This document shows positions 1-64,000 of a stretch of 64,000 nt of DNA, piece by piece. The notes beneath the pieces were generated by a model. That model saw only the letters and a program-made list of their open reading frames with translations. It searched no databases and was not told the origin of the DNA. Made by a program: the position numbers and the translations under genes. Source of the DNA: Lichina pygmaea (Eukaryota > Ascomycota > Lichinomycetes > Lichinales > Lichinaceae); NCBI GenBank assembly GCA_963422465.1, contig OY730170.1:1364001-1428000 (forward strand), read 5' to 3'. The first letter of the stretch is position 1, and each line of letters opens with the position of its first letter.

Positions 1-855
1 AGACTCCGGTGAGTTCTACGGTCATCCCGAGCCGGATAGGGCTGACGATCTCACTTGATAGTTGATCAGCCCCCACTGCTCCAGAAAGGCGTGCACTCTG
101 ACGATGGCGCACACATCGCCAGCAAGGTTCCGCCGACATGCAGTGACGGTGAGGTACTCAGGCGGATTCAGACGATATGTGTTGATCATAAAGTCTCGAT
201 AGTCTTTATAGATGACGGGGGTCTTGCTTCTATTCCGGTTGTTGAAGAACTCAGGCAAGGCCTTCCTCTCGATTGGATGGACCTTATGCATATCGAACCA
301 GGTGCTATAGCTCGGCAGGATGATCGAGTGCGTTTGCGCCATCAGGTGCGAGCGGGCCGATTGCTCCAGGGCAGACTTGGTCTGGACGGGTCTTTCGGTG
401 ACGGTCTGATCTTGGTCTTCGGGCGAGCCTCTGTCCTCTCCGGCATCAGGGTCCGAGCCGCCGCTCTCTATTCGGCCATGGTCGCCGGGGTCACCCATAT
501 CTTCGTCCTTGTCCTCTGGAACCTCTACTTGCGGACGCGGTGCCGCAGGAGCATCCAGAGGGTTATCGGAGACACCTGCCGCCGCAGGGGTCAGGTTGGC
601 CGGTGATTCGCTCGGGAGCTTTGACGGGCCATCAGACACATTTGCGGCTGTAGGATCTGGACAAAAGCGGCGCATCCATCGAGTCAGCGGGTTGTGACGC
701 CTGCGGACCTGACCAAACGCCGGTCATCATGATGATTCCTTACCGGCTGGGCTGCCCCCATCCTGGGTGCCGGCAGCATTTGGACTCTCCCCGGGCGTAG
801 GTCGTGTTATATTAGGGGCATCCATCGGACCCACATCCATCATGTCTTTGTCCAT
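1..855 (-). CDS. Swi3/Rsc8-family chromatin remodeller subunit with SWIRM domain (5' part; runs off the left edge)
   Basis: This is the N-terminal part of a Swi3/Rsc8/SMARCC-family scaffold subunit of a SWI/SNF-type nucleosome remodeller. I place the start ATG at 855-853. Exon 1 is 855-744, an 87-nt intron (GTAAGG...CCAG) is 743-657, exon 2 is 656-55, and a short intron (54-16) leads to a third exon cut by the window edge; the phases agree at every join. After an acidic, Pro/Ser-rich leader of about 145 residues comes a SWIRM domain with the family hallmarks [32 protein letters not shown] and [15 protein letters not shown] is known to contact DNA or nucleosomes and partner subunits. The SANT and coiled-coil parts would lie outside the window. 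SWIRM also occurs in Ada2 and LSD1, but its position near the N-terminus and the motif wording favour Swi3/Rsc8. The choice between Swi3 and Rsc8 paralogue is open. Confidence 0.85.
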
Positions 856-2079
856 GGCAGAGATCGAGGTCGCCAGTCGCAGCGAGGCCGGCGTGGCTGG
901 GCAGTAAGCCGTCGCTATTTCAGCGTCGAAGGGGCAGGATCAACTTTGGTGGTGGCAGCTGTACGCGCTACCACCACGGGCATTCACTGACGCCGGAATG
1001 ACGCGCTAAGGGCGCAACAGCCAGGGTTGTTGTCGCAGACTACTTAGCTGCTGTGTGGTTCTTGACGCGTGAACGATGGTGTCGCCAGTCGCATCTCAAA
1101 GGAGATTCGGTGTCGCAATGAGAATACGGTACGGTACGAAGTACGAAATACGGAACGTACCAGCACAGTATGGCATCCTACATGACTAAGCAGGGGTATC
1201 ACGTGATCAACAATGTCTTTCTGTCGAACCCATGCCGGGCAACCGTCAATGCCGCAGCTTTGAATATCTCTCTGAAGTACAATGGAGTGGCTTTTTACAA
1301 GTGCGTACTTGATATGTACTGTATAGTCAATGGACTGGCAAATTAGACTACGGTACACTCCTTCAGGGATCATCTTGCTACCAAGGGAAGGACTCCTACA
1401 GCAGCCCTGCAGGTCTCCCCAAAGCGCGAATTCCCCTTGGTGAGAGATCGGAACAGCCTCGTTGATTGCTCCGTCTTTCAGGACGCAAGCTCAAGCGTCG
1501 GCTATGTCAACTTCTGGAAAGAGGGTTTGAAACTATGACGGCATCCATGAGCTGAGTGTGTGCGTTCATACCCGATCTGCAGTTGTATTCAGCGTAACCT
1601 ACTCGTTACACCTACGCCGCACTGCGGCACATGCTCCTACCATGCGTGCGTACAGTGCATTACGTACTGCAATCCGATTATATCAGACACATGTGCGGAA
1701 GTAAACACCTGCATCGTGACACAGACGTGCGAACATGTCGTGATGTTGCAGCCTTCTGGATCCTGCGAAGGCAACCCGGCAATAACCTGGTGGATTGCAA
1801 CAGCTTGCGCTCGGCAAACATCTGCCTAGGCTTTGAGTTGGGACCCTCTTCAGTTGGAACGTCTTGCTTGTGGCCTTGCTTACATTGCCAACGATACCAT
1901 TTTCGGGTATCTGTTCCTCCTTCACTCCATGGTTGGAGAGTGCTCATTGTTACCCCCTGGCTTGGCTATAAGATCCCTGTCTACAGCCCCTCTGGTTATC
2001 TTTCAACACCTTCTCTACTCCTGCGTTCTTGATCGTGCGCACTCCGTCTGTACGATACTCTTTCGACTCTCAAAGACAA
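856..2079. other. Intergenic stretch, no gene recognised
   Basis: I see no protein with recognisable features here. Small open frames exist on both strands but have no domain or compositional support. Around 1125-1160 there is a run of CGTAC/GTACGG-type words (tacggtacggtacgaag) that recurs in other intergenic parts of the window. The 5' end of the rhodopsin-like gene that follows may reach into the right part of this stretch (an open frame begins at 1833), but that segment has no family similarity I can recognise. Confidence 0.5.
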
Positions 2080-3353
2080 ATGAAGTAATATCCGACTTCC
2101 GTCTTCTCGAGAAGCTTCCTACTGCGCTCCTTGACCTGGTCCCTGCACGTCCACCGCCACCAGGAGAGACATTTCATTTCGACAATCCACCGAACTTAAA
2201 AGCTGCTACCATTATCGCTCTCAGTATCAGCGGGTTCTTCCCAATTCTGGTTGTACTTCTCCGTTTCTTATCCAAGTCGTGGACAGCTCGAAGGCTTTTC
2301 TGGGATGACTGTCAAGGGGCCCATATCCTCCCCTGATTCAATCTCGACTAACTATGGTGAAGACACTTGCCTATTGGCCTTGGTGAATGCTTCATCGGCC
2401 CTAGGCTACCACAGCTTTCTGACTTGAAGTTCAAAAGGCCGGATCAGTCATGGTCTCGGGCGTGAGTATCAACTGTATGGTGTGTCCATCCTAATCTCTA
2501 TGGAGAAATCGCCTTATTCACTGTCATAGCATTGGATGACGGAATCGGCGTCGATATGTGGAACCTGCCAGCTAGCCTTCTACTCCGGGACGCCTTCCTT
2601 CGGATGAGCCACTTTGGGAAGTACGAATCTGTGCAAGTACTCATACAAGCTTGAATATTTAGCAAATGGCGTTCTTCGGTGCCGCCTATCCGCGTGTCAT
2701 TCTGATGGCCAAGCTTTCTTTGCTTCTCCTCTACCTGCGTCTGTTCTCGGGGCATCGAAAGACCAGATACCTAGTCTGGGTTGGCATGGTTTGCTGTTGC
2801 TTGATGTACACAGTTGCGTCCATCTTTCAGGTCGTACTCTGTAGTCCTTGGCCCGGCGAGACTCGTACTCAGGGGCTCGCGTCCTCACGGTGCGCCAGGA
2901 CAAAAGTGAGCAGCATTATGACGACCGCTTTCAACGCTATGTTTGACTTCCATCTTCCTGTCATCCCTATTTCTGTGGTATGGCATTTGCAGACGCCAAG
3001 GAAGAAAAGGATTGCTGTCTGCAGTGTCTTCATGTTCGGCTTCCTGTGAGTGATAGCGTCTCATGTCCGACCTAAAGTTTGCATCTTCATGTGCGCTAAC
3101 TGAAGACTTTTGCAGCGGGTGTCTCTGTGGAATATTGAATTCCCATTACCGGGTTATCTTGTTAACGGGAACAAATATCCCCTACGACACCGCTCCAGTC
3201 CTCATCACTTCGACCATAGAGATCAACGTCAGTATAATCGTTGGTTGCATGCCTCAGATCACGTCTACAATCAGAAGTCGGGTATCAAAGCTCCTTCGCC
3301 TCATTTCGCTGAGCTCTCTCCGATCTCGCTTCTCGAGGGCTTCGAAAAAATAG
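2080..3353 (+). CDS. Fungal rhodopsin-like integral membrane protein (Fung_rhodopsin / PTH11-like family), one exon join unresolved
   Basis: This is a seven-helix membrane protein of the fungal rhodopsin-domain family (PF20684-like); members are orphan receptors or membrane proteins of unknown ligand. The first TM (residues around IIALSISGFFPILVVLLRF) is followed by a split WDDY motif: exon end 2310, intron 2311-2362, exon 2363-2382, intron 2383-2437, exon 2438-2474, intron 2475-2529, next exon from 2530. These joins restore WDDYTCLLALAGSVMVSG and GIGVDMWNLPAS, both family landmarks. A later exon (about 2660-3045) carries KLSLLLLYLRLF and LPVIPISVVWHLQTPRKKR. After intron 3046-3115 the last exon (3116-3353) reads TAPVLITSTIEINVSIIVGC. 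The join between about 2612 and 2662 gives inconsistent phase with canonical sites, so either a non-canonical intron or a 1-nt break is present. The N-terminus is uncertain and the cytosolic tail is short, so a decaying gene is possible. Confidence 0.65.
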
Positions 3354-4033
3354 TTGCAGGCGTCGGACGCGTCCGGAGGCTTCGTACCATATTACTGGGT
3401 CCAAAGAATGGCCGCAAGCCTTACCTCGACACCATACTGCTGGGAAGCGCAGATGGGAGAGGACACTTCATAACGACACCAGGCCCGCAGCTTTACTCAG
3501 GTCACGGCGGCACTCGTGGAATACCTTTGGATCGCGCTCAAAGAACCTCTCCACTTCGGACGACACCAATCCGATGAGCATGAAAAGCGAAAGCGGTGAT
3601 CCGGGGCTGGAAGATCGCTTCACGTCCCCGAAGAACATTCGAGACTGCGTTGTCTAGGTTTGACACCTTTGGAGGTTGAGATGAGAAGGGCAATTTGAGG
3701 GAGACAATGTGCCTTTGTCTTGTTATACTTGTTGGCACCTGCACGATGTTGAAGCCAAGCGCTTTAGATAATGGTATGGGAGTGCTGGTATCAACATGAC
3801 CTCGAAGCTGGCTTTTATGTCGAATTACTTATTTGGTCATAATATGAGATTACTGGAGTTGCCGGCCCCTCGACGAGGTGTGTGGAGGAAACTGATTCTC
3901 GCTCGACTACGGTACTGGATTTGTAGCCGCTTAATTAAGTCACATGAGCACATTCAGAATGTTTAGTCTGGACGATTGCTCCAGTACTTACGTACCCCAT
4001 CTATGAGTATGCACGTTTCTTACTAACTACCCA
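3354..4033. other. Intergenic stretch, no gene recognised
   Basis: I found no supported coding region or RNA gene between the rhodopsin-like gene and the LINE insertion. With the transposon block removed, this stretch continues directly into the upstream region of the ETF-alpha gene, so the original spacer between the two genes was only about 0.9 kb. Confidence 0.5.
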
Positions 4034-4046
4034 CACGTGGGGGGTT
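4034..4046. repeat. Left target-site duplication of the LINE (13 bp)
   Basis: CACGTGGGGGGTT here is repeated exactly at 26660-26672. The two copies bracket the whole 22.6-kb block and abut the LINE 3' tail on this side and its truncated 5' end on the other. A variable-length TSD of this size is typical of target-primed reverse transcription. Confidence 0.9.
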
Positions 4047-4463
4047 GATTGATTGATTGATTGAATTCCTACACCGTTCTAGCTCTAGTGTATCTAGGCT
4101 ATGCCGGGTCAACTATAAAATCAGGCTAGGAAAACTCCAACGAGTAAAAAAACCTCTCCCTGCAGCACCTAAGGCAGTGCTATCCTATCGAGTAATCTGT
4201 GAAACATGGGGGGTGACTGGCTAGTAGCCAGTCTCCAGCTGCTCCTGAGCCCAGGAGAACTGCGGAAGGACACCGTGGCGTAGGATCCACGAGGTGAGGG
4301 CGGCGGCGGGCCGTGGGCGTGATATCATCGCCTGGTAGTCAGTAGTGGCCGCCGCAGTGTATAAACTGCGGCGTACTTGCTGCAGCCGTGGGCAGTCTAG
4401 GATGACATGCTTGGCAGTCTCCCACTGTGCCCCGCAGCTGCAGGCAGGTGTTGGGAAGCCAGG
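4047..4463 (-). pseudogene. LINE piece 1: C-terminal zinc-binding domain, 3' UTR and tail
   Basis: On the minus strand this encodes the end of a fungal LINE ORF2 with the cysteine-histidine motif C-x-C-x8-H-x4-C (CSCGAQWETAKHVILDC), followed by a stop at about 4221, a 3' UTR of about 170 nt and an ATCA-repeat tail. The protein frame continues from piece 2 (ending ...FLCKCRVPG at about 10852) into FPTPACSCG here when element A and one CCAGG are ignored. Confidence 0.85.
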
Positions 4464-4960
4464 TGTTACGGGCCGGGCCGGGTTCACACAGAAGGCGGCT
4501 CGGTCTGTTGCTTCGCAGGGCGGATTCTAGACAGGGACTCGGTAGAGGAATAGACAGGTGGGGTAACTCTCCTGTGCTATTGTCTCAGTACGATGGGTTC
4601 GTATTGTTTGTTCAGCCTGGAGAGCTAATCCCTCCGGGCCCTTTGGGGGGTCTTTATACAGATGCCCCAAGGGGGGGGGTCTCCTCGAGGGGTATCATCC
4701 TTTTGCGTGGACAAGCTCCTCGCTTAGCTCCTGCTTGTCCACCGGACGAGCTCCTCGCTTAGCTCCTGCTCATCCACCGGACGAGCTCCTCGCTTAGCTC
4801 CTGCTCGTCCACCGGACGAGCTCCTCGCTTAGCTCCTGCTCGTCCACCGGACGAGCTCCTCGCTTAGCTCCTGCTCGTCCACCGGATCGGTCGGATGTTG
4901 TTCCGCATGACTAACACTCCTCCCTCGCTTACCTGGGCTGTTCCGGCCTAGGCCTTAACA
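4464..4960 (-). repeat. Element A 3' LTR (497 bp)
   Basis: The ends are TGTTACGGG... and ...CCTTAACA. It contains five tandem copies of a unit of about 35 bp (about 4710-4885, core GTGGACAAGC and GAGCTAAGCGAGGAGC on the element strand) and a TATAAAG promoter box. Confidence 0.93.
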
Positions 4961-5021
4961 CTATCCTCTCCCTCCAAGGGTTCTGTCCCCAGATCCTTTT
5001 TGTTCCTGCTCCTCTTTTGTC

Positions 5022-5589
5022 ATGAACCAAAGCCAGACAACTCGAACTTGTCGTTGTGGTTTTCTCTCTTGTCGTATTAGCAAAATGGGCAAGGAATTGA
5101 AAATCACATGCGGTGCTTGTCGTCGCGACCACACCAAGTGTGTTGTGAGCTCCGCATCATCTTTTTGTTGTCGGTGTGTTGAGAAGGGTTGTCGCTGCAA
5201 TCTTCATCTCTCAGAATCAGAATGGAAGAAGATGGAACTTGAGCGCGAGCAGCTCAAGGCTCAGCTGCGGGAGACTGATGACCAATTGTCAAAGTTGCTT
5301 CCCCGGCAGATCCACCTCTGCTGGCAGCTGGGTTGTCTCTCACAGAAGGAGGCTGATGCCATCTGTCGTGAGCTGTCCGCCATCGAGGATCAGGAATCTC
5401 TTGATACTCCAGGAGGCTCTCCGTGTTATCTGCGAACGGAAGGCCAGTCAGGCTGCTGCTCCACCGTCCTTTGAGGACATCTTCTCTTCAGAGGCTTTGG
5501 CTTCTCTCAAGCTGTTGTCTCTGTCAGACCTGGTCGCTGCGGGTTTGCTTGGTGGTAATCCACCAGCTTCTGGTTCATCGCAGGGCTGA
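5022..5589 (+). other. Element A antisense ORF: Zn2Cys6 cluster plus coiled coil (fossil)
   Basis: This is an open stretch on the strand opposite to gag-pol, beginning 61 bp inside the 3' LTR and overlapping the chromodomain end tail-to-tail. Its N-terminal part has six cysteines spaced C-x2-C-x6-C-x8-C-x2-C-x6-C (CGACRRDHTKC, then CCRCVEKGCRC), the pattern of Gal4-type binuclear zinc clusters. A charged heptad-like segment (KKMELEREQLKAQL) follows, then a Ser/Leu-rich end finishing GSSQG. Related ORFs sit at the same place in elements B and C. The function is unknown; DNA binding or regulation is inference. As a part of a dead element it is broken here. Confidence 0.7.
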
Positions 5590-8500
5590 AGTTCTCAGTT
5601 GGTTCCCATGAATTTTCCTCTTCGTCAAATCCTAACCACTTCACCAGGTACTCAGTTTTCTGTCTGTTTCTTCGACTATCCAGGATCCTTTCAACATTGT
5701 ACTCTTCTTTGTCATCCTCGAAGTTCCATTCTGTCTCAATCTCTTTGTCGCTGGGTGCTGGTTCAAGCAGCAAGACATGGAATACTCAGTGTATCCTTGC
5801 TTTTTGTGGTAGTCTCAGTTGATAGTTGACTTTCCCAGTGCGCTTCTTGATTTTGAATAGTCTGATTCGTACGTGATCCAGCTTTTTGCTCAGTCACTTT
5901 GAGCGCAGGTTTTTTGTTGATAGGTAGACCTTATCCCCCCTTTCCAGGGTTGGTCCCTTCAACCTTTTGTTGTGTAATCAGCAGGCAGTGGTGTTCTGGG
6001 CACAGTTGATCATTGTTTTCATTATCTTGTGCATAGCAGCAAGTTTGCTAACATCAACAATATTGTCTCCTGCTGTTGCCTGCCATCAGAGGTTTCTTCC
6101 GTAGTTCACAAAGAATAGTGTTGTCCCTGTCACACTATGTTGCTGGTTGTTGTACGCAAACTGGGCTATTGGTAGCAGTTCCACCCAGTTATCCTGCTGG
6201 TGGTTGATGTAGTGTTGTAGATACTGCTCCATTGTCTGGTTTGTCTGCTCAGTTTATCTGTCAGTTTGTGGGTGGTAGGCTGTTGACATCCTTGTATCAA
6301 TGCCAAGTTGCCTTGTCCACATATTCCAGAATTTCGAGGTGAAGAGTTTGTCTTGATCTGAGATGATTGTCTTTGGTAGCCCTCGGTAGCTTACCAGCTC
6401 TCTGAGTAGGACACTCGCAAGTTTGTTCGCGGTTCCTGACTCTTTCCACAGGACCAGGTGGGTGTATTTGGTGAGCTTGTCAACAACCACCAAAATGCTA
6501 TCGTATACCACCTTTGTTGCTGGGTCTGTTGACTTTGGCAACTTGACCACAAAATCTATTGTGATAGTTTCCCATAGTGCCTCGGGTAGGTCTATTTGCT
6601 GTGCCTGCCCATAGGGCTTATGTCTTGATGGCCTGTTCTTCGCACACTGTTCACAGTTGTGAATGAACTCTGTCACCTTGCACTTCATTCTGTCAAAGTG
6701 GTAATTCCTTTGGATTTTCTCCAAGGTTTTATCTCACCCGGGGTGTCCGTGCAAAGGCCTGTCATGGTGCCTCCGGATCACCTCCTCTTGTGCTCTTTCT
6801 GGCACAATTTTCTTTTTGTTTGCTGTCTTGTGGCCAAGGGTAAGGAGTGGACTCTTTGTTTCTGTTGTTGCCAGTTGGGGTTGGGCATAGACCAAGGTTT
6901 GTCCTTTTGTCACTAGGATTGGGTGTTCCTCTGTTGTTTTCTCATCCATCAGGTCTGGTCACCTGCTGAGAGCGTCCGCTCGAGTATTTTCAGTGCTCTT
7001 CCGGTAGAGGATTTGGAAGTTGTATGATGCTAACAACTCTGCCCATCGAACTTGTCATCAGTTTAGCTTCTTTGTTGTTGTGAAGTAAGCTAAGTTCTTG
7101 TGGTCTGAGTACATGTCTACTGTGTATTTTGCCTCCTCCAAGTAAGGTCTCCATTCTTGGAATATGTCAACAATTGCTAGCAACTCTTTGTTGTGAACAT
7201 CGTACCTCAGTTCTGGGCCAGAGAACTTTCTTGATCGATACACGACAGGGTGTAAGTGGTTGTCAGCATCTGGTTGACACAAGCAGGATCCCAATGCTTG
7301 GTCTGAGGCATCAATTTCCAGAATGATCCTCTTCTCAGGATCAAATGATGCCAAAATAGGTGTGGAGATGAATTTATCCTTCAACTCCTGGAAGGCCGCT
7401 TGTTGGCTCTCCCCCCACCTGAAAGATTTGTTCTTTCTGGTTAACTCTGTCAAGGCTGCTGCTGTTCTTGAGTAGTCCTTGATGAATCGTCAGTAGAAGT
7501 TTGCAAATCCTAGGAAGAATTGTACTTCTTTGAGGTTTTTGGGTGTTGGCCAGTCTTGTACTGCTGCTGTTTTTGTGTTGTCCATTCAGATTCCTTCTGT
7601 TGTCAGGATCAACCCCAAATATTCCACTTCTTTTGTGTGGAAAACACTTTTATCAAGGCGTAACCTCATGCCTGCTTTCTGGAGCGCATGTAGGATTGTT
7701 TTGACATGCTGTTTATACTCCTCCAAGGTTCCATTGGTGTATACCAAGACATCGTTGATATAAGCGATGATAAATATGTCCAGGTATTGTTGGAGGACAG
7801 TGTTAATAAGTGATTGGAATGTCACTGGTGTATTTGTAAGGCTGAATAGCATCACAGTATACTTGTAGTGCCTGTACCTTGTACGAAAGTCTGTCTTCCA
7901 TTCTTCACTGTCTTTCATCCTAACCAGGTTGAAAGCATCTTGAATATTGAACTTGGTAAACTATTTGGCTTTTTGGATCCAGTCTTGGATTTCTGATATC
8001 AATAGCAGTGGGTAGCAGTTTTTCACTGTAATCACATTTAGCTGCTGATAATCAACACACAGTCGAAGTTTGCTGTCTTTCTTTGGCACAAACAATATTG
8101 GGTATCCAGCTGGTGATATTGAAGGTCTTATGAACCCTTTCGCTAGGTTCTTGTCCAGGTAGTCTCTCAGGGCCTCAAGCTCTTTTGCTGACAGAGTGTA
8201 GATAGGGCTGTGTGTGGGTTTTTTTCTGTCTTCTAGCAGAATCTTGTGGTCCCACTCCTGATGTTCTGGTAGCATCGTGATCACTGTTTCTTCAAACATC
8301 TCCTGGTATCTTTTATACTCACTTGGCAACTGCGGTGCCTGAGTCTTGCCCACGGCGTCTTGCGTAGTGCAAAGTTGTTGTGTTCGGGGTTTCATCCAGG
8401 CCACACAGGCCTGCCCGTGCTGGTGGTATTTCTTCCAGCGTGTCAGTGAGATTTCTTTAATTGTCACCCCTGGTTCTGATGTGACTAGTGTCTTATCTGG

Positions 8501-10349
8501 AAAGACTAGTTACCTTCTTCTCCAGTCAATCCTTGGGTTTTGTTTTTCCAACCACGGAAGTCCTAATATAACTTCATGTGGTATCCAGACCAAGTCGAAT
8601 TCCTCTGTTCTGATTGTCATGCTATGGACACTCAGTCTCAGGCTCTTGGTCTCCTTCATCACTTGTCCCTTGTCTTTGGAGAGTGGTGTTCTGTCCACTA
8701 CTGTCAACTGGTAGGAGTCTTTCTTGCCTTGGACTGGAACCTTGTTTCTTCTGGCAAAGCTTTCTGACATGAAGTTGCCAGTTGTACCAGAGTTGATCAT
8801 GGCCTTAGCCAACCACCCATTGACTCTGATCTTGATGTGAAAGTGCGGGCTGCAGGCTGTTGCGTCAAGACTCAGCTTGACTCCTTCCTCCCGGGGTGTT
8901 GTCTTGCCTGCTCTTCCGACCCCAGTTTTGAAGAGCACTGCTAGTTTTTTGAGCCGCCTAGGCCCTGGGCCTGATGCTCTACTGTGTGTTGTTTGCATCG
9001 TGTGGTGGTGCATTGTTCCCCCAGGTCTTGGTTGCAATCATCAGCAATGTCTCTGACCTGTGTGATGCTGAGGGTATTGTCAACCCATCGTGGCACTTGC
9101 GCCTCCCCTATTTCTGATAGGGTTGTGTCCTGTCGTCAAAGGACAGTTTTGTCAGGGACTGGTGGTGGCTGGGGTTCTTCGTCATCAACCTGTTCCTCCA
9201 TATAGCTGGTTGTGTCAAACTCAGAGATCAGGTTGTCCTCCCAGTGGATTCTGTCAACCTTCCTTCAGACCTTGTCAAAGTGGTCCAAGGTTTCTTGGAG
9301 TATGTTCTTGAGTTTTTCGGTGTGTTGTCAGAGGTTGTCCTCCTCTCTGAGGAGTGCTGCCTCAGGGTGATTGTGGGGCAGTGTGCCTTGGGGAGCCCTC
9401 TGGGGCTCCTCCATCTCCCTGTCTTTCCAGGCACTTGTGGTGTTCAACTACTTCCCTTTGCCCTTCTTGTTCTTCTTCTTGCTCCTGCAGTTCACCGCGA
9501 GGTGGCCCACTTTCTGACAGTTGTAACACTTCCGTGTCTCCTTCTTTTGTGGTTCCACTGCATCAATTTCCATGGGTACCAAGCTGTAGTTATCTTTGGC
9601 AGGTGTTGGCTTTTTCTTCACCTATGGTTTTGTCTGCTTGCCTCACTTCTCAAGCTCTCTCTTGAACTGTCAGTCGTCAATGCGAGCTGCAGTCTTGATC
9701 ATTTTGTAGAGCTCAGTTGGTCAGTCTCCTCACGCAATGTCATCCTTGACTTGTTCCTTGAGGCCTTGGTAGAATAGTGCTGTTAGTGCACTGTCCCCCC
9801 ACTGAGTCCTCACTGCTAGTTGTTGGAACTTCACCGCAAATTCCGATGCTGATCCAGTTTGCCGCAGTGCTTGGAGCTTTTGTTCCACATCTTTTTCCTT
9901 GTCAAGGATCCCAAACATCTTCCTCATGGCTGTCTTAAAGGTTTTCAAGCTTCCCATGACCTGTCAGGTATTATCTTCTTGCTCCTTGGGGTCTGCCTGA
10001 TTGTCTAGGTAATCCCTTAAGTAGATGTTGAACCAAGCGAAGGCTGGTCCTTCCAGGTAGGAGGCTGCAAACAGCACCTTCTCCTGGTCTGTCAGGAACT
10101 GGGCTGTGTTGAACCTGTAGTAGAGCTCCAGCTGTGAGAAGAACAACTCCAGTCCTCCCCTGGATCTATTGTACCTCTTCGGGGCACCTACTTTCAAGGG
10201 CTTCGGGGGTAGGTTAACAATAGATGCCACCTGGACAGCCTGGGCCTGAGCCGCCTGAGCAGCTTGGGCTTGGGCTGCCTGAGAAGGGGTAGGGCTTTGT
10301 GGATCCACCATTGTATCAAGTCAGTGTCCTGTATGTTAGAGGCTGAAAC

Positions 10350-10846
10350 TGTTACAGGCCAGGCCAGGTTCACACAGAAGGTGGCTTGGTCTGTTGCTTC
10401 GCAGGGTGGATTCTAGACAGGGACTCAGTAGAGGAATAGACAGGTGGGGTAACTCTCCTATACTATTGTCTCAGTACAATAGGTTCGTATTGTTTGTTCA
10501 GCCTGGAGAGCTAATCCCTCCGGGCCCTTTGGGGGGTCTTTATACAGATGCCCCAAGGGGGGGGGTCTCCTCAAGGGGTATCATCCTTTTGCGTGGACGA
10601 GCTCCTCACTTAGCTCCTGCTTGTCCACCAGACAAGCTCCTCGCTTAGCTCCTGCTTGTCCACCGGACAAGCTCCTCGCTTAGCTCCTGCTCGTCCACCG
10701 GACAAGCTCCTTGCTTAGCTCCTGCTCGTCCACCGGACAAGCTCCTCACTTAGCTCCTGCTTGTCCACCGGATCAGTCGGATGTTGTTCCGCATGACTAA
10801 CACTCCTCCCTCGCTTACCTGGGCTGTTCCGGCCTAGGCCTTAACA
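10350..10846 (-). repeat. Element A 5' LTR (497 bp)
   Basis: It has the same length and ends as the copy at 4464-4960 and also holds five units of the 35-bp repeat. Just inside it (10349 down to 10341 on the element strand) lies a candidate primer-binding site, GTTTCAGCC. Confidence 0.93.
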
Positions 10847-12400
10847 CCAGGGACTCGACACTTGCAAAGAAAGGCAGCCAGCCCAACCTTACCTGTACGT
10901 ATCTGTGTTAAGATACTGCTCTGCGCTTTGGAGAGGCCAGCTCGGAGCTGGAGAGTTGCCCGGTATGGCATCTTGTCCGGCTTCCAATTATCACCACCTC
11001 CGGGGGCTGGGTTGAGCAGTTGCACCTGCGGTTGGGGGCCCCCGTGGAGCTTGTGCCATCATTCCCAGCACTATTGTTCTGACAGCAGGCAGGCTTGCCA
11101 AACTGTCTGTGGGTGAGTGCCCGGGGGTGGGGTGGCTGCGGGGTGGCTGTCAGCCCACGGGGGCAGGCTGAGGCAGCCCTTGGTGGACTCCAGTGCCCGC
11201 TGGGGCCAGAGAATTGATTTGGCCCAGTGGTGCCGCGCTTGGCCCGGTGAGATATAGGCTTGACAGTGTTGGCCCGGGCGCTGGGCAAGTTGGCACTTGA
11301 GCTGTTCGCAGGCCTCCTGGATCTCTGCCTGGACTCCGGAGGCTTCCATCTGGGTGTGTGCCTGTAGTTGTAGCTGTGCCATGTGGGCCCAGAGTGGTGG
11401 GACTGCCACCTCACTCTCCAGTTGTTTCTGGCTGGTAGTCCTGAAGCCACTGGTGACTGCTTGGAGGCCGTGCTGTTGCTGTTGTTCCAGGACATCACTG
11501 ATCCAGTGTTGGTGTGCTGGTCTCAGGAGGCCATCCAACAGGGTCCACACTATCACTCTGTAAGTGATAACCAGGTGCACCACTGTGTTGTAGACCAGCC
11601 TTGCTTTGTCAAAGGTGGCTTCCCAGGTGGACCCCATGATGGTGGAGAGGGCATGGCTCTGCTGAGTCACCTGTTCCACTGTGTGTTTCACGTGGGGTCT
11701 CCAGCAGAGCTTCAAGTCCAGCACAATACCCAGTATGCAGAGGGTCAGCTGTGGAGCCTTGGTGATGCTCTCCAGGCTGACTCCTGTGGCCATGTTAAAC
11801 CTCTTTGGTGATCAAGTCAGGTGTATTAGTTTGTACTTGTGTGGGGTGAAGGTGGCTCTGTGGTGGTGGGCCCAGGTGATGCAGCTGGGGTGTACGTGCT
11901 CAAGAACCTGGCAGTTGCTCTCTGTGCTGCTGCCTACAACTAGAATGTTAACATTGTCCACAAAGCTGATGGCTGACACCTTTCCAGTTCCTTGGGCGCA
12001 GAAATCCACCAGGTCTTTATTGAAGAATAGGAACAGGATTGGTGAGACTGGGGACCCCTGTGGTATGCCTGTGGCCACCTGGTGGGTGTCGCTTTGCCAT
12101 CAGCCCAGGACCAGCAAGGTTCTGTGATCTGCCAAGAAGCTGGCTGTCCACTTGAGGAGTGCTGTTGGTATGCAGTCTCACCAGAGGATGTGCAGTAGCT
12201 GTTGGTGTGATACATTGGGGAAGGCTGCGGCCATGTCCAGGCTGAGCAGTGTGGCCACCTTGTTGTGGCCTTGACCCCATGCTGTGTGGATCTGTTCTGT
12301 CAGCAGCTCCAGGGCTGTGGTGGTGTTGTGTTGCCTGCGGCACCCATGTTGCACCTGGGGGAGCAGGTTGTAGTGTTCAGCAATGTAGTGGATCCTCCAA
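10847..12400 (-). pseudogene. LINE piece 2: reverse transcriptase core to pre-C-terminal region
   Basis: On the minus strand, from 12400 down, the RT motifs come in order: GCRRQHNTTTALELL, then MAAAFPNVSH, then GIPQGSPVSP, then the active-site box FVDN where (F/Y)xDD is expected, then the thumb and RNase H-like region, ending KVGLAAFLCKCRVPG. The order and wording match Tad1-clade fungal LINEs. The frame has several stops, and the loss of an active-site Asp is another sign of decay. It is bounded by element A (TSD CCAGG) and element B (TSD TCCAA). Confidence 0.88.
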
Positions 12401-12790
12401 TGTTAAGGCCTAGGCCGGAACAGCCCAGGTAAGCGAGGGAGGAGTGTTAGTCATACAGAACAACATCCGACCGATCCGGTGGACAAGCAAGAGCTAAGCG
12501 AGGAGCTCGTCTGGTGGACAAGCAGGAGCTAAGCGAGGAGCTTGTCCACGCAAAAGGATGATACCCCTCGAGGAGACCCCCCCCCTCGGGGCATCTGTAT
12601 AAAGACCCCCCAAAGAGCCCGGAGAGATTAGCTCTCCAGGCTGAACACAACACGCACACATCATACTGAGACAATAGTACAGAGGGAGTTACTTATCTGT
12701 CTATTTCTCTATCAAGTCCCTGTCTAGAATCTGCCCTGCGAAGTAACAGACTATACCAGTTTCTGTGTGAACCCAGCCCAGCCTTTAACA
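12401..12790 (+). repeat. Element B 5' LTR (390 bp)
   Basis: It runs from TGTTAAGG to CTTTAACA. It has only two copies of the 35-bp tandem unit, against four in the 3' copy, which explains the 70-bp length difference. A TATAAAG box is at 12598-12604. The candidate primer-binding site GTTTCAGCC follows at 12791-12799. Confidence 0.93.
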
Positions 12791-15613
12791 GTTTCAGCCT
12801 CTAACACATAGGACACTGACTTGATACGATGGTGGATCCATGAAGCTCTACCCCTTCTCAGGCAGCTCAAGCCCAAGCTGCTCAGACAGCTCAGGCCCAG
12901 GCTGTCCAGGCAGCACCTATTGTTAACCTACCCCTGAAGCCCTTGAAGGTAGGTGCCCTGAAAAGGTACAATAGATCCAGGGGAGGACTGGAGTTGTTCT
13001 TCTCACAACTGGAGCTCTACTATGAGTTCAACACAGCCCAGTTCCCAACAGACCAGGAGAAGGTGCTATTTGCAGCCTCCTACCTGGAAGGACCAGCCTT
13101 CGCTTGGTTCAACGTCTACTTAAGAGATTACCTAGACAATCAGGCAGACCCCAAGGAGTAAGAAGACAATACCCGACAGGTTATGGGAAGCTTGAAACCC
13201 TTTAAGATAGCTATGAGAAAGATGTTTGGGATCCTTGACAAGGAAAAGGATGTGGAACGAAAGCTCCAAGTACTGCGGCAAACTGGATCAGCATCAGAAT
13301 TTGCGGCAAAGTTCCAACAACTAGCAGTGAGGACCCAGTGAGGGGACAGTGCACTAACAGCACTATTCTACCAAGGCCTCAAGGAACAAGTCAAGGATAA
13401 CATCATGTGAGGAGACTGACCAACCAAGCTCTACAAAATGATCAAGACTGCAGCTCACATCAACAACCGACAGTTTGAGAGAGAGCTTGAGAAGTAAGGC
13501 AAGCAGACAAAACTATAGGTGAAGAAAAAGCTAACACCTGCCAAAGATAACTACGGCTTGGTACCCATGGAAATCAATGTGATGGAACCACAAAAGAAGG
13601 AGACACAGAAGTGTTACAACTGTCAGAAAGTGGGCTATCTTGCAGTGAACTGCAGGAGCAAGAAGAAGAACAAGAAGGGCAAAGGGAAGCAGTTGAACAC
13701 CATGAGTGCCTGGAAAGGCAGGGAGACAGAGGAGCCCCAGAGGGCCCCCCAAGGCACACTGCCCCACAATCACCCTGAGGCAGCACTCCTCAGAGAGGAG
13801 GACAACCTCTGACAACACACTGAAAAACTTGAGAACATGCTTCAGGAAACCTTGGATCACCTCAACAAGGTCCAAAGGAAGGTTGACAGAATCTATTGGA
13901 AGGAAGATCTGATCTCCGAGTTTGACACAACCAGCTATATGGAGGAACAGATTGATGACAAGGAAGCCCAGCCACCACTAGTCTCTGACAAACCTGTCCT
14001 TTGATGACAGGACACAACCCTATCAGAAATAGAGGAGACACAAGTGTCATGATGGGTTGACAATACCCTCAGCATCACACAGGTCAGAGACATCACCACA
14101 CAAGTGGACCTACACCAGGCTACAACAGCAGCCTGCGGACAACCTTATTGGAAGGTGTGCGAAGATAACCACTGCAAGGAACACCTTCTAGAGAAAAGAA
14201 AGAAGATGTGGTTCCCAGAGTCCAAGGTGGAAGCGTGATAGAATATACACATCCAAAGGGTCAACCCTGAACAAGACGATTGCAACCAAGATCTGTGGGA
14301 ATGATGCCTCACCACACAATGCAAACAACACGTGGTAGAGTGTCAGGCCCAGGGCCTAGGCAGCTCAAAAAACTAGCAGTGCTCTTCAAAACCAGGGTTG
14401 GAAGAGCAGGCAAGACAACACTCCGGGAGGAAGGAGTCAAGCCAAGCCTTGACGCAACAGCCTGCAGCCTGCACTTTCACATCAAGATCAGAGTCAATGG
14501 GTGGTTGGCTAAGGCCATGATCAACTCTGGTGTGACTGGCAACTTCATGTCAGAAAGCTTTGCCAGAAGAAACAAGGTTCCAGTCCAAGGCAAGAAAGAC
14601 CTCTACCAGTTGACAGTGGTGGACAGAACACCACTCTCCAAAGACGAGGGATAAGTGATGAAGGAGATTAAGAGTCTGAGACTGAGTGTCCATGGCATGA
14701 TGATTGGAACAGAGGAATTCGACTTGGTCTGAATACCACACAAAGTTATATTGGGACTTCCGTGGTTGGAAAAACAAAACCCAAGGATTGACTGGAGAAG
14801 AAGGTAACTAGTCTTTCCAGATAAGACACTGGTCATGTCAGAACCAGGGGTGACGATTAAAGAAATCTCACTGACACACTGGAAGAAATACCACTGGCAT
14901 AGGCAGACCTGTGTGGCCTGGATGAAACCCCAAACACAACAACTTTGCACTACGCAAGACACTGTAGGCAAGACTCAGGCACTGCAGTTGCCAAGTGAGT
15001 ATAAAGAATACCAGGAGATGTTCGAAGAAACAGTGATCACGACACTACCGGAACATCAGGAGTGGGACCACAAGATTCCACTGGAAGACAGAAAAAAACC
15101 CGCACACAGCCCTATCTACACTCTGTCAGCAAAAGAGCTTGAGGCCCTGAGAGACTACCTGGACAAGAACCTAGTGAAAGGGTTCATAAGACCTTCAATA
15201 TCACCAGCTAGATACCCAATATTGTTTGTGCCAAAGAAAGACAGCAAACTTCAACTGTGTGTTGATTATCAGCAGCTAAATGTGATTACAGTGAAAAACT
15301 GCTACCCACTGCCATTGATATCAGAAATCCAAGACTGGATCCAAAAAGCCAAATAGTTTACCAAGTTCAATATTCAAGATGCTTTCAACCTGGTTAGGAT
15401 GAAAGACAGTGAAGAATGGAAGACAGACTTTTGTACAAGGTACAGGCACTACAAGTATACTGTGATGCTATTCAGCCTTACGAATACACCAGTGACATTC
15501 CAATCACTTATTAACACTGTCCTCTGACAATACCTGAACATATTTGTCACCGCTTATATCAACAATGTCTTGGTATACACCAATGGAACCTTGGAGGAGT
15601 ATAAACAGCATGT

Positions 15614-16151
15614 TTGCCAAAAACCTCACTACAACAACCTAAAGCTCTACAAAGAGCTACAGAAAGCTGAGGCAAGTCTACTACTGCAAACCAGAACTGG
15701 GAGAATTGGTCTAGCAAGTTTTCTTTTCAGAGCTGGAGTCCCTGACTTTCCTACCCCCCTATGCATGTGTGGTCAAGCAGAAGAGACAGTAAAGCATATC
15801 ACCTCTTCATGCTCTCTCTACTCAAGTCAAAGACAACATGCTCTCTTTAACCCCCAAGATTTCACTACTATTATTTCAAACCCAGAGCTTCTACAGAAGT
15901 TTCTGTACTGGTTTATGTCTTTGAAAAGACTAAACCAATTTAATCTGGCTTTCAAACTTCACTATTCACACTCCAACATCTAGAAGCTTTTCCTACCAGA
16001 CACTACAAGATTTCCTTTTGCTACACTTTCTAGTCACCTCCCTGTCTTCAGTTTTTATTCCTTTAAAGGTTTTCTGAAGAAGTTCACTATTAGCTGGAAG
16101 ATCTGCATGGCTGTAAAGCTACAAACAGTGTAAGAATCAAATCAAAAAAAA
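15614..16151 (+). mobile_element. Second LINE: 5'-truncated Tad1-like tail inserted in element B
   Basis: About 540 bp interrupt the RT region of element B; element A lacks this insert at the same place. The insert is flanked by the 13-bp duplication ATAAACAGCATGT (15601-15613 and 16152-16164) and ends in an A-rich tail (aatcaaatcaaaaaaaa). It encodes the LINE C-terminus, with RTGRIGLASFLFRAGVPDFP followed by C-x-C-x8-H-x4-C (CMCGQAEETVKHITSSC), a stop near 15983 and a 3' UTR. It resembles piece 1 of the outer LINE but is clearly a different, diverged copy. Severe 5' truncation is usual for LINE insertions. Confidence 0.9.
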
Positions 16152-18278
16152 ATAAACAGCATGTCAAAACAATCCTACATGCACTCCAGAAAGCAGGCAT
16201 GAGGTTACACCTTGATAAAAGTGTTTTCCACACAAAAGAAGTGGAATATTTGGGGTTGATCCTGACAACAGAAGGAATCCGAATAGACAACACAAAGATG
16301 GCAGCAGTACAAGACTGGCCAACACCCAAAAACCTCAAAGAAGTACAATCCTTCCTAGGATTTGCAAACTTCTACTGACAATTTATCAAGGACTACTCAA
16401 GAACAGCAGTAGTCTTGACAGAGTTAACCAGAAAGAACAAATCTTTCAGGTGGGGGGAGAGCCAACAAGTGGCCTTCCAGGAGTTGAAGAATAAATTCAT
16501 CTCCACACCTATTTTGGCATTATTTGATCCTGAGAAGAGGATTATTATGGAAACTGATGCCTCAGACCAAGTATTGGGATCCTGCTTGTGTCAACCAGAC
16601 GCTGACAACCACTTACACCCTGTCATGTACTGATCAAGAAAGTTCTCTGGCCCAGAACTGAGGTATGATGTTCACAACAAAAAGTTGCTAGCAATTGTCG
16701 ATGTATTCCAAGAATGGAGGCCTTACTTGGAGGGGGCAAAATACATAGTAGACATGTACTCGGACCACAAGAACTTAGCTTACTTCACAACAACAAAGAA
16801 GCTAAACCAACAACAAGTTTGATTGGCAGAATTGTTGGCATCATACAACTTCCAAATCCTCTACTGGAAGAGCACTGAAAATGCTCAAGCAGACACACTC
16901 AGCAGGCGACCAGACCTGATGGATGAGAAAACAACAGAGGAACACCCAATCCTAGTGACAAAAGGACAAACTCTGGTCTATGCCCAACCCCAACTGGCAA
17001 CAACTGAAACAAAGAGTCCACTCCTTACCCTTGGCCACAAGACAGCAAACAAAAAGAAAATTGTGCCAGAAAGAGCACAAGAGGAGGTGATCCGGAGGCA
17101 CCATGACAGGCCTTTGCACGGACACCCCGGGTGAGATAAAACCTTGGAGAAAATCCAAAGGAATTACCACTTTGACAGAATGAAGTGCAAGGTGACAGAG
17201 TTCATTCACAACTGTGAACAGTGTGCGAAGAACAGGCCATCAAGACATAAGCCCTATGGGCAGGCACAGCAAATAGACCTACCCGAGGCACTATGGGAAA
17301 CTATCACAATAGATTTTGTGGTCAAGTTGCCAAAGTCAACAGACCCAGCAACAAAGGTGGTATACGATAGCATTTTGGTGGTTGTTGACAAGCTCACCAA
17401 ATACACCCACCTGGTCCTGTGGAAAGAGTCAGGAACCGCGAACAAACTTGCGAGTGTCCTACTCAGAGAGCTGGTAAGCTACCGAGGGCTACCAAAGACA
17501 ATCATCTCAGATCAAGACAAACTCTTCACCTCGAAATTCTGGAATATGTGGACAAGGCAACTTGGCATTGATACAAGGATGTCAACAGCCTACCACCCAC
17601 AAACTGACAGATAAACTGAGCAGACAAACCAGACAATAGAGCAGTATCTACAACACTACATCAACCACCAGCAGGATAACTGGGTGGAACTGCTACCAAT
17701 AGCCCAGTTTGCGTACAACAACCAGCAACATAGTGTGACAGGGACAACACTATTCTTTGTGAACTACGGAAGAAACCTCTGATGGCAGGCAACAGCAGGA
17801 GACAATATTGTTGATGTTAGCAAACTTGCTGCTATGCACAAGATAATGAAAACAATGATCAACTGTGCCCAGAACACCACTGCCTGCTGATTACACAACA
17901 AAAGGTTGAAGGGACCAACCCTGGAAAGGGGGGATAAGGTCTACCTATCAACAAAAAACCTGCGCTCAAAGTGACTGAGCAAAAAGCTGGATCACGTACG
18001 AATCAGACTATTCAAAATCAAGAAGCGCACTGGGAAAGTCAACTATCAACTGAGACTACCACAAAAAGCAAGGATACACTGAGTATTCCATGTCTTGCTG
18101 CTTGAACCAGCACCCAGCGACACAGAGATCAAGATAGAATGGAACTTCAAGGATAATGAAGAAGAGTACAATATTGAAAAGATCCTGGATAGTCGAAGAA
18201 ACAGACAGAAAACTGAGTACCTGGTGAAGTGGTTAGGATTTGACAAAGAGGAGAATTTGTGGGAACCAACCGAGAACT

Positions 18279-18851
18279 TCAGCTCTGCGATGAACTAGAA
18301 GCTGGTGGATTACCACCAAGCAAACCCACAGTGACCAGGTCTGACAGGGACAACAGCTCAAGAGAAGCCAAAGTCTCTGAAGAGAAGACATCCTCAAAGG
18401 ACAGCGGAGCAGCAGCCTGACTGGCCTCCTGTTCGTGGATAACACGGAGAGCCTCTTGTTCCTGAGCATCAAGAGACTCTTGATCCTTGATAGCTGACAG
18501 CTCATAACAGATGGCATCAGCCTCCTTCTGTGAGAGACAACCCAGCTGTTGACAGAGGCAGATCTGCCAGGGAAGCAACTTTGACAATTGGTCATCAGTC
18601 TTCCACAGCTGAGCCTTGAGCTGCTCACACTCAAGTTCCATCTTCTTCTATTCTGATTCTGAGAGATGAAGGTTATAGCAACAACCCTTCTCAACACACC
18701 AACAACAAAAAGATGATGCAGAGCTCACGACACACTTGGCGTGGTCGTGACAACAAGCACCGCGTGTGATTTTTGATTCCTTGCCTATTTTGCCAATACG
18801 ACAAGAAAGAAAACTGCGACAACAAGTTTGAGTTGTCTGGCCTTGGTTCAT
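18279..18851 (-). other. Element B antisense ORF: Zn2Cys6 cluster plus coiled coil (fossil)
   Basis: It is the counterpart of the ORF at 5022-5589 in element A, on the strand opposite to gag-pol and starting 61 bp inside the 3' LTR. It keeps the cysteine-rich N-terminus and the charged coiled-coil segment (MELECEQLKAQL) and ends in SSSQS. It is partly degraded. Confidence 0.65.
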
Positions 18852-18912
18852 GACAAAAGAGGAGCAGGAACAAAAAAGATCTGGGGACAGAACTCTTGGA
18901 GGAAGAGGATAA

Positions 18913-19372
18913 TGTTAAGGCCTAGGCTGGAACAGCCCAGGTAAGTGAGGGAGGAGTGTTAGTCATACAGAACAACATCTGACTGATCTGGTGGACAAGC
19001 AAGAGCTAAGCAAGGAGCTTGTCCGGTGGATAAGCAGGAGCTAAGCAAGGAGCTTGTCCGGTGGACAAGCAGGAGCTAAGCGAGGAGCTTGTCTGGTGGA
19101 CAAGCAGGAGCTAAGTGAGAAGCTTGTCCATGCAAAAGGATGATACCCCTTGAGGAGACCCCCCCCCTTGGGGCATCTGTATAAAGACCCCCCAAAGGGC
19201 CCAGAGGGATTAGCTCTCCAGACTGAACACAACACGCACACATCGTACTGAGACAATAGTACAGAGAGAGTTACTTATCTTTCTATTTCTCTATCAAGTC
19301 TCTGTCTAGAATCTGCCCTGCGAAGCAACAGACTGTACTGGTTTCTGTGTGAACCCGGCCCGGCCTTTAACA
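18913..19372 (+). repeat. Element B 3' LTR (460 bp)
   Basis: It has the same ends as the 5' copy and four tandem 35-bp units. Confidence 0.93.
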
Positions 19373-19851
19373 TCCAAGTGACAATAGCTTCCAGTGCTTT
19401 CCCAAGGGTGTTGAGAAAGGTGATTGGGTGCCAGACCTTCAGCTCTTTGTAGTCTGGTTTGGCTGGCTTGTGTAGGGCAATTGTTGTTGCTACCCTGAAG
19501 CAGTGGGGGTGGTGGCCTTGCTGCAGGCATGTGTTGAACAAGTTGTGTAGGTAGTCTGCAGTGTCTTTGTATAGGAGCTGGAGAATGTGGTGTAGGATGC
19601 CATCGGGGCCTGGTGCTTTGTCTGGTGCTGGGTTGAAGACAGCCTCTTTCAGTTCTGCTGCTGTGATAGGTGGGGTGTCTTCAACCAGTGCTGGATAGTT
19701 ATAGTTGTGGGTATCTGTAAGGTCAGCAGGCTGGGGCTCTGGGAAGAAGACATATTGTAGGGTGGCCACCTTGGCCCCAGCCTTGGTCTGCAGGGTTCCT
19801 GTAAGTGGGTCTTGGAGAGGGGGGAACTGGGGGGCTGGGGGGGGGGGGGGG
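19373..19851 (-). pseudogene. LINE piece 3: N-terminal reverse transcriptase
   Basis: From 19851 down the minus strand encodes the lead-in to RT: VATLQYVFFPEPQPADLTD, then APDKAPGPDGILHHILQ (RT motif 0/1 region), ATTIALHKPAKPDY and WHPITFLNTLGKALEAIV, which joins piece 2 across element B. A G-rich stretch on the plus strand (19831-19851) borders element C. Confidence 0.88.
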
Positions 19852-20398
19852 TGTTATAACCCAGGAGGAACACAGTCTTTATATACTCACAGGAAGCAGC
19901 AGACAGGATACTGGACAGAAGTACCAGGCAGTGTGACACGGGAACCAGTCACGTGACCGGCAAGACAAACCAGGGGGTGCTCGCCGCAGCATGCATATGC
20001 ACGAACAAGTGAGCAAAGTGAGCAGAGCTCACCCAGCTCACCGCAGCGGGCATGAACAAGTGAGCAAAGTGAGCAGAGCTCACCCAGCTTGCTGCAGCGT
20101 GCATGAACAAGTGAGCAAAGTGAGCAGAGCTCACTGTGCTCACAAACTGAGCACTATATAGTCTGGCGATAGTTCCCTTATAGAATGATCATCTTCAACT
20201 CATGTTGTGATCCAGACAACTAGATCTACTTCAATACAATCCTTTTGTACAAAGCCATTGATCAGGTGTCACCACCACCACGTTCCACCAAACCTCTTCG
20301 CACTCCTTGACACTCCTCTCCTGCAAGAACCAACCCACCTTCCACATCTCACCCTTAATCCTATACTCAGTTAGGACAGCACGGTACAGACTGCAACA
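19852..20398 (+). repeat. Element C 5' LTR (547 bp)
   Basis: It runs from TGTTATAACC to CTGCAACA. U3 holds three copies of a unit of about 60 bp (core GAACAAGTGAGCAAAGTGAG, 20000-20135). A TATA box is at about 20155-20161. The candidate primer-binding site CTTTGAAGA starts at 20399. Confidence 0.88.
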
Positions 20399-23300
20399 CT
20401 TTGAAGACCCTCAAGGATGAGTACCTCAGGAGTAACCAACCCCAACTTCCCAGATGGAAAGATTAGTGTTGCCAAGCCAGACCTGTTCTACAGTGAAAGA
20501 AATAAGGTTGATGACTGGCTCATGCAACTCCAAGTCTACTTTCAATTCTAACCAGAGACAAAGCTGCCTAAGGAAAAGTGGTCCCTCTTCACAACCACTT
20601 ACATAAGAGGCAATGCTTATTGATGGATGAAGCCCTATGTCAACAAAAATCTCTCAGGAAACAGAGACCACAACAGCACAACAGAATGGATGATGAAATA
20701 GACGTGATTCAAGGACAAGATCAAAAAGATCCTTGGACTATCTAACAAAGACAAAGTGGCTATACGAATGATCTAGCACATCAAACAACAACACTCAGCC
20801 GCAGAGTACACCACGCAGTTCAAACAATACTCAGTACTGACTGACTGGGATGACAACACCCTGATAGTCATGTACTGACGTGGACTCAAGGAAAACATGA
20901 AGGATGAAATCACCTTTGACAGATGAGCAGTCGACACACTGGACAAACTCATCACACAAGCAATCAACATTGATGACAAACTATTCAAGCGAGTGATGGA
21001 GAAACACCATGACAGAGGATACAGCCACCCCACATGGCATGTGAGCAACCACTACAAGCTGTCTAACAAGGCACCGCCACATGACCCATATAGCTATGCA
21101 CCCATGGAACTGGATGCAGTCCACCACAAGGGAAGGTTCATGAAGGGAAGGAACAACAAAAAGAGGAAAGCACTGAAGTGCTATGCCTGTGGCAAGCTAG
21201 GCCACATAGTGAAAGACTGTTGTTTAAAGAACAAGGTGCACTGACAGCAACTTAATACGCTTGATGGAGACTGGAATGTCATCAAGCCAGAGGACCCACC
21301 AGGAGAGACTCAGCTATCCCTCAAACAATAAGACAACTACGATCAGACATTGGAAGCAGCCCACCAACTGGCAACATCAGGAGGCAAGGACCTACCAGAA
21401 CAGACAGGTCAGGACAAGGGACAGGAGCCCTTAACCACCTCTGATGGGGACTGAGACAAACCCACGTCTATCAAAGAAGAAATACCACAAGGAAGCTATG
21501 CTTACAGCATGGACCTGCGAAATCTACAGCATGGCGAACTACAGTGGAGGTTTTGCACAAAGCACTACTGCACCTACCACAAACAACTATAAAGGTATGG
21601 AGGACATTCACTCTACCACACCACCTGCCACAAGCATTGGGTCAATTGCGAGAAGGATGTGTGTGAGATCCATCTTTGGGACAAACACCAACACACCACA
21701 TTCCCCGGGCACACACATGATTGGCACAAACACCTCATGTTCCTACAGCAAGGCAACAACCACAACTGCTACGTCAACAATTGGTAGTACTGCCTCAAGC
21801 CTGGATGTGACAAGTATCAGCAAGACAAATTCATGAACAGATTCCTCAGAACTGATGGGAATAGCTGGACCCATTGCCCAGTCAGTGGAAAGACACTTCA
21901 ATCAGGAAAAGACTAAACTCCCTTGTCAAGAGGTGACATTGGGAGCTTAACAACATGACCCCTAGCAACACAAAGCACCTGCGATTGCCTGTGTCACTAC
22001 ACGCCAACACACCAGTACAGACATACGCACTTGTTGACTCTGGAGCCAGTGGAAACTACATCTCAAGACAACTTTACGACACCCTTGGCACTGGAAGGAG
22101 ACGCAAGCAGTAGCCCTATCAGCTCACGATGGCAAATGGACAGACAGAGCTAGTCTGCCATAAGACGCAGCCAATGGAAATGGTTACCGGACACCATGCT
22201 GAAAGGATCCACCTTGATATTGTCGAGTTGGCCACTCAGGATATCTATTTGGGGATGCCTTGGCTAAAGAAGCACAACCCAGTTGTTAACTGGAGGACAG
22301 GAGTACTCATGTTTAGGAACTGCACTAACAACGCAGCTCGGACCTGTTACCAGCCGCAGAAGGTGTGGACAGATAAGGGAAGGAGTCCTCAGTGGAACCT
22401 CACTGACAGAAAGGACAACTCTCAAGAGAAGAGGTCTGCCTTGACAGGCACACCCCAGAACCAGGTGGCCAAACAGTCAGAGATAAAGAGAGAAGAAGTT
22501 GTTAACTCTCTGGAGATCTCTGAAGAGTACTGACCTGAGTATGATAACCTCTTTCAGGAAGAGACAACAACAGCAGTGTTGCCTAAGCACCAACCTTGGG
22601 ATCATGAGATCAAGTTGCAACCAGGGACAGAGCCAGGATTTGGACCAATTTACCAGTTATCAGAGAAAGAGCTCCAAGTACTTTGTGAGTACCTGGAGGA
22701 AAACCTGAAAAAGGGTTTTATTCAAGAATCTCAATTGCCAGCAGGATACCCGATACTATTTGCACCAAAGAAAGATGGAAGTCTTCAACTTTGTGTAGAT
22801 TACAGGAAACTCAACAACATTACCATCAAGAACTGATATCTGTTGCCAAATGTGAACAAATTGCGAGACAGAATCAGCCAAGCTACAATCTTTACCAAGC
22901 TGGACTTGAAAGGAACATACAACCTGATACACATGAAAGAAGGAGAAGAATGGAAGACAGTCTTCAGAACCTGATACAGACACTACAAGTATCTGGTTAT
23001 GCTATTCAGACTCACGAACACACCAGCAACATGTCAAGCATTGATCAACAACATCATCAGAGCACACCTGGACCAAACAGCTATCACCTACCTGGACAAC
23101 ATTCTTGTCTACTCGAACACACAACAGGAACATACCAAACATGTGAAGGATGTTCTACGATGCCTACAACAGGCAGGGCTCAAGCTCAACCCAAAGAAAT
23201 GCAAGTTCAACAAACCGGAAGTTGAATTTCTCAGATACATCATAGAGATCGAAGAGATCAAGATTGACTCTGAGAAAATCAAAGTGATTCAGCAATAGCC

Positions 23301-25195
23301 AACACTGACATCAGTTAAGGAAGTACAAGCCTTCCTAGGATTTGCCAACTTCAACTGACAGTTCATTAAGAACTACTCACAGATGGCAACACCACTGACA
23401 GAACTCACAAAGAAGGACGTGGAGTACTGGTGGACGGAGAGACAACAAAAAGTATTCCAACAGCTCAAGGACACTTGCGCCAAGGAACCAGTTCTCCTCA
23501 ACTTCAAGACAGGCCAACCAACACAAATCAAGACAGACACTTCAGATCAGGCAGTGGGAGCATGTCTATGCCAACAGGCAGATGGCAAGTGGCACCCAGT
23601 TGCCTACTACTCACGAAAAATGACACAAGCGGAACAAAACTATGATATCCACGACAAAGAGCTACTGGCAGTTGTCAACGCACTTGAACACTGGAGAGTG
23701 TACGCGGAAAGTAGTTCTGAACTCACTGTTCTCACAGACCACAAGAATCTGACAACATTCACAACAACCAAGAAGCTGAACAGACAGCAAGTCAGATGGG
23801 CTGAACTCCTAGGGCAACACAAGTTCAAGATCTTGTACACCCCTGGACAAGACAATAGGAGAGCAGACACACTAAGCTGACGAAAAGACCACATGGAAGA
23901 TGATGAACACCAAGGAACAATCTTACAGCAGGACCAGCAAGGAAATCTGGTGCCTCAACCACAGATCAACAAGCTCACGGCAGAAGACACTGAAGAACTA
24001 ATAAGGAACTACCACAATAATCCAGTATATAGTCACCCAGGAATCTCCAAGACCACAGACCTTATCCAACAGGCAGGGAACAATGTCATTAACCTCTGAC
24101 AACATGTCACAAACTACATCAGCAAGTGTCTACTATACAAGAAAAACAAACATGGAAGACATAAGCTATACGGAGAAGGACACCCGAACACAATACTGAG
24201 AGGCCCATGGGAAGACATGTCAATAGACTTCATCACAAAGCTACCCAAGTCCAAAGACCCAGTCACAGGAATCACTTACGACTTGATTATGGTGATAGTG
24301 GACAGATTCACAAAATATCTAATAGCAGTACTATTCAAGGAGACCCACACAGCAGAACAGTTGGGACACCTCTTACTGGACAGATTGGTCAGAGACCACG
24401 GAGTTCTGATCATGATCATTACAGACAGAGACAAACTCTTCACATCCAACTACTGGAAGACAATCAGTGCAGCCATGGGAACAAAACCCAAAATATCTAC
24501 GGCCTATCACCCATGAACTGACAGCCAGACAGAGCAAGCAAACCAAGTCCTGGAGACTTACTTACAGCATTACATCAACCAGACCCACAGCAATTGGGTA
24601 CAGTTATTACCGGTGGCACAGCTGGCAATCAACCAGCACAGATCAGACTCAACAAAGGAATCACTATTTTTTGCTAATTTTGGACAACATGTGAACATCG
24701 GGATGCCAAGCAGAGCTTCACCAAACACGGAGAAAGCACTCCAACACGACAAGCTCCTACAACAAACACACACGATGATGAGGCACTACCTTCAAGAGAC
24801 CTCAGAAAGAATGCAATGTCAAATAGATAAGAAATCGAAAATGGCACCTCAGCTAAAGAAGGGGGATAAAGTCTACCTTGTCACAAGAAATTGGAAAACA
24901 AAGAAACCAAGAACAAAGAAACTGGACTATGTCAAGGTCAGACTATTTTCAGTCAGAGAAAAAACTGGACCAGTCAACGTCAGACTGCGACTACCGAGAG
25001 ACGCTCGGGTACACCCAAACTTTCACATCTCAATGATCGAATTAGCCGACCAGAGCACACCCTTGCAGGAAACATTTCATTACCAACCAGAGGAAGAACA
25101 GGAATTCAAGGCTGAACAGATCCTGAAGAGAAAAGGTCAGCGATACCTTGCCAAGTGGAAAAACTACCCAGACTCGGAAAATACCTGGGAACCAC

Positions 25196-25700
25196 TCAGG
25201 AACCTTGTGAACTGCCAGCTCCTCCTGCAGCAGTTCTGGCAGAAGCAGGACTGAACAGCTCAGCCTGCAGTGCGGACACGTCAATGACTGTCGCCGACAA
25301 GTCTTCACCATCCACCTCCATTTCAGCAACAAGGCACTGGAGCTTCTTCTTTGCTCGACCCTCAGCACCTTCAAGAACCTTTCGCTTTCGGGACACACAA
25401 GCCTGCAGCTTGGCAAGCTGCTCAACAAGAGCATCCCGCTTGGCCTCATCAACAGCCAAATCCTCACAAAGGTTATCTCAAGTCATGTTCAGTGACTCCC
25501 AAGAAAGTGACACACAGGACTTCCCACAACAAGTGCATTCAGCGCACTTCAACTTATCGTTGTTGTCAGACATTCGGAAGCAGGGCTTGTGGTTCAAAAC
25601 ACAGAAGTCACACAGAGCAAGCGACACAAAGTTATGATCACAGATCTGGGCTGCCAGTTAGTTTTGGTAAGCAGAGGCACATGATTTTGCAGACATACTC
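25196..25700 (-). other. Element C antisense ORF: six-cysteine cluster plus coiled coil (fossil)
   Basis: It runs against gag-pol from about 40 bp inside the 3' LTR to the chromodomain end. It shows C-x2-C-x6-C (CDFCVLNHKPC), an 11-residue gap, then C-x2-C-x6-C (CAECTCCGKSC), followed by a charged segment (LVEQLAKLQACVSRKRKVLE) and an end reading GAGSSQGS, similar to the GSSQG end in element A. Position, cysteine spacing and C-terminus all match the A/B antisense ORFs although the overall sequence has diverged. Confidence 0.65.
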
Positions 25701-25740
25701 AAGAATTCATCAGGACAATGAATGAAGGAGAGGAGGGTAG

Positions 25741-26247
25741 TGTTACGACCCAGGGGAGGGGAGCCACTCATTATAGGCAATCAGGCTGCGGGCCAGGCAA
25801 GAGGACACCATGGAAGTCAAGTGACCAACCAACAAGGGGTCACGTGACTGTCAAGACACACACGGGAGTCTTGACGCAGGATGCATGAAGTGTCAAGACA
25901 ATCTCACCAGTCTCGACGCAGGATGCATGAAGCATCAAGACAATCTCACCAGTCTCGACGTCAAGACTGTCAAGACAATCTTGATTGTCTTGACAGGCCA
26001 GCACTATATAGTCCGGTGATAGTTCCCTTATGGAACGATCGTCTTCAACTCATGTTGTGATCCAGACAACTAGATCTACTTCAATACAATCCTTTTGTAC
26101 GAAGCCATTGATCAGGTGTCACCACCACCACATTCCACCAAACCCCTTCGCGCTCCTTGACACTCCTCTCCTGCGAGAACCAACCCGCCTTCCACCTCTC
26201 GCCCTAATCCTATACTCGGATAGGACAGTACGGTACGGACCGCAACA
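25741..26247 (+). repeat. Element C 3' LTR (507 bp)
   Basis: It runs from TGTTACGACC to CCGCAACA. From GCACTATATAG onward it matches the 5' LTR closely, but its U3 carries a different tandem repeat (core GTCTCGACGCAGGATGCATG, 25870-25960) and only weak similarity elsewhere. Confidence 0.88.
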
Positions 26248-26659
26248 CAACTACTCCCAGTGGTCTGCTGGCTGGCAGGTGATTACCCAGGGGGTGAGTG
26301 CTGCAGACATGGAGGTGAGGTCAATAGTACTCTCCAGAGAGTGTGCTCTCCATGTGATGGTGCCCAGAGGTAGGGTGGGGTGAAGGCCTGTTTCCACAAC
26401 CATGTCAAGAAGCTTGTCCACCACTGTGTGTTGTGTGAGGCATCAGTGGCCTCCCCAAGATGGGTGGTGTAGGTTGAAGTCTCCCACCACTACATGCAGC
26501 CTGTCAGGGGTGGCTTGAAGGTGAGCTGCCAGCTTGTCGATCACCGGCACTTCCATCGCTGTTCGGTGGCGGGAGGAGAGGTTGTAGACGTTGTGTATCT
26601 GGACAGTGGCCGGGGCATCCCCGCACATGGTGTGCAGAGAGAGCGTGGTGATGTCGGGT
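26248..26659 (-). pseudogene. LINE piece 4: end of the apurinic-type endonuclease domain
   Basis: From 26659 down the minus strand gives DITTLSLHT, VQIHNVYNLSS, VVVGDFNLHHPSWGG (the endonuclease GDFN-xHHP-x-WG motif), STIDLTSMSAAL and TCQPADHWE. The SDH motif that normally follows is lost at the element C border. The left limit of the domain is missing because the LINE is 5'-truncated. At least one frame change is present after HHPSWGG. Confidence 0.88.
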
Positions 26660-26672
26660 CACGTGGGGGGTT
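26660..26672. repeat. Right target-site duplication of the LINE (13 bp)
   Basis: Exact copy of 4034-4046 (CACGTGGGGGGTT). It lies about 220 bp upstream of the ETF-alpha start codon. Confidence 0.9.
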
Positions 26673-26894
26673 ACGGTACCGCTATGGCAGTATTACGTAC
26701 GTATTGGTGGGGTAAGGTGTCAGACCGATAAGATAAGATAAGATCGTCCCCGAGCTGGTCACGTGTTTACAAAAGTCACTGGAGGTTCAAGGCCTACTAC
26801 GTAGGGCTTGAGATCATTCAAAGGCAGAACCTGATATGACGGACACCTAACAAATCAAATCTTTGAGAAGAAAACTGCAAAAACTATTCACATC

Positions 26895-28072
26895 ATGCTT
26901 GTTCGGTTCAGACCGTTTGGCCAAGCGCAGATATACATGTGGCCTCCGAGAGCCAGATCTGCCATCAGATCACACTCCGCGGTTCGACGGCCGCTATCAA
27001 GTCTAGCCGTGCTGGAACAAAGGGAGGGCCAGCTGAACCGTAGCTGCTTGCACTCAGTGACGGCAGCGGCCAAGCTTGGTGGGTCTGTAACCGGAATCAT
27101 CGCCGGAAGCGAAGCCAAGGCGGTAGCGGAGGAGGCAATCAAGGTATCCGGCCTCGACAAGGTTGTCTTCGTTCAAAATTCTGCATACAACAAGGTATGT
27201 TAGTTCGGCCAGCAGCAAGGTCCCTGCGCTGACTATTCTAGGGTCTCCCTGAGAGTTATGCGCCGCTGCTGGTGGAGAACATCAGACGAGGAGGCTACAC
27301 ACACGTCTTTGCGGCGCACTCCGCCTTTGGGAAGAACCTGATGCCTCGAGTTGCAGCATTATTAGACTCGCAGCAAATCTCGGATATCACTGGGATCGAT
27401 AACGAAGACAGTGCGTGCACTCTATCATTCCGCGACACTGCTACGATCGTGGGGCTAACCGGGTGTGTATCAGCGTTTGTTCGACCGATGTATGCCGGAA
27501 ACGTCATCGCCACCGTTCAGTCATCAGATCCCATTAAAGTGGTGACTGTACGAAGAACCGCGTTCACACCACCCTCTCTAGAGTCAGACACTTCGGCCGA
27601 GGTTGTCGAGGGATCCGACCCCGGTGCCGTTTGTTCTACGGAATGGGTTTCTGAAGATCTGGCCAAGAGCGACCGCCCGGATCTGGGTACCGCCAGCCGG
27701 GTAGTTTCCGGCGGACGAGGTCTCAAGTCAAAAGAAGAATTCGACCGCCTGATGCCCCCATTGGCCGACGCCATGGGCGCCGCGATCGGCGCGTCACGCG
27801 CGGCAGTCGACAGCGGCTTCGCCGATAACTCACTGCAGGTGGGCCAGACGGGGAAGAACGTGGCGCCGCAGCTCTACTTGTCAGTCGGAATCTCAGGAGC
27901 CATCCAGCATCTGGCGGGCATGAAGGATTCGAAGGTGATCGCTGCCATCAACAAAGACGCCGACGCGCCAATCTTTCAGGTCGCCGACGCAGGTCTAGTT
28001 GGAGATCTCTTCGAGAAGGTACCGGAGTTGACGGAGAAGTTGAAGGCCATGGAGGACTCCTCGTCGTCGTGA
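26895..28072 (+). CDS. ETFA: Electron transfer flavoprotein subunit alpha, mitochondrial
   Basis: ETF-alpha forms the FAD-binding half of the alpha/beta ETF dimer in the mitochondrial matrix. It accepts electrons from acyl-CoA and related dehydrogenases and passes them to ETF-ubiquinone oxidoreductase. Exon 1 is 26895-27194 and exon 2 is 27242-28072, with a 47-nt intron (GTATGT...CTAG), giving 376 residues against about 340-350 for the family. The extra length is an Arg-rich, acid-poor N-terminus (about 40 residues) that fits a mitochondrial presequence; the mature part starts near [12 protein letters not shown]. The C-terminal FAD signature is complete: [20 protein letters not shown], then [10 protein letters not shown], then [18 protein letters not shown]. 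The LINE insertion ends about 220 bp upstream, inside what should be its promoter region. Confidence 0.96.
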
Positions 28073-29335
28073 CACATACAGCGGGATCTCAGGGTCTGAT
28101 TACGCCTTGTGCTTCTCGGGTCTCTGATGTGAGGCTTCCTCTTGGAGCATCTGTTCATGATATGTACCGACGGACCAAGGCTATCGAAGGCTGTGTATGT
28201 CAATTGGTCTGGTTCCGTCAACGTACAGCTGTTCATATAAGAAATACCATCTGTCAGATTCAAACCACCACACAATACCATCTGGTTCTTCATCCTAAAC
28301 TTGCGATTCCGTCTTCCTTGATCTGGCGAAGCTGCCTATGTGAGATATGACAACGCCCTGGCATACACGCACGTGCACATGCACAAGCAAGCTCCTCTGC
28401 AACCCGCCCTGAAGAAGCCCCGGGATGCGATTTCGCGTCGCAAAGACTATACCCAAGCCCAGCCACCTTGGCTACGGTAGCACGTACGGTGAGTTATTCA
28501 CGTCCGCTACCGTCCGAGCCCCTTGAGAAACTGCCTCCAGGGAAACCCCCCCCCCCTCAGTCACGCTGTATTCAAGCAATGCAGAAGTGCTCCAGAAGAG
28601 CATACCGAAGAGTAATTGTCACGACAGCACAGTCCGGGCGGTTTCGCTGGCCGGTCTATTTGATATCCGAGCAAAGTTAAGGGAGCTTCGGCCTGGCAAG
28701 GGAGCAGTCGTGAGGAAGATTGGAGGAGGAGGATGATCACAGGAGGAAAATCACAGGAGGGGAGATCGAAGGAAGAAGGTCGAAGGAGGAAGATGGGCCA
28801 TCGAAGCCAGAAAATTTTTTTGCTGTCCGTCGCACGGTCCGCCAGAGGGGCGGCTAGAACGACCTGATTCTGTGGCCCTTGCAGCATGAAAAGGAGGAAA
28901 GCCGTGTCGCGGCTTGTGTCGCGGCCTGTGCTGTCCAGAACGTCCTGCTGGGCAGCGAGCACGGTGTATAGAGACGCGCGAGTCTGGGCTGTAGGCCCGT
29001 CCGGCGGCTACTGTACACGACTTTGTTGAAAGAGATAAGTACTACGTGAGGCAGACCAAGATTACTCTGCAGATCCTAGCGAGTAGACATTGGTCGAGGT
29101 GTCGAGAAATTTCTTGCATGTATTGCATGGTAGCACCCAAATATTATCAAGAGGTTTCCTCGCTCTTCTCGTCAGAGAATAGCCTATGTAAGCTTCAGGA
29201 AAGTCTGACCACATCCATTTCGAGAAAGATATGAGCAAAGACGTCAAAGGGATCATCTCATAGCAGTGGTGGAATGTCACAGTTTCGATGCCGAGGTTCT
29301 TTCCAATTGATGAGAACTGATTCATTGACATGAAG
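28073..29335. other. Intergenic stretch, no gene recognised
   Basis: No supported ORF. At 28695-28800 there is a purine-rich stretch of degenerate GGAGGAAGATC-like repeats, and a short C run is at 28548-28557. The rest is unremarkable. Confidence 0.5.
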
Positions 29336-29731
29336 TTACCGCTCTCGTTTGAGTCGGCCCTGCTGCTTCTCGTCTGTTCGGCGCGCTGTTTCGATGATTT
29401 CTAGCTCCCTCGAACACTCCCGGAGCACCCAGGCTGCATTCTTCTGCCGGGCCATCGGGTCCGCATATTGTGCAAGGAAGAGAACATGCCTTGCCCTCAT
29501 CGCTTTGCCATCGACAGTGAGGAAGCCATACGCTCCTTGTTCGTTGTCTGCGAGGATTTCGGGCAGTACTGGTTCGCAGACCTCCAAGCTCGTGGGGTTT
29601 TTGAGGGGTAAAGATCGGCTGCGTCGGTGTCAGACCGGAAGTCGAGCACTAGCCTTCGACATAGCAGTAACGACTGACCGCCCTAGACCATCTGTTGAGC
29701 ATGGCGACCGGTCGTCCTTGAGGAATGCCAT
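29336..29731 (-). CDS. Small protein of unknown function (about 111 residues, two exons)
   Basis: I do not recognise this protein. Exon 2 (29618-29336) encodes a compact, protein-like sequence (CEPVLPEILADNEQGAYGFL, then VDGKAMRARHVLFLAQYADP, then WVLRECSRELEIIETARR) ending in a basic tail. A start ATG at 29731 and an intron 29678-29619 (GTCAGT...CGCAG, with ctgac near the acceptor) give matching phase. The donor is weak, so the first exon is tentative. The mix of acidic and amphipathic segments suggests a small soluble or complex-associated protein, but that is inference. A run of 20 C on the plus strand lies 8 bp upstream of the proposed ATG, which would place a poly-G tract in the 5' leader. 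Confidence 0.4.
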
Positions 29732-29738
29732 GCACTCT

Positions 29739-29758
29739 CCCCCCCCCCCCCCCCCCCC
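29739..29758. repeat. Poly(dC) tract, 20 nt
   Basis: An uninterrupted run of C on the plus strand, followed by a second run of seven C starting at 29762. It is one of several long G/C homopolymers in the window. Confidence 0.9.
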
Positions 29759-29831
29759 TTTCCCCCCCAGATTTTCAAGATTGACGGTTTCCCATCGATA
29801 GACCAGAGATCATTCCAAGGGGACGTCGCAT

Positions 29832-30725
29832 TCACTGGAAGGCAATAGGATGCGAAGGCAAAATGTCCCCTTTCCATGTTAAAGCCACCTCCTGCTGCAT
29901 TGGCTGTTGGGATTGCTCATATTGTCTTTGATCTGTTCCACCAGATGGTGTTGATCTGACGACGTATTTCGACGTGACACCCAGCTGATCGAGACCGGTG
30001 TCTCTTGCCGTTCTGTTCCAGAGAAGTTGAACGATCCTACCATCCTTCTCGATCATCGCATACGCAAGAGGTAACCTGCTGCGGCCCATGGCTTCTCTGA
30101 TGCCGGCCGTCGCGTGTCTTTGCACGGCGAGCAGTCCCACGATAGCATTCTTACTCCAACCCGTAGGAGCACTGGCGAAAGCTCCTTCGAGTTCGCGAAT
30201 CAGGTGTGGGCCAGCTCGAACTTGTGCTTTGCACTGTACCAGCAGCTTCAACGGTTCTTGCTGGATCGTAGAAGGCTGCGTCGGGAGGATCCAATGGCCC
30301 TGAAGGTCGATGCCTGCGTCGGACCGTCCACCGACTCGCGTAAGCCGCATACCAAGACGGAACAACGATGAACAGACTCTGTATTCGTAGTGTGTCCCGA
30401 CGTAGACACTACTCGTCTCGGGAAGGTTTGCTCGCGATGCGTAGGCCCGAAAGGAAGGGAGGTCGTGGTGGTTTTGGGTTGAGACAGCGGAGTGAACTGA
30501 GGCTGGCAGTACTAGTCGATCCACGCTGCTTTCAGCGGGTATGGTAACCTCAGAGGCTGGTGATGCCGCACTCTCCGATGCCGTGGTTGCCGATGTTGAG
30601 GTAGACTTCTGCTGATGAAGGGCTCCCGAAGTAAAGGCAGCTCGAGCGAGCCGACCAGGGGAGGATATCCCTCTGTAGGTAGACCGCAAAGTGCTACGCA
30701 TTGTGACTGCAGCATGATGATGCAA
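29832..30725 (-). CDS. RRG7: Required for respiratory growth protein 7 homologue (mitochondrial, PD-(D/E)XK-like)
   Basis: This is an intronless frame of 297 residues matching the fungal Rrg7 (DUF2034) family, which yeast needs for respiratory growth and which has a restriction-endonuclease-like fold. Landmarks are YVGTHYEYRVCSSLFRLGM, GGRSDAGIDLQGHWILP and LKLLVQCKAQV, giving a D...QxK type active site (Asp in AGIDLQG, Lys in QCKA), then RELEGAF. The N-terminus is basic and Ser/Thr-rich, fitting a mitochondrial presequence. The start may be the ATG at 30725 or the ATG at 30701 (MRSTLRSTYRG); the second gives the more typical presequence. It is divergent to MED21, with about 470 bp between them. 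The exact role of the family is not established beyond the growth phenotype. Confidence 0.85.
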   Translation of the reverse strand: MHHHAAVTMRSTLRSTYRGISSPGRLARAAFTSGALHQQKSTSTSATTASESAASPASEVTIPAESSVDRLVLPASVHSAVSTQNHHDLPSFRAYASRANLPETSSVYVGTHYEYRVCSSLFRLGMRLTRVGGRSDAGIDLQGHWILPTQPSTIQQEPLKLLVQCKAQVRAGPHLIRELEGAFASAPTGWSKNAIVGLLAVQRHATAGIREAMGRSRLPLAYAMIEKDGRIVQLLWNRTARDTGLDQLGVTSKYVVRSTPSGGTDQRQYEQSQQPMQQEVALTWKGDILPSHPIAFQ

Positions 30726-31195
30726 TAGGTTGCAGCTTGAGTAGTAGCAATTTTACTTTCAATGAAGCGTCGTGGCCTGAGAGGATGCGGAAATAGGCTT
30801 GACTATTGCTTAACCAGGCACGATCCGCACCCTTGCAAAAGTTTCACCTGGCCTGGCGGCGTGACTTCAGGGCTCGCCAGGCAGCGCAGAGCTACAGTGG
30901 GGATCCGTAAACGTTAGAAAACGGGTTCTTGCGACTTTTGTGATTCCTTGATGATTGCCTGTTAAGCAGTGGATGGAGAGGAAACTACTGCTAAAGTTAT
31001 GAGACAACTTTTTCTAAAACTTACAGACCTTCACTGTAGCTGTTGGAGCCTATAGTATGGAGACACCGACCCAACAAGATCACTAAGATTAGGCGGTGCC
31101 AGGTGGATCTACGGACAGTGAGCTTTCCTACGAAACCTTGCTCGCAACCTTCACAGCATCACTTTGCCTGCCTCATAAACCTCTCGGTATCAGCT
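30726..31195. other. Shared divergent promoter region of RRG7 and MED21
   Basis: About 470 bp between the two divergent starts. No TATA box or other motif stands out, and I see no other gene. Confidence 0.45.
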
Positions 31196-31747
31196 ATGGC
31201 GGATCGTCTGACCCAGCTTCAAGACGCGCTGGACGAGGTATGCCAGGATCATCATCCTCATCAATTCGTACGCTGACGATGCATTCAGCTAGCTACGCAG
31301 TTCTATGCATGCATCAGATATATCCACACGAACCACTCTCCCCCCGCAGAACTACCACCAACGGCGACAACAGGGCCAGAACAGGCTGGAGTATCAGATC
31401 CGACGCTAGGGGCCGACCAACAAAATGATTCCCCTCCGCAACAGCCAGAGGCGCAAAGCGACCCAGCCGAAGCCGCTCCTTCTGGTCCGCCGATCCCCTC
31501 GCCAGAGCAGTTCCAACGAGACCAGCGAGAACTAGCACGGGACTTGATTCTCAAGGAGCAACAGATTGAAATCCTGATCTCGGGGCTTCCGGGCATCGGC
31601 ACGAGCGAGCTCGAACAGCAGGAGCGCATCAAGGGTCTCGTCGAACAACTCAAAGACGCGGAGGATGAACGGCGGAAGGCGGTGTTCGAGAAGGAACGCC
31701 TGTTGGAGAAGCTAGATGCCGTGATCATGAAAGTCAGACGGGTTTGA
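31196..31747 (+). CDS. MED21: Mediator complex subunit 21 (Med21/Srb7)
   Basis: Med21 pairs with Med7 in the middle module of Mediator, which bridges activators and RNA polymerase II. Exon 1 (31196-31237) encodes MADRLTQLQDALDE, the typical fungal start. A 51-nt intron (31238-31288) is followed by exon 2 (31289-31747), beginning LATQFYACIRYIHTNH. The protein has 166 residues, the usual fungal size. A Pro/Gln/Ala-rich linker (about residues 35-85) separates the N-terminal signature from the C-terminal coiled coil (LARDLILKEQQIEILISGLP, then EQQERIKGLVEQLKDAEDER). Both halves match the family, so the call is firm. Confidence 0.95.
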
Positions 31748-32465
31748 GCTGTGCTGTGGATGTACTTTTGAAGACCGCAGAGCTGGGCACTGCACAGAAG
31801 GGAGGTGCACGTGCATGCGTTGCCACATGGCGAAACGGTACGGAAAGGATCCATTGAGATGGCACTTCTCTTTCTCTCCCTTCCACCTCGATACCCATGC
31901 ACGACATGCACAAGACATTGGAAAACAATCTAAATCCCCGTGATGCTGTATTGTTCCACGGCATGACTGCCACAGCGCCAGGCTAGCCGCGGTCTATCCA
32001 TCGGCATGTCGAGGTGGCGTCTTGCTGTCGTCGCACAGACCCGCATTTTGACTTCGAGCGCATAGCAAGGGAGCAGCCTCGCCGAAGGCTTACCTCACTC
32101 GGATATCTTGTCCCAGGGCCACCGCCGGCTGCCAGCACCGCACCGCAAACGAACCGGCCTGTAGCCAACAACGAGGACTCATCCATACCATATCTGTTGG
32201 GAACCACACAGACATACCACTCTCTACGCTAGCGCGTTCAGACGTCAACGACCACGAACACCCTCGAGAAGAATCTGGGAAACACGGGACTTTTATCACT
32301 CAGATCAGTACCGCATCGCGAGTTGCTCCACTTCCTCTGACAAAGAAAGCCACGACATCCTTTCCAGACACTAGACATGAACTCTTTTAGCAGAGGCTTA
32401 CCGTGAAGCATTCCGCTCCTTCACCCACATAAAGCCCATTGGACCCCTAGCTTGTTCTCGACCGC
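31748..32465. other. Intergenic stretch, no gene recognised
   Basis: No coding region with support. It is ordinary mixed-composition DNA downstream of MED21. Confidence 0.45.
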
Positions 32466-32903
32466 TTGGCCAGCCGGCCGGTGAGCCTTCAACCTTCCTC
32501 TTCTTCTTCTTCTCCGTTTTGTCCAGGACATGAGAGGGGCAAAGATTGTCGCAAGTATTGTGCTCCCACTCAGGTCAGATATCTGCTTCCGTCGTCTCAC
32601 TTATACTTTCTAATGCTAACAACGTCTTCCCAGCCTGAAGCCCCCCTTCCCTCCCTTTCCCCGGCCCCTTCCACATCTACTACACCAGGATCCATCGGTT
32701 CCTTGGTTCGTTTATTCTCCCCATCTGACAACCAGGAGAAACAGGAACAGCGCGTTGTCTACGATGCAGCCCAGACTGTTGAACGTTAGAAGATCTACGG
32801 CAGGTAGCCGGAAGATGAGACGGGCGAGACGAATGATCTCATTCTGGAAGGCTAGCTAATCGACTATACATGTCCCTCGAGCCCTGAGCCCTGGTCCTAG
32901 AGC

Positions 32904-33141
32904 TTGTCCTCAGAGGGGGCACCCGATCCTCAAACTAGCACAGACTTCAAGCCTCTGGATGGTGAAGTTGCATTGGGAATAACTTCCTGGGCAAGATTTC
33001 CCCTGCTGCTTTTCTTTGGTGTAACAATGTTCTTTGACACGATCGTACCGGGTATTGTCCTATACCGGTGTGTGAGACATATTTCGCAGTTGGTAATGAT
33101 GACGTTCTGACTTGCAGATAGCTCTGCTTGGTTCTCTATTT

Positions 33142-33145
<4 letters not shown>
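32904..33145 (+). pseudogene. Relic of a fungal membrane protein gene
   Basis: A short open stretch encodes an acidic lead (PDPQTSTDFKPLDGEVALG) and one hydrophobic helix (RFPLLLFFGVTMFFDTIVPG). A plausible intron (33070-33118, GTGTGAG...TTGCAG) would extend it by a few hydrophobic residues before the frame runs into a GT/GA microsatellite. The style resembles the N-terminus of fungal multi-pass membrane proteins of unknown function, but nothing downstream continues it. I regard it as a truncated relic; it could also be chance. Confidence 0.25.

Positions 33146-33188
<43 letters not shown>
33145..33188. repeat. (GT)n(GA)n compound microsatellite
   Basis: TGTGTGTGTGTGTG followed by about 16 GA units. 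Confidence 0.9.
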
Positions 33189-33192
<4 letters not shown>

Positions 33193-33415
33193 TGAATCCT
33201 TGGCGATGTGATTCTCACACACCGCACAGCGAATACTCGTTCAAACCCGGGTTTTTTCCCGGAAACCGGCCTCTTCTCCCGGAAACCGGGCCTCGGTTCT
33301 CATAGACCTGGCTGGCTGGCTGGCTGGCGGGATCTAGTACAGTCTACGATGATGGTTTTCGTCTTCAAACAATGTGACAGCACAGAATGGATGGGATATC
33401 TCGACACGAGTGCGT

Positions 33416-33450
<35 letters not shown>

Positions 33451-34501
33451 TGTAAGTATCTTGTTCTTGCGAGCGCCAACTGTTTACGAGTACGAGTACT
33501 GTGGTGGTGAACTACAGTTTAAAACACGCCTGACGAGGTCCGTCTATTGTCTTGTTCAGCAGCGGACGAAGTTGTCCAGCACCGTGGCTGAAGTACGTAC
33601 GTAAGTACAGTACCTACATACGTAGCGGATATAACATTAGATCAGTACGCTTAGTAAGCTGGAGTACGCGCAACAGTATCAAAAGACCCGCACAAAAGCT
33701 TTGGTGAGATCGCGATGAAAATTGCGACATCATGGACCCAGGTCCCCGAGTTTCTTGATGCGCCAGCAACATATGTAGACTCCATGCAGGCACGATGCCA
33801 GGCAGTCATTGATGCCAACAGGGGGCATACAGAATACTAAGCTGTGCGTATTATTACTCGTACAAGAGCAAACGTCTGTCTCAAGAGTTTTGATAATGCG
33901 GCTCTACAATTGACTTTTGCTTGTATCGATCCAACGTTATATCCGCTAGACACCTCGTACGTACGGAAGTACGTTACGTACTACTCCGTACATACGTACT
34001 TCCGTACTTTCGTATAATTAGGCCTCCAGTTCTCAGGGCACTTCAACCGACAGCTTTCTTTCCCCCCCCCCTTCCAACGTCAGGCCGATGCCTTCTGATC
34101 GTGCCAAGAACTTAGACACACATGACGAAGCATCTGGCGGCAACTGGTAGTTATGCACGCATGCACTGATTCCGGGGGTCGTTCCCTGCCACTTCGTCGT
34201 TCATATCGGTATGGGTTTGGGGCATGTGTATAGTAGAGTGTCATCGTTCGATCAATTAATATATCAATCAATCAATCAATCAATCAATCGGTCATCATTG
34301 AGACAACCAACCAATCAAAGATAACCCCCCCCCCCCAACTCCAGCTCCTACTCCATTCCTTCCTCTAGGCATCGATACCTCTCTGCCACAGCCATATCCA
34401 CATGCACGCCCAAATGCACACCCACACTCACATCCTCATCCGTATCTACATGCACGGCGACGCCATGCCCTCCTCCCAGACCAAGTACACATCCTAGACG
34501 G
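33189..34501. other. Intergenic stretch with simple repeats and TACGTA-rich words
   Basis: No gene is recognised. It holds GGCT repeats (33308-33327), an ACG repeat (33417-33450), TACGTA-type palindromic words at 33592-33625 and 33955-34018, an AATC repeat at 34262-34288 and C runs at 34064-34072 and 34326-34337. Confidence 0.6.
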
Positions 34502-37500
34502 CTACTTGAACAGACTGCGCAAGTCCTCGAGCCGTCTCTTGGTCGCTTCGTTCTTGTCCAGCTTGCCGCGGTTCATGCTGAGGTCGGCGAGGTTCTGTTT
34601 CTTGCGTTGGAGCTCGAGCATCTTCTCCTCGAAGCTGTCGGCCATGATGAAGCGCGTCGCCGTGACCTCCCTCTTCTGACCGAGCCGGTGGATGCGGTCG
34701 ACCGCCTGCGCCTCCGCGGCCGGGTTGAACTGCGGCTCCATCACGTACACCTTCGACGCCGACGTCAGGTTCAGCCCCAAGCCGCCCGCCGCGATCGACA
34801 CCAGGATCACGCGCACCGTCGCGTCGTCGCGCAAGCGCTCGAGCGACGCGCCGCGCTCCGTGCGCGACATGCGTCCGTCCAGCCGCACGTACCGAATGTC
34901 GTTGTCCTCCAACGCCATCTGGATGAGGTCGAGGTGCGAGGTCCATCCGGAGAAGACGACGCTGGTCGCGGTCAGTAGCAGCTCCACTGGATTGCACGAC
35001 ATCGCAAACGCATCTACCTTTTTATTGGCTTCTCTTCGGGGTGCGCATCGCTCTCGCGTCTCCACTCGTCCAGATCCTGCAGCAGCGCCCTCGTCTTTGC
35101 ATGCGGCCCCCCGTACTTCCCGATTTGTTTGCCCGACTTGGCCTTCTCCTTGGCGAGCGAGCGCGAATCCTCATCGTCGGCAATCTTGCTTTGTTTGAGT
35201 TCGGCGACGGCGGGTTTGATGTGGGTCTGACAAAGCGGACAGGTCGCGTATTGGCCACCTTTGACACTCCGCTGCAGCAACTCCTTGAAGCTCGTGATGC
35301 ATTCCCGACAGAGAAGCTGGAAACACGGCGTCATGTAGCCGACGACGTCGTCCTTGGCCCCGTTCGTCTCGTCCGATGCCGCATCTGCAGCGGCGATTCG
35401 GCGGTCACACTGGCTGCAGACATCGGCGTTGGTCTCCCTCATCAATCTGAACATATCGTATGCTTGTCTGATGCTCAGAGCAGGCTTTCCGTCGTCTTCG
35501 TCGTCCAGATCGATGGCGTTGGTCTTGCTTGCACCTTCCAGTATCTTCAGGTCGTCCTCGCCCAACAAGTCCTTCCCGTGCGCGCAGATCAGACGTAGAC
35601 GGAGGATGGCCCTGAGAACATGCACATACGCCTTGCCGGCGAGACTGCTCTTGCCGCCTCCAGCCACGACGTTCATCCTGTTGTCCGAATCCTTGGCGAA
35701 GAGGTCGTACAGAGCCTTCTCGGCCGGATCGAACCGAAGCCGCACGATCCGGTCATGCCGCGGCGGCAGATCGATTCGGTCCTTCAGGCGCCGGAGCGTG
35801 ATGCTGTCGACGAGGAGCCGAAGCTTGGGCAGGATCTCGGGATCGGCGTTCTTGAACGGGCTCAGGATGAACTGCGCAAAGCCACCTTTCTCGTCGAACG
35901 GGCTGATCCGCAGGAACTTGATCAACGCGCCGAGATCGTCGAGCCGGTTTTGCACAGGCGTCCCGGTCACGGCCCACCGTCTCTGCGCCTTCAGGGCACA
36001 GACCGCCTTCGACTGTCTCGTGGACTGTTCCCGGATCATGTGAGCCTCGTCCAAGACGATCCGAAACCAGTGCATCTGCTGCAACGGGCTGACGGCGCCG
36101 TTCCTGATCTTCTTGCTGCGCCTGTCGAACTCGCTCGACACGACGCTGTATGTGGTGATGACGATGTCGTGCTCGGCCAACCGGGAAGGATCACCGCATC
36201 TGTTCGGTCCATGATAGATGTAGTACGAGATGGTACCAGGCTCGATGTGGGTCTTGATCTGCTCTTCCCAGTTGGCGATCGTGCTGAGAGGCGATATCAG
36301 AAGGGTCGTCTTCGCGTTGAGAACCAAAGGCAGCTCCTCGGCCGAAGCCGGCGGCGGCGGCTTCGTCGTAGCCCAGACCTCCGAGGCACCCGTGGTCGAC
36401 GAGACTAGCGACAGGATGCTCAAGGTTTTACCAAGGCCCATCATATCCGCAAGGATGCCTCCAAGCACGTCTGGCGGCTTCGTTTGCTCCTCTTTGCCCG
36501 TGATGACGTTGTAGTATGTCTTGAGACCATCGTCGCGCGTCCGCAAGCGCCACAGCGTACGTTTTCGGCTATCGTTCTCGTCATAGCCTTGCTCCTTCTC
36601 CTTCTCGGTCATGAAGTGTAGTGCTTGCTTCTGATGTGGCAGGAGCGGCGTCGTGATCCGGGCATCTGGTTCCATCTCGGGAACCTTTTCCGAATCTTGG
36701 AGGGAGTCGAAGACGACCAGGACGTCCTGCCGGATCTCTTCGACCGTTCGCATCACGTATCCCGATCCTGGACCGCCGACCCCCGGCGAGCTTGACAGAG
36801 GGAACCGTGCGGCCGTCGCTGCGAGTTTCGCATGAGGGTTATCCGTTTCGATACCGGCGTCGACGCCCATGGGCGTGCGCAGCCAAATCTGTTTATGGCT
36901 GAGGAATCGACCAACGCTCGAAGCGTAGTTCTTTGGGCCGTAGAGGTTGATGTTGAGGTCATAGTATGTCGAGATCGGCAGGCCGAGGACCTCTCCGGGC
37001 CTCTTCCTCCGTGTCGGTATCCTCGCTTGGACGCGGAACACCGGGTTCTTCGAGTCCATGATCGAAGCCAAACCGATGGCAATCCTGCTGCAAACCGACC
37101 CGAACTCGGCTCCACAAGGATCGACGACGTTGATGATGTGCGTCTTCGGCTGGGTCCGCGACAGCTGGACCTTGATCACCGGCCAAAACGCCGGATCGAT
37201 CTCTCGCGCCGTTGGGCTAGGAGATGGCAAGGTATGGGCCATGACTCGCGCACCCTCGATCCGGCCATAGCACACCTGCACGGTCGAAGAGTCGCCAACC
37301 ACCACGACCTCATCATCGTCATCATCATCGGCTGATAGGGGTTAGTCTCAGAAGGCCACCCCACGTCGCTGGACATCTGCCATTCTCACCGCCGGTCAAG
37401 TCAACCACGGTCCCTCTCGAGGCCGCTTCCTGTTCTCCCTCGTCGTTCTTTTGTCTCATGTAGTCCCCAATGACACCGCCCTTTGCTCCTCCGGAGAAAG

Positions 37501-38067
37501 TGTTGGCTCTCGCGTTTTCCATGCTGCCGTCGTCTGTAGAGCTGTCGAGCTTCAATCGTTTGTGGGGTGAGCTGTCGCGATTGGAAACGCCGTGGAGTCT
37601 TTCTATCAGGCTGCTCATGTGAAACGGTCGGGCGTCGTCGCCTTTGGCGGGCTCGCTGCTGGTGAGCGACGGTGACCCGTTCGCGAGGCCCGGTGAATGA
37701 ATCCTCGCAACATCCCGGGGTTGTCCGTCGGTGTTGCGCGGCCGGATGTCGCCGTCTTCGCTTGTGCCGCGCTGCCCAGATTGTCTTGGGTTCAGTAGGG
37801 CGCGCGGGTCGAACTGAGGTGGTGCCGTCCGAGCATCCGTATCATCACCTAGAGCCCTCTTTGCAGGCAGCGGTGCAGTCCCTGGCAGGGTAGGTTAATG
37901 AATGCGTCTCATGCAAGATAGATGCGACTGGGATTCGCGCAAGACGCAAGTCCGATCGGTGTCCTTCGAGACTTCAACTTACCGTTCGCCGTCCGACTGA
38001 CCTTCGGACTCAAGATTAGATGAGCCTGGTTGATATGGGTCTGCTGCCCGGGCAGATGTGAAGTCAT
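34502..38067 (-). CDS. RAD5/RAD16-like SNF2 helicase with embedded RING finger
   Basis: This is a nuclear SNF2-family DNA-dependent ATPase with a RING between its two helicase lobes, the layout of Rad5, Rad16, Uls1 and HLTF (DNA damage tolerance or repair, ubiquitin or SUMO pathways). Exons are 38067-37983, 37881-37390, 37331-35018 and 34961-34502, with introns of 100, 58 and 56 nt; the phases agree and the product is 1116 residues. Landmarks are VVDLTG with an acidic run near residue 190, the Walker A region ILADMMGLGKTLSILSL (near 490), DEAH in LDEAHMIRE (near 610), GTPVQNRLDDL, the RING (about 845-905) starting CSQC and ending CPLC, and motifs V-VI in SIAAGGLGLNLTSASKVYV and DRIHRLGQKREV. 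No HIRAN domain is evident, so it is not a simple Rad5 orthologue. The RING centre reads CFQLLCREC where a CGHxxC pattern is usual. Confidence 0.93.
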
Positions 38068-38673
38068 GGTGCGATCTCTCCAAGGCTGTAGATCTGTCGA
38101 ACGTAACTGAAGTCTCAACGGCGTTCAGTTACTTGCCAGAAGCCACTTCGAGGCAGGCGACTGGCGTCCCATGGTAGGTAGCGAGAGATGGAGGGAGAAG
38201 GAAGATTCAAGAGAACTCCAGTTCGAAGAAATGGTTTAAGTAGCTGTGGGAGCAACTCGTGAACGGTTCGAGGGATTTCCCGAGGGCCGCGAATGCATAT
38301 CACGCTCGGCGACTTCCGAAATCGTTATCGAAGAGGGTTCGCTGTGAGGTCGAATCGGATGACGATGAGCGTCAATCGCGCTTAACGCGCCAATGACGTT
38401 GAGGTGACTAAAACGTAGTCGGCTTCAGCCCTGCGACTGTGGACACCAGTACACGTGACTCACGTGACTCTCTCGTGACGTCGTAGACCAAGCTGCAGCT
38501 CGTTGTGACAATGTACGAGTATGAGATTGGAGATGGCGACCGTTCTTCAACAATGCCACGAAAACTATGGGTGCACTTTGCTTCCCCAGCTCAGAACTTG
38601 AAGGCAAGCGCGCGTGAAGATGAAGGATGACGAATGTAATGTACGCTCGGTAGATGAGAGCCAAGATGCCCTC
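38068..38673. other. Intergenic stretch, no gene recognised
   Basis: It lies upstream of the helicase gene and downstream of LSB6 (both minus). No gene-like frame is supported. A CACGTGACTCACGTGAC stretch (38452-38468) is a possible E-box-like pair, noted without further support. Confidence 0.45.
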
Positions 38674-40164
38674 CTAGCACCATGAGAAGACGGGATTCTT
38701 GCTCTTCACGTTCTCCAGCCGTTCCACGATCACCTTCCTCTGATGCTTTTCCATGCCTTCGGCCGCGGCGTAGCCTAGATCCCCCTCGAGGTCTTCCTCG
38801 TGCAGTAGGTGGTTGTGAGCGCGACTGGCCGACGACAGCCTTCGTCGCGCCAACGAGCCCACCTGGTCGTGCCGAGCACCGCCCTCCCGCCCGGCGGGGG
38901 ACTTCCACTTGGACAGCGGCGGCAGCGACGGCTCCGACGCCCGCGTCCGCGGCGTCGGCGGCCGACGTACGCCCAGCGGATCGTCGGAGAGTATGCCGCC
39001 GACAGGCGCAGGTGAGGTCGGAGACCGGCCGTCCGATCCGCGGGCATCCGGCTGCCGTCCCGCAAGGTCACTCGTCGTCGACACGACAAAGCGGTTCGAG
39101 CTCGGGAACTCCGACGCCGGTGTACCGGGGCCGAGGCCGAGGCCGAGGCCGAGGAGATCGTGCTGGGACGGGTTCAAGGGGGCGTTCGCGGCGCCGATGT
39201 CCATCTCCTCGGTATCCAGTTGCTCCTGAAGGTCCTCGTCCCGGCGGCGGCGTCTCTGTTCGGCGGACGGTGCTCGCAGAGGCAGGGCCACCGGAATGTC
39301 GACGACATCGTCCCAGACGTAGACGCGGGCGCGTCTGGTCAGCTCCAGCGGGCCGTGATCCGCCGTCTTGAGCGTCTCCACGACATTCCAAGCTTGGCCC
39401 TTCATGACGGCCATCTGGCGAGCGAACATGCGTTCCTTGAAGTCGGCGTCCTGACCGAAGATCAGCCTCAACGCGACCTGGGTGTCGGTCCACCACGCCG
39501 TCGACGTCAGGAGCGGCAAGAAGTGGTCGCGCGTCCTCCGAGAGAACGGCTGTCCGATGAGCGAGACGGGAAGGAAGAGCCATCCGAACGGGAAACTGCG
39601 CCACTGTGGGGTACCGTCAGCGCTCTCTACAGGGCCTTTCGTTGCCTGGACCGAGGATAGAGAAGGCCGGCTTACCGCGTCAGGATGCTTCCAGGGCCAC
39701 GACAAGCTGTTGTCGATGGCTCCGATTTTCATCGTCGATCTGGGATCGGCTCTTCGACCCCGCTCGGACTCAGGCATGGGAGTCATGGGCTTCTGTCTTC
39801 TGTAAGGGTCTCGGCCGATGCCGTCGGAGGTCGTCGGAAGATCGTTGGAGACCGGACGCGGTGCTGGCAGATCGTCGTCGTCGTCGTCGTCGTCGCCGTC
39901 ATCCCCCTTGCGCCGCTGCCAATGGTTGCTTTGCGCCGCGTCGCAGTCACCCATCCGTATCGGGTCCGACACGATCGAGACGCCACCGCCATCCTTGTCG
40001 ATCTTGATCATCCAGTTGTCCAAGCCCCGATCGGTGTTCCTCATGATGTAATCCAAGATGACGAGCTTCTCGAGCTCCTCGCGGAAGGTCTGACGTCGGT
40101 GATCGGTCCAGAAGATCTTCCGCCGCTCGGCCTCCTCCTCGTCCGCCGCCGATCCGACATCGCT

Positions 40165-40227
<63 letters not shown>

Positions 40228-41277
40228 CTCTCCGGGCGGGGCACGGCTGGGCCGACAGTTCTCGTGCCAGCGCCTCTTCTTCCGCCGCGGCGCGTCATCG
40301 GCGAGGAAGCCCGAGCTGTGCTGATCCGGCCACGGATGCTCACGCAGGAAGACGTTGGCGTCCTTGAAACCCTGCAGGAAGACCTGGAAGCTGCCGATCT
40401 TCGCGGGCAAGGGCTTCCGCTTCCGGTAGAAGCTGCGTCGGTCCCACAGATCGTAGTAGAACGACTTGGACGACAGGTAGACGATGTCGGTGTAGGGGAC
40501 GAGGTTGGTGCGGAGCTTGCTGTCCAGCACGTACGCCGCCGCCTCGGACACGTAGCTGAGATTGGGAATCAGGCAGGCCCTGCCGAAGAAGCACGGGAAC
40601 AGGTTCCGGTGAAGCCACTTGGTCCACTTCGGGTTGCGCGAGGCGTACGGCTCCTCGTCCTTCGGTTTGAAGACGCCGACGACCTTGCCTTGGCTGTCCC
40701 GGGCGAAGTAACTGCCGGAGCTGCCCTGGGAGATCATCTTCGGATGCGTGCCCAGCTCGATGGCGACGCGCACGCTCTCGACAATGTCTTCGAACGCTTG
40801 CTTCCTCCGCACCACCTCGGCGTCGGCCTCGGACTCCAGCGAGTCGGCCGCGACCGGCCGAACGCCCCTCGGGGGTTGGAAGACCGAATGGTGGATCTCG
40901 AGGCGGGCCTCGTCGGGCCGCCTTCCCTTGGTACGCCCAATCTTGAACTTGGACGCAATCTCCTCGGCCCATCGTTCGAGACGCGCGTTGATGGCCTTGA
41001 TGTCGACGCCGGACGAGTTGCTCCGCGCGCGGCCTCGACTCGTGCCCGGTTCAGGTCGGCGGTGCTCCTTCGCCGCCGGGAGCTCCGGCGGGTGCAGCGC
41101 GCCTTGGGGTGGCGGCTGGATGGGGACGTAGCGAGTTACGGACGAGCTCGACATGGTCGAGGGTCGGGCCCGATCGCCATGCTCGTCATCCGATTCTTCG
41201 GCGTCGCCTCTACCGGCGTCTCCTTCCTCCTGCGCGATGCGGGCGTAGCCCGAGGCTGCTGGCCTCGGACGAGGCAT
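38674..41277 (-). CDS. LSB6: Type II phosphatidylinositol 4-kinase (Lsb6 family)
   Basis: Lsb6 phosphorylates phosphatidylinositol at the 4-position on vacuolar, plasma and endosomal membranes and in yeast binds Las17. Exon 1 is 41277-39676 and exon 2 is 39603-38674, with a 72-nt intron (GTAAGC...CCACAG) that happens to stay open; 843 residues. I chose the ATG at 41277 because MPRPRPAASGYARIAQ looks like the usual fungal start; an ATG further in (MSSSSVTRYVPIQ) is the alternative. Catalytic landmarks are GSSGSYFARDSQGKVVGVFK (about residue 187), LDYIMRNTDRGLDNWMIKID (about 414) and IGAIDNSLSWPWKHP. The kinase core is split by inserts, among them a run of 21 Asp (about 350-371) and a second acidic run. 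The long C-terminal tail is Ser/Pro-rich and ends VKSKNPVFSWC, a Cys-terminal end that might be lipid-modified (inference). Confidence 0.92.
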
Positions 41278-43896
41278 GACAACGACGGTGTGGGTGGCTC
41301 CTTCCCTCGTCGTCGCCCCAGTCGGCAGGCATCCGTGGCGTTTGTCTTTTCCTCGGCAGCTTGGTTTCTCCGAGGCCCGGCGGCTTACGTGATAGGCCTC
41401 GTCTTCATTCGAGGGAAGTGATACGTACGCGAGGGGCGGAACGGAGCCGCACGGCCTGACCGAGACTTCTGGCAATCCCAGAGGTTGAAACAGTATCAAC
41501 GCGCAAGAAGACGGTCAACCGCTCTCGTTACTTATGACCGATCGACATCTCTCAGCATATATGCAAACAGCTCGGCAATCTCATTAATGGTGATATTTGC
41601 CACCGACGACAATCGGTGATTCCCGCTTATCGCACGACGTTGACCGTCAGCTGAGTCTAGAGACGCACGAGAGCCAACCACAAGGCTGACGTTTCTACTA
41701 CTCGCCACACGAACGTCTACTCGTATAGTAGCAAGCCGCGACCCCTTCCAGAACGGGCACAACCGAGGTATGAATGTCTCTGTTTGAGCCGTCGCGCGTG
41801 CTTCGAATCTTGAACGAGGGAAGGTCCTTTGCTTTTGCCACCTCGGCCCCTTCCCGGCGCGCCTCCCGCCATCAGCCTGAGCTCCAAACTGGGATTCGTG
41901 CTCGCGAATGAACATCCGCACAGGCTGGGATAGGCCAGGGCGCGACGGGTTCCAATCGATGCCAATCTCGGCTTACATCCGTGCTCGTGCTCGTGGGCCC
42001 GAGACTGAAGCGAGGGTTCCGTCTCCGGCCCAAGACGAGTGGCCAGCAGCTTCCGTTTGTCTTCGTCGTCATCGTCGTCATCGTCTCACGATGTCGCCGA
42101 CGGAACACCACACGCACGACGGCAAGGCGCATCCGAGCCCGATCGGCGGTTTGATACGACGACTCCGCGGCTTGTCGCCGTCAGACCCCAAACGGCCCTG
42201 TCCGAATCCTCGGAACTGAGGGTCCGCGGAAGGGCGTCGATGAGATCCGGCGCTGACTTGGCCCAAAGCGTCCTACAGCGGAACCTGAGGCCGCTAGGGA
42301 TGCCTGAGCGACGAGCCGGCACGAGCCCAGTCTACGGTGGTAACAACACGTACAGAGTACACTGTACACGTACGGTTCCGTAGGGTTGCCGCTGTTGATT
42401 GTTGTTGCCAGCAACAATCCTTGGCTTCGTGTCGTCATGTCATGACATGACGATGGTTTGATTTCCGGCTCCCCTCCGGCCTCTCCTCTACGGAGTACTC
42501 CGTACAGTACGCTGGAACTCGTCTCGACAACTCTATTTAGCCTACAGTTTCCTCTCCGGCGATAAGCGATGAGGCAGGAGATTGCAGTACTCGTAGCAGC
42601 TGCTGCTGCACAGGCTTCTCTCCGGCTACGTCGTTCGACTGCGCGCCTCGTACCGTACATACGTACCGAGCCCAGACGTTGATACGAAGCCCGAAGAAAG
42701 AAGTGAGCTGTACATACGTACCTCGTACCTGAGTCGGGTTGTACGTACGGAGTACGGGGTACTTACTCCGGACAGACGCGTCTGCATCTGCAAGGTACAG
42801 TACAAGGCAGCAACGGGCTCGAGGTCGCAGAAAGGGTCAGGTGGACTGCAATTTGCTGTCCAGCGTGATCCCTCTTTGTTGGGATCGTCTCTCTCCTTTA
42901 TCTGATCTCCAGATTATGCGAGATGCTGTCGAGGGACGAACGACGACTTGCAATCTCCCGCGCGGTTTCATCCGCGTCCGGGTAGCTTACGTAAGGGGCT
43001 ACGGTACGTAGGTACCGCGGTATCTCGAAACGGCCGGGGAATCGGAGAGGTGGCGCGGTGGACCGCTTTCGAGCCGCCGTCCTTAGTCAGCCCACGCCAC
43101 TTGATCCATGTTCGAATCTCGTTTCGCGTCCGTAGATCTACTGACGTCTCAGGCGAGCGGCACGGCTGAACGCCCGTATCAGATACAGTCGACCTGAAAA
43201 TCCCGCCGGCTTTTTCTTTCCTTCCCTGCTTTCTGAATCGACGGTTTTGGCTTGGTCTCGCTCATCCTTACCGTACTGCGATGCATAGTTCAGCAAATCA
43301 AAACTCTTCAGCGCGACGCTTTCGATTGAGTTCTCCGGCGAGAAACGGCTTTGTCGTCTGCCGTAGTACATGCAGTACATGCACTACATGCAGTACGTAA
43401 CGTACCGTACTTACTTTTGCGAAAGCTCTAACGATGTTGTGCCCCATGCTGCGGCTAGCGTCATCTGTATCGCTAATTTCATATCGTCGTCGTTTCCGAA
43501 TTGTTCTTCCCTTCTTCCTCTTCTCTTCTTCTTCTTCTCCTCCACCCCTCCTCGAGCCTCAGACTCGACGACTCGTCCTTTCCCCTCCTCCACCTTTTCT
43601 GTTTGTTTCTTCTTCCTGCTTGTCTCGTCCTCACGCTCCTTGAGCATCGCCATGCCATCGTCGCATGTCGCCGACTAATCTCCGCTAATTAATGCTCTCT
43701 TCTTCCTTTCTGTTCGATTCACCTTCAGTCGCTCTTTCGAAGCAGCTCGGTCACTCTTTACCGTCGAGCTCCTCGCCGTGTCACCTCGTTCATTTCGTCT
43801 TTTCTGCGTTGATCCACTCGCCGTCCACGACGATCTGATATCGGTCTGCCCGACGGCTTCGGCATCGAGCTGAGCTTGATCCTACACGCTCTTTGA
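41278..43896. other. Long intergenic region between LSB6 and the GATA factor
   Basis: About 2.6 kb with no supported ORF. It contains TACGTA/GTACGG-type words at 42655-42770, 42985-43020 and 43365-43410 and a strong pyrimidine (CTTCTT) stretch at 43500-43640, of the kind common just upstream of fungal start sites. The missing 5' exon(s) of the GATA factor should lie in its right part. Confidence 0.5.
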
Positions 43897-45819
<1,923 letters not shown>

Positions 45820-46832
45820 TAAAAGTGCTTCTCTTTCTCCTTTCTGGACTGGACGGCCTTTTCTGGCCTTAATCACACGGCGTCACCGCCTTCTGTAATC
45901 TCGACTTCTGCGGCGTGTTGCAGTACGTTGCGCGTTGCGACACTAACGACCTCTCTCAAGGGCGTTCTGATCTCCGTCTCTCCGGCGGTTTTCTGTTGGT
46001 TGATCTCTCCACCTCATCCTCGTCTAGACCTCCGTCTGCCAGAACGCTCCAGCCTAATCTCGCTCTCGGTCCTGGCATCTCTATCATCGTCACTCGGTTT
46101 TCTTCTGTTGGTGCATCTGTCATGTTACAGTACCCTCCCAGTGTCGTACGGGAGCTTTGGCGGCGTTCTCTGTCTTTGGGTCTGGGTGGCGGCGGGGGGG
46201 GGGGGGGGGGGGGGGGGGGGAAATCAGCGGCGAACGTTTGATACCATTGGCGGATCCTGCGCGGTGCTTTACGGAATGCTTCCTCCGGTCGATCATCTGG
46301 CTGTTTCCCTGTCTTTTCCCTACCATCCCACATCTCACTACCACCGCAACCGCTCCCTGTTCTCTTCTCCTCAGACATCTGCCTACTGTACCCGCCTCCC
46401 TGTATCACTATCCGAATCTGCACTAGTGGCCCTTGCCCCGGAACAGCCGTCCCGCCAGCGGCGAGAGACTAGCCCGCCAGTAGCTAATCACACATCGATA
46501 GTTAATACCACTAATGACGACGACCACGGAGTGCAACTCCTCAAGACCATCACGCTCCCGCCTCTAGATCTCACACGCTCCACTTGAAGACTTGTTGCCA
46601 TGCTGCCAATCGCATCTCGCGCAACGTCCTCGCGTCCGGGATTGAATAATTCTAGTTCGATCAAGGTCTACCACAGGACAGGATCTGAAGAGCTATCCGC
46701 GAGCAAGCTTGAACGCACCAGGCTCACACCAGCTCGGCGGGGCCCGTCGGCACGCACTACCTCGTCGTCGCTTCGCGACGGACAACGACTGGGTCTCCTG
46801 CTCGCTCGTCTTCTTGCTCCTGTTGGAACTTT
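45820..46832. other. Convergent intergenic region with a 27-nt poly(dG) run
   Basis: It lies between the stop of the GATA factor (plus) and the stop of the transporter (minus). No gene is supported. A 27-nt G run is at 46194-46220. Open frames across it are low-complexity and on the UTR side of both genes. Confidence 0.55.
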
Positions 46833-49800
46833 TTAGTCCCGAGACATGCTCGTCTGACCATCTCTTCGGAGCAGCTGGTCGTTTGGCGCAGAATCAGAAT
46901 CAGGATCGGCGGCATCAGCGGCGGCATCAGCGGCGGCGTCAGCGGCGGCGTCAGCGGCGGCGTCAGCGGCGGCGTCAGCGGCGGCGTCAGCGGCGGCGTC
47001 AGCGGCGGCGTCAGCGGCGGCGTCAGCGGCGGCGTCAGCGGCGGCGTCAGCGGCGGCGTCAGCGGCGGCGTCAGCGGCGGCGTCAGCGGCGGCGTCAGCG
47101 GCGGCGTCAGCGGCGGCGTCAGCGGCGGCGTCAGCGGCGGCGTCAGCGGCGGCGTCAGCGGCGGCGTCAGCGGCGGCGTCAGCGGCGGCGTCAGCGGCGG
47201 CGTCAGCGGCGGCGTCAGCGGCGGCGTCAGCGGCGGCGTCAGCGGCGGCGTCAGCGGCGGCGTCAGCGGCGGCGTCAGCGGCGGCGTCAGCGGCGGCGTC
47301 AGCGGCGGCGTCAGCGGCGGCGTCAGCGGCGGCGTCAGCGGCGGCGTCAGCGGCGGCGTCAGCGGCGGCGTCAGCGGCGGCGTCAGCGGCGGCGTCAGCG
47401 GCGGCGTCAGCGGCGGCGTCAGCGGCGGCGTCAGCGGCGGCGTCAGCGGCGGCGTCAGCGGCGGCGTCAGCGGCGGCGTCAGCGGCGGCGTCAGCGGCGG
47501 CGTCAGCGGCGGCGTCAGCGGCGGCGTCAGCGGCGGCGTCAGCGGCGGCGTCAGCGGCGGCGTCAGCGGCGGCAGCATCAGAATCAGGATCAGGATCAGC
47601 AGCAGTAGCAGCAGTGGCACCAGCAGCAGCACCAGCCGAACGACGATCGAAAAGGATACCCCAGATACTGATACCCCATGTGACGAGCGAGGCCACAAAG
47701 GTCACGATGTAGGCTGTCCTGTAGCACTCTGCTCCGTCGGGACAGTCTCGACGGCCGTCTGGGAAGACGACGCTGTTGTGGTCGAAGACTTTGCCTGTAG
47801 GGTTGTTGAGGAGTTAGCGTCATTGGTCATTGGTGATGGGTGATGGGTGATGGGTGATGGGTGATTGGTGATTGATGATTGGTGGTTATGGTGGTTGGTT
47901 GATATGGTTGATTGATGGTGGTTGATTGGAGCAGGACAAGTGGCTCATGCGGAAGGCGTTGAATGGTGTCGAGAAGAAGGAATCTACATTACCGTAGATG
48001 AGATTGAAGATATTAGAGGCTATGATGGCGGCCAGACACATGCATCCCCAGCTACAATTCAGGCAGAGGTTAGTATCTCTCGGCGGGTGATTGGTGGCAG
48101 ACATGGACTGCTTGCTCACTTCTGAGAAAAGCCGTGAACGCCGAATGTCTCGGTAACCTATCGGTATCGTTCTCGATAAGCTTGACGGCACCAACAGAGG
48201 ATTGGAACACGTCGAGAAGGCACAGTACTTTCAAGTCACGAGGAAATGAAACCTTACCAAGGCCGGATAAACACCAAAGGTGATTCCATACGCCACTACT
48301 TCTGCCATCAACATTCATCGCCTGGAAACGTCTTGGAGGAGGAGAACGACACTCACGGCCGCTCAGTCCCGACACGACCCACAGATGATGCGGGTTGGCG
48401 GTCCCAATGGCAGATAATTGAGCCACGGAAAACACCACGCTAGCCAATGCCACGAACCAGTATCTGCTCATGCCCAGCCTTTTCTGGATCACGTCCGAGC
48501 CCACACCTGCCTCGGGTAAGTTTCTCATGTTCAGCATGCTGAATCCCTACGGGGACAGGGGGCGATTCAGAATCATACCACTCGCTAACCGGCCTGAGAA
48601 GCTCGTCAACGAGATGATCGCAACATGTAGATATTGCCGCTTCTCTATGAACTCTTTGGACACGCTGTCATCAAAGTGGCCCCACAATGCTTGCGCCTGT
48701 AGCATCCCGTTAGAGTAATCAAGATCAGGGGAGAGCAGGCTCTCGTACGTCGTTACCGATATTGCTGACTTTCAGGTAAGCGTAGAACTTGGACGAGCAC
48801 GGTCAATGCACCGGACGGACGTACTTGATTGTCATGAGACCAATGCCAGTGAGCAACCCCAGAAGTGTAAACTGCCGCCAGAATTCAAGCCTTCGAACCA
48901 GAGCCAATCCTCGAATGTCCAGATGAGGCGGCTGGCGGTCATCTCCATCGTCGGCTCTGTGGTCGTCCGGAGCGTCGCCAGATAAGAACTCCGATCTGGC
49001 CATACCCGCGTGATCATCCTGATTCGTCACCAGAGATTCGGATCTCGCTCGTGTTGCACTGCGGACTCTCGTCCCTGAAGAATCTTGCAATTGAAAACCC
49101 CTTCGCAGCTCAGCACTTGGCTTGTCTCTCTCGGCCTCATCGCCATTATTATGCAACCGGCCTTTTACGGGCTCCGACGTAAGCCCATTGCTGGACTGCG
49201 ATGGTAGAGGGTCTTCTTGCGTCGGAAGCGAAGCATAGTCCGCCGAGTGATGGACTACCCGGAGAAAGAAGGCCGACACGAAGACCATCCCAAAGGTCCC
49301 GATTGCCAGGAACAGCAGGAACCCGGACGTATCCTCCGGGAAGGCCAGGGACGATAGCCCAGAGAAGAAGAATGCACTGAGACCAAACCCAGACATGGGG
49401 AAGGCAGTGGCTGTGCCTCGATGACTCGGCCAGTTCCAAGCAGCTGGAACACCATCAGTGCCAGCTGAAAGCTACAGCCTGAACTGGGTCTCACAAGTCT
49501 TGACGGCTGCAAAAAAGGCAGAACAACTCCCTGTGGGCCATCAGAAGCTGCCGTCTAGAGAGTGAAGCCATTGAAGTAATCAACATACCAATTCCTGTCA
49601 ACAGAGAGAATATACTTAGGGGCACGATCCCGAAGGAGCCGACACCGTCGACGTAGGCTGAGAAAGTTTAGCAGAAGATGGGTAAGCACTGTGTTGCAAG
49701 TCATACCTCTACGAATGGGATAGTAGCCAGCTCCCAGACAAATTGATCCAAGAAGCACAGCCGGCCTCGGCCCTTTATGGTCGACGAGCATCCCCACTGG

Positions 49801-50144
49801 TATGCCCGTGCCGTACATGCCAAGGTTCGCGGCGGTGCCCTGATCAGCTCAGTACATGAAGGAACGCACTACGCACAGAGAGGCGTCTCACGATGATATT
49901 GATCTCCGTCGACGAGAGCTTGAGCCTCGAGGCGAATTGAGGAGCCCAGGCCGAGTAGGCATACTGTCTAGCTGTCACTGACTGCTGGCCGACGCGGCAG
50001 AAGTGCCAATCTACGTACATTCGTGCCGCAGGCCAGAGCAATGACCGTAGCAGCGATCACGGACACAACCCGCACCGCATTTTTGCTCCCGTTGGCCCTA
50101 GGAATCTTCTGCCACAACCGTAGAGGGTACGAAGACGGAGCCAT
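46833..50144 (-). CDS. Nodulin-like MFS transporter (Mch1-related) with an (Ala-Ala-Ala-Asp)n C-terminal tail, 13 exons
   Basis: This is a 12-helix major facilitator of the nodulin-like group related to yeast Mch1; the substrate is unknown (monocarboxylate-like by family name only). Exons: 50144-50019, 49963-49892, 49839-49707, 49657-49589, 49530-49495, 49443-48825, 48764-48749 (16 nt), 48696-48579, 48506-48357, 48298-48258, 48157-48120, 48051-47993 and 47794-46833. All phases agree and total 812 residues. Landmarks are YAYSAWAPQFASRLKLS, then GTAANLGMYGTGIPVGMLVD, then GSCSAFFAAVKTS, then NWPSHRGTATAFPMSGFGLS, a long acidic central loop after TM6, then ALWGHFDDSVSKEF, HHLWVVSGLSG and GVHGFSQNWGCMCLA. 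The last helix (IVTFVASLVTWGISIWGILF) is followed by about 270 residues of tail, of which about 220 are AAAD repeats from the 12-bp minisatellite. Such a tail is not part of the family. Confidence 0.88.
46907..47574. repeat. 12-bp minisatellite, about 55 units, in coding sequence
   Basis: The unit AGCGGCGGCGTC on the plus strand is repeated almost without change; only the edge units vary (GCATC for GCGTC). On the minus strand it reads GCC GCC GCT GAC, that is Ala-Ala-Ala-Asp, in frame with the transporter. Five of six frames are open across it, so other long ORFs here are artefacts. Confidence 0.95.
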
Positions 50145-51265
50145 GGTTTGGGCCTGTCACGGAAGAATGCATGCAGGAGCAGCAAGCTTCCCTCGGGTAG
50201 GACGTCTCCTAAGCCTGTTTAGCCAAGCTGCCGGGGGAATGTGAGTATAACACTGTTCGAAGGAGCCAGTCATAGCTTGTGAAGCAGCTGGAAACATGGT
50301 GGTTTGACCATCTCATCGAATCTCCATAGAATATCAAGTGAACCTCAGACTGCAGTGAGGTTAGCAAGGTTACCGGTACGGTAATGCTAGAAATCACGTG
50401 AAATATTACCAAAAGTAGAGCGACGACGACAAAGTGTTCCGTACAGAAGCACTTCCGTACATACGCTTGGGTATGCATCGGCTACTCAAATTGGGCGAGC
50501 GTGGTGAGTAAGCTATCGCTTGCTGATTACCGTAGCTGTAAGAGTTCGAGACGGTGGTCCAGAGCGATACGGTGCGATGGTGGGTGGGAACGGTGGGCGC
50601 GGTGGGTTGGCTGGCATGGTTGAAACACTACTGTATCCACAAACAAACAATCCTTGATAAGGAGATCTAAGTAGTTCTACCTTCGTAGAGTTCCGACTTC
50701 ATTACAACCAGTGCGCTGCGGAGAGTGGCTTCCACATGACGTTAGCTGCCGCAAAGCACTGCGTCACTGCTACTTCAACACACACGCTACGGAAGTCGAG
50801 TCTACCGTATCTCAAGAAGTATAATGTACTCGACACTACGGAACACTACGAGTACGGTAAGGTACTGACGGGCAGCAACGATAAGATACAAGCTCGATGT
50901 CGATAAGGGCATCCCGCTCAGACTTGACTACGAGCAAAGCCCGAGATAGTGAATTCTCTTAAGTCAAAGGCAGCACTGTAGATGTGTAAAGCACGGTAAA
51001 CAATCCTTATCGGTGGCTTTCATGCTCCAGATTGCTTCCTCACGTCTCCCTAGCTAGAGTCGGGCCTCCAGGTCTCGGATTCCCAGCCCCAGCCACGTGA
51101 TCAGTCAAGCCAATCTCCGTTGGTCATGACGACCCCTACCACTGCGTACGGAACATGCTATCATTGCAAATGTTGATGGAGATCAAGTAAGCTTTTGATC
51201 GGTGAGCTGCTCTGTCTTCTGCTTGCTAGCCAGTGACCAATTTTCCACCGCGAAGATGTAGGCCA
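50145..51265. other. Intergenic stretch, no gene recognised
   Basis: Upstream of the transporter and downstream of the SRPK-like kinase. Short frames have no support. Confidence 0.5.
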
Positions 51266-52487
51266 TTAGTCAGAACCAGAAGTCCGGTGCATCTTCAGGA
51301 GAGCTTTGAAGGAAGCGTCTTGCAGAAGCTCATCGGCGGTGATACGCTGGTCGTAGTCGTAGCAGAATCCCTTGGCCATGACAGATAGCAAATGGTTCTG
51401 CTCGGTTCGACCCATCTTGGGACGTCTGTGCGCGACTATTGCCGGAAGACTGATCACAGGGTCCGGTTCCCTGCTTAGATCATACCACCAGTCGAGGCTT
51501 GCATCGGCAAAAGCGAAAGAGCCCTTCCAATGCTCAGGCAGAGGACCTAGAACACGGACTAGGCGCGACACCTGCGAGACCGACCCGCTGCTCATGAAAA
51601 GAGGGTAGTCAAGATATAGCTCCACGAAGAGGCACATGTAGCTCCACATGTCACTGGCGTAACTTGGATCCACGTTGTGGAGTCGCTCAGGGGCACAATA
51701 GCCAACAGGGGACTGCATCTTGCACTTCACAGGAGTGCCAGCCATGATCGAATGGCCAAAGTCACCGAGATAGATATTGCCCGTGACCAGACTTTCGGGG
51801 ACCTTGACTGGCCTGACAAGCTCTCCCTTTCTCCACGTCTCCAAAAGGATCTTCTGCGGCCGACCAAGGAGTTCATATTTGGTGTCTGTGTCGTGACAGT
51901 CGAGGGGCTTCATACCCCATAGGATACACCCTTGGTTCAGGTCTGTGGAAGGTATTAGCAATCAAGTGAGAAGACAATGCCAACTCACCACGATGTACTA
52001 TCCGACTGCGGTGTAGGGACGCCAAAGCCTTCAACAACCGATAGGCAGCGGACATGCGGCTAGCCATCGATGCTTGTGTCCGATGAGAGTCCAGATTCGG
52101 CGCTCGCACGGGAAACACAAGAACTCGGTGATCACCATGGTGGCCACTAAGGATGAAGGTCGCCTCGTACGTGAGAAGATTGGACGTTTCCGGTACGAGG
52201 CGGAGGATCTCGTCCTGCATGTAGAGCTCATGCTCTCCAGCTTCCCCTGGGACCATGATTTTAAGAGCAACATCCTTCTTCTTTTCCATATCGTGGGCCA
52301 ACCAGACGGTTGAGAAGCCGCCATGACCGAGCTTATGCTCTATACGGTATTTGCGATCAAGCGTTTCTCCGATGCAGACCGGATGGTATAAACCCTGGTG
52401 ATACCGCTCAACAGGCTCGGCTTCGTCTTCCACATCGTCTTCACCTTCGGAGTCGACAAAGTCACCGGTGTACATGATCTTGTTCAT
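51266..52487 (-). CDS. SRPK-like serine/threonine protein kinase
   Basis: This is a compact kinase of the SR-protein-kinase-like group that is expanded in filamentous fungi. Exon 1 is 52487-51989 and exon 2 is 51942-51266, with a 46-nt intron that splits the HRD motif; 391 residues. Landmarks in order are YHPVCIGETLDRKYRIEHKL, glycine loop GHGGFSTVWLA, VALKIM with the catalytic Lys, VHRDLNQGCILWG, DFG in YLGDFGHS, APE in PVGYCAPER, DMWSYMCLFVELYLDYPLF and the final IT-A-DELLQ helix region. The YHPV-x-IG-DR-Y start is typical for SRPKs. The long spacer between lobes seen in Sky1/SRPK1 is absent. The activation segment appears intact, so an active kinase is likely; substrates cannot be told from the sequence. 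Confidence 0.93.
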
Positions 52488-52747
52488 TCGGCAGTGCGTT
52501 CGCGAAGGAAGGAGTAGTCGCTCTCAGTTTGGTGTATTGCTGACACGTACTGTACTTACGTACAGGAGATGAAGTGGCGACGCAATAGTTTCACCGACCG
52601 GAATGCTGTTGTGGAGTTGATGGGACGGCCTCGATCTGGAGGCAGAGAGCAGAAGCCAGAAGATGTGTCATTGAGCGTGGCCTCTCCCGAGAGGAGAAGC
52701 CGGTCTAGTTAAGCTAGACGAAGAGATCCTCTCTAGCGATACCCGTG

Positions 52748-53543
52748 CCATGGGGGGGTATTACCCCCCCCCCCCCCCCCCTCCCGTCCCTTCGGTACGT
52801 CCGGGACACCCCTCCGCCAGGAGGGGTGTCAGACAGTTTAATGATCACTTTCTTGTCAGGATCAATTGTAATGTCTATAATTCCACAACTAAATAGAAAT
52901 GTACTGTAAACGGCTTATTTGATTCCTATACTTCTGTACTATTATCTCTGAAGTTATAGGCTTCTCTAGATTTTTGTGGTGTTGCTGAGAAGCTATGACA
53001 GTAGTCGCTCATCAAGATGTTTCCAGCAACATCAATTTTACAACAGTTATAACTCCACAACTAGATAGACAAGTAGTAATTTTTATATATCCATCTGATC
53101 CCCCTACTCTTATAGTACTATCCTTAAACTGTACTCTCCCTGAAATCACTGGTATTGCTAAGTAGTTATTATAGTCTGACTTGCCTACGTAGTAGTCCTT
53201 CTCAATCCTCTCATGAGAGAGCTCACTTCTCTCACAATAGTAAGCTTTTTCTAGTTTTAAAGTCGCTGTACTAGGACATCAAATTCCCTGCCTAACTTTG
53301 GTACGGTACGGCGATAGCATTTTCACAGTCAGAGATGGAGTCCACACCTTCTGTGATGCAAGCCTCAGCTTCCTTGTAAGATTTGGCCATGTTGTGGTCG
53401 AGGTGTAGTGGTTTAAAATTGGTGACTATCAACAGATTTACTAGCGATCATTGAACTGTCCGACACCCCCTCCTGGTGGAAGGGTGTCCCGGACGTACCG
53501 AAGGGACGGGAGGAGGGGGGTAATAATACGTACCCCCCCATGG
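52748..53543. mobile_element. Non-autonomous DNA transposon (MITE-like) with about 100-bp terminal inverted repeats
   Basis: The left end (about 52748-52846, starting CCATGGGGGGGTA) is an imperfect inverted copy of the right end (about 53445-53543). Both share CTCCCGTCCCTTCGGTACGT and CCGGGACACCC. The 600-bp interior is AT-rich, has no ORF, and contains two related segments (about 52860-52950 and 53030-53130, both with CCACAACTA-A/G-ATAGA). Each inverted repeat contains a hairpin (GACACCCCTCC-GCCA-GGAGGGGTGTC on the left). The exact outer border and the target-site duplication are unclear, so the superfamily is open. It sits in the divergent promoter between the SRPK-like kinase and SERINC. 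Confidence 0.8.
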
Positions 53544-53701
53544 CCCGGCACGCCCGGGTAGTAGTTATGTCCAACAAGGCTGCTTATCTAAGCACAACTC
53601 CGTTCAATGGCCCCGTGATCGACCATCATATGCCCCGGGTCATCGAACGCTTGGATGCGGACGACAACAGCAACTTCAAATTCTAACATAGCATAGCAGC
53701 C

Positions 53702-55312
53702 ATGGGAGCACTCCTTTCGCTGCCCTTGCTGGTTGTGCCCAGTGTGGGTACGGTACGTCGTAATCCTGAATGCCTTGTCTTGATGATTGCTAACCCTACA
53801 TATCTGCCAGCTTGTGACGTTCGCTGCGTCATGCTGTGGCGCGGCTACGTGCTCAGCCGTCTGCAGTGCCTGCGGAAAGTGTCAGAGCAGGTGAGTGTCT
53901 CGCTCCTCTCCCAATGCTGTCAGGCTACGATGGTGACTGGCAGATAGCACTGCAACTCGGATCGCTTATGCCTTGATCTTGCTCGTCAACTCGATCCTCT
54001 CATGGATCATGTTCACTCCCTGGGCCTTGAATAAGCTCAAGCACCTAACTCTTGATTACATGAAGATCAGTTGTGATGGGAAAGAATGCCACGGATTCGT
54101 CGCGGTGCACCGAATCAACTTCGCCCTCGGCATCTTCCACGCCATCCTCGCAATCATCCTCCTTGGGGTGAAGTCATCTAAGGATGGTCGAGCGGCCATC
54201 CAAAACGGGTTCTGGGGGCCCAAGGTCGTCGCCTGGCTTGGCCTCATAGTGTTGACCTTCTTCATCCCTCAAGGTTTCTTCATCACCTGGGGAAACTACT
54301 TCGCCCTGTTCGGCGCCATCCTGTTCTTGTTGTTGGGACTCATCCTTCTGGTCGATCTTGCCCATACGTGGGCCGAGTACTGCTTGGAGAAGATTGAATT
54401 CCACGATTCCCGGGCATGGCGAGGAGTACTACTGGGCTCCACTCTCGGGATGTATCTGGCCGCCCTCGCCCTGACGATAGTCATGTACATTTTCTTCGCT
54501 CACGGCGGCTGCTCGATGAACCAGGCTGCCATCACTGTGAGTCGGCTGATGCTACAGATGGCGAGGTGGTCTGCTGATTCGCTTGACAGGTCAATCTTAT
54601 CCTGCTGCTCCTTGTGTCGTTCGTTTCTGTTCACCCGACGATCCAAGACTACAACCCTCGGGCTGGCCTGGGTCAGTCGGCCATGGTAGCCATCTACTGC
54701 ACCTATCTCACCATGTCTGCCGTCTCGATGGAGCCGGACGACAAGCACTGCAACCCGATACTCCGAGCGAACCGGGGAACGAGGACGGCATCGATCGTGC
54801 TCGGCGCGGTTGTCACGATGCTCACGATCGCTTACACAACGACTCGTGCCGCCACGCAAGGACTCGCCCTGGGATCTAAGGGCCCAAGCAACTACGCGCA
54901 GATCGGTAGCGATGATGTCGAGCATAGCCTCGTCACCCAGCAGCCGTCAACCCGAAAGGAGATGCGTGCCGAGGCACTGCGGGCCGCGGTAGCGAGCGGC
55001 AGCTTACCGCCGAGCGCCCTGGACGATAGTGACGACAACGACAGCGACGACGGGTCCACCGCAAAGGACGATGAGCGACATGCAACACAGTATAGCTATA
55101 CCTTGTTCCATCTCATTTTCTTGCTGGCAACCACCTGGGTGGCCACCTTGCTCACGATGAACGTCGACAAGGACAAGACGGGCGACTTTGTACCGGTTGG
55201 TCGTACTTACTGGGCTAGCTGGGTCAAGATCGTCAGCGCATGGGTCTGTTACGCGATGTACACGTGGTCTCTCGTCGCACCGGTTGCTCTGCCTGATCGG
55301 TTCGGATATTGA
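53702..55312 (+). CDS. SERINC/TDE1/Tms1-family membrane protein
   Basis: This is a multi-pass (about ten-helix) membrane protein of the SERINC family (yeast Tms1), proposed to incorporate serine into membrane lipids or act as a lipid scramblase. Exons are 53702-53752, 53811-53890, 53948-54536 and 54590-55312, with introns of 53-58 nt; phases agree and the product is 480 residues, the usual size. Landmarks are the N-terminal MGALLSLPLL, the conserved cysteine cluster (LVTFAASCCGAATCSAVCSA) in exon 2, AVHRINFALGIFHAILAIIL, WGPKVVAWLGLIVLTFFIPQ and GWLCM-type late segments such as MVAIYCTYLTMSAVSMEPDD. A Ser/Asp-rich cytosolic loop (ALDDSDDNDSDDGS) precedes the last two helices. Confidence 0.94.
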
Positions 55313-55892
55313 TGGGGTTCAATCGAGACCGCTTGGTATAGCATACGATACCAGCCCTCCTGCAGGCTGCGGTAAAGGAGGCTGAGGGGCGTGACCCAAC
55401 TCCCTTCTCCAGCGTCACTCGGAGTCAAGTCGAGGGTGATGGAGCGACGCGTCAAGGAGCCACTGTTCACTGAATTTTTAGGTCGCTTTCGCTATCTGTT
55501 GTGCTATGATTTTACAGCTCATTTAAGAGGGTATGGCATTGTCTAGTGATTGTCATACCTACCCAAGTATACAGACTTTCAATCATTTGCGAGTCGGCCG
55601 ATATGATCTGCCCACATTCGCGCTGTACGCCTTGTACTGTTGCGACACTGCCAGGGCATCCCCCAACGTCATGCTCGTATGAAGCCCCCACGATGGCTAC
55701 GAGTAACAAGACTCCAGGGGCCTTGTTTACGATTTACATATGTTGTTGGGCGCATGGATCTCTCCGATTGTGGTGGTAGTCCCGCGGCGCGAACAGGTTC
55801 TCGTGGGTGAAATGCGAGTTACGGCGTCTCACCATCTACGGTAGCGTACGGTACTCTCTACGGTACCGCCTAGGAGGCGCACCAGGCGCATT
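55313..55892. other. Intergenic stretch, no gene recognised
   Basis: It lies between SERINC and PMS1 (both plus). No supported gene; short GTACGG words occur at 55845-55870. Confidence 0.45.
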
Positions 55893-58800
55893 ATGGCCAC
55901 CATCAAACCCATCGAACGGCAGAGCGTATGTGGAATTTGTATCAACAGCCTATGCGACATATCGGCTGAGATCTTGCTATAGGTCCATCAAATACAGTCT
56001 GGGCAAGTCATTGTCGACCTATGCTCCGTCGTGAAGGAGCTGGTGGAAAACAGTCTAGATGCCGGAGCCACGTCAATTGGTACGAAATCCAGTTTCCGAC
56101 CACGCAGAGCCAGGAGGATGACCGCTTCTACACAGATGTACGGCTCAAGGGCAACGGGCTGGATCTTGTGGAAGTCCAGGACAACGGCGAAGGGATATCA
56201 CCTGAGAACTACGAAAGCATCGGTGCGAGAGAACTCCATCCCCAATCACCAGTGTCACGCTTCTCACATTACTGACTCATCAACGTACGATAGCGCTTAA
56301 GCACTACACGTCCAAGCTCTCGTCCTATGCTGAGCTGGACTCTCTCGAGACATTCGGCTTCCGAGGAGAGGCCTTGTCATCTCTCTGCGCCGTCTCGGAC
56401 ATGTATATCGTCACAGCCCAAGCGGGAGAGGCGCCAAAGGGGATGAAGCTCGAGTTTGAGAGATCTGGGAAGCTGAAAGCTACACACGTGGCGGCGAGCC
56501 CTAAAGGAACTACCATCGTCATAGAGGGCCTCTTCAAGAAGCTTCCTGTCAGGCGCAGGGAGCTTGAGAAGAACATCAAACGAGAATACGTCAAGGTGCT
56601 CGCCGTCTTACAGGCTTACGCTTGCGTATCTGCCGCGGTCAAGTTTACAGTAAGCAACCAGACGAATAAAGGGTCGGTTGATACGCATTGCACGAGCAAG
56701 ACCTCCCTGACTGATGTATAGGAAGAGGGCGGTGGTGTTTGCAACCAAATCGAATAAGACCACCAGAGAGAACATTGCCAATGTGTTTGGGTCGAAGACT
56801 CTTGCAAGTCTTATGCCTCTTGACATTGAGTCCGAAGTGGCGCCCAGGCTGGCCATCAAAGCTACTGGAAACGACGACGATGGCGTCCGCAGGTTCGCAT
56901 GAATCACTCCCACGATCGGACGATCGGACGATCAGACGATCAGGCGACTGACTGGCTGTCAAGCCCCAAGACGGTCCGGGTCCTTGGCCATATCTCTCGT
57001 CCGGCCTTTGGCGAAGCACGACAGGCGCCGGATCGGCAAATGTTCTTCGTCAACCGGAGGCCTTGCGGGCTCCCGCAAGTGGCGCGCGCCTTCAACGAGG
57101 TCTACAAGTCGTATAGTGTTTCTCAGTCGCCTTTCATCTTTGCTGACCTGCAAATGGACACGAGTAAGTTTTACCGCCGGAGCACAGGTCGACTGACTAA
57201 CGCCGGACAGGCTCTTACGATGTCAATGTATCGCCTGACAAGAGGACAATCTTCATACACGATCAATCGGCCATGCTCGAGGCACTGAGAGTCAGTTTCG
57301 ATCAACTAGATCCGCTACGGCTTGCAACGCCTCGTGCTAACGTATGATAGTCTTCTGTTGCCAAGCTGCTGGAAGATCAAACCCCAACTCTGCCGCACAA
57401 TCAGTTGACCGATCAGCGCCTGCCAGCGTTCAAAAAGTTGTCAATTACTCGGCAGACGATAGATGCCTCGAGTGCTCCAGAGTCAGATAGGACAGGAACA
57501 GATGGCGACCTCGATGACGATGATCATACACTAGACAAAGCCAAGCTAAGAGAGACGGACGACGAACGGGTACCATTCGGGGAATCCGATACGGCCAGAT
57601 ATCCCACTCTTCAGGGCAGGAGTCTTGTTCGTGAAGAGTCTTTACCGCTGCAAGCGAACCACCAAGAAATTGGACAAACACCATCAGACCCCGAAGATGC
57701 AGACCCTTCCGAGAGTTCTCACGACTTTGCAAAGCCGGGAGGGCTCGGAAGCCCTCCCAAAGGGTCCCCAACGTTGACACCATCGTACAGGCCTCAGCAC
57801 ACCAAAGCACCCCGAGCAGTAGAGGCCAAAGAAGTACCCTCAATCTCTTTTTCGTCGTATCGGCAGACACCGGGGGCGCTCCAGGGCGCTTTCGATCGCA
57901 TGCGATCTAAGCGGAGGGTGCCTGACACAGCGACCATCACCATCAACTCGAAGACTGTCATCTCGCCTCTGAACAGCTCAAGTGCGAAGAGACCTAGGCT
58001 TACAGACCCTGCTAAGGGCAACGCGGCCAACGTCGGACAGAGTCTAGCGGGCAAGTTGCGGGCCTTTGTCGCGCCCCATTTGCACGACGACGCAGCGGAA
58101 AATGGATCGAATGGGGCGGACTCTGCAAAGTCGGATTCAGATGATGGTCTATCTCTGTCAGATCGAGAGCAATCTGAAGACGATGCTGGCGCGAGTTCAG
58201 GGATAGATGTGCCCGCCGGTGGTGATGGTTGCTTCAACGATGATATCGCACGAGACGTCGACGAGTGTTTTGATGAAGCCGAGGAGCACAGGAAACTGGA
58301 AGGAGAAGTGGCAGAGCTGATTTACAGTGCCGAACAACAGGCGCATCCGACCACAGACGCCGGCCCGACGCGACTTCGAGCTTTGAAAGGTGCTGTCACT
58401 GGAGACGATACGATCCAGCTGGTGCAAACTCTGAACACGTCTGTGGACGAGGTTGAAAGAAAGCTGGCCAGCCTACAGAAAGCGCTTGAGAAGCACCAGG
58501 AGGAGAAGGTCGCGGAGGGCGTCGGTGGTCAGGGTGAGCTGAGCGGAGCGTCTGCAGAGGAACGACTGTCGCTCTCTGTGTCCAAGGATGACTTTCGGCG
58601 GATGAGCATCGTCGGCCAGTTCAACCTGGGCTTCATACTGGCCACCCGACGGGCCATGACTGAGTCCCAACCCGCAGAGTCAACTATCAAGACTCAGGAC
58701 GAAGTCTTCATCATCGACCAGCACGCGTCGGACGAGATCTACAACTTTGAGCGGTTGCAGGCAACGACGGTGGTTCAGAGCCAGCCTCTCGTGACGCCTC

Positions 58801-59339
58801 GGCTGCTGAACCTCACCGCGATCGAAGAGGAGACACTGATCGAGAACCAGCACGTGCTCCAAAAGAACGGCTTCGTCGTCGAGGTCGACGGATCCGGCGC
58901 CAAACCGGTCGGACGAAGATGCCGGCTGGTCAGTCTACCGATGAGCAGGGAAGTCGTGTTCGACATGCGCGACCTCGAAGAGCTGCTCGCATTGCTCGCC
59001 GAAGCGCCACCCGTTCCGCAATCAAGCAAGCCTTTGCCCGGCGGTAGTATCATGACGACAACGACGGTGCCGCGGCCGAGCAAGGTCCGCCGCATGTTCG
59101 CCATGAGGGCGTGTCGTTCGTCGATCATGATCGGCCGAAGCCTGACGCCAAAGCAGATGGCCACGGTCGTGCGGCACATGGGCGAGATGGACAAGCCGTG
59201 GAACTGCCCGCACGGCCGACCGACGATGAGACATGTCGCCAGCCTGAACAGCTGGGCGAAGTGGCAAGAGGGGTGTGGTGCGACAGTAGATTTCTTCCGT
59301 CAGAACGAGCAGGATGCGAAAGTCGCGGCCACGACCGAG

Positions 59340-59380
<41 letters not shown>

Positions 59381-59465
59381 ACACAAGGAAGAGGAAGAAG
59401 AAGCGCCACGACGAGACTGCAGGAATGGGTCGAAGCACGTCTGGACAAACTATTTGCGGCGCTAG
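55893..59465 (+). CDS. PMS1: DNA mismatch repair protein Pms1 (MutL-alpha endonuclease subunit, PMS2 orthologue)
   Basis: Pms1 pairs with Mlh1 to nick DNA in post-replicative mismatch repair. Eight exons: 55893-55925, 55983-56079, 56136-56222, 56294-56672, 56722-56892, 56964-57163, 57211-57290 and 57351-59465; the phases agree and give 1053 residues. Two donors (GTCGGT at 56673, GTTCGC at 56893) are weak but are the only ones that keep the family sequence. GHKL ATPase motifs: [17 protein letters not shown], then QDNGEGI, then [13 protein letters not shown], then [15 protein letters not shown]. MutL transducer: [12 protein letters not shown], then [14 protein letters not shown]. The C-terminal endonuclease motif is [12 protein letters not shown] (about residue 805), with ACRSSIMIG and [10 protein letters not shown] (about 968). 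After the normal end there is an extra tail with about 13 Asp, then EEEEE and a basic end. The long linker (about 360-750) is Ser/Asp-rich, as usual. Confidence 0.95.
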
Positions 59466-60989
59466 CTAGCTTTCCCGAAGGACATACTTCTACAGGGGGG
59501 GTAACTTTTGGAAGGAGGGAGCAGCAACCGACATTCCATTTACTCCCATGATTGTCGGTTGGGCAATTGGATACCGTACATGGGCCAGACGAGTCTTTGA
59601 CCGATTGAACACAATCAAGTACCTACATCAAACAAGACCCAATCATCTTTGTTTCTTTCATTCTTTCATTCCTTCCATTTTCTTCCATTCCTTCCCATTC
59701 TTCCCCCGGACCAAACAGCGATGCAGTGAATGGAATGCTCCTAGCAGGATTATTTGGATGACGGTCGAAGCTACACTATAATTACCTCTCTTCACTCTCA
59801 CGACATCTCGAGGCTTGCATCCACAAGACTTTGTCCCACGTTGCAAGATCTTCTCCGGGTTCGAACGCACGACCCCTTTCCATTCGTACGACGAGGGGCT
59901 AACAGTCTCCTTGGTCGCGCGCGCAAGACGTGTGACGGTGTACGTACATGACAAGGCTACATACATGACAGTTCCAACATACACTCATTCCCTCACACTG
60001 TCGCTCCACAGAAAAACAAGATATAAATTGATAGAAACCTTGGCTTTGCTCACTGCCCTGAGAATGGCAAGACTTCTCCCGCTCTTCTTTGGCTTGGAAG
60101 AGGCTTGCTTCATTTATTGCGGATTGTTCAGTTGGAGGGATGAAGGGGGGGGGGGGGGGGGGGGGTTCCCCCCCTAATACACTGGGTCGGAGGCGGAGGG
60201 GGAGGGAGGGAGGGAGAGAGGGAAAAAGACAGGCAGGGAGGCAGGGAAAGTTAGGGAGGGAGACATGAGACATCCTCGCCCCCTTGCCTCATTGCATGTT
60301 TTCCATGCTGTCCATCCGATCATACTCGCGAGTACTTCCGTAGACAAGAGCGATCTTCAAGAGAGACATTGAGAGGGACATGACTCCCCCTTCTGCTGGA
60401 AGTAAGTAAGTAGACCAACAACAGTCTTCAAACGTCGACGCGCCGCGGACGACGGGTCGTTCTCCAAAGCTCCTACAGTACGTTCCGTATACGGTAATCA
60501 ATCGGTCGCTGCAATCAGACAAGTGTGTTTTTTGTCCCCAATCCTCGAAGCAAATGCACTTCAGACGGTTTTGCTTTGTCGGACAGTTCTTGAAGCTTGG
60601 TCCGTCAAAGGTTTGGTTGTTTCAAATGTTTTTTGTACGGGGTATGGATATGGCCGTGCTCGTCCGCTCGATGGTCCAAGCCCCGCTGTGACCAAAGCCG
60701 CTGTGGCCAGACCTGCCGAGTCCTAAGCCTGTCGTCTCATGCCCCGCGGTCAAGCCCCGTGGGTTTTGGGCCCTGCGGCCAAGCTCCCCTGGCCGGATCT
60801 GCCGAGTTCAAGCGCGTCGAAGCGCTCTCATACAGTCCATATCAAAACATGCCCTTGCTTTACACACACATATGTACGTATGTACATTGTTCTTCGGGTG
60901 CCGAACACCACTCTTCACCGGCTCCTACCCCTCAGTTCGGCCCCCCCCCCCCCCCCCCCCCCACACACACATCAAACAGGCCCACCAGC
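59466..60989. other. Convergent intergenic region with G and C homopolymers and G-rich repeats
   Basis: No gene is supported. It holds a 21-nt G run (60145-60165), a GGGAGGGAGGGAG-type purine stretch (60190-60262) that could form G-quadruplexes on the plus strand, a TTCATTCCTTCC repeat (59658-59705) and a 22-nt C run (60941-60962). Confidence 0.6.
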
Positions 60990-61197
60990 TCATGACATGC
61001 CGCTGACTTTTCGAAACCTGGCCCAGGCCGAAAAGGTGCCGGCCCGGCCTTCCTCGGCGACTTTACCGCTGACTTCTCGCGTCCTGCCCGGTCCAGGTGT
61101 AGTCTTCGCCGCGCCTGCTCGCTGGGCCGCGGACGATCCCGAGATTCTGACGCCAGGGCCGAAGACGTTGCCGTGGATGCCCTCTACCGGTGCCGCG

Positions 61198-61228
<31 letters not shown>

Positions 61229-63171
61229 GATCGTCCCCGGCGTAGTACGAGTAATCCGTGCCCGAGTTGCTGATCGCTCGTTCCCCGGCCCGGCTCCCAA
61301 CCATCATCGGCGGTGTTGCCGGTCTGAGGTCGCCGTACAGCTTCGTCTTCACCACTGTGGCGCTGCGGTTCAGCGAGCTGGAGCTGGTCTGTCGCAGCAC
61401 GTTCCTGTGTCGGTCGTTGGGCTGTGACGTCGGCGTCTCGATATGGTCACGGGCGCGCGGCTTGAAGGACGACGACGATGACGGCGGCGGCGGCGGTGTC
61501 GGCGGGTTGGATTCCAACGGGCTGAGCATGGCTCTGTGCAAGGGCGCCTTGTCGACCGACGACGATGCCAGCTCTGGCTGTCGTGATGACCCTGACTGGG
61601 CCGCGTCGGGCGACGGAGGGGACTGCTCCCGCTCGTACGACTGCAGCTGCTGGTGACGTCTGGCGTTCTGGTGGTCGTAGTAGAAGCCACCCTCGTCGTC
61701 GTCGTCGTCGTCGTCATCGCTGTCACCGCGTTCGTGATGCCCGACAAGATTTCCATCGAGGCGCTGCTCGCCGACGTCGTGCCCGTCGTAGCCGACCTCC
61801 GCTTCGGCCATGCGCATCTCGTGATCCTTCATCGAGCTGACGAAGCTGCTGGATCGCGCCAGGTTCTCGTCCGCGTTCGGCTCCGAGTGGTTGAAGTACG
61901 CGTACCAGTTGTCGTTGGCCAACGAGGTGCGCGAGTCGCGCCTGGGGTTCCGCCGCATCGTCGACGGCGGGGCATCCTGGTCTGGCTGATAGTAGCTCGC
62001 TCGCTTGGACGGCGAGACGACGGCCGACGACCGAGTCAGGTCGACGCGCGACGAACGCTTCGACGAAGGCGAGTACTGGCTCGGCAGATCGGCGCGGCTG
62101 ACTCGCGGGTGACGGTCCGTCGAGTCGCCGCGCGTGTGCATGAACGGGATGGTGCGAGCCGCGAGCTCCGAGTTCTGGATGAGCGGCTCGCGGGCGTGAG
62201 ATGAGCGATTCGAGTTGGTCTGGGCGGCGACCTGCGAGATGGTGCTGTCGACCGTGGCCCGACTGGCGCGCTTCTCGTCAAAGACGTCGGACCTGTTCTT
62301 CGCGTGCCGCGTGTGCCTCGACGTGAGGTTGTCCTCGAGCGGGTTCATGTCGGGCGGCAGCTTCGCGATCTTGCGGAAGACGAGGGCCAGGAAGAGCGAG
62401 ACGACCAGCGAGACGAGGTGCAGGCCGCCGTTGATGACGCCGAGCAGGAAGACGGCGAGCACCACCTTGCGGTCCGCGACGGCCGGATCGTCGAAGACGG
62501 ACTTCCACACCATCTCCTCGGTCTTCGTGTACTGGGTGCGGCTCGTCAGCGCCGTGAAGACGTAGAAGGGCAGCAGCGTGCCGTCGATCGCCGTCGCGAA
62601 GAGCATGTAGCTCGCCGTCGACGTAAGCGTCCGTCCCGTGGCTTGGCGCGCGAGACGGTAGATGGCGTAGACGCAGTGTATGATCGCGATGACGGGCTGA
62701 ACGACTCGCTCGTCAGCAAAAGGCCCCTCTCGACCGAGTCCTGCTCGCGCAAAGAACGACAACAAGAGCCAATCGACCCACCGGAACCCTCAGAGTCCAT
62801 CCCAAGGTCTCCTCAATCTTCCTGACGCAGATGACACAGACCACAAGCCCGATGGCGCCCAGCAGCTGGAGGCAGCGCAGGAAGAGCTGGGCCTTGCGGG
62901 TGAGCGTGATGATCTTGCGCGTGCGCGGTCCCATGGGCTTGGCGTTGGTTTTCCCGTAGGGCAGGATGAGGTAGCTGTCGGGGTGCCTGTTGAAGTCCAT
63001 CAGCGGAGATGGACTCTGGCCGTCGACCGCCGCCGGCCTGATGCGGGTCGGCGAGTACAGCGTCGACTGCAGCAGCGTGCGCGAGTCGAACTCCCGCGTC
63101 GTGCTGGTGGTCGAGTTTCGCTTCGAGGCCGCCGCCGGATCGTAGAAGAGGTACGGCTCCTGCGCAACCAT
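60990..63171 (-). CDS. Conserved fungal multi-pass membrane protein of unknown function
   Basis: Exon 1 is 63171-62782 and exon 2 is 62696-60990, with an 85-nt intron; the phase agrees and the product is 698 residues. The N-terminal half has about four hydrophobic helices: around LGAIGLVVCVICV, PVIAIIHCVYAIYRLARQ, SYMLFATAIDGTLLPFYVFT and VLAVFLLGVINGGLHLVSLV. It also has a loop RTRKIITLTRKAQLFLRCLQ before the first helix. The layout resembles an uncharacterised membrane protein family common in filamentous fungi, which I cannot name with confidence. The C-terminal half (about 430 residues) is Ser/Arg/Pro-rich, predicted disordered and cytosolic, with many possible phosphosites, a run of nine Asp and PPPPP and SSSSS tracts. 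The start at 63171 (MVAQEPYLFYDPAA) is the first ATG that precedes conserved-looking sequence. Confidence 0.75.
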
Positions 63172-64000
63172 CTGCCACGCTTTTGGGTCTGTTTCTCTCT
63201 CAGATATGCCCGCAGACTGTCTGTCAATGCGATTGTTCGGAGGGAAGGAGAACGTATGTTGGGCGCAGGTTGGAATGTGAAAGACGGAGGTGTGGTTAAT
63301 TGGGTCTGCCGGTGTCGCTCTGCGGGTGCCGCTCTGCATGGGCTGATATTGCAGTGTAAACATTGCCCGCTGTTGATGTTGTTGCCCTGACAACGTACCA
63401 TATGTACGTAACGTACGTTACGTACGTTACGTACGTATGTAGCGCAAGGGACTAACTCGACCTGGCGCGTCACGTGATTGGATAATGACCAAGGGTGTGC
63501 AGGGCACGACGGTCACATGACCCGTCGGCCGACGATGCAGTTGGGCCTCCATATTAACTGCGGAACACGCCAAGGCTCGTCACTGTGATGATCAGTCACC
63601 AATCAATCCTCATCTTCCTCCACGGCCCTACCACTGAATGCCCCACCAAAAATCACGCGGCAGCAATCGATCCTTTGGAAGGCCTGCAACCGAGTATACT
63701 TCCTCGAGTCGCGTCGACGACGACATTACCAAGGTTATATAGACTAGGGGCCGAGCGCGCTAGAACACGATTAGTCGGCACAGCACTGTAGTCGCACTAG
63801 GGACGGTCGAGGGCGGGTGAGGAGCCATCTCAAGAGTCAGAACGCGCAAGCTCTACGAGGTATGTGCGTCATAGCTAGCCTAGATTCCTGAGTGAGATAG
63901 ATGACAAGAGAAAGTCCCTGTGAGAGCACGCATGTGCCATGGGGCCGCCACGGCGCCATTGAAAAATTCAATGTAAGTGCGTGAGGTACTCCATTCGTCG
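63172..64000. other. Right edge, no gene recognised
   Basis: It is upstream of the membrane protein gene. A run of palindromic ACGTACGTTACGTACG-type words is at 63400-63440. Short open frames to the right have no support. Confidence 0.5.

Follow-up and report, generated by a model that had tools for sequence, protein, structure and literature searches.

Introduction

Antisense genes adjoining the 3' LTR are already known from plants, Botrytis and retroviruses. The retroviral example is HBZ of HTLV-1, an antisense gene that is located at the element's 3' end and encodes a bZIP protein, a regulator of the DNA-binding type. The brtn gene of Boty-like Ty3/gypsy elements is reportedly the subject of Zhao et al. 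2011 (Virology 417:248). Published accounts place brtn of the Boty-like elements of Botrytis cinerea in antisense orientation, between pol and the 3' LTR (PMC8365987, PMC7264820, PMC4227169). The plant aORF-3R genes are described from Grande (gene23), RIRE2, Retand (TRP28) and PvRetro13 (PMC7264820, PMC11963269), and the role of antisense genes in LTR retrotransposons is called unknown in the same two sources.

Here we analysed a 64,000-nucleotide stretch of Lichina pygmaea DNA (the window), in which three elements, A, B and C, carry such a gene. An antisense layout near the 3' LTR is not new, and the belief of an earlier, sequence-only reading that it has no described fungal counterpart is not supported: brtn, as described, already occupies the equivalent position in Boty-like elements of Botrytis cinerea.

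Results

Antisense genes of the window

The sequence-only reading had reported antisense ORFs just inside the 3' LTRs of the three elements. They were found there, with 60 bp (A), 61 bp (B) and 44 bp (C) between the LTR and the ATG, but none of the three copies is intact. The features of the elements are as follows.

5022..5589, + strand: element A antisense gene (A type); frameshifted, with 150 codons and a stop ending at 5474; GSSQG end (5589) in another frame
4464..4961, - strand: element A 3' LTR; direct repeats, edges mapped; partner 5' LTR at 10350-10847
4709..4886, unstranded: U3 array in the element A 3' LTR; 35-bp unit, 5.1 copies, inverted half-sites GGACGAGC...GCTCGTCC
10595..10772, unstranded: U3 array in the element A 5' LTR, like that of its 3' LTR
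6254..6724, - strand: element A pol fragment; integrase core (Pfam) on the pol-1 backbone (backbone comparison)
18279..18851, - strand: element B antisense gene (A type); interrupted by a single in-frame stop; keeps four of six cysteines, the first and sixth being R and Y
18913..19372, + strand: element B 3' LTR; array at 18990-19129
12401..12790, + strand: element B 5' LTR; array at 12478-12546
25196..25696, - strand: element C antisense gene, of C type; reading frame broken by two stops
25741..26249, + strand: element C 3' LTR; U3 of C type, holding a 42-bp array (25867-25960); extent of the BLAST match limits the high edge
19852..20399, + strand: element C 5' LTR; U3 of C' type, holding a 51-bp array (19999-20134); low edge set by eye, high edge limited by the BLAST match
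24613..25254, + strand: 3' end of element C pol, with SH3 (Tf2-1-like) and chromodomain (Pfam); last bases overlap the antisense gene

The ORF of element C had been given as 25700-25196, which is out of frame; the true frame starts at 25696. As had been claimed, A and B belong to a different family from C, with a protein identity of 23-25%. Element C proved to be a chromovirus, since the Pfam scan placed a chromodomain (PF00385, E 2.4e-13) at the C terminus of its pol (24613-25254).

The 3' end of the antisense gene, stop included, overlaps pol over the last 164 bp (A), 146 bp (A') or 59 bp (C). The shared GSSQ end, previously offered as a sign of conservation, does exist, but on its own it is weak evidence because it lies inside doubly coding DNA; it was therefore dropped as independent evidence.

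A family with many intact genes

The 32.5-Mb host genome contains hundreds of copies of the antisense gene, many of them intact, which fall into four or more subfamilies (A, A', C and C'). Genome matches were scored for 150 of 336 candidates (A query) and 150 of 514 (C query), and many of the scored matches of both queries lacked any stop. For the A' type, 53 of the 61 copies at 85% identity or above were without a stop, among 150 scored of 291 candidates. The ORF lies between pol and the 3' LTR in many copies, as is the case for genes of the brtn/aORF-3R type. Decayed copies among the matches of the A and C queries showed heavy CpG-type decay, most of their stops being TGA.

Protein searches for relatives gave 74, 64 and 189 matches at E≤1 (120 of the 189 were listed), with identity down to 40% among the matches listed; one of these, P0130, comes from a Watsoniomyces obsoletus MAG. 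Another, P0078, had no high-identity counterpart in the host genome (57-66% among 104 matches). Its DNA aligns with the C locus across the stretch upstream of the ATG and into the LTR start, so it probably has the same location in another genome. Comparison of the A-clade and C-clade profiles gave a probability of 55% (E 1.2e-4). No relative was present among 92 pattern matches on IMG/VR contigs.

Purifying selection on the antisense frame

The antisense ORF is a real, protein-coding gene of the retroelement and is under purifying selection. Selection on this frame was the point on which the sequence-only reading had asked to be judged, and it was upheld: the frame is kept in intact relatives, and changes outside the pol overlap are strongly biased towards synonymous ones. 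There, the antisense frame is the only stop-free frame of the six, and dN/dS was 0.073-0.115 in four C/C' pairs and 0.15-0.25 in six A/A' pairs; bootstrapped pN/pS values were 0.25 (0.18-0.33) and 0.33 (0.23-0.46). Internal branches were under more selection in C' (CpG changes, p = 0.002) and when non-CpG changes were pooled across families (p = 0.0034; 127 pooled terminal non-synonymous changes), with no such excess in the within-family tests of A' alone or C alone.

A sense ORF in the same region was considered and rejected. In C it stays open past the pol stop, but in the C/C' pairs the sense frame with a low apparent dN/dS (0.17-0.21) is interrupted at 6-8 stop positions; we read this low value as an echo of the antisense frame at wobble positions.

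A predicted zinc cluster

The Zn(2)-Cys(6) family (PF00172) follows the spacing rule C-x2-C-x6-C-x5..12-C-x2-C-x6..8-C. The cysteine spacing noted earlier was correct, being C-x2-C-x6-C-x8-C-x2-C-x6-C in A, with x11 instead of x8 in C, and both spacings fall within the rule. All six cysteine columns are invariant or nearly so (at least 90%) among the 20 proteins of alignment A4. In the structure model of an A' protein (P0024; mean pLDDT 76.7), two short helices (29-33 and 48-53) fall in the cysteine region and are followed by a long helix (63-132). Foldseek with this model returned nine rows at E≤10, each weak (E 0.09 or above), all of which we take, some by their titles, to be zinc-cluster proteins; on the same footing, so are all 16 entries listed by VIA-align, which re-examined the 29 chains that came from Foldseek itself.

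More members matched Zn_clus than any other Pfam family (7 of 20, best E 0.00076). In single-protein scans the bit scores of P0024 (14.9) and L005 (16.4) were below the gathering cut-off of 21. In the C clade it was matched by 5 of 22 members (best E 0.049), and the intact C protein L018 gave no Zn_clus match even at E 5. Sequence searches of the PDB returned GAL4, LAC9, PUT3 and HAP1 at E 0.02-0.55 among the 16 matches of alignment A4; none of the four was among the three matches of alignment A3. A search of the proteins against NCBIfam gave nothing meaningful, and heptad periodicity was significant in two of four proteins. No bZIP occurred among the families listed in the Pfam scans (25 of 27 listed in the C-clade scan); the proposed parallel with HBZ is confined to position. 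The antisense gene is predicted to encode a Zn2Cys6 cluster of the Gal4 type, with a long helix after it.

As judged by eye, acidic and bulky hydrophobic residues are abundant in the tail past the long helix.

Arrays in U3

Each U3 has a family-specific tandem array with inverted half-sites, located above the sense TATA. The U3 type follows the gene type in 9/9 distinct A copies, 32/32 A' copies and 30/31 C copies; within 520 bp of the gene, an A' U3 was present in all 32 A' copies. Array arms vary less than the sequence outside them (8/66 versus 20/65 non-CpG positions, p = 0.011; without C', 4/44 versus 16/56, p = 0.022). Shuffles of single units gave weak results, with P values of 0.16, 0.018, 0.40 and 0.24 for longest arm and 0.02, 0.06, 0.25 and 0.01 for coverage in A, A', C and C', respectively. 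The k-mer test found no half-site common to all four array units beyond chance.

Two candidates were discarded. CGAG was dropped as a shared half-site core, there being two shared 4-mers (CACC/GGTG) against 2.7 expected. An apparent A-type U3 in the A' locus L038 was a match 487-652 bp upstream of the gene, past the U3 of L038 itself.

Exchange of a block

Elements have exchanged the antisense gene along with U3 and the pol chromodomain, as one block: backbones with near-identical pol and R-U5 carry different blocks. Between class II (L005, L007 and L008) and class III, counting from the antisense ATG, there are 61 fixed differences in the interval 300-699 and none at 700-1349; compared with class I, class II shows six at 300-449, none at 450-649 and 90 at 650-1349. 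The left A/A' junction is reciprocal and lies +33 to +50 after CTGTATA (the sense TATA). This position below the TATA is where R should begin, as strand transfer during reverse transcription predicts. Between C and C', dS was 0.10-0.20 for pol versus at least 1.8 for the gene, and the stretch from TATA to U5 was 95-97% identical. On the pol side, the junctions fall where the chromodomain begins (688 in A, 595 in C).

All 32 A' copies examined have one pol backbone and an A' U3. The A' copies still stand apart from every A copy in the R-U5 tree, and the two C' pol pieces group on a branch of their own; the case for exchange rests on near-identity and fixed differences.

Discussion

We give an even chance to the reading that the antisense protein is a DNA-binding autoregulator matched to the element's own U3. 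The gene would be transcribed from U3, opposite to gag-pol, and its product would bind, probably as a dimer, to the tandem inverted half-sites just upstream of the sense TATA; this binding would set the element's own transcription. An activator is favoured over a repressor, as a leaning that does not fix the sign, because the array occupies the position expected of an upstream activating sequence and the tail seems rich in acidic and hydrophobic residues. The U3 arrays, and the exchange of U3 jointly with the gene, lend some weight to the earlier suggestion that the protein may regulate its LTR.

The exchange may have begun when minus-strand strong-stop DNA jumped onto a second packaged RNA, at its 3' end; reverse transcriptase would then have switched template again at the chromodomain start, and the double switch would move regulator and U3 jointly onto another gag-pol and R-U5 backbone. 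The reciprocal A/A' junctions seem to preserve a natural trace of first-strand transfer from one packaged RNA to another. A wider proposal, tentative and in our estimate somewhat unlikely, is that chromodomain, antisense zinc-cluster regulator and U3 operator array form interchangeable cassettes; a swap would alter regulatory identity and let the backbone escape resident-copy control or cross-talk, and the near-intact A' family would be a recent amplification after such a switch.

A serious possibility, short of an even chance, is that the exchange was a neutral by-product of recombination during reverse transcription, uninformative on whether regulator and target are matched, while the gene keeps some DNA-related function; this reading overlaps with the others and was scored apart. 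A U3/R junction is the automatic outcome of strand transfer, recombination among members of an LTR family during bursts has been reported (PMC5668417), and joint inheritance could be mere linkage since U3 is only 44-61 bp from the gene. In both clades the pol-side junction lies where the chromodomain begins, and the arrays resemble binding sites; these observations point the other way, but each is compatible with neutrality. As the exchanged block starts at the chromodomain in both clades, gene and chromodomain travel together, and the protein might instead be a nuclear accessory factor for integration or chromatin targeting that partners the chromodomain and not the LTR promoter. Some plant antisense ORF products are described as nuclear (PMC7264820). 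We consider such a factor unlikely, because it leaves unexplained both the place of U3 in the block and the lower variation of the U3 half-site positions.

A DNA-binding domain can act anywhere, and the target might be host genes or host silencing rather than the element's own LTR; the heavy CpG-type decay of copies fits this and makes silencing pressure plausible. However, the family-specific U3 arrays adjoining each gene subtype point to the element itself, and a host target seems improbable. That the antisense RNA alone matters, through dsRNA or interference, with the ORF incidental, is scarcely credible: antisense RNA control of retrotransposons is discussed in the literature (PMC7264820), but a dN/dS of 0.07-0.25 in the antisense frame alone contradicts this reading, and the six conserved cysteines also speak against it.

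Comparison with known systems

Like brtn, the gene described here is an extra antisense gene that a fungal Ty3/gypsy element carries in the interval from pol to the 3' LTR. It differs from brtn as described in the citing papers, where a zinc cluster, a U3 array and exchange go unmentioned; this comparison is by description only. The plant aORF-3R genes share the antisense orientation and the position between pol and the 3' LTR, and DNA binding is suspected for TRP28. By its description TRP28 occurs in flowering plants alone, whereas the present protein is of a predicted Zn2Cys6 type, and, unlike the plant genes, the arrays here lie in U3 of a chromodomain element. HBZ is likewise an antisense gene at a retroelement 3' end whose product is a regulator of the DNA-binding type (predicted here), but no bZIP was among the Pfam families listed for the Lichina pygmaea proteins. 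With Gal4, HAP1, Leu3 and PUT3 the protein shares the six-cysteine spacing, the predicted fold, the helix that follows and inverted half-sites as candidate targets; it differs in being small and element-borne, with no CGG half-site established and the Pfam scores shown below the cut-off.

A literature search that covered part of its long result lists found no print record of a zinc-cluster identity for such an antisense gene, nor of its exchange together with U3. What antisense genes do is an old question that can now be tested directly, because this one combines a recognisable domain of the DNA-binding type, a nearby candidate target array, strong purifying selection and a history of natural swaps. 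What is new here is the swapping of chromodomain, antisense gene and U3 as one block. In lambdoid phages, the regulator and operator of the immunity region are swapped together between otherwise similar genomes. These phages are a functional analogue and not a relative, and the likeness concerns the exchange rather than immunity or repression; here, too, a gene and the adjoining promoter stretch have been traded together, as if they were a matched switch and target.

The antisense gene in the window elements

Three Ty3/gypsy elements were delimited in the window:

LTRs 4464-4961 and 10350-10847, minus strand, element A
LTRs 12401-12790 and 18913-19372, plus strand, element B
LTRs about 19852-20399 and 25741-26249, plus strand, element C

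The sequence-only reading had placed an ORF antisense to gag-pol just inside the 3' LTR of all three. The location held (44-61 bp inside), but none of the three ORFs was unbroken: that of element A was broken by a frameshift, that of element B had one stop and had lost two cysteines, and that of element C, whose earlier coordinates were four bases out of frame, had two stops. A chromodomain was matched in element C and recognised by eye in intact relatives of A. Fragments resembling LINE (non-LTR) reverse transcriptase were seen by eye beside or between the gypsy elements, at 11071-11793, 19275-19769 and 2466-3419 of host locus L003. The adjoining host genes encode electron transfer flavoprotein alpha (26895-28072; PF00766 and PF01012 in 27272-28072) and RRG7 (29832-30725; PF10356).

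The gene family in the host genome

Searches of the host genome (32.5 Mb, 8 contigs) with the A and C proteins returned 336 and 514 candidates, respectively, 150 of which were scored in each case, and revealed two more subfamilies, A' and C'. Among the scored matches to the A' database protein P0024, at least 61 had 85% or greater identity, and 53 of 61 were without a stop by hand count; eight copies of C', the type of database protein P0139, were examined. Intact proteins were 190 (A), 176 (A') and 166 (C and C') amino acids long. The overlap with pol, stop included, was 164 bp in A, 146 bp in A' and 59 bp in C; therefore, the larger part of the gene lies outside pol. In the A and C copies among the matches from these searches, most stop codons were TGA, the product expected when CGA codons decay at CpG; those in A' copies were few, and were TAG or TAA.

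Older stop-bearing copies among the scored matches, at 58-66% identity to P0024 (open frame 194), suggest at least one further A-like cassette type. The antisense gene at locus L041 (1-1500), 78% identical to P0139, represents a third C-like type and adjoins an apparent inverted LTR (by eye); this locus looks rearranged. An integrase of another gypsy family was recognised by eye at 17-451 of L002. Element C was a hybrid, with a C'-type U3 array in its 5' LTR (19852-20399) and a C-type array in its 3' LTR (25741-26249). Since normal retrotransposition makes both U3s identical, this copy probably recombined after insertion.

Purifying selection on the antisense frame

Synonymous and non-synonymous changes were compared outside the pol overlap, a check proposed earlier. 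In four C/C' pairs the antisense-frame dN/dS was 0.107, 0.115, 0.097 and 0.073, values that are approximate because synonymous sites were near saturation (pS 0.68-0.73); bootstrap pN/pS was 0.25 (0.18-0.33). The antisense frame had no stops in these pairs and the other five frames had 2 to 19 stop positions each; the ratio exceeded 1 in four of them and was 0.17-0.21 in the fifth, but with 6-8 stop positions. Six A/A' pairs gave dN/dS of 0.15-0.25, and in L005/L029, the pair tested in all frames, the other five frames had 2-8 stop positions. Compared with the related L041, dN/dS was 0.11 for C and 0.23 for C'.

Among within-family copies, terminal-branch changes looked near neutral and CpG changes were abundant. 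When the non-CpG changes of all four families were combined (7 A, 32 A', 31 C and 8 C' copies; L001 was dropped for a gap), the synonymous share was higher on internal (46 synonymous, 31 non-synonymous) than on terminal branches (85 and 127; p = 0.0034); there was no significant difference in A' alone or C alone. The antisense gene is almost certainly coding and under purifying selection.

The predicted protein

A-clade (A/A') and C-clade (C/C') proteins were 23-25% identical and had in common all six cysteines and the tryptophan after them; the proposed conservation of the six-cysteine pattern was borne out between clades. Pfam Zn_clus was the family with most member matches in both alignments (7/20, best E 0.00076; 5/22, best E 0.049), with scores, where shown, of 14.9 and 16.4, under the curated cut-off of 21; L018, an intact C protein, had no Zn_clus match in a Pfam scan.

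The AlphaFold model of P0024 had a mean pLDDT of 76.7; block means were 84-88 over residues 21-60 and 94-97 over 71-120, a stretch inside the helix at 63-132. Foldseek returned nine rows at E≤10, all zinc-cluster proteins (Pho7, LAC9, HAP1, PUT3, AlcR and the CBF3 chain). VIA-align, a re-alignment of Foldseek's own 29 chains, listed 16 entries, again all zinc-cluster proteins (HAP1, Leu3, PPR1, PUT3, GAL4, Pho7, LAC9). The scores were weak, not surprisingly for a domain some 35 residues long. A zinc-cluster fold, as modelled for the A' protein, is highly likely.

Exchange of the antisense gene together with U3

Three classes of element were distinguished in the A clade.

Composition of A-clade classes
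Class I: pol-1, R-U5-1, A gene, A U3; L001 (window A), L002, L003, L004, L006, window B
Class II: pol-2, R-U5-2, A gene, A U3; L005, L007, L008
Class III: pol-2, R-U5-2, A' gene, A' U3; 32/32 A' copies examined

Between A and A', dS was 0.105-0.113 in pol for class II copies and 0.95-1.34 in the adjoining antisense gene. A and A' copies were intermixed in a tree of pol 850-1380 (4 label changes) and apart in trees of the antisense ORF (1 label change, support 0.44) and R-U5 (1 label change, support 0.91); class II R-U5 was 96-97% identical to A', yet branched outside it. Counted from the antisense ATG, fixed differences between classes II and III numbered 61 at 300-699 and 0 at 700-1349, and those between II and I numbered 6 at 300-449, 0 at 450-649 and 90 at 650-1349 (3/3 class II, 20/32 class III and 4/6 class I copies). 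On the LTR side (3 II, 32 III and 4 I copies; gaps counted as differences; flank beyond about +175), II and III had 17 differing sites between -39 and +32 of CTGTATA, the sense TATA, then none from +33 onward; between II and I there was no difference as far as +50 and there were many from +51 onward. The chromodomain starts at position 688 in A. Thus, the chromodomain start bounds the exchanged block on one side and, on the other, its limit falls 33-50 bp below the sense TATA, the expected start of transcription and hence of R.

In the C clade, C and C' were close in pol, with dS of 0.10-0.20 and 94-96% identity (within C, 90-98%, mean 94%), and from TATA to U5 (95-97%). The two C' pol pieces formed their own branch, at a distance from C no greater than among C copies. 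The antisense gene had dS of at least 1.8, U3 gave only 50-bp BLAST matches, and the chromodomain part was intermediate (dS 0.63-0.74). With 20/31 C and 7/8 C' copies (L079, which diverges downstream, was left out) and two pol pieces, 117 fixed differences were counted at 0-599, none over what remained of the first piece (up to 690), and 4 in 690-1890; the chromodomain starts at 595.

These patterns make block exchange by recombination during reverse transcription very probable. Minus-strand strong-stop DNA from one packaged RNA would transfer, at R, onto the 3' end of a second one, whose U3, antisense gene and chromodomain would be copied before a switch back. PMC5668417 reports a precedent in which, during bursts, members of one LTR family recombined.

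U3 arrays

Each U3 had tandem repeats above the sense TATA, of 35 bp (A), 69 bp (A'), 42 bp (C) and 50-51 bp (C'), all four types containing inverted half-sites. A genome-wide count gave 821 occurrences of the C' core, (GTGAGC-N3)2(GCTCAC-N3)2, a number in line with its being a repeat family, and 0 of the reversed control. Variability at non-CpG positions was scored in 43 A, 64 A', 90 C and 26 C' units; variable positions were 0/11, 2/23, 2/10 and 4/22, respectively, in the arms and 2/16, 3/14, 11/26 and 4/9 outside them (pooled, 8/66 vs 20/65; p = 0.011, indicative only because units share ancestry). Shuffles of single units gave partial significance. That the protein regulates its own U3 is an evenly balanced proposition; if so, we lean towards an activator rather than a repressor.

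Comparison with known systems

Neither the zinc-cluster identity of an antisense gene nor its exchange with U3 was found in the literature searched, within which both appear to be new. The arrangement itself, for which the sequence-only reading knew of no described fungal counterpart, is already known: brtn and the plant aORF-3R are described as having the same antisense arrangement as the elements described here.
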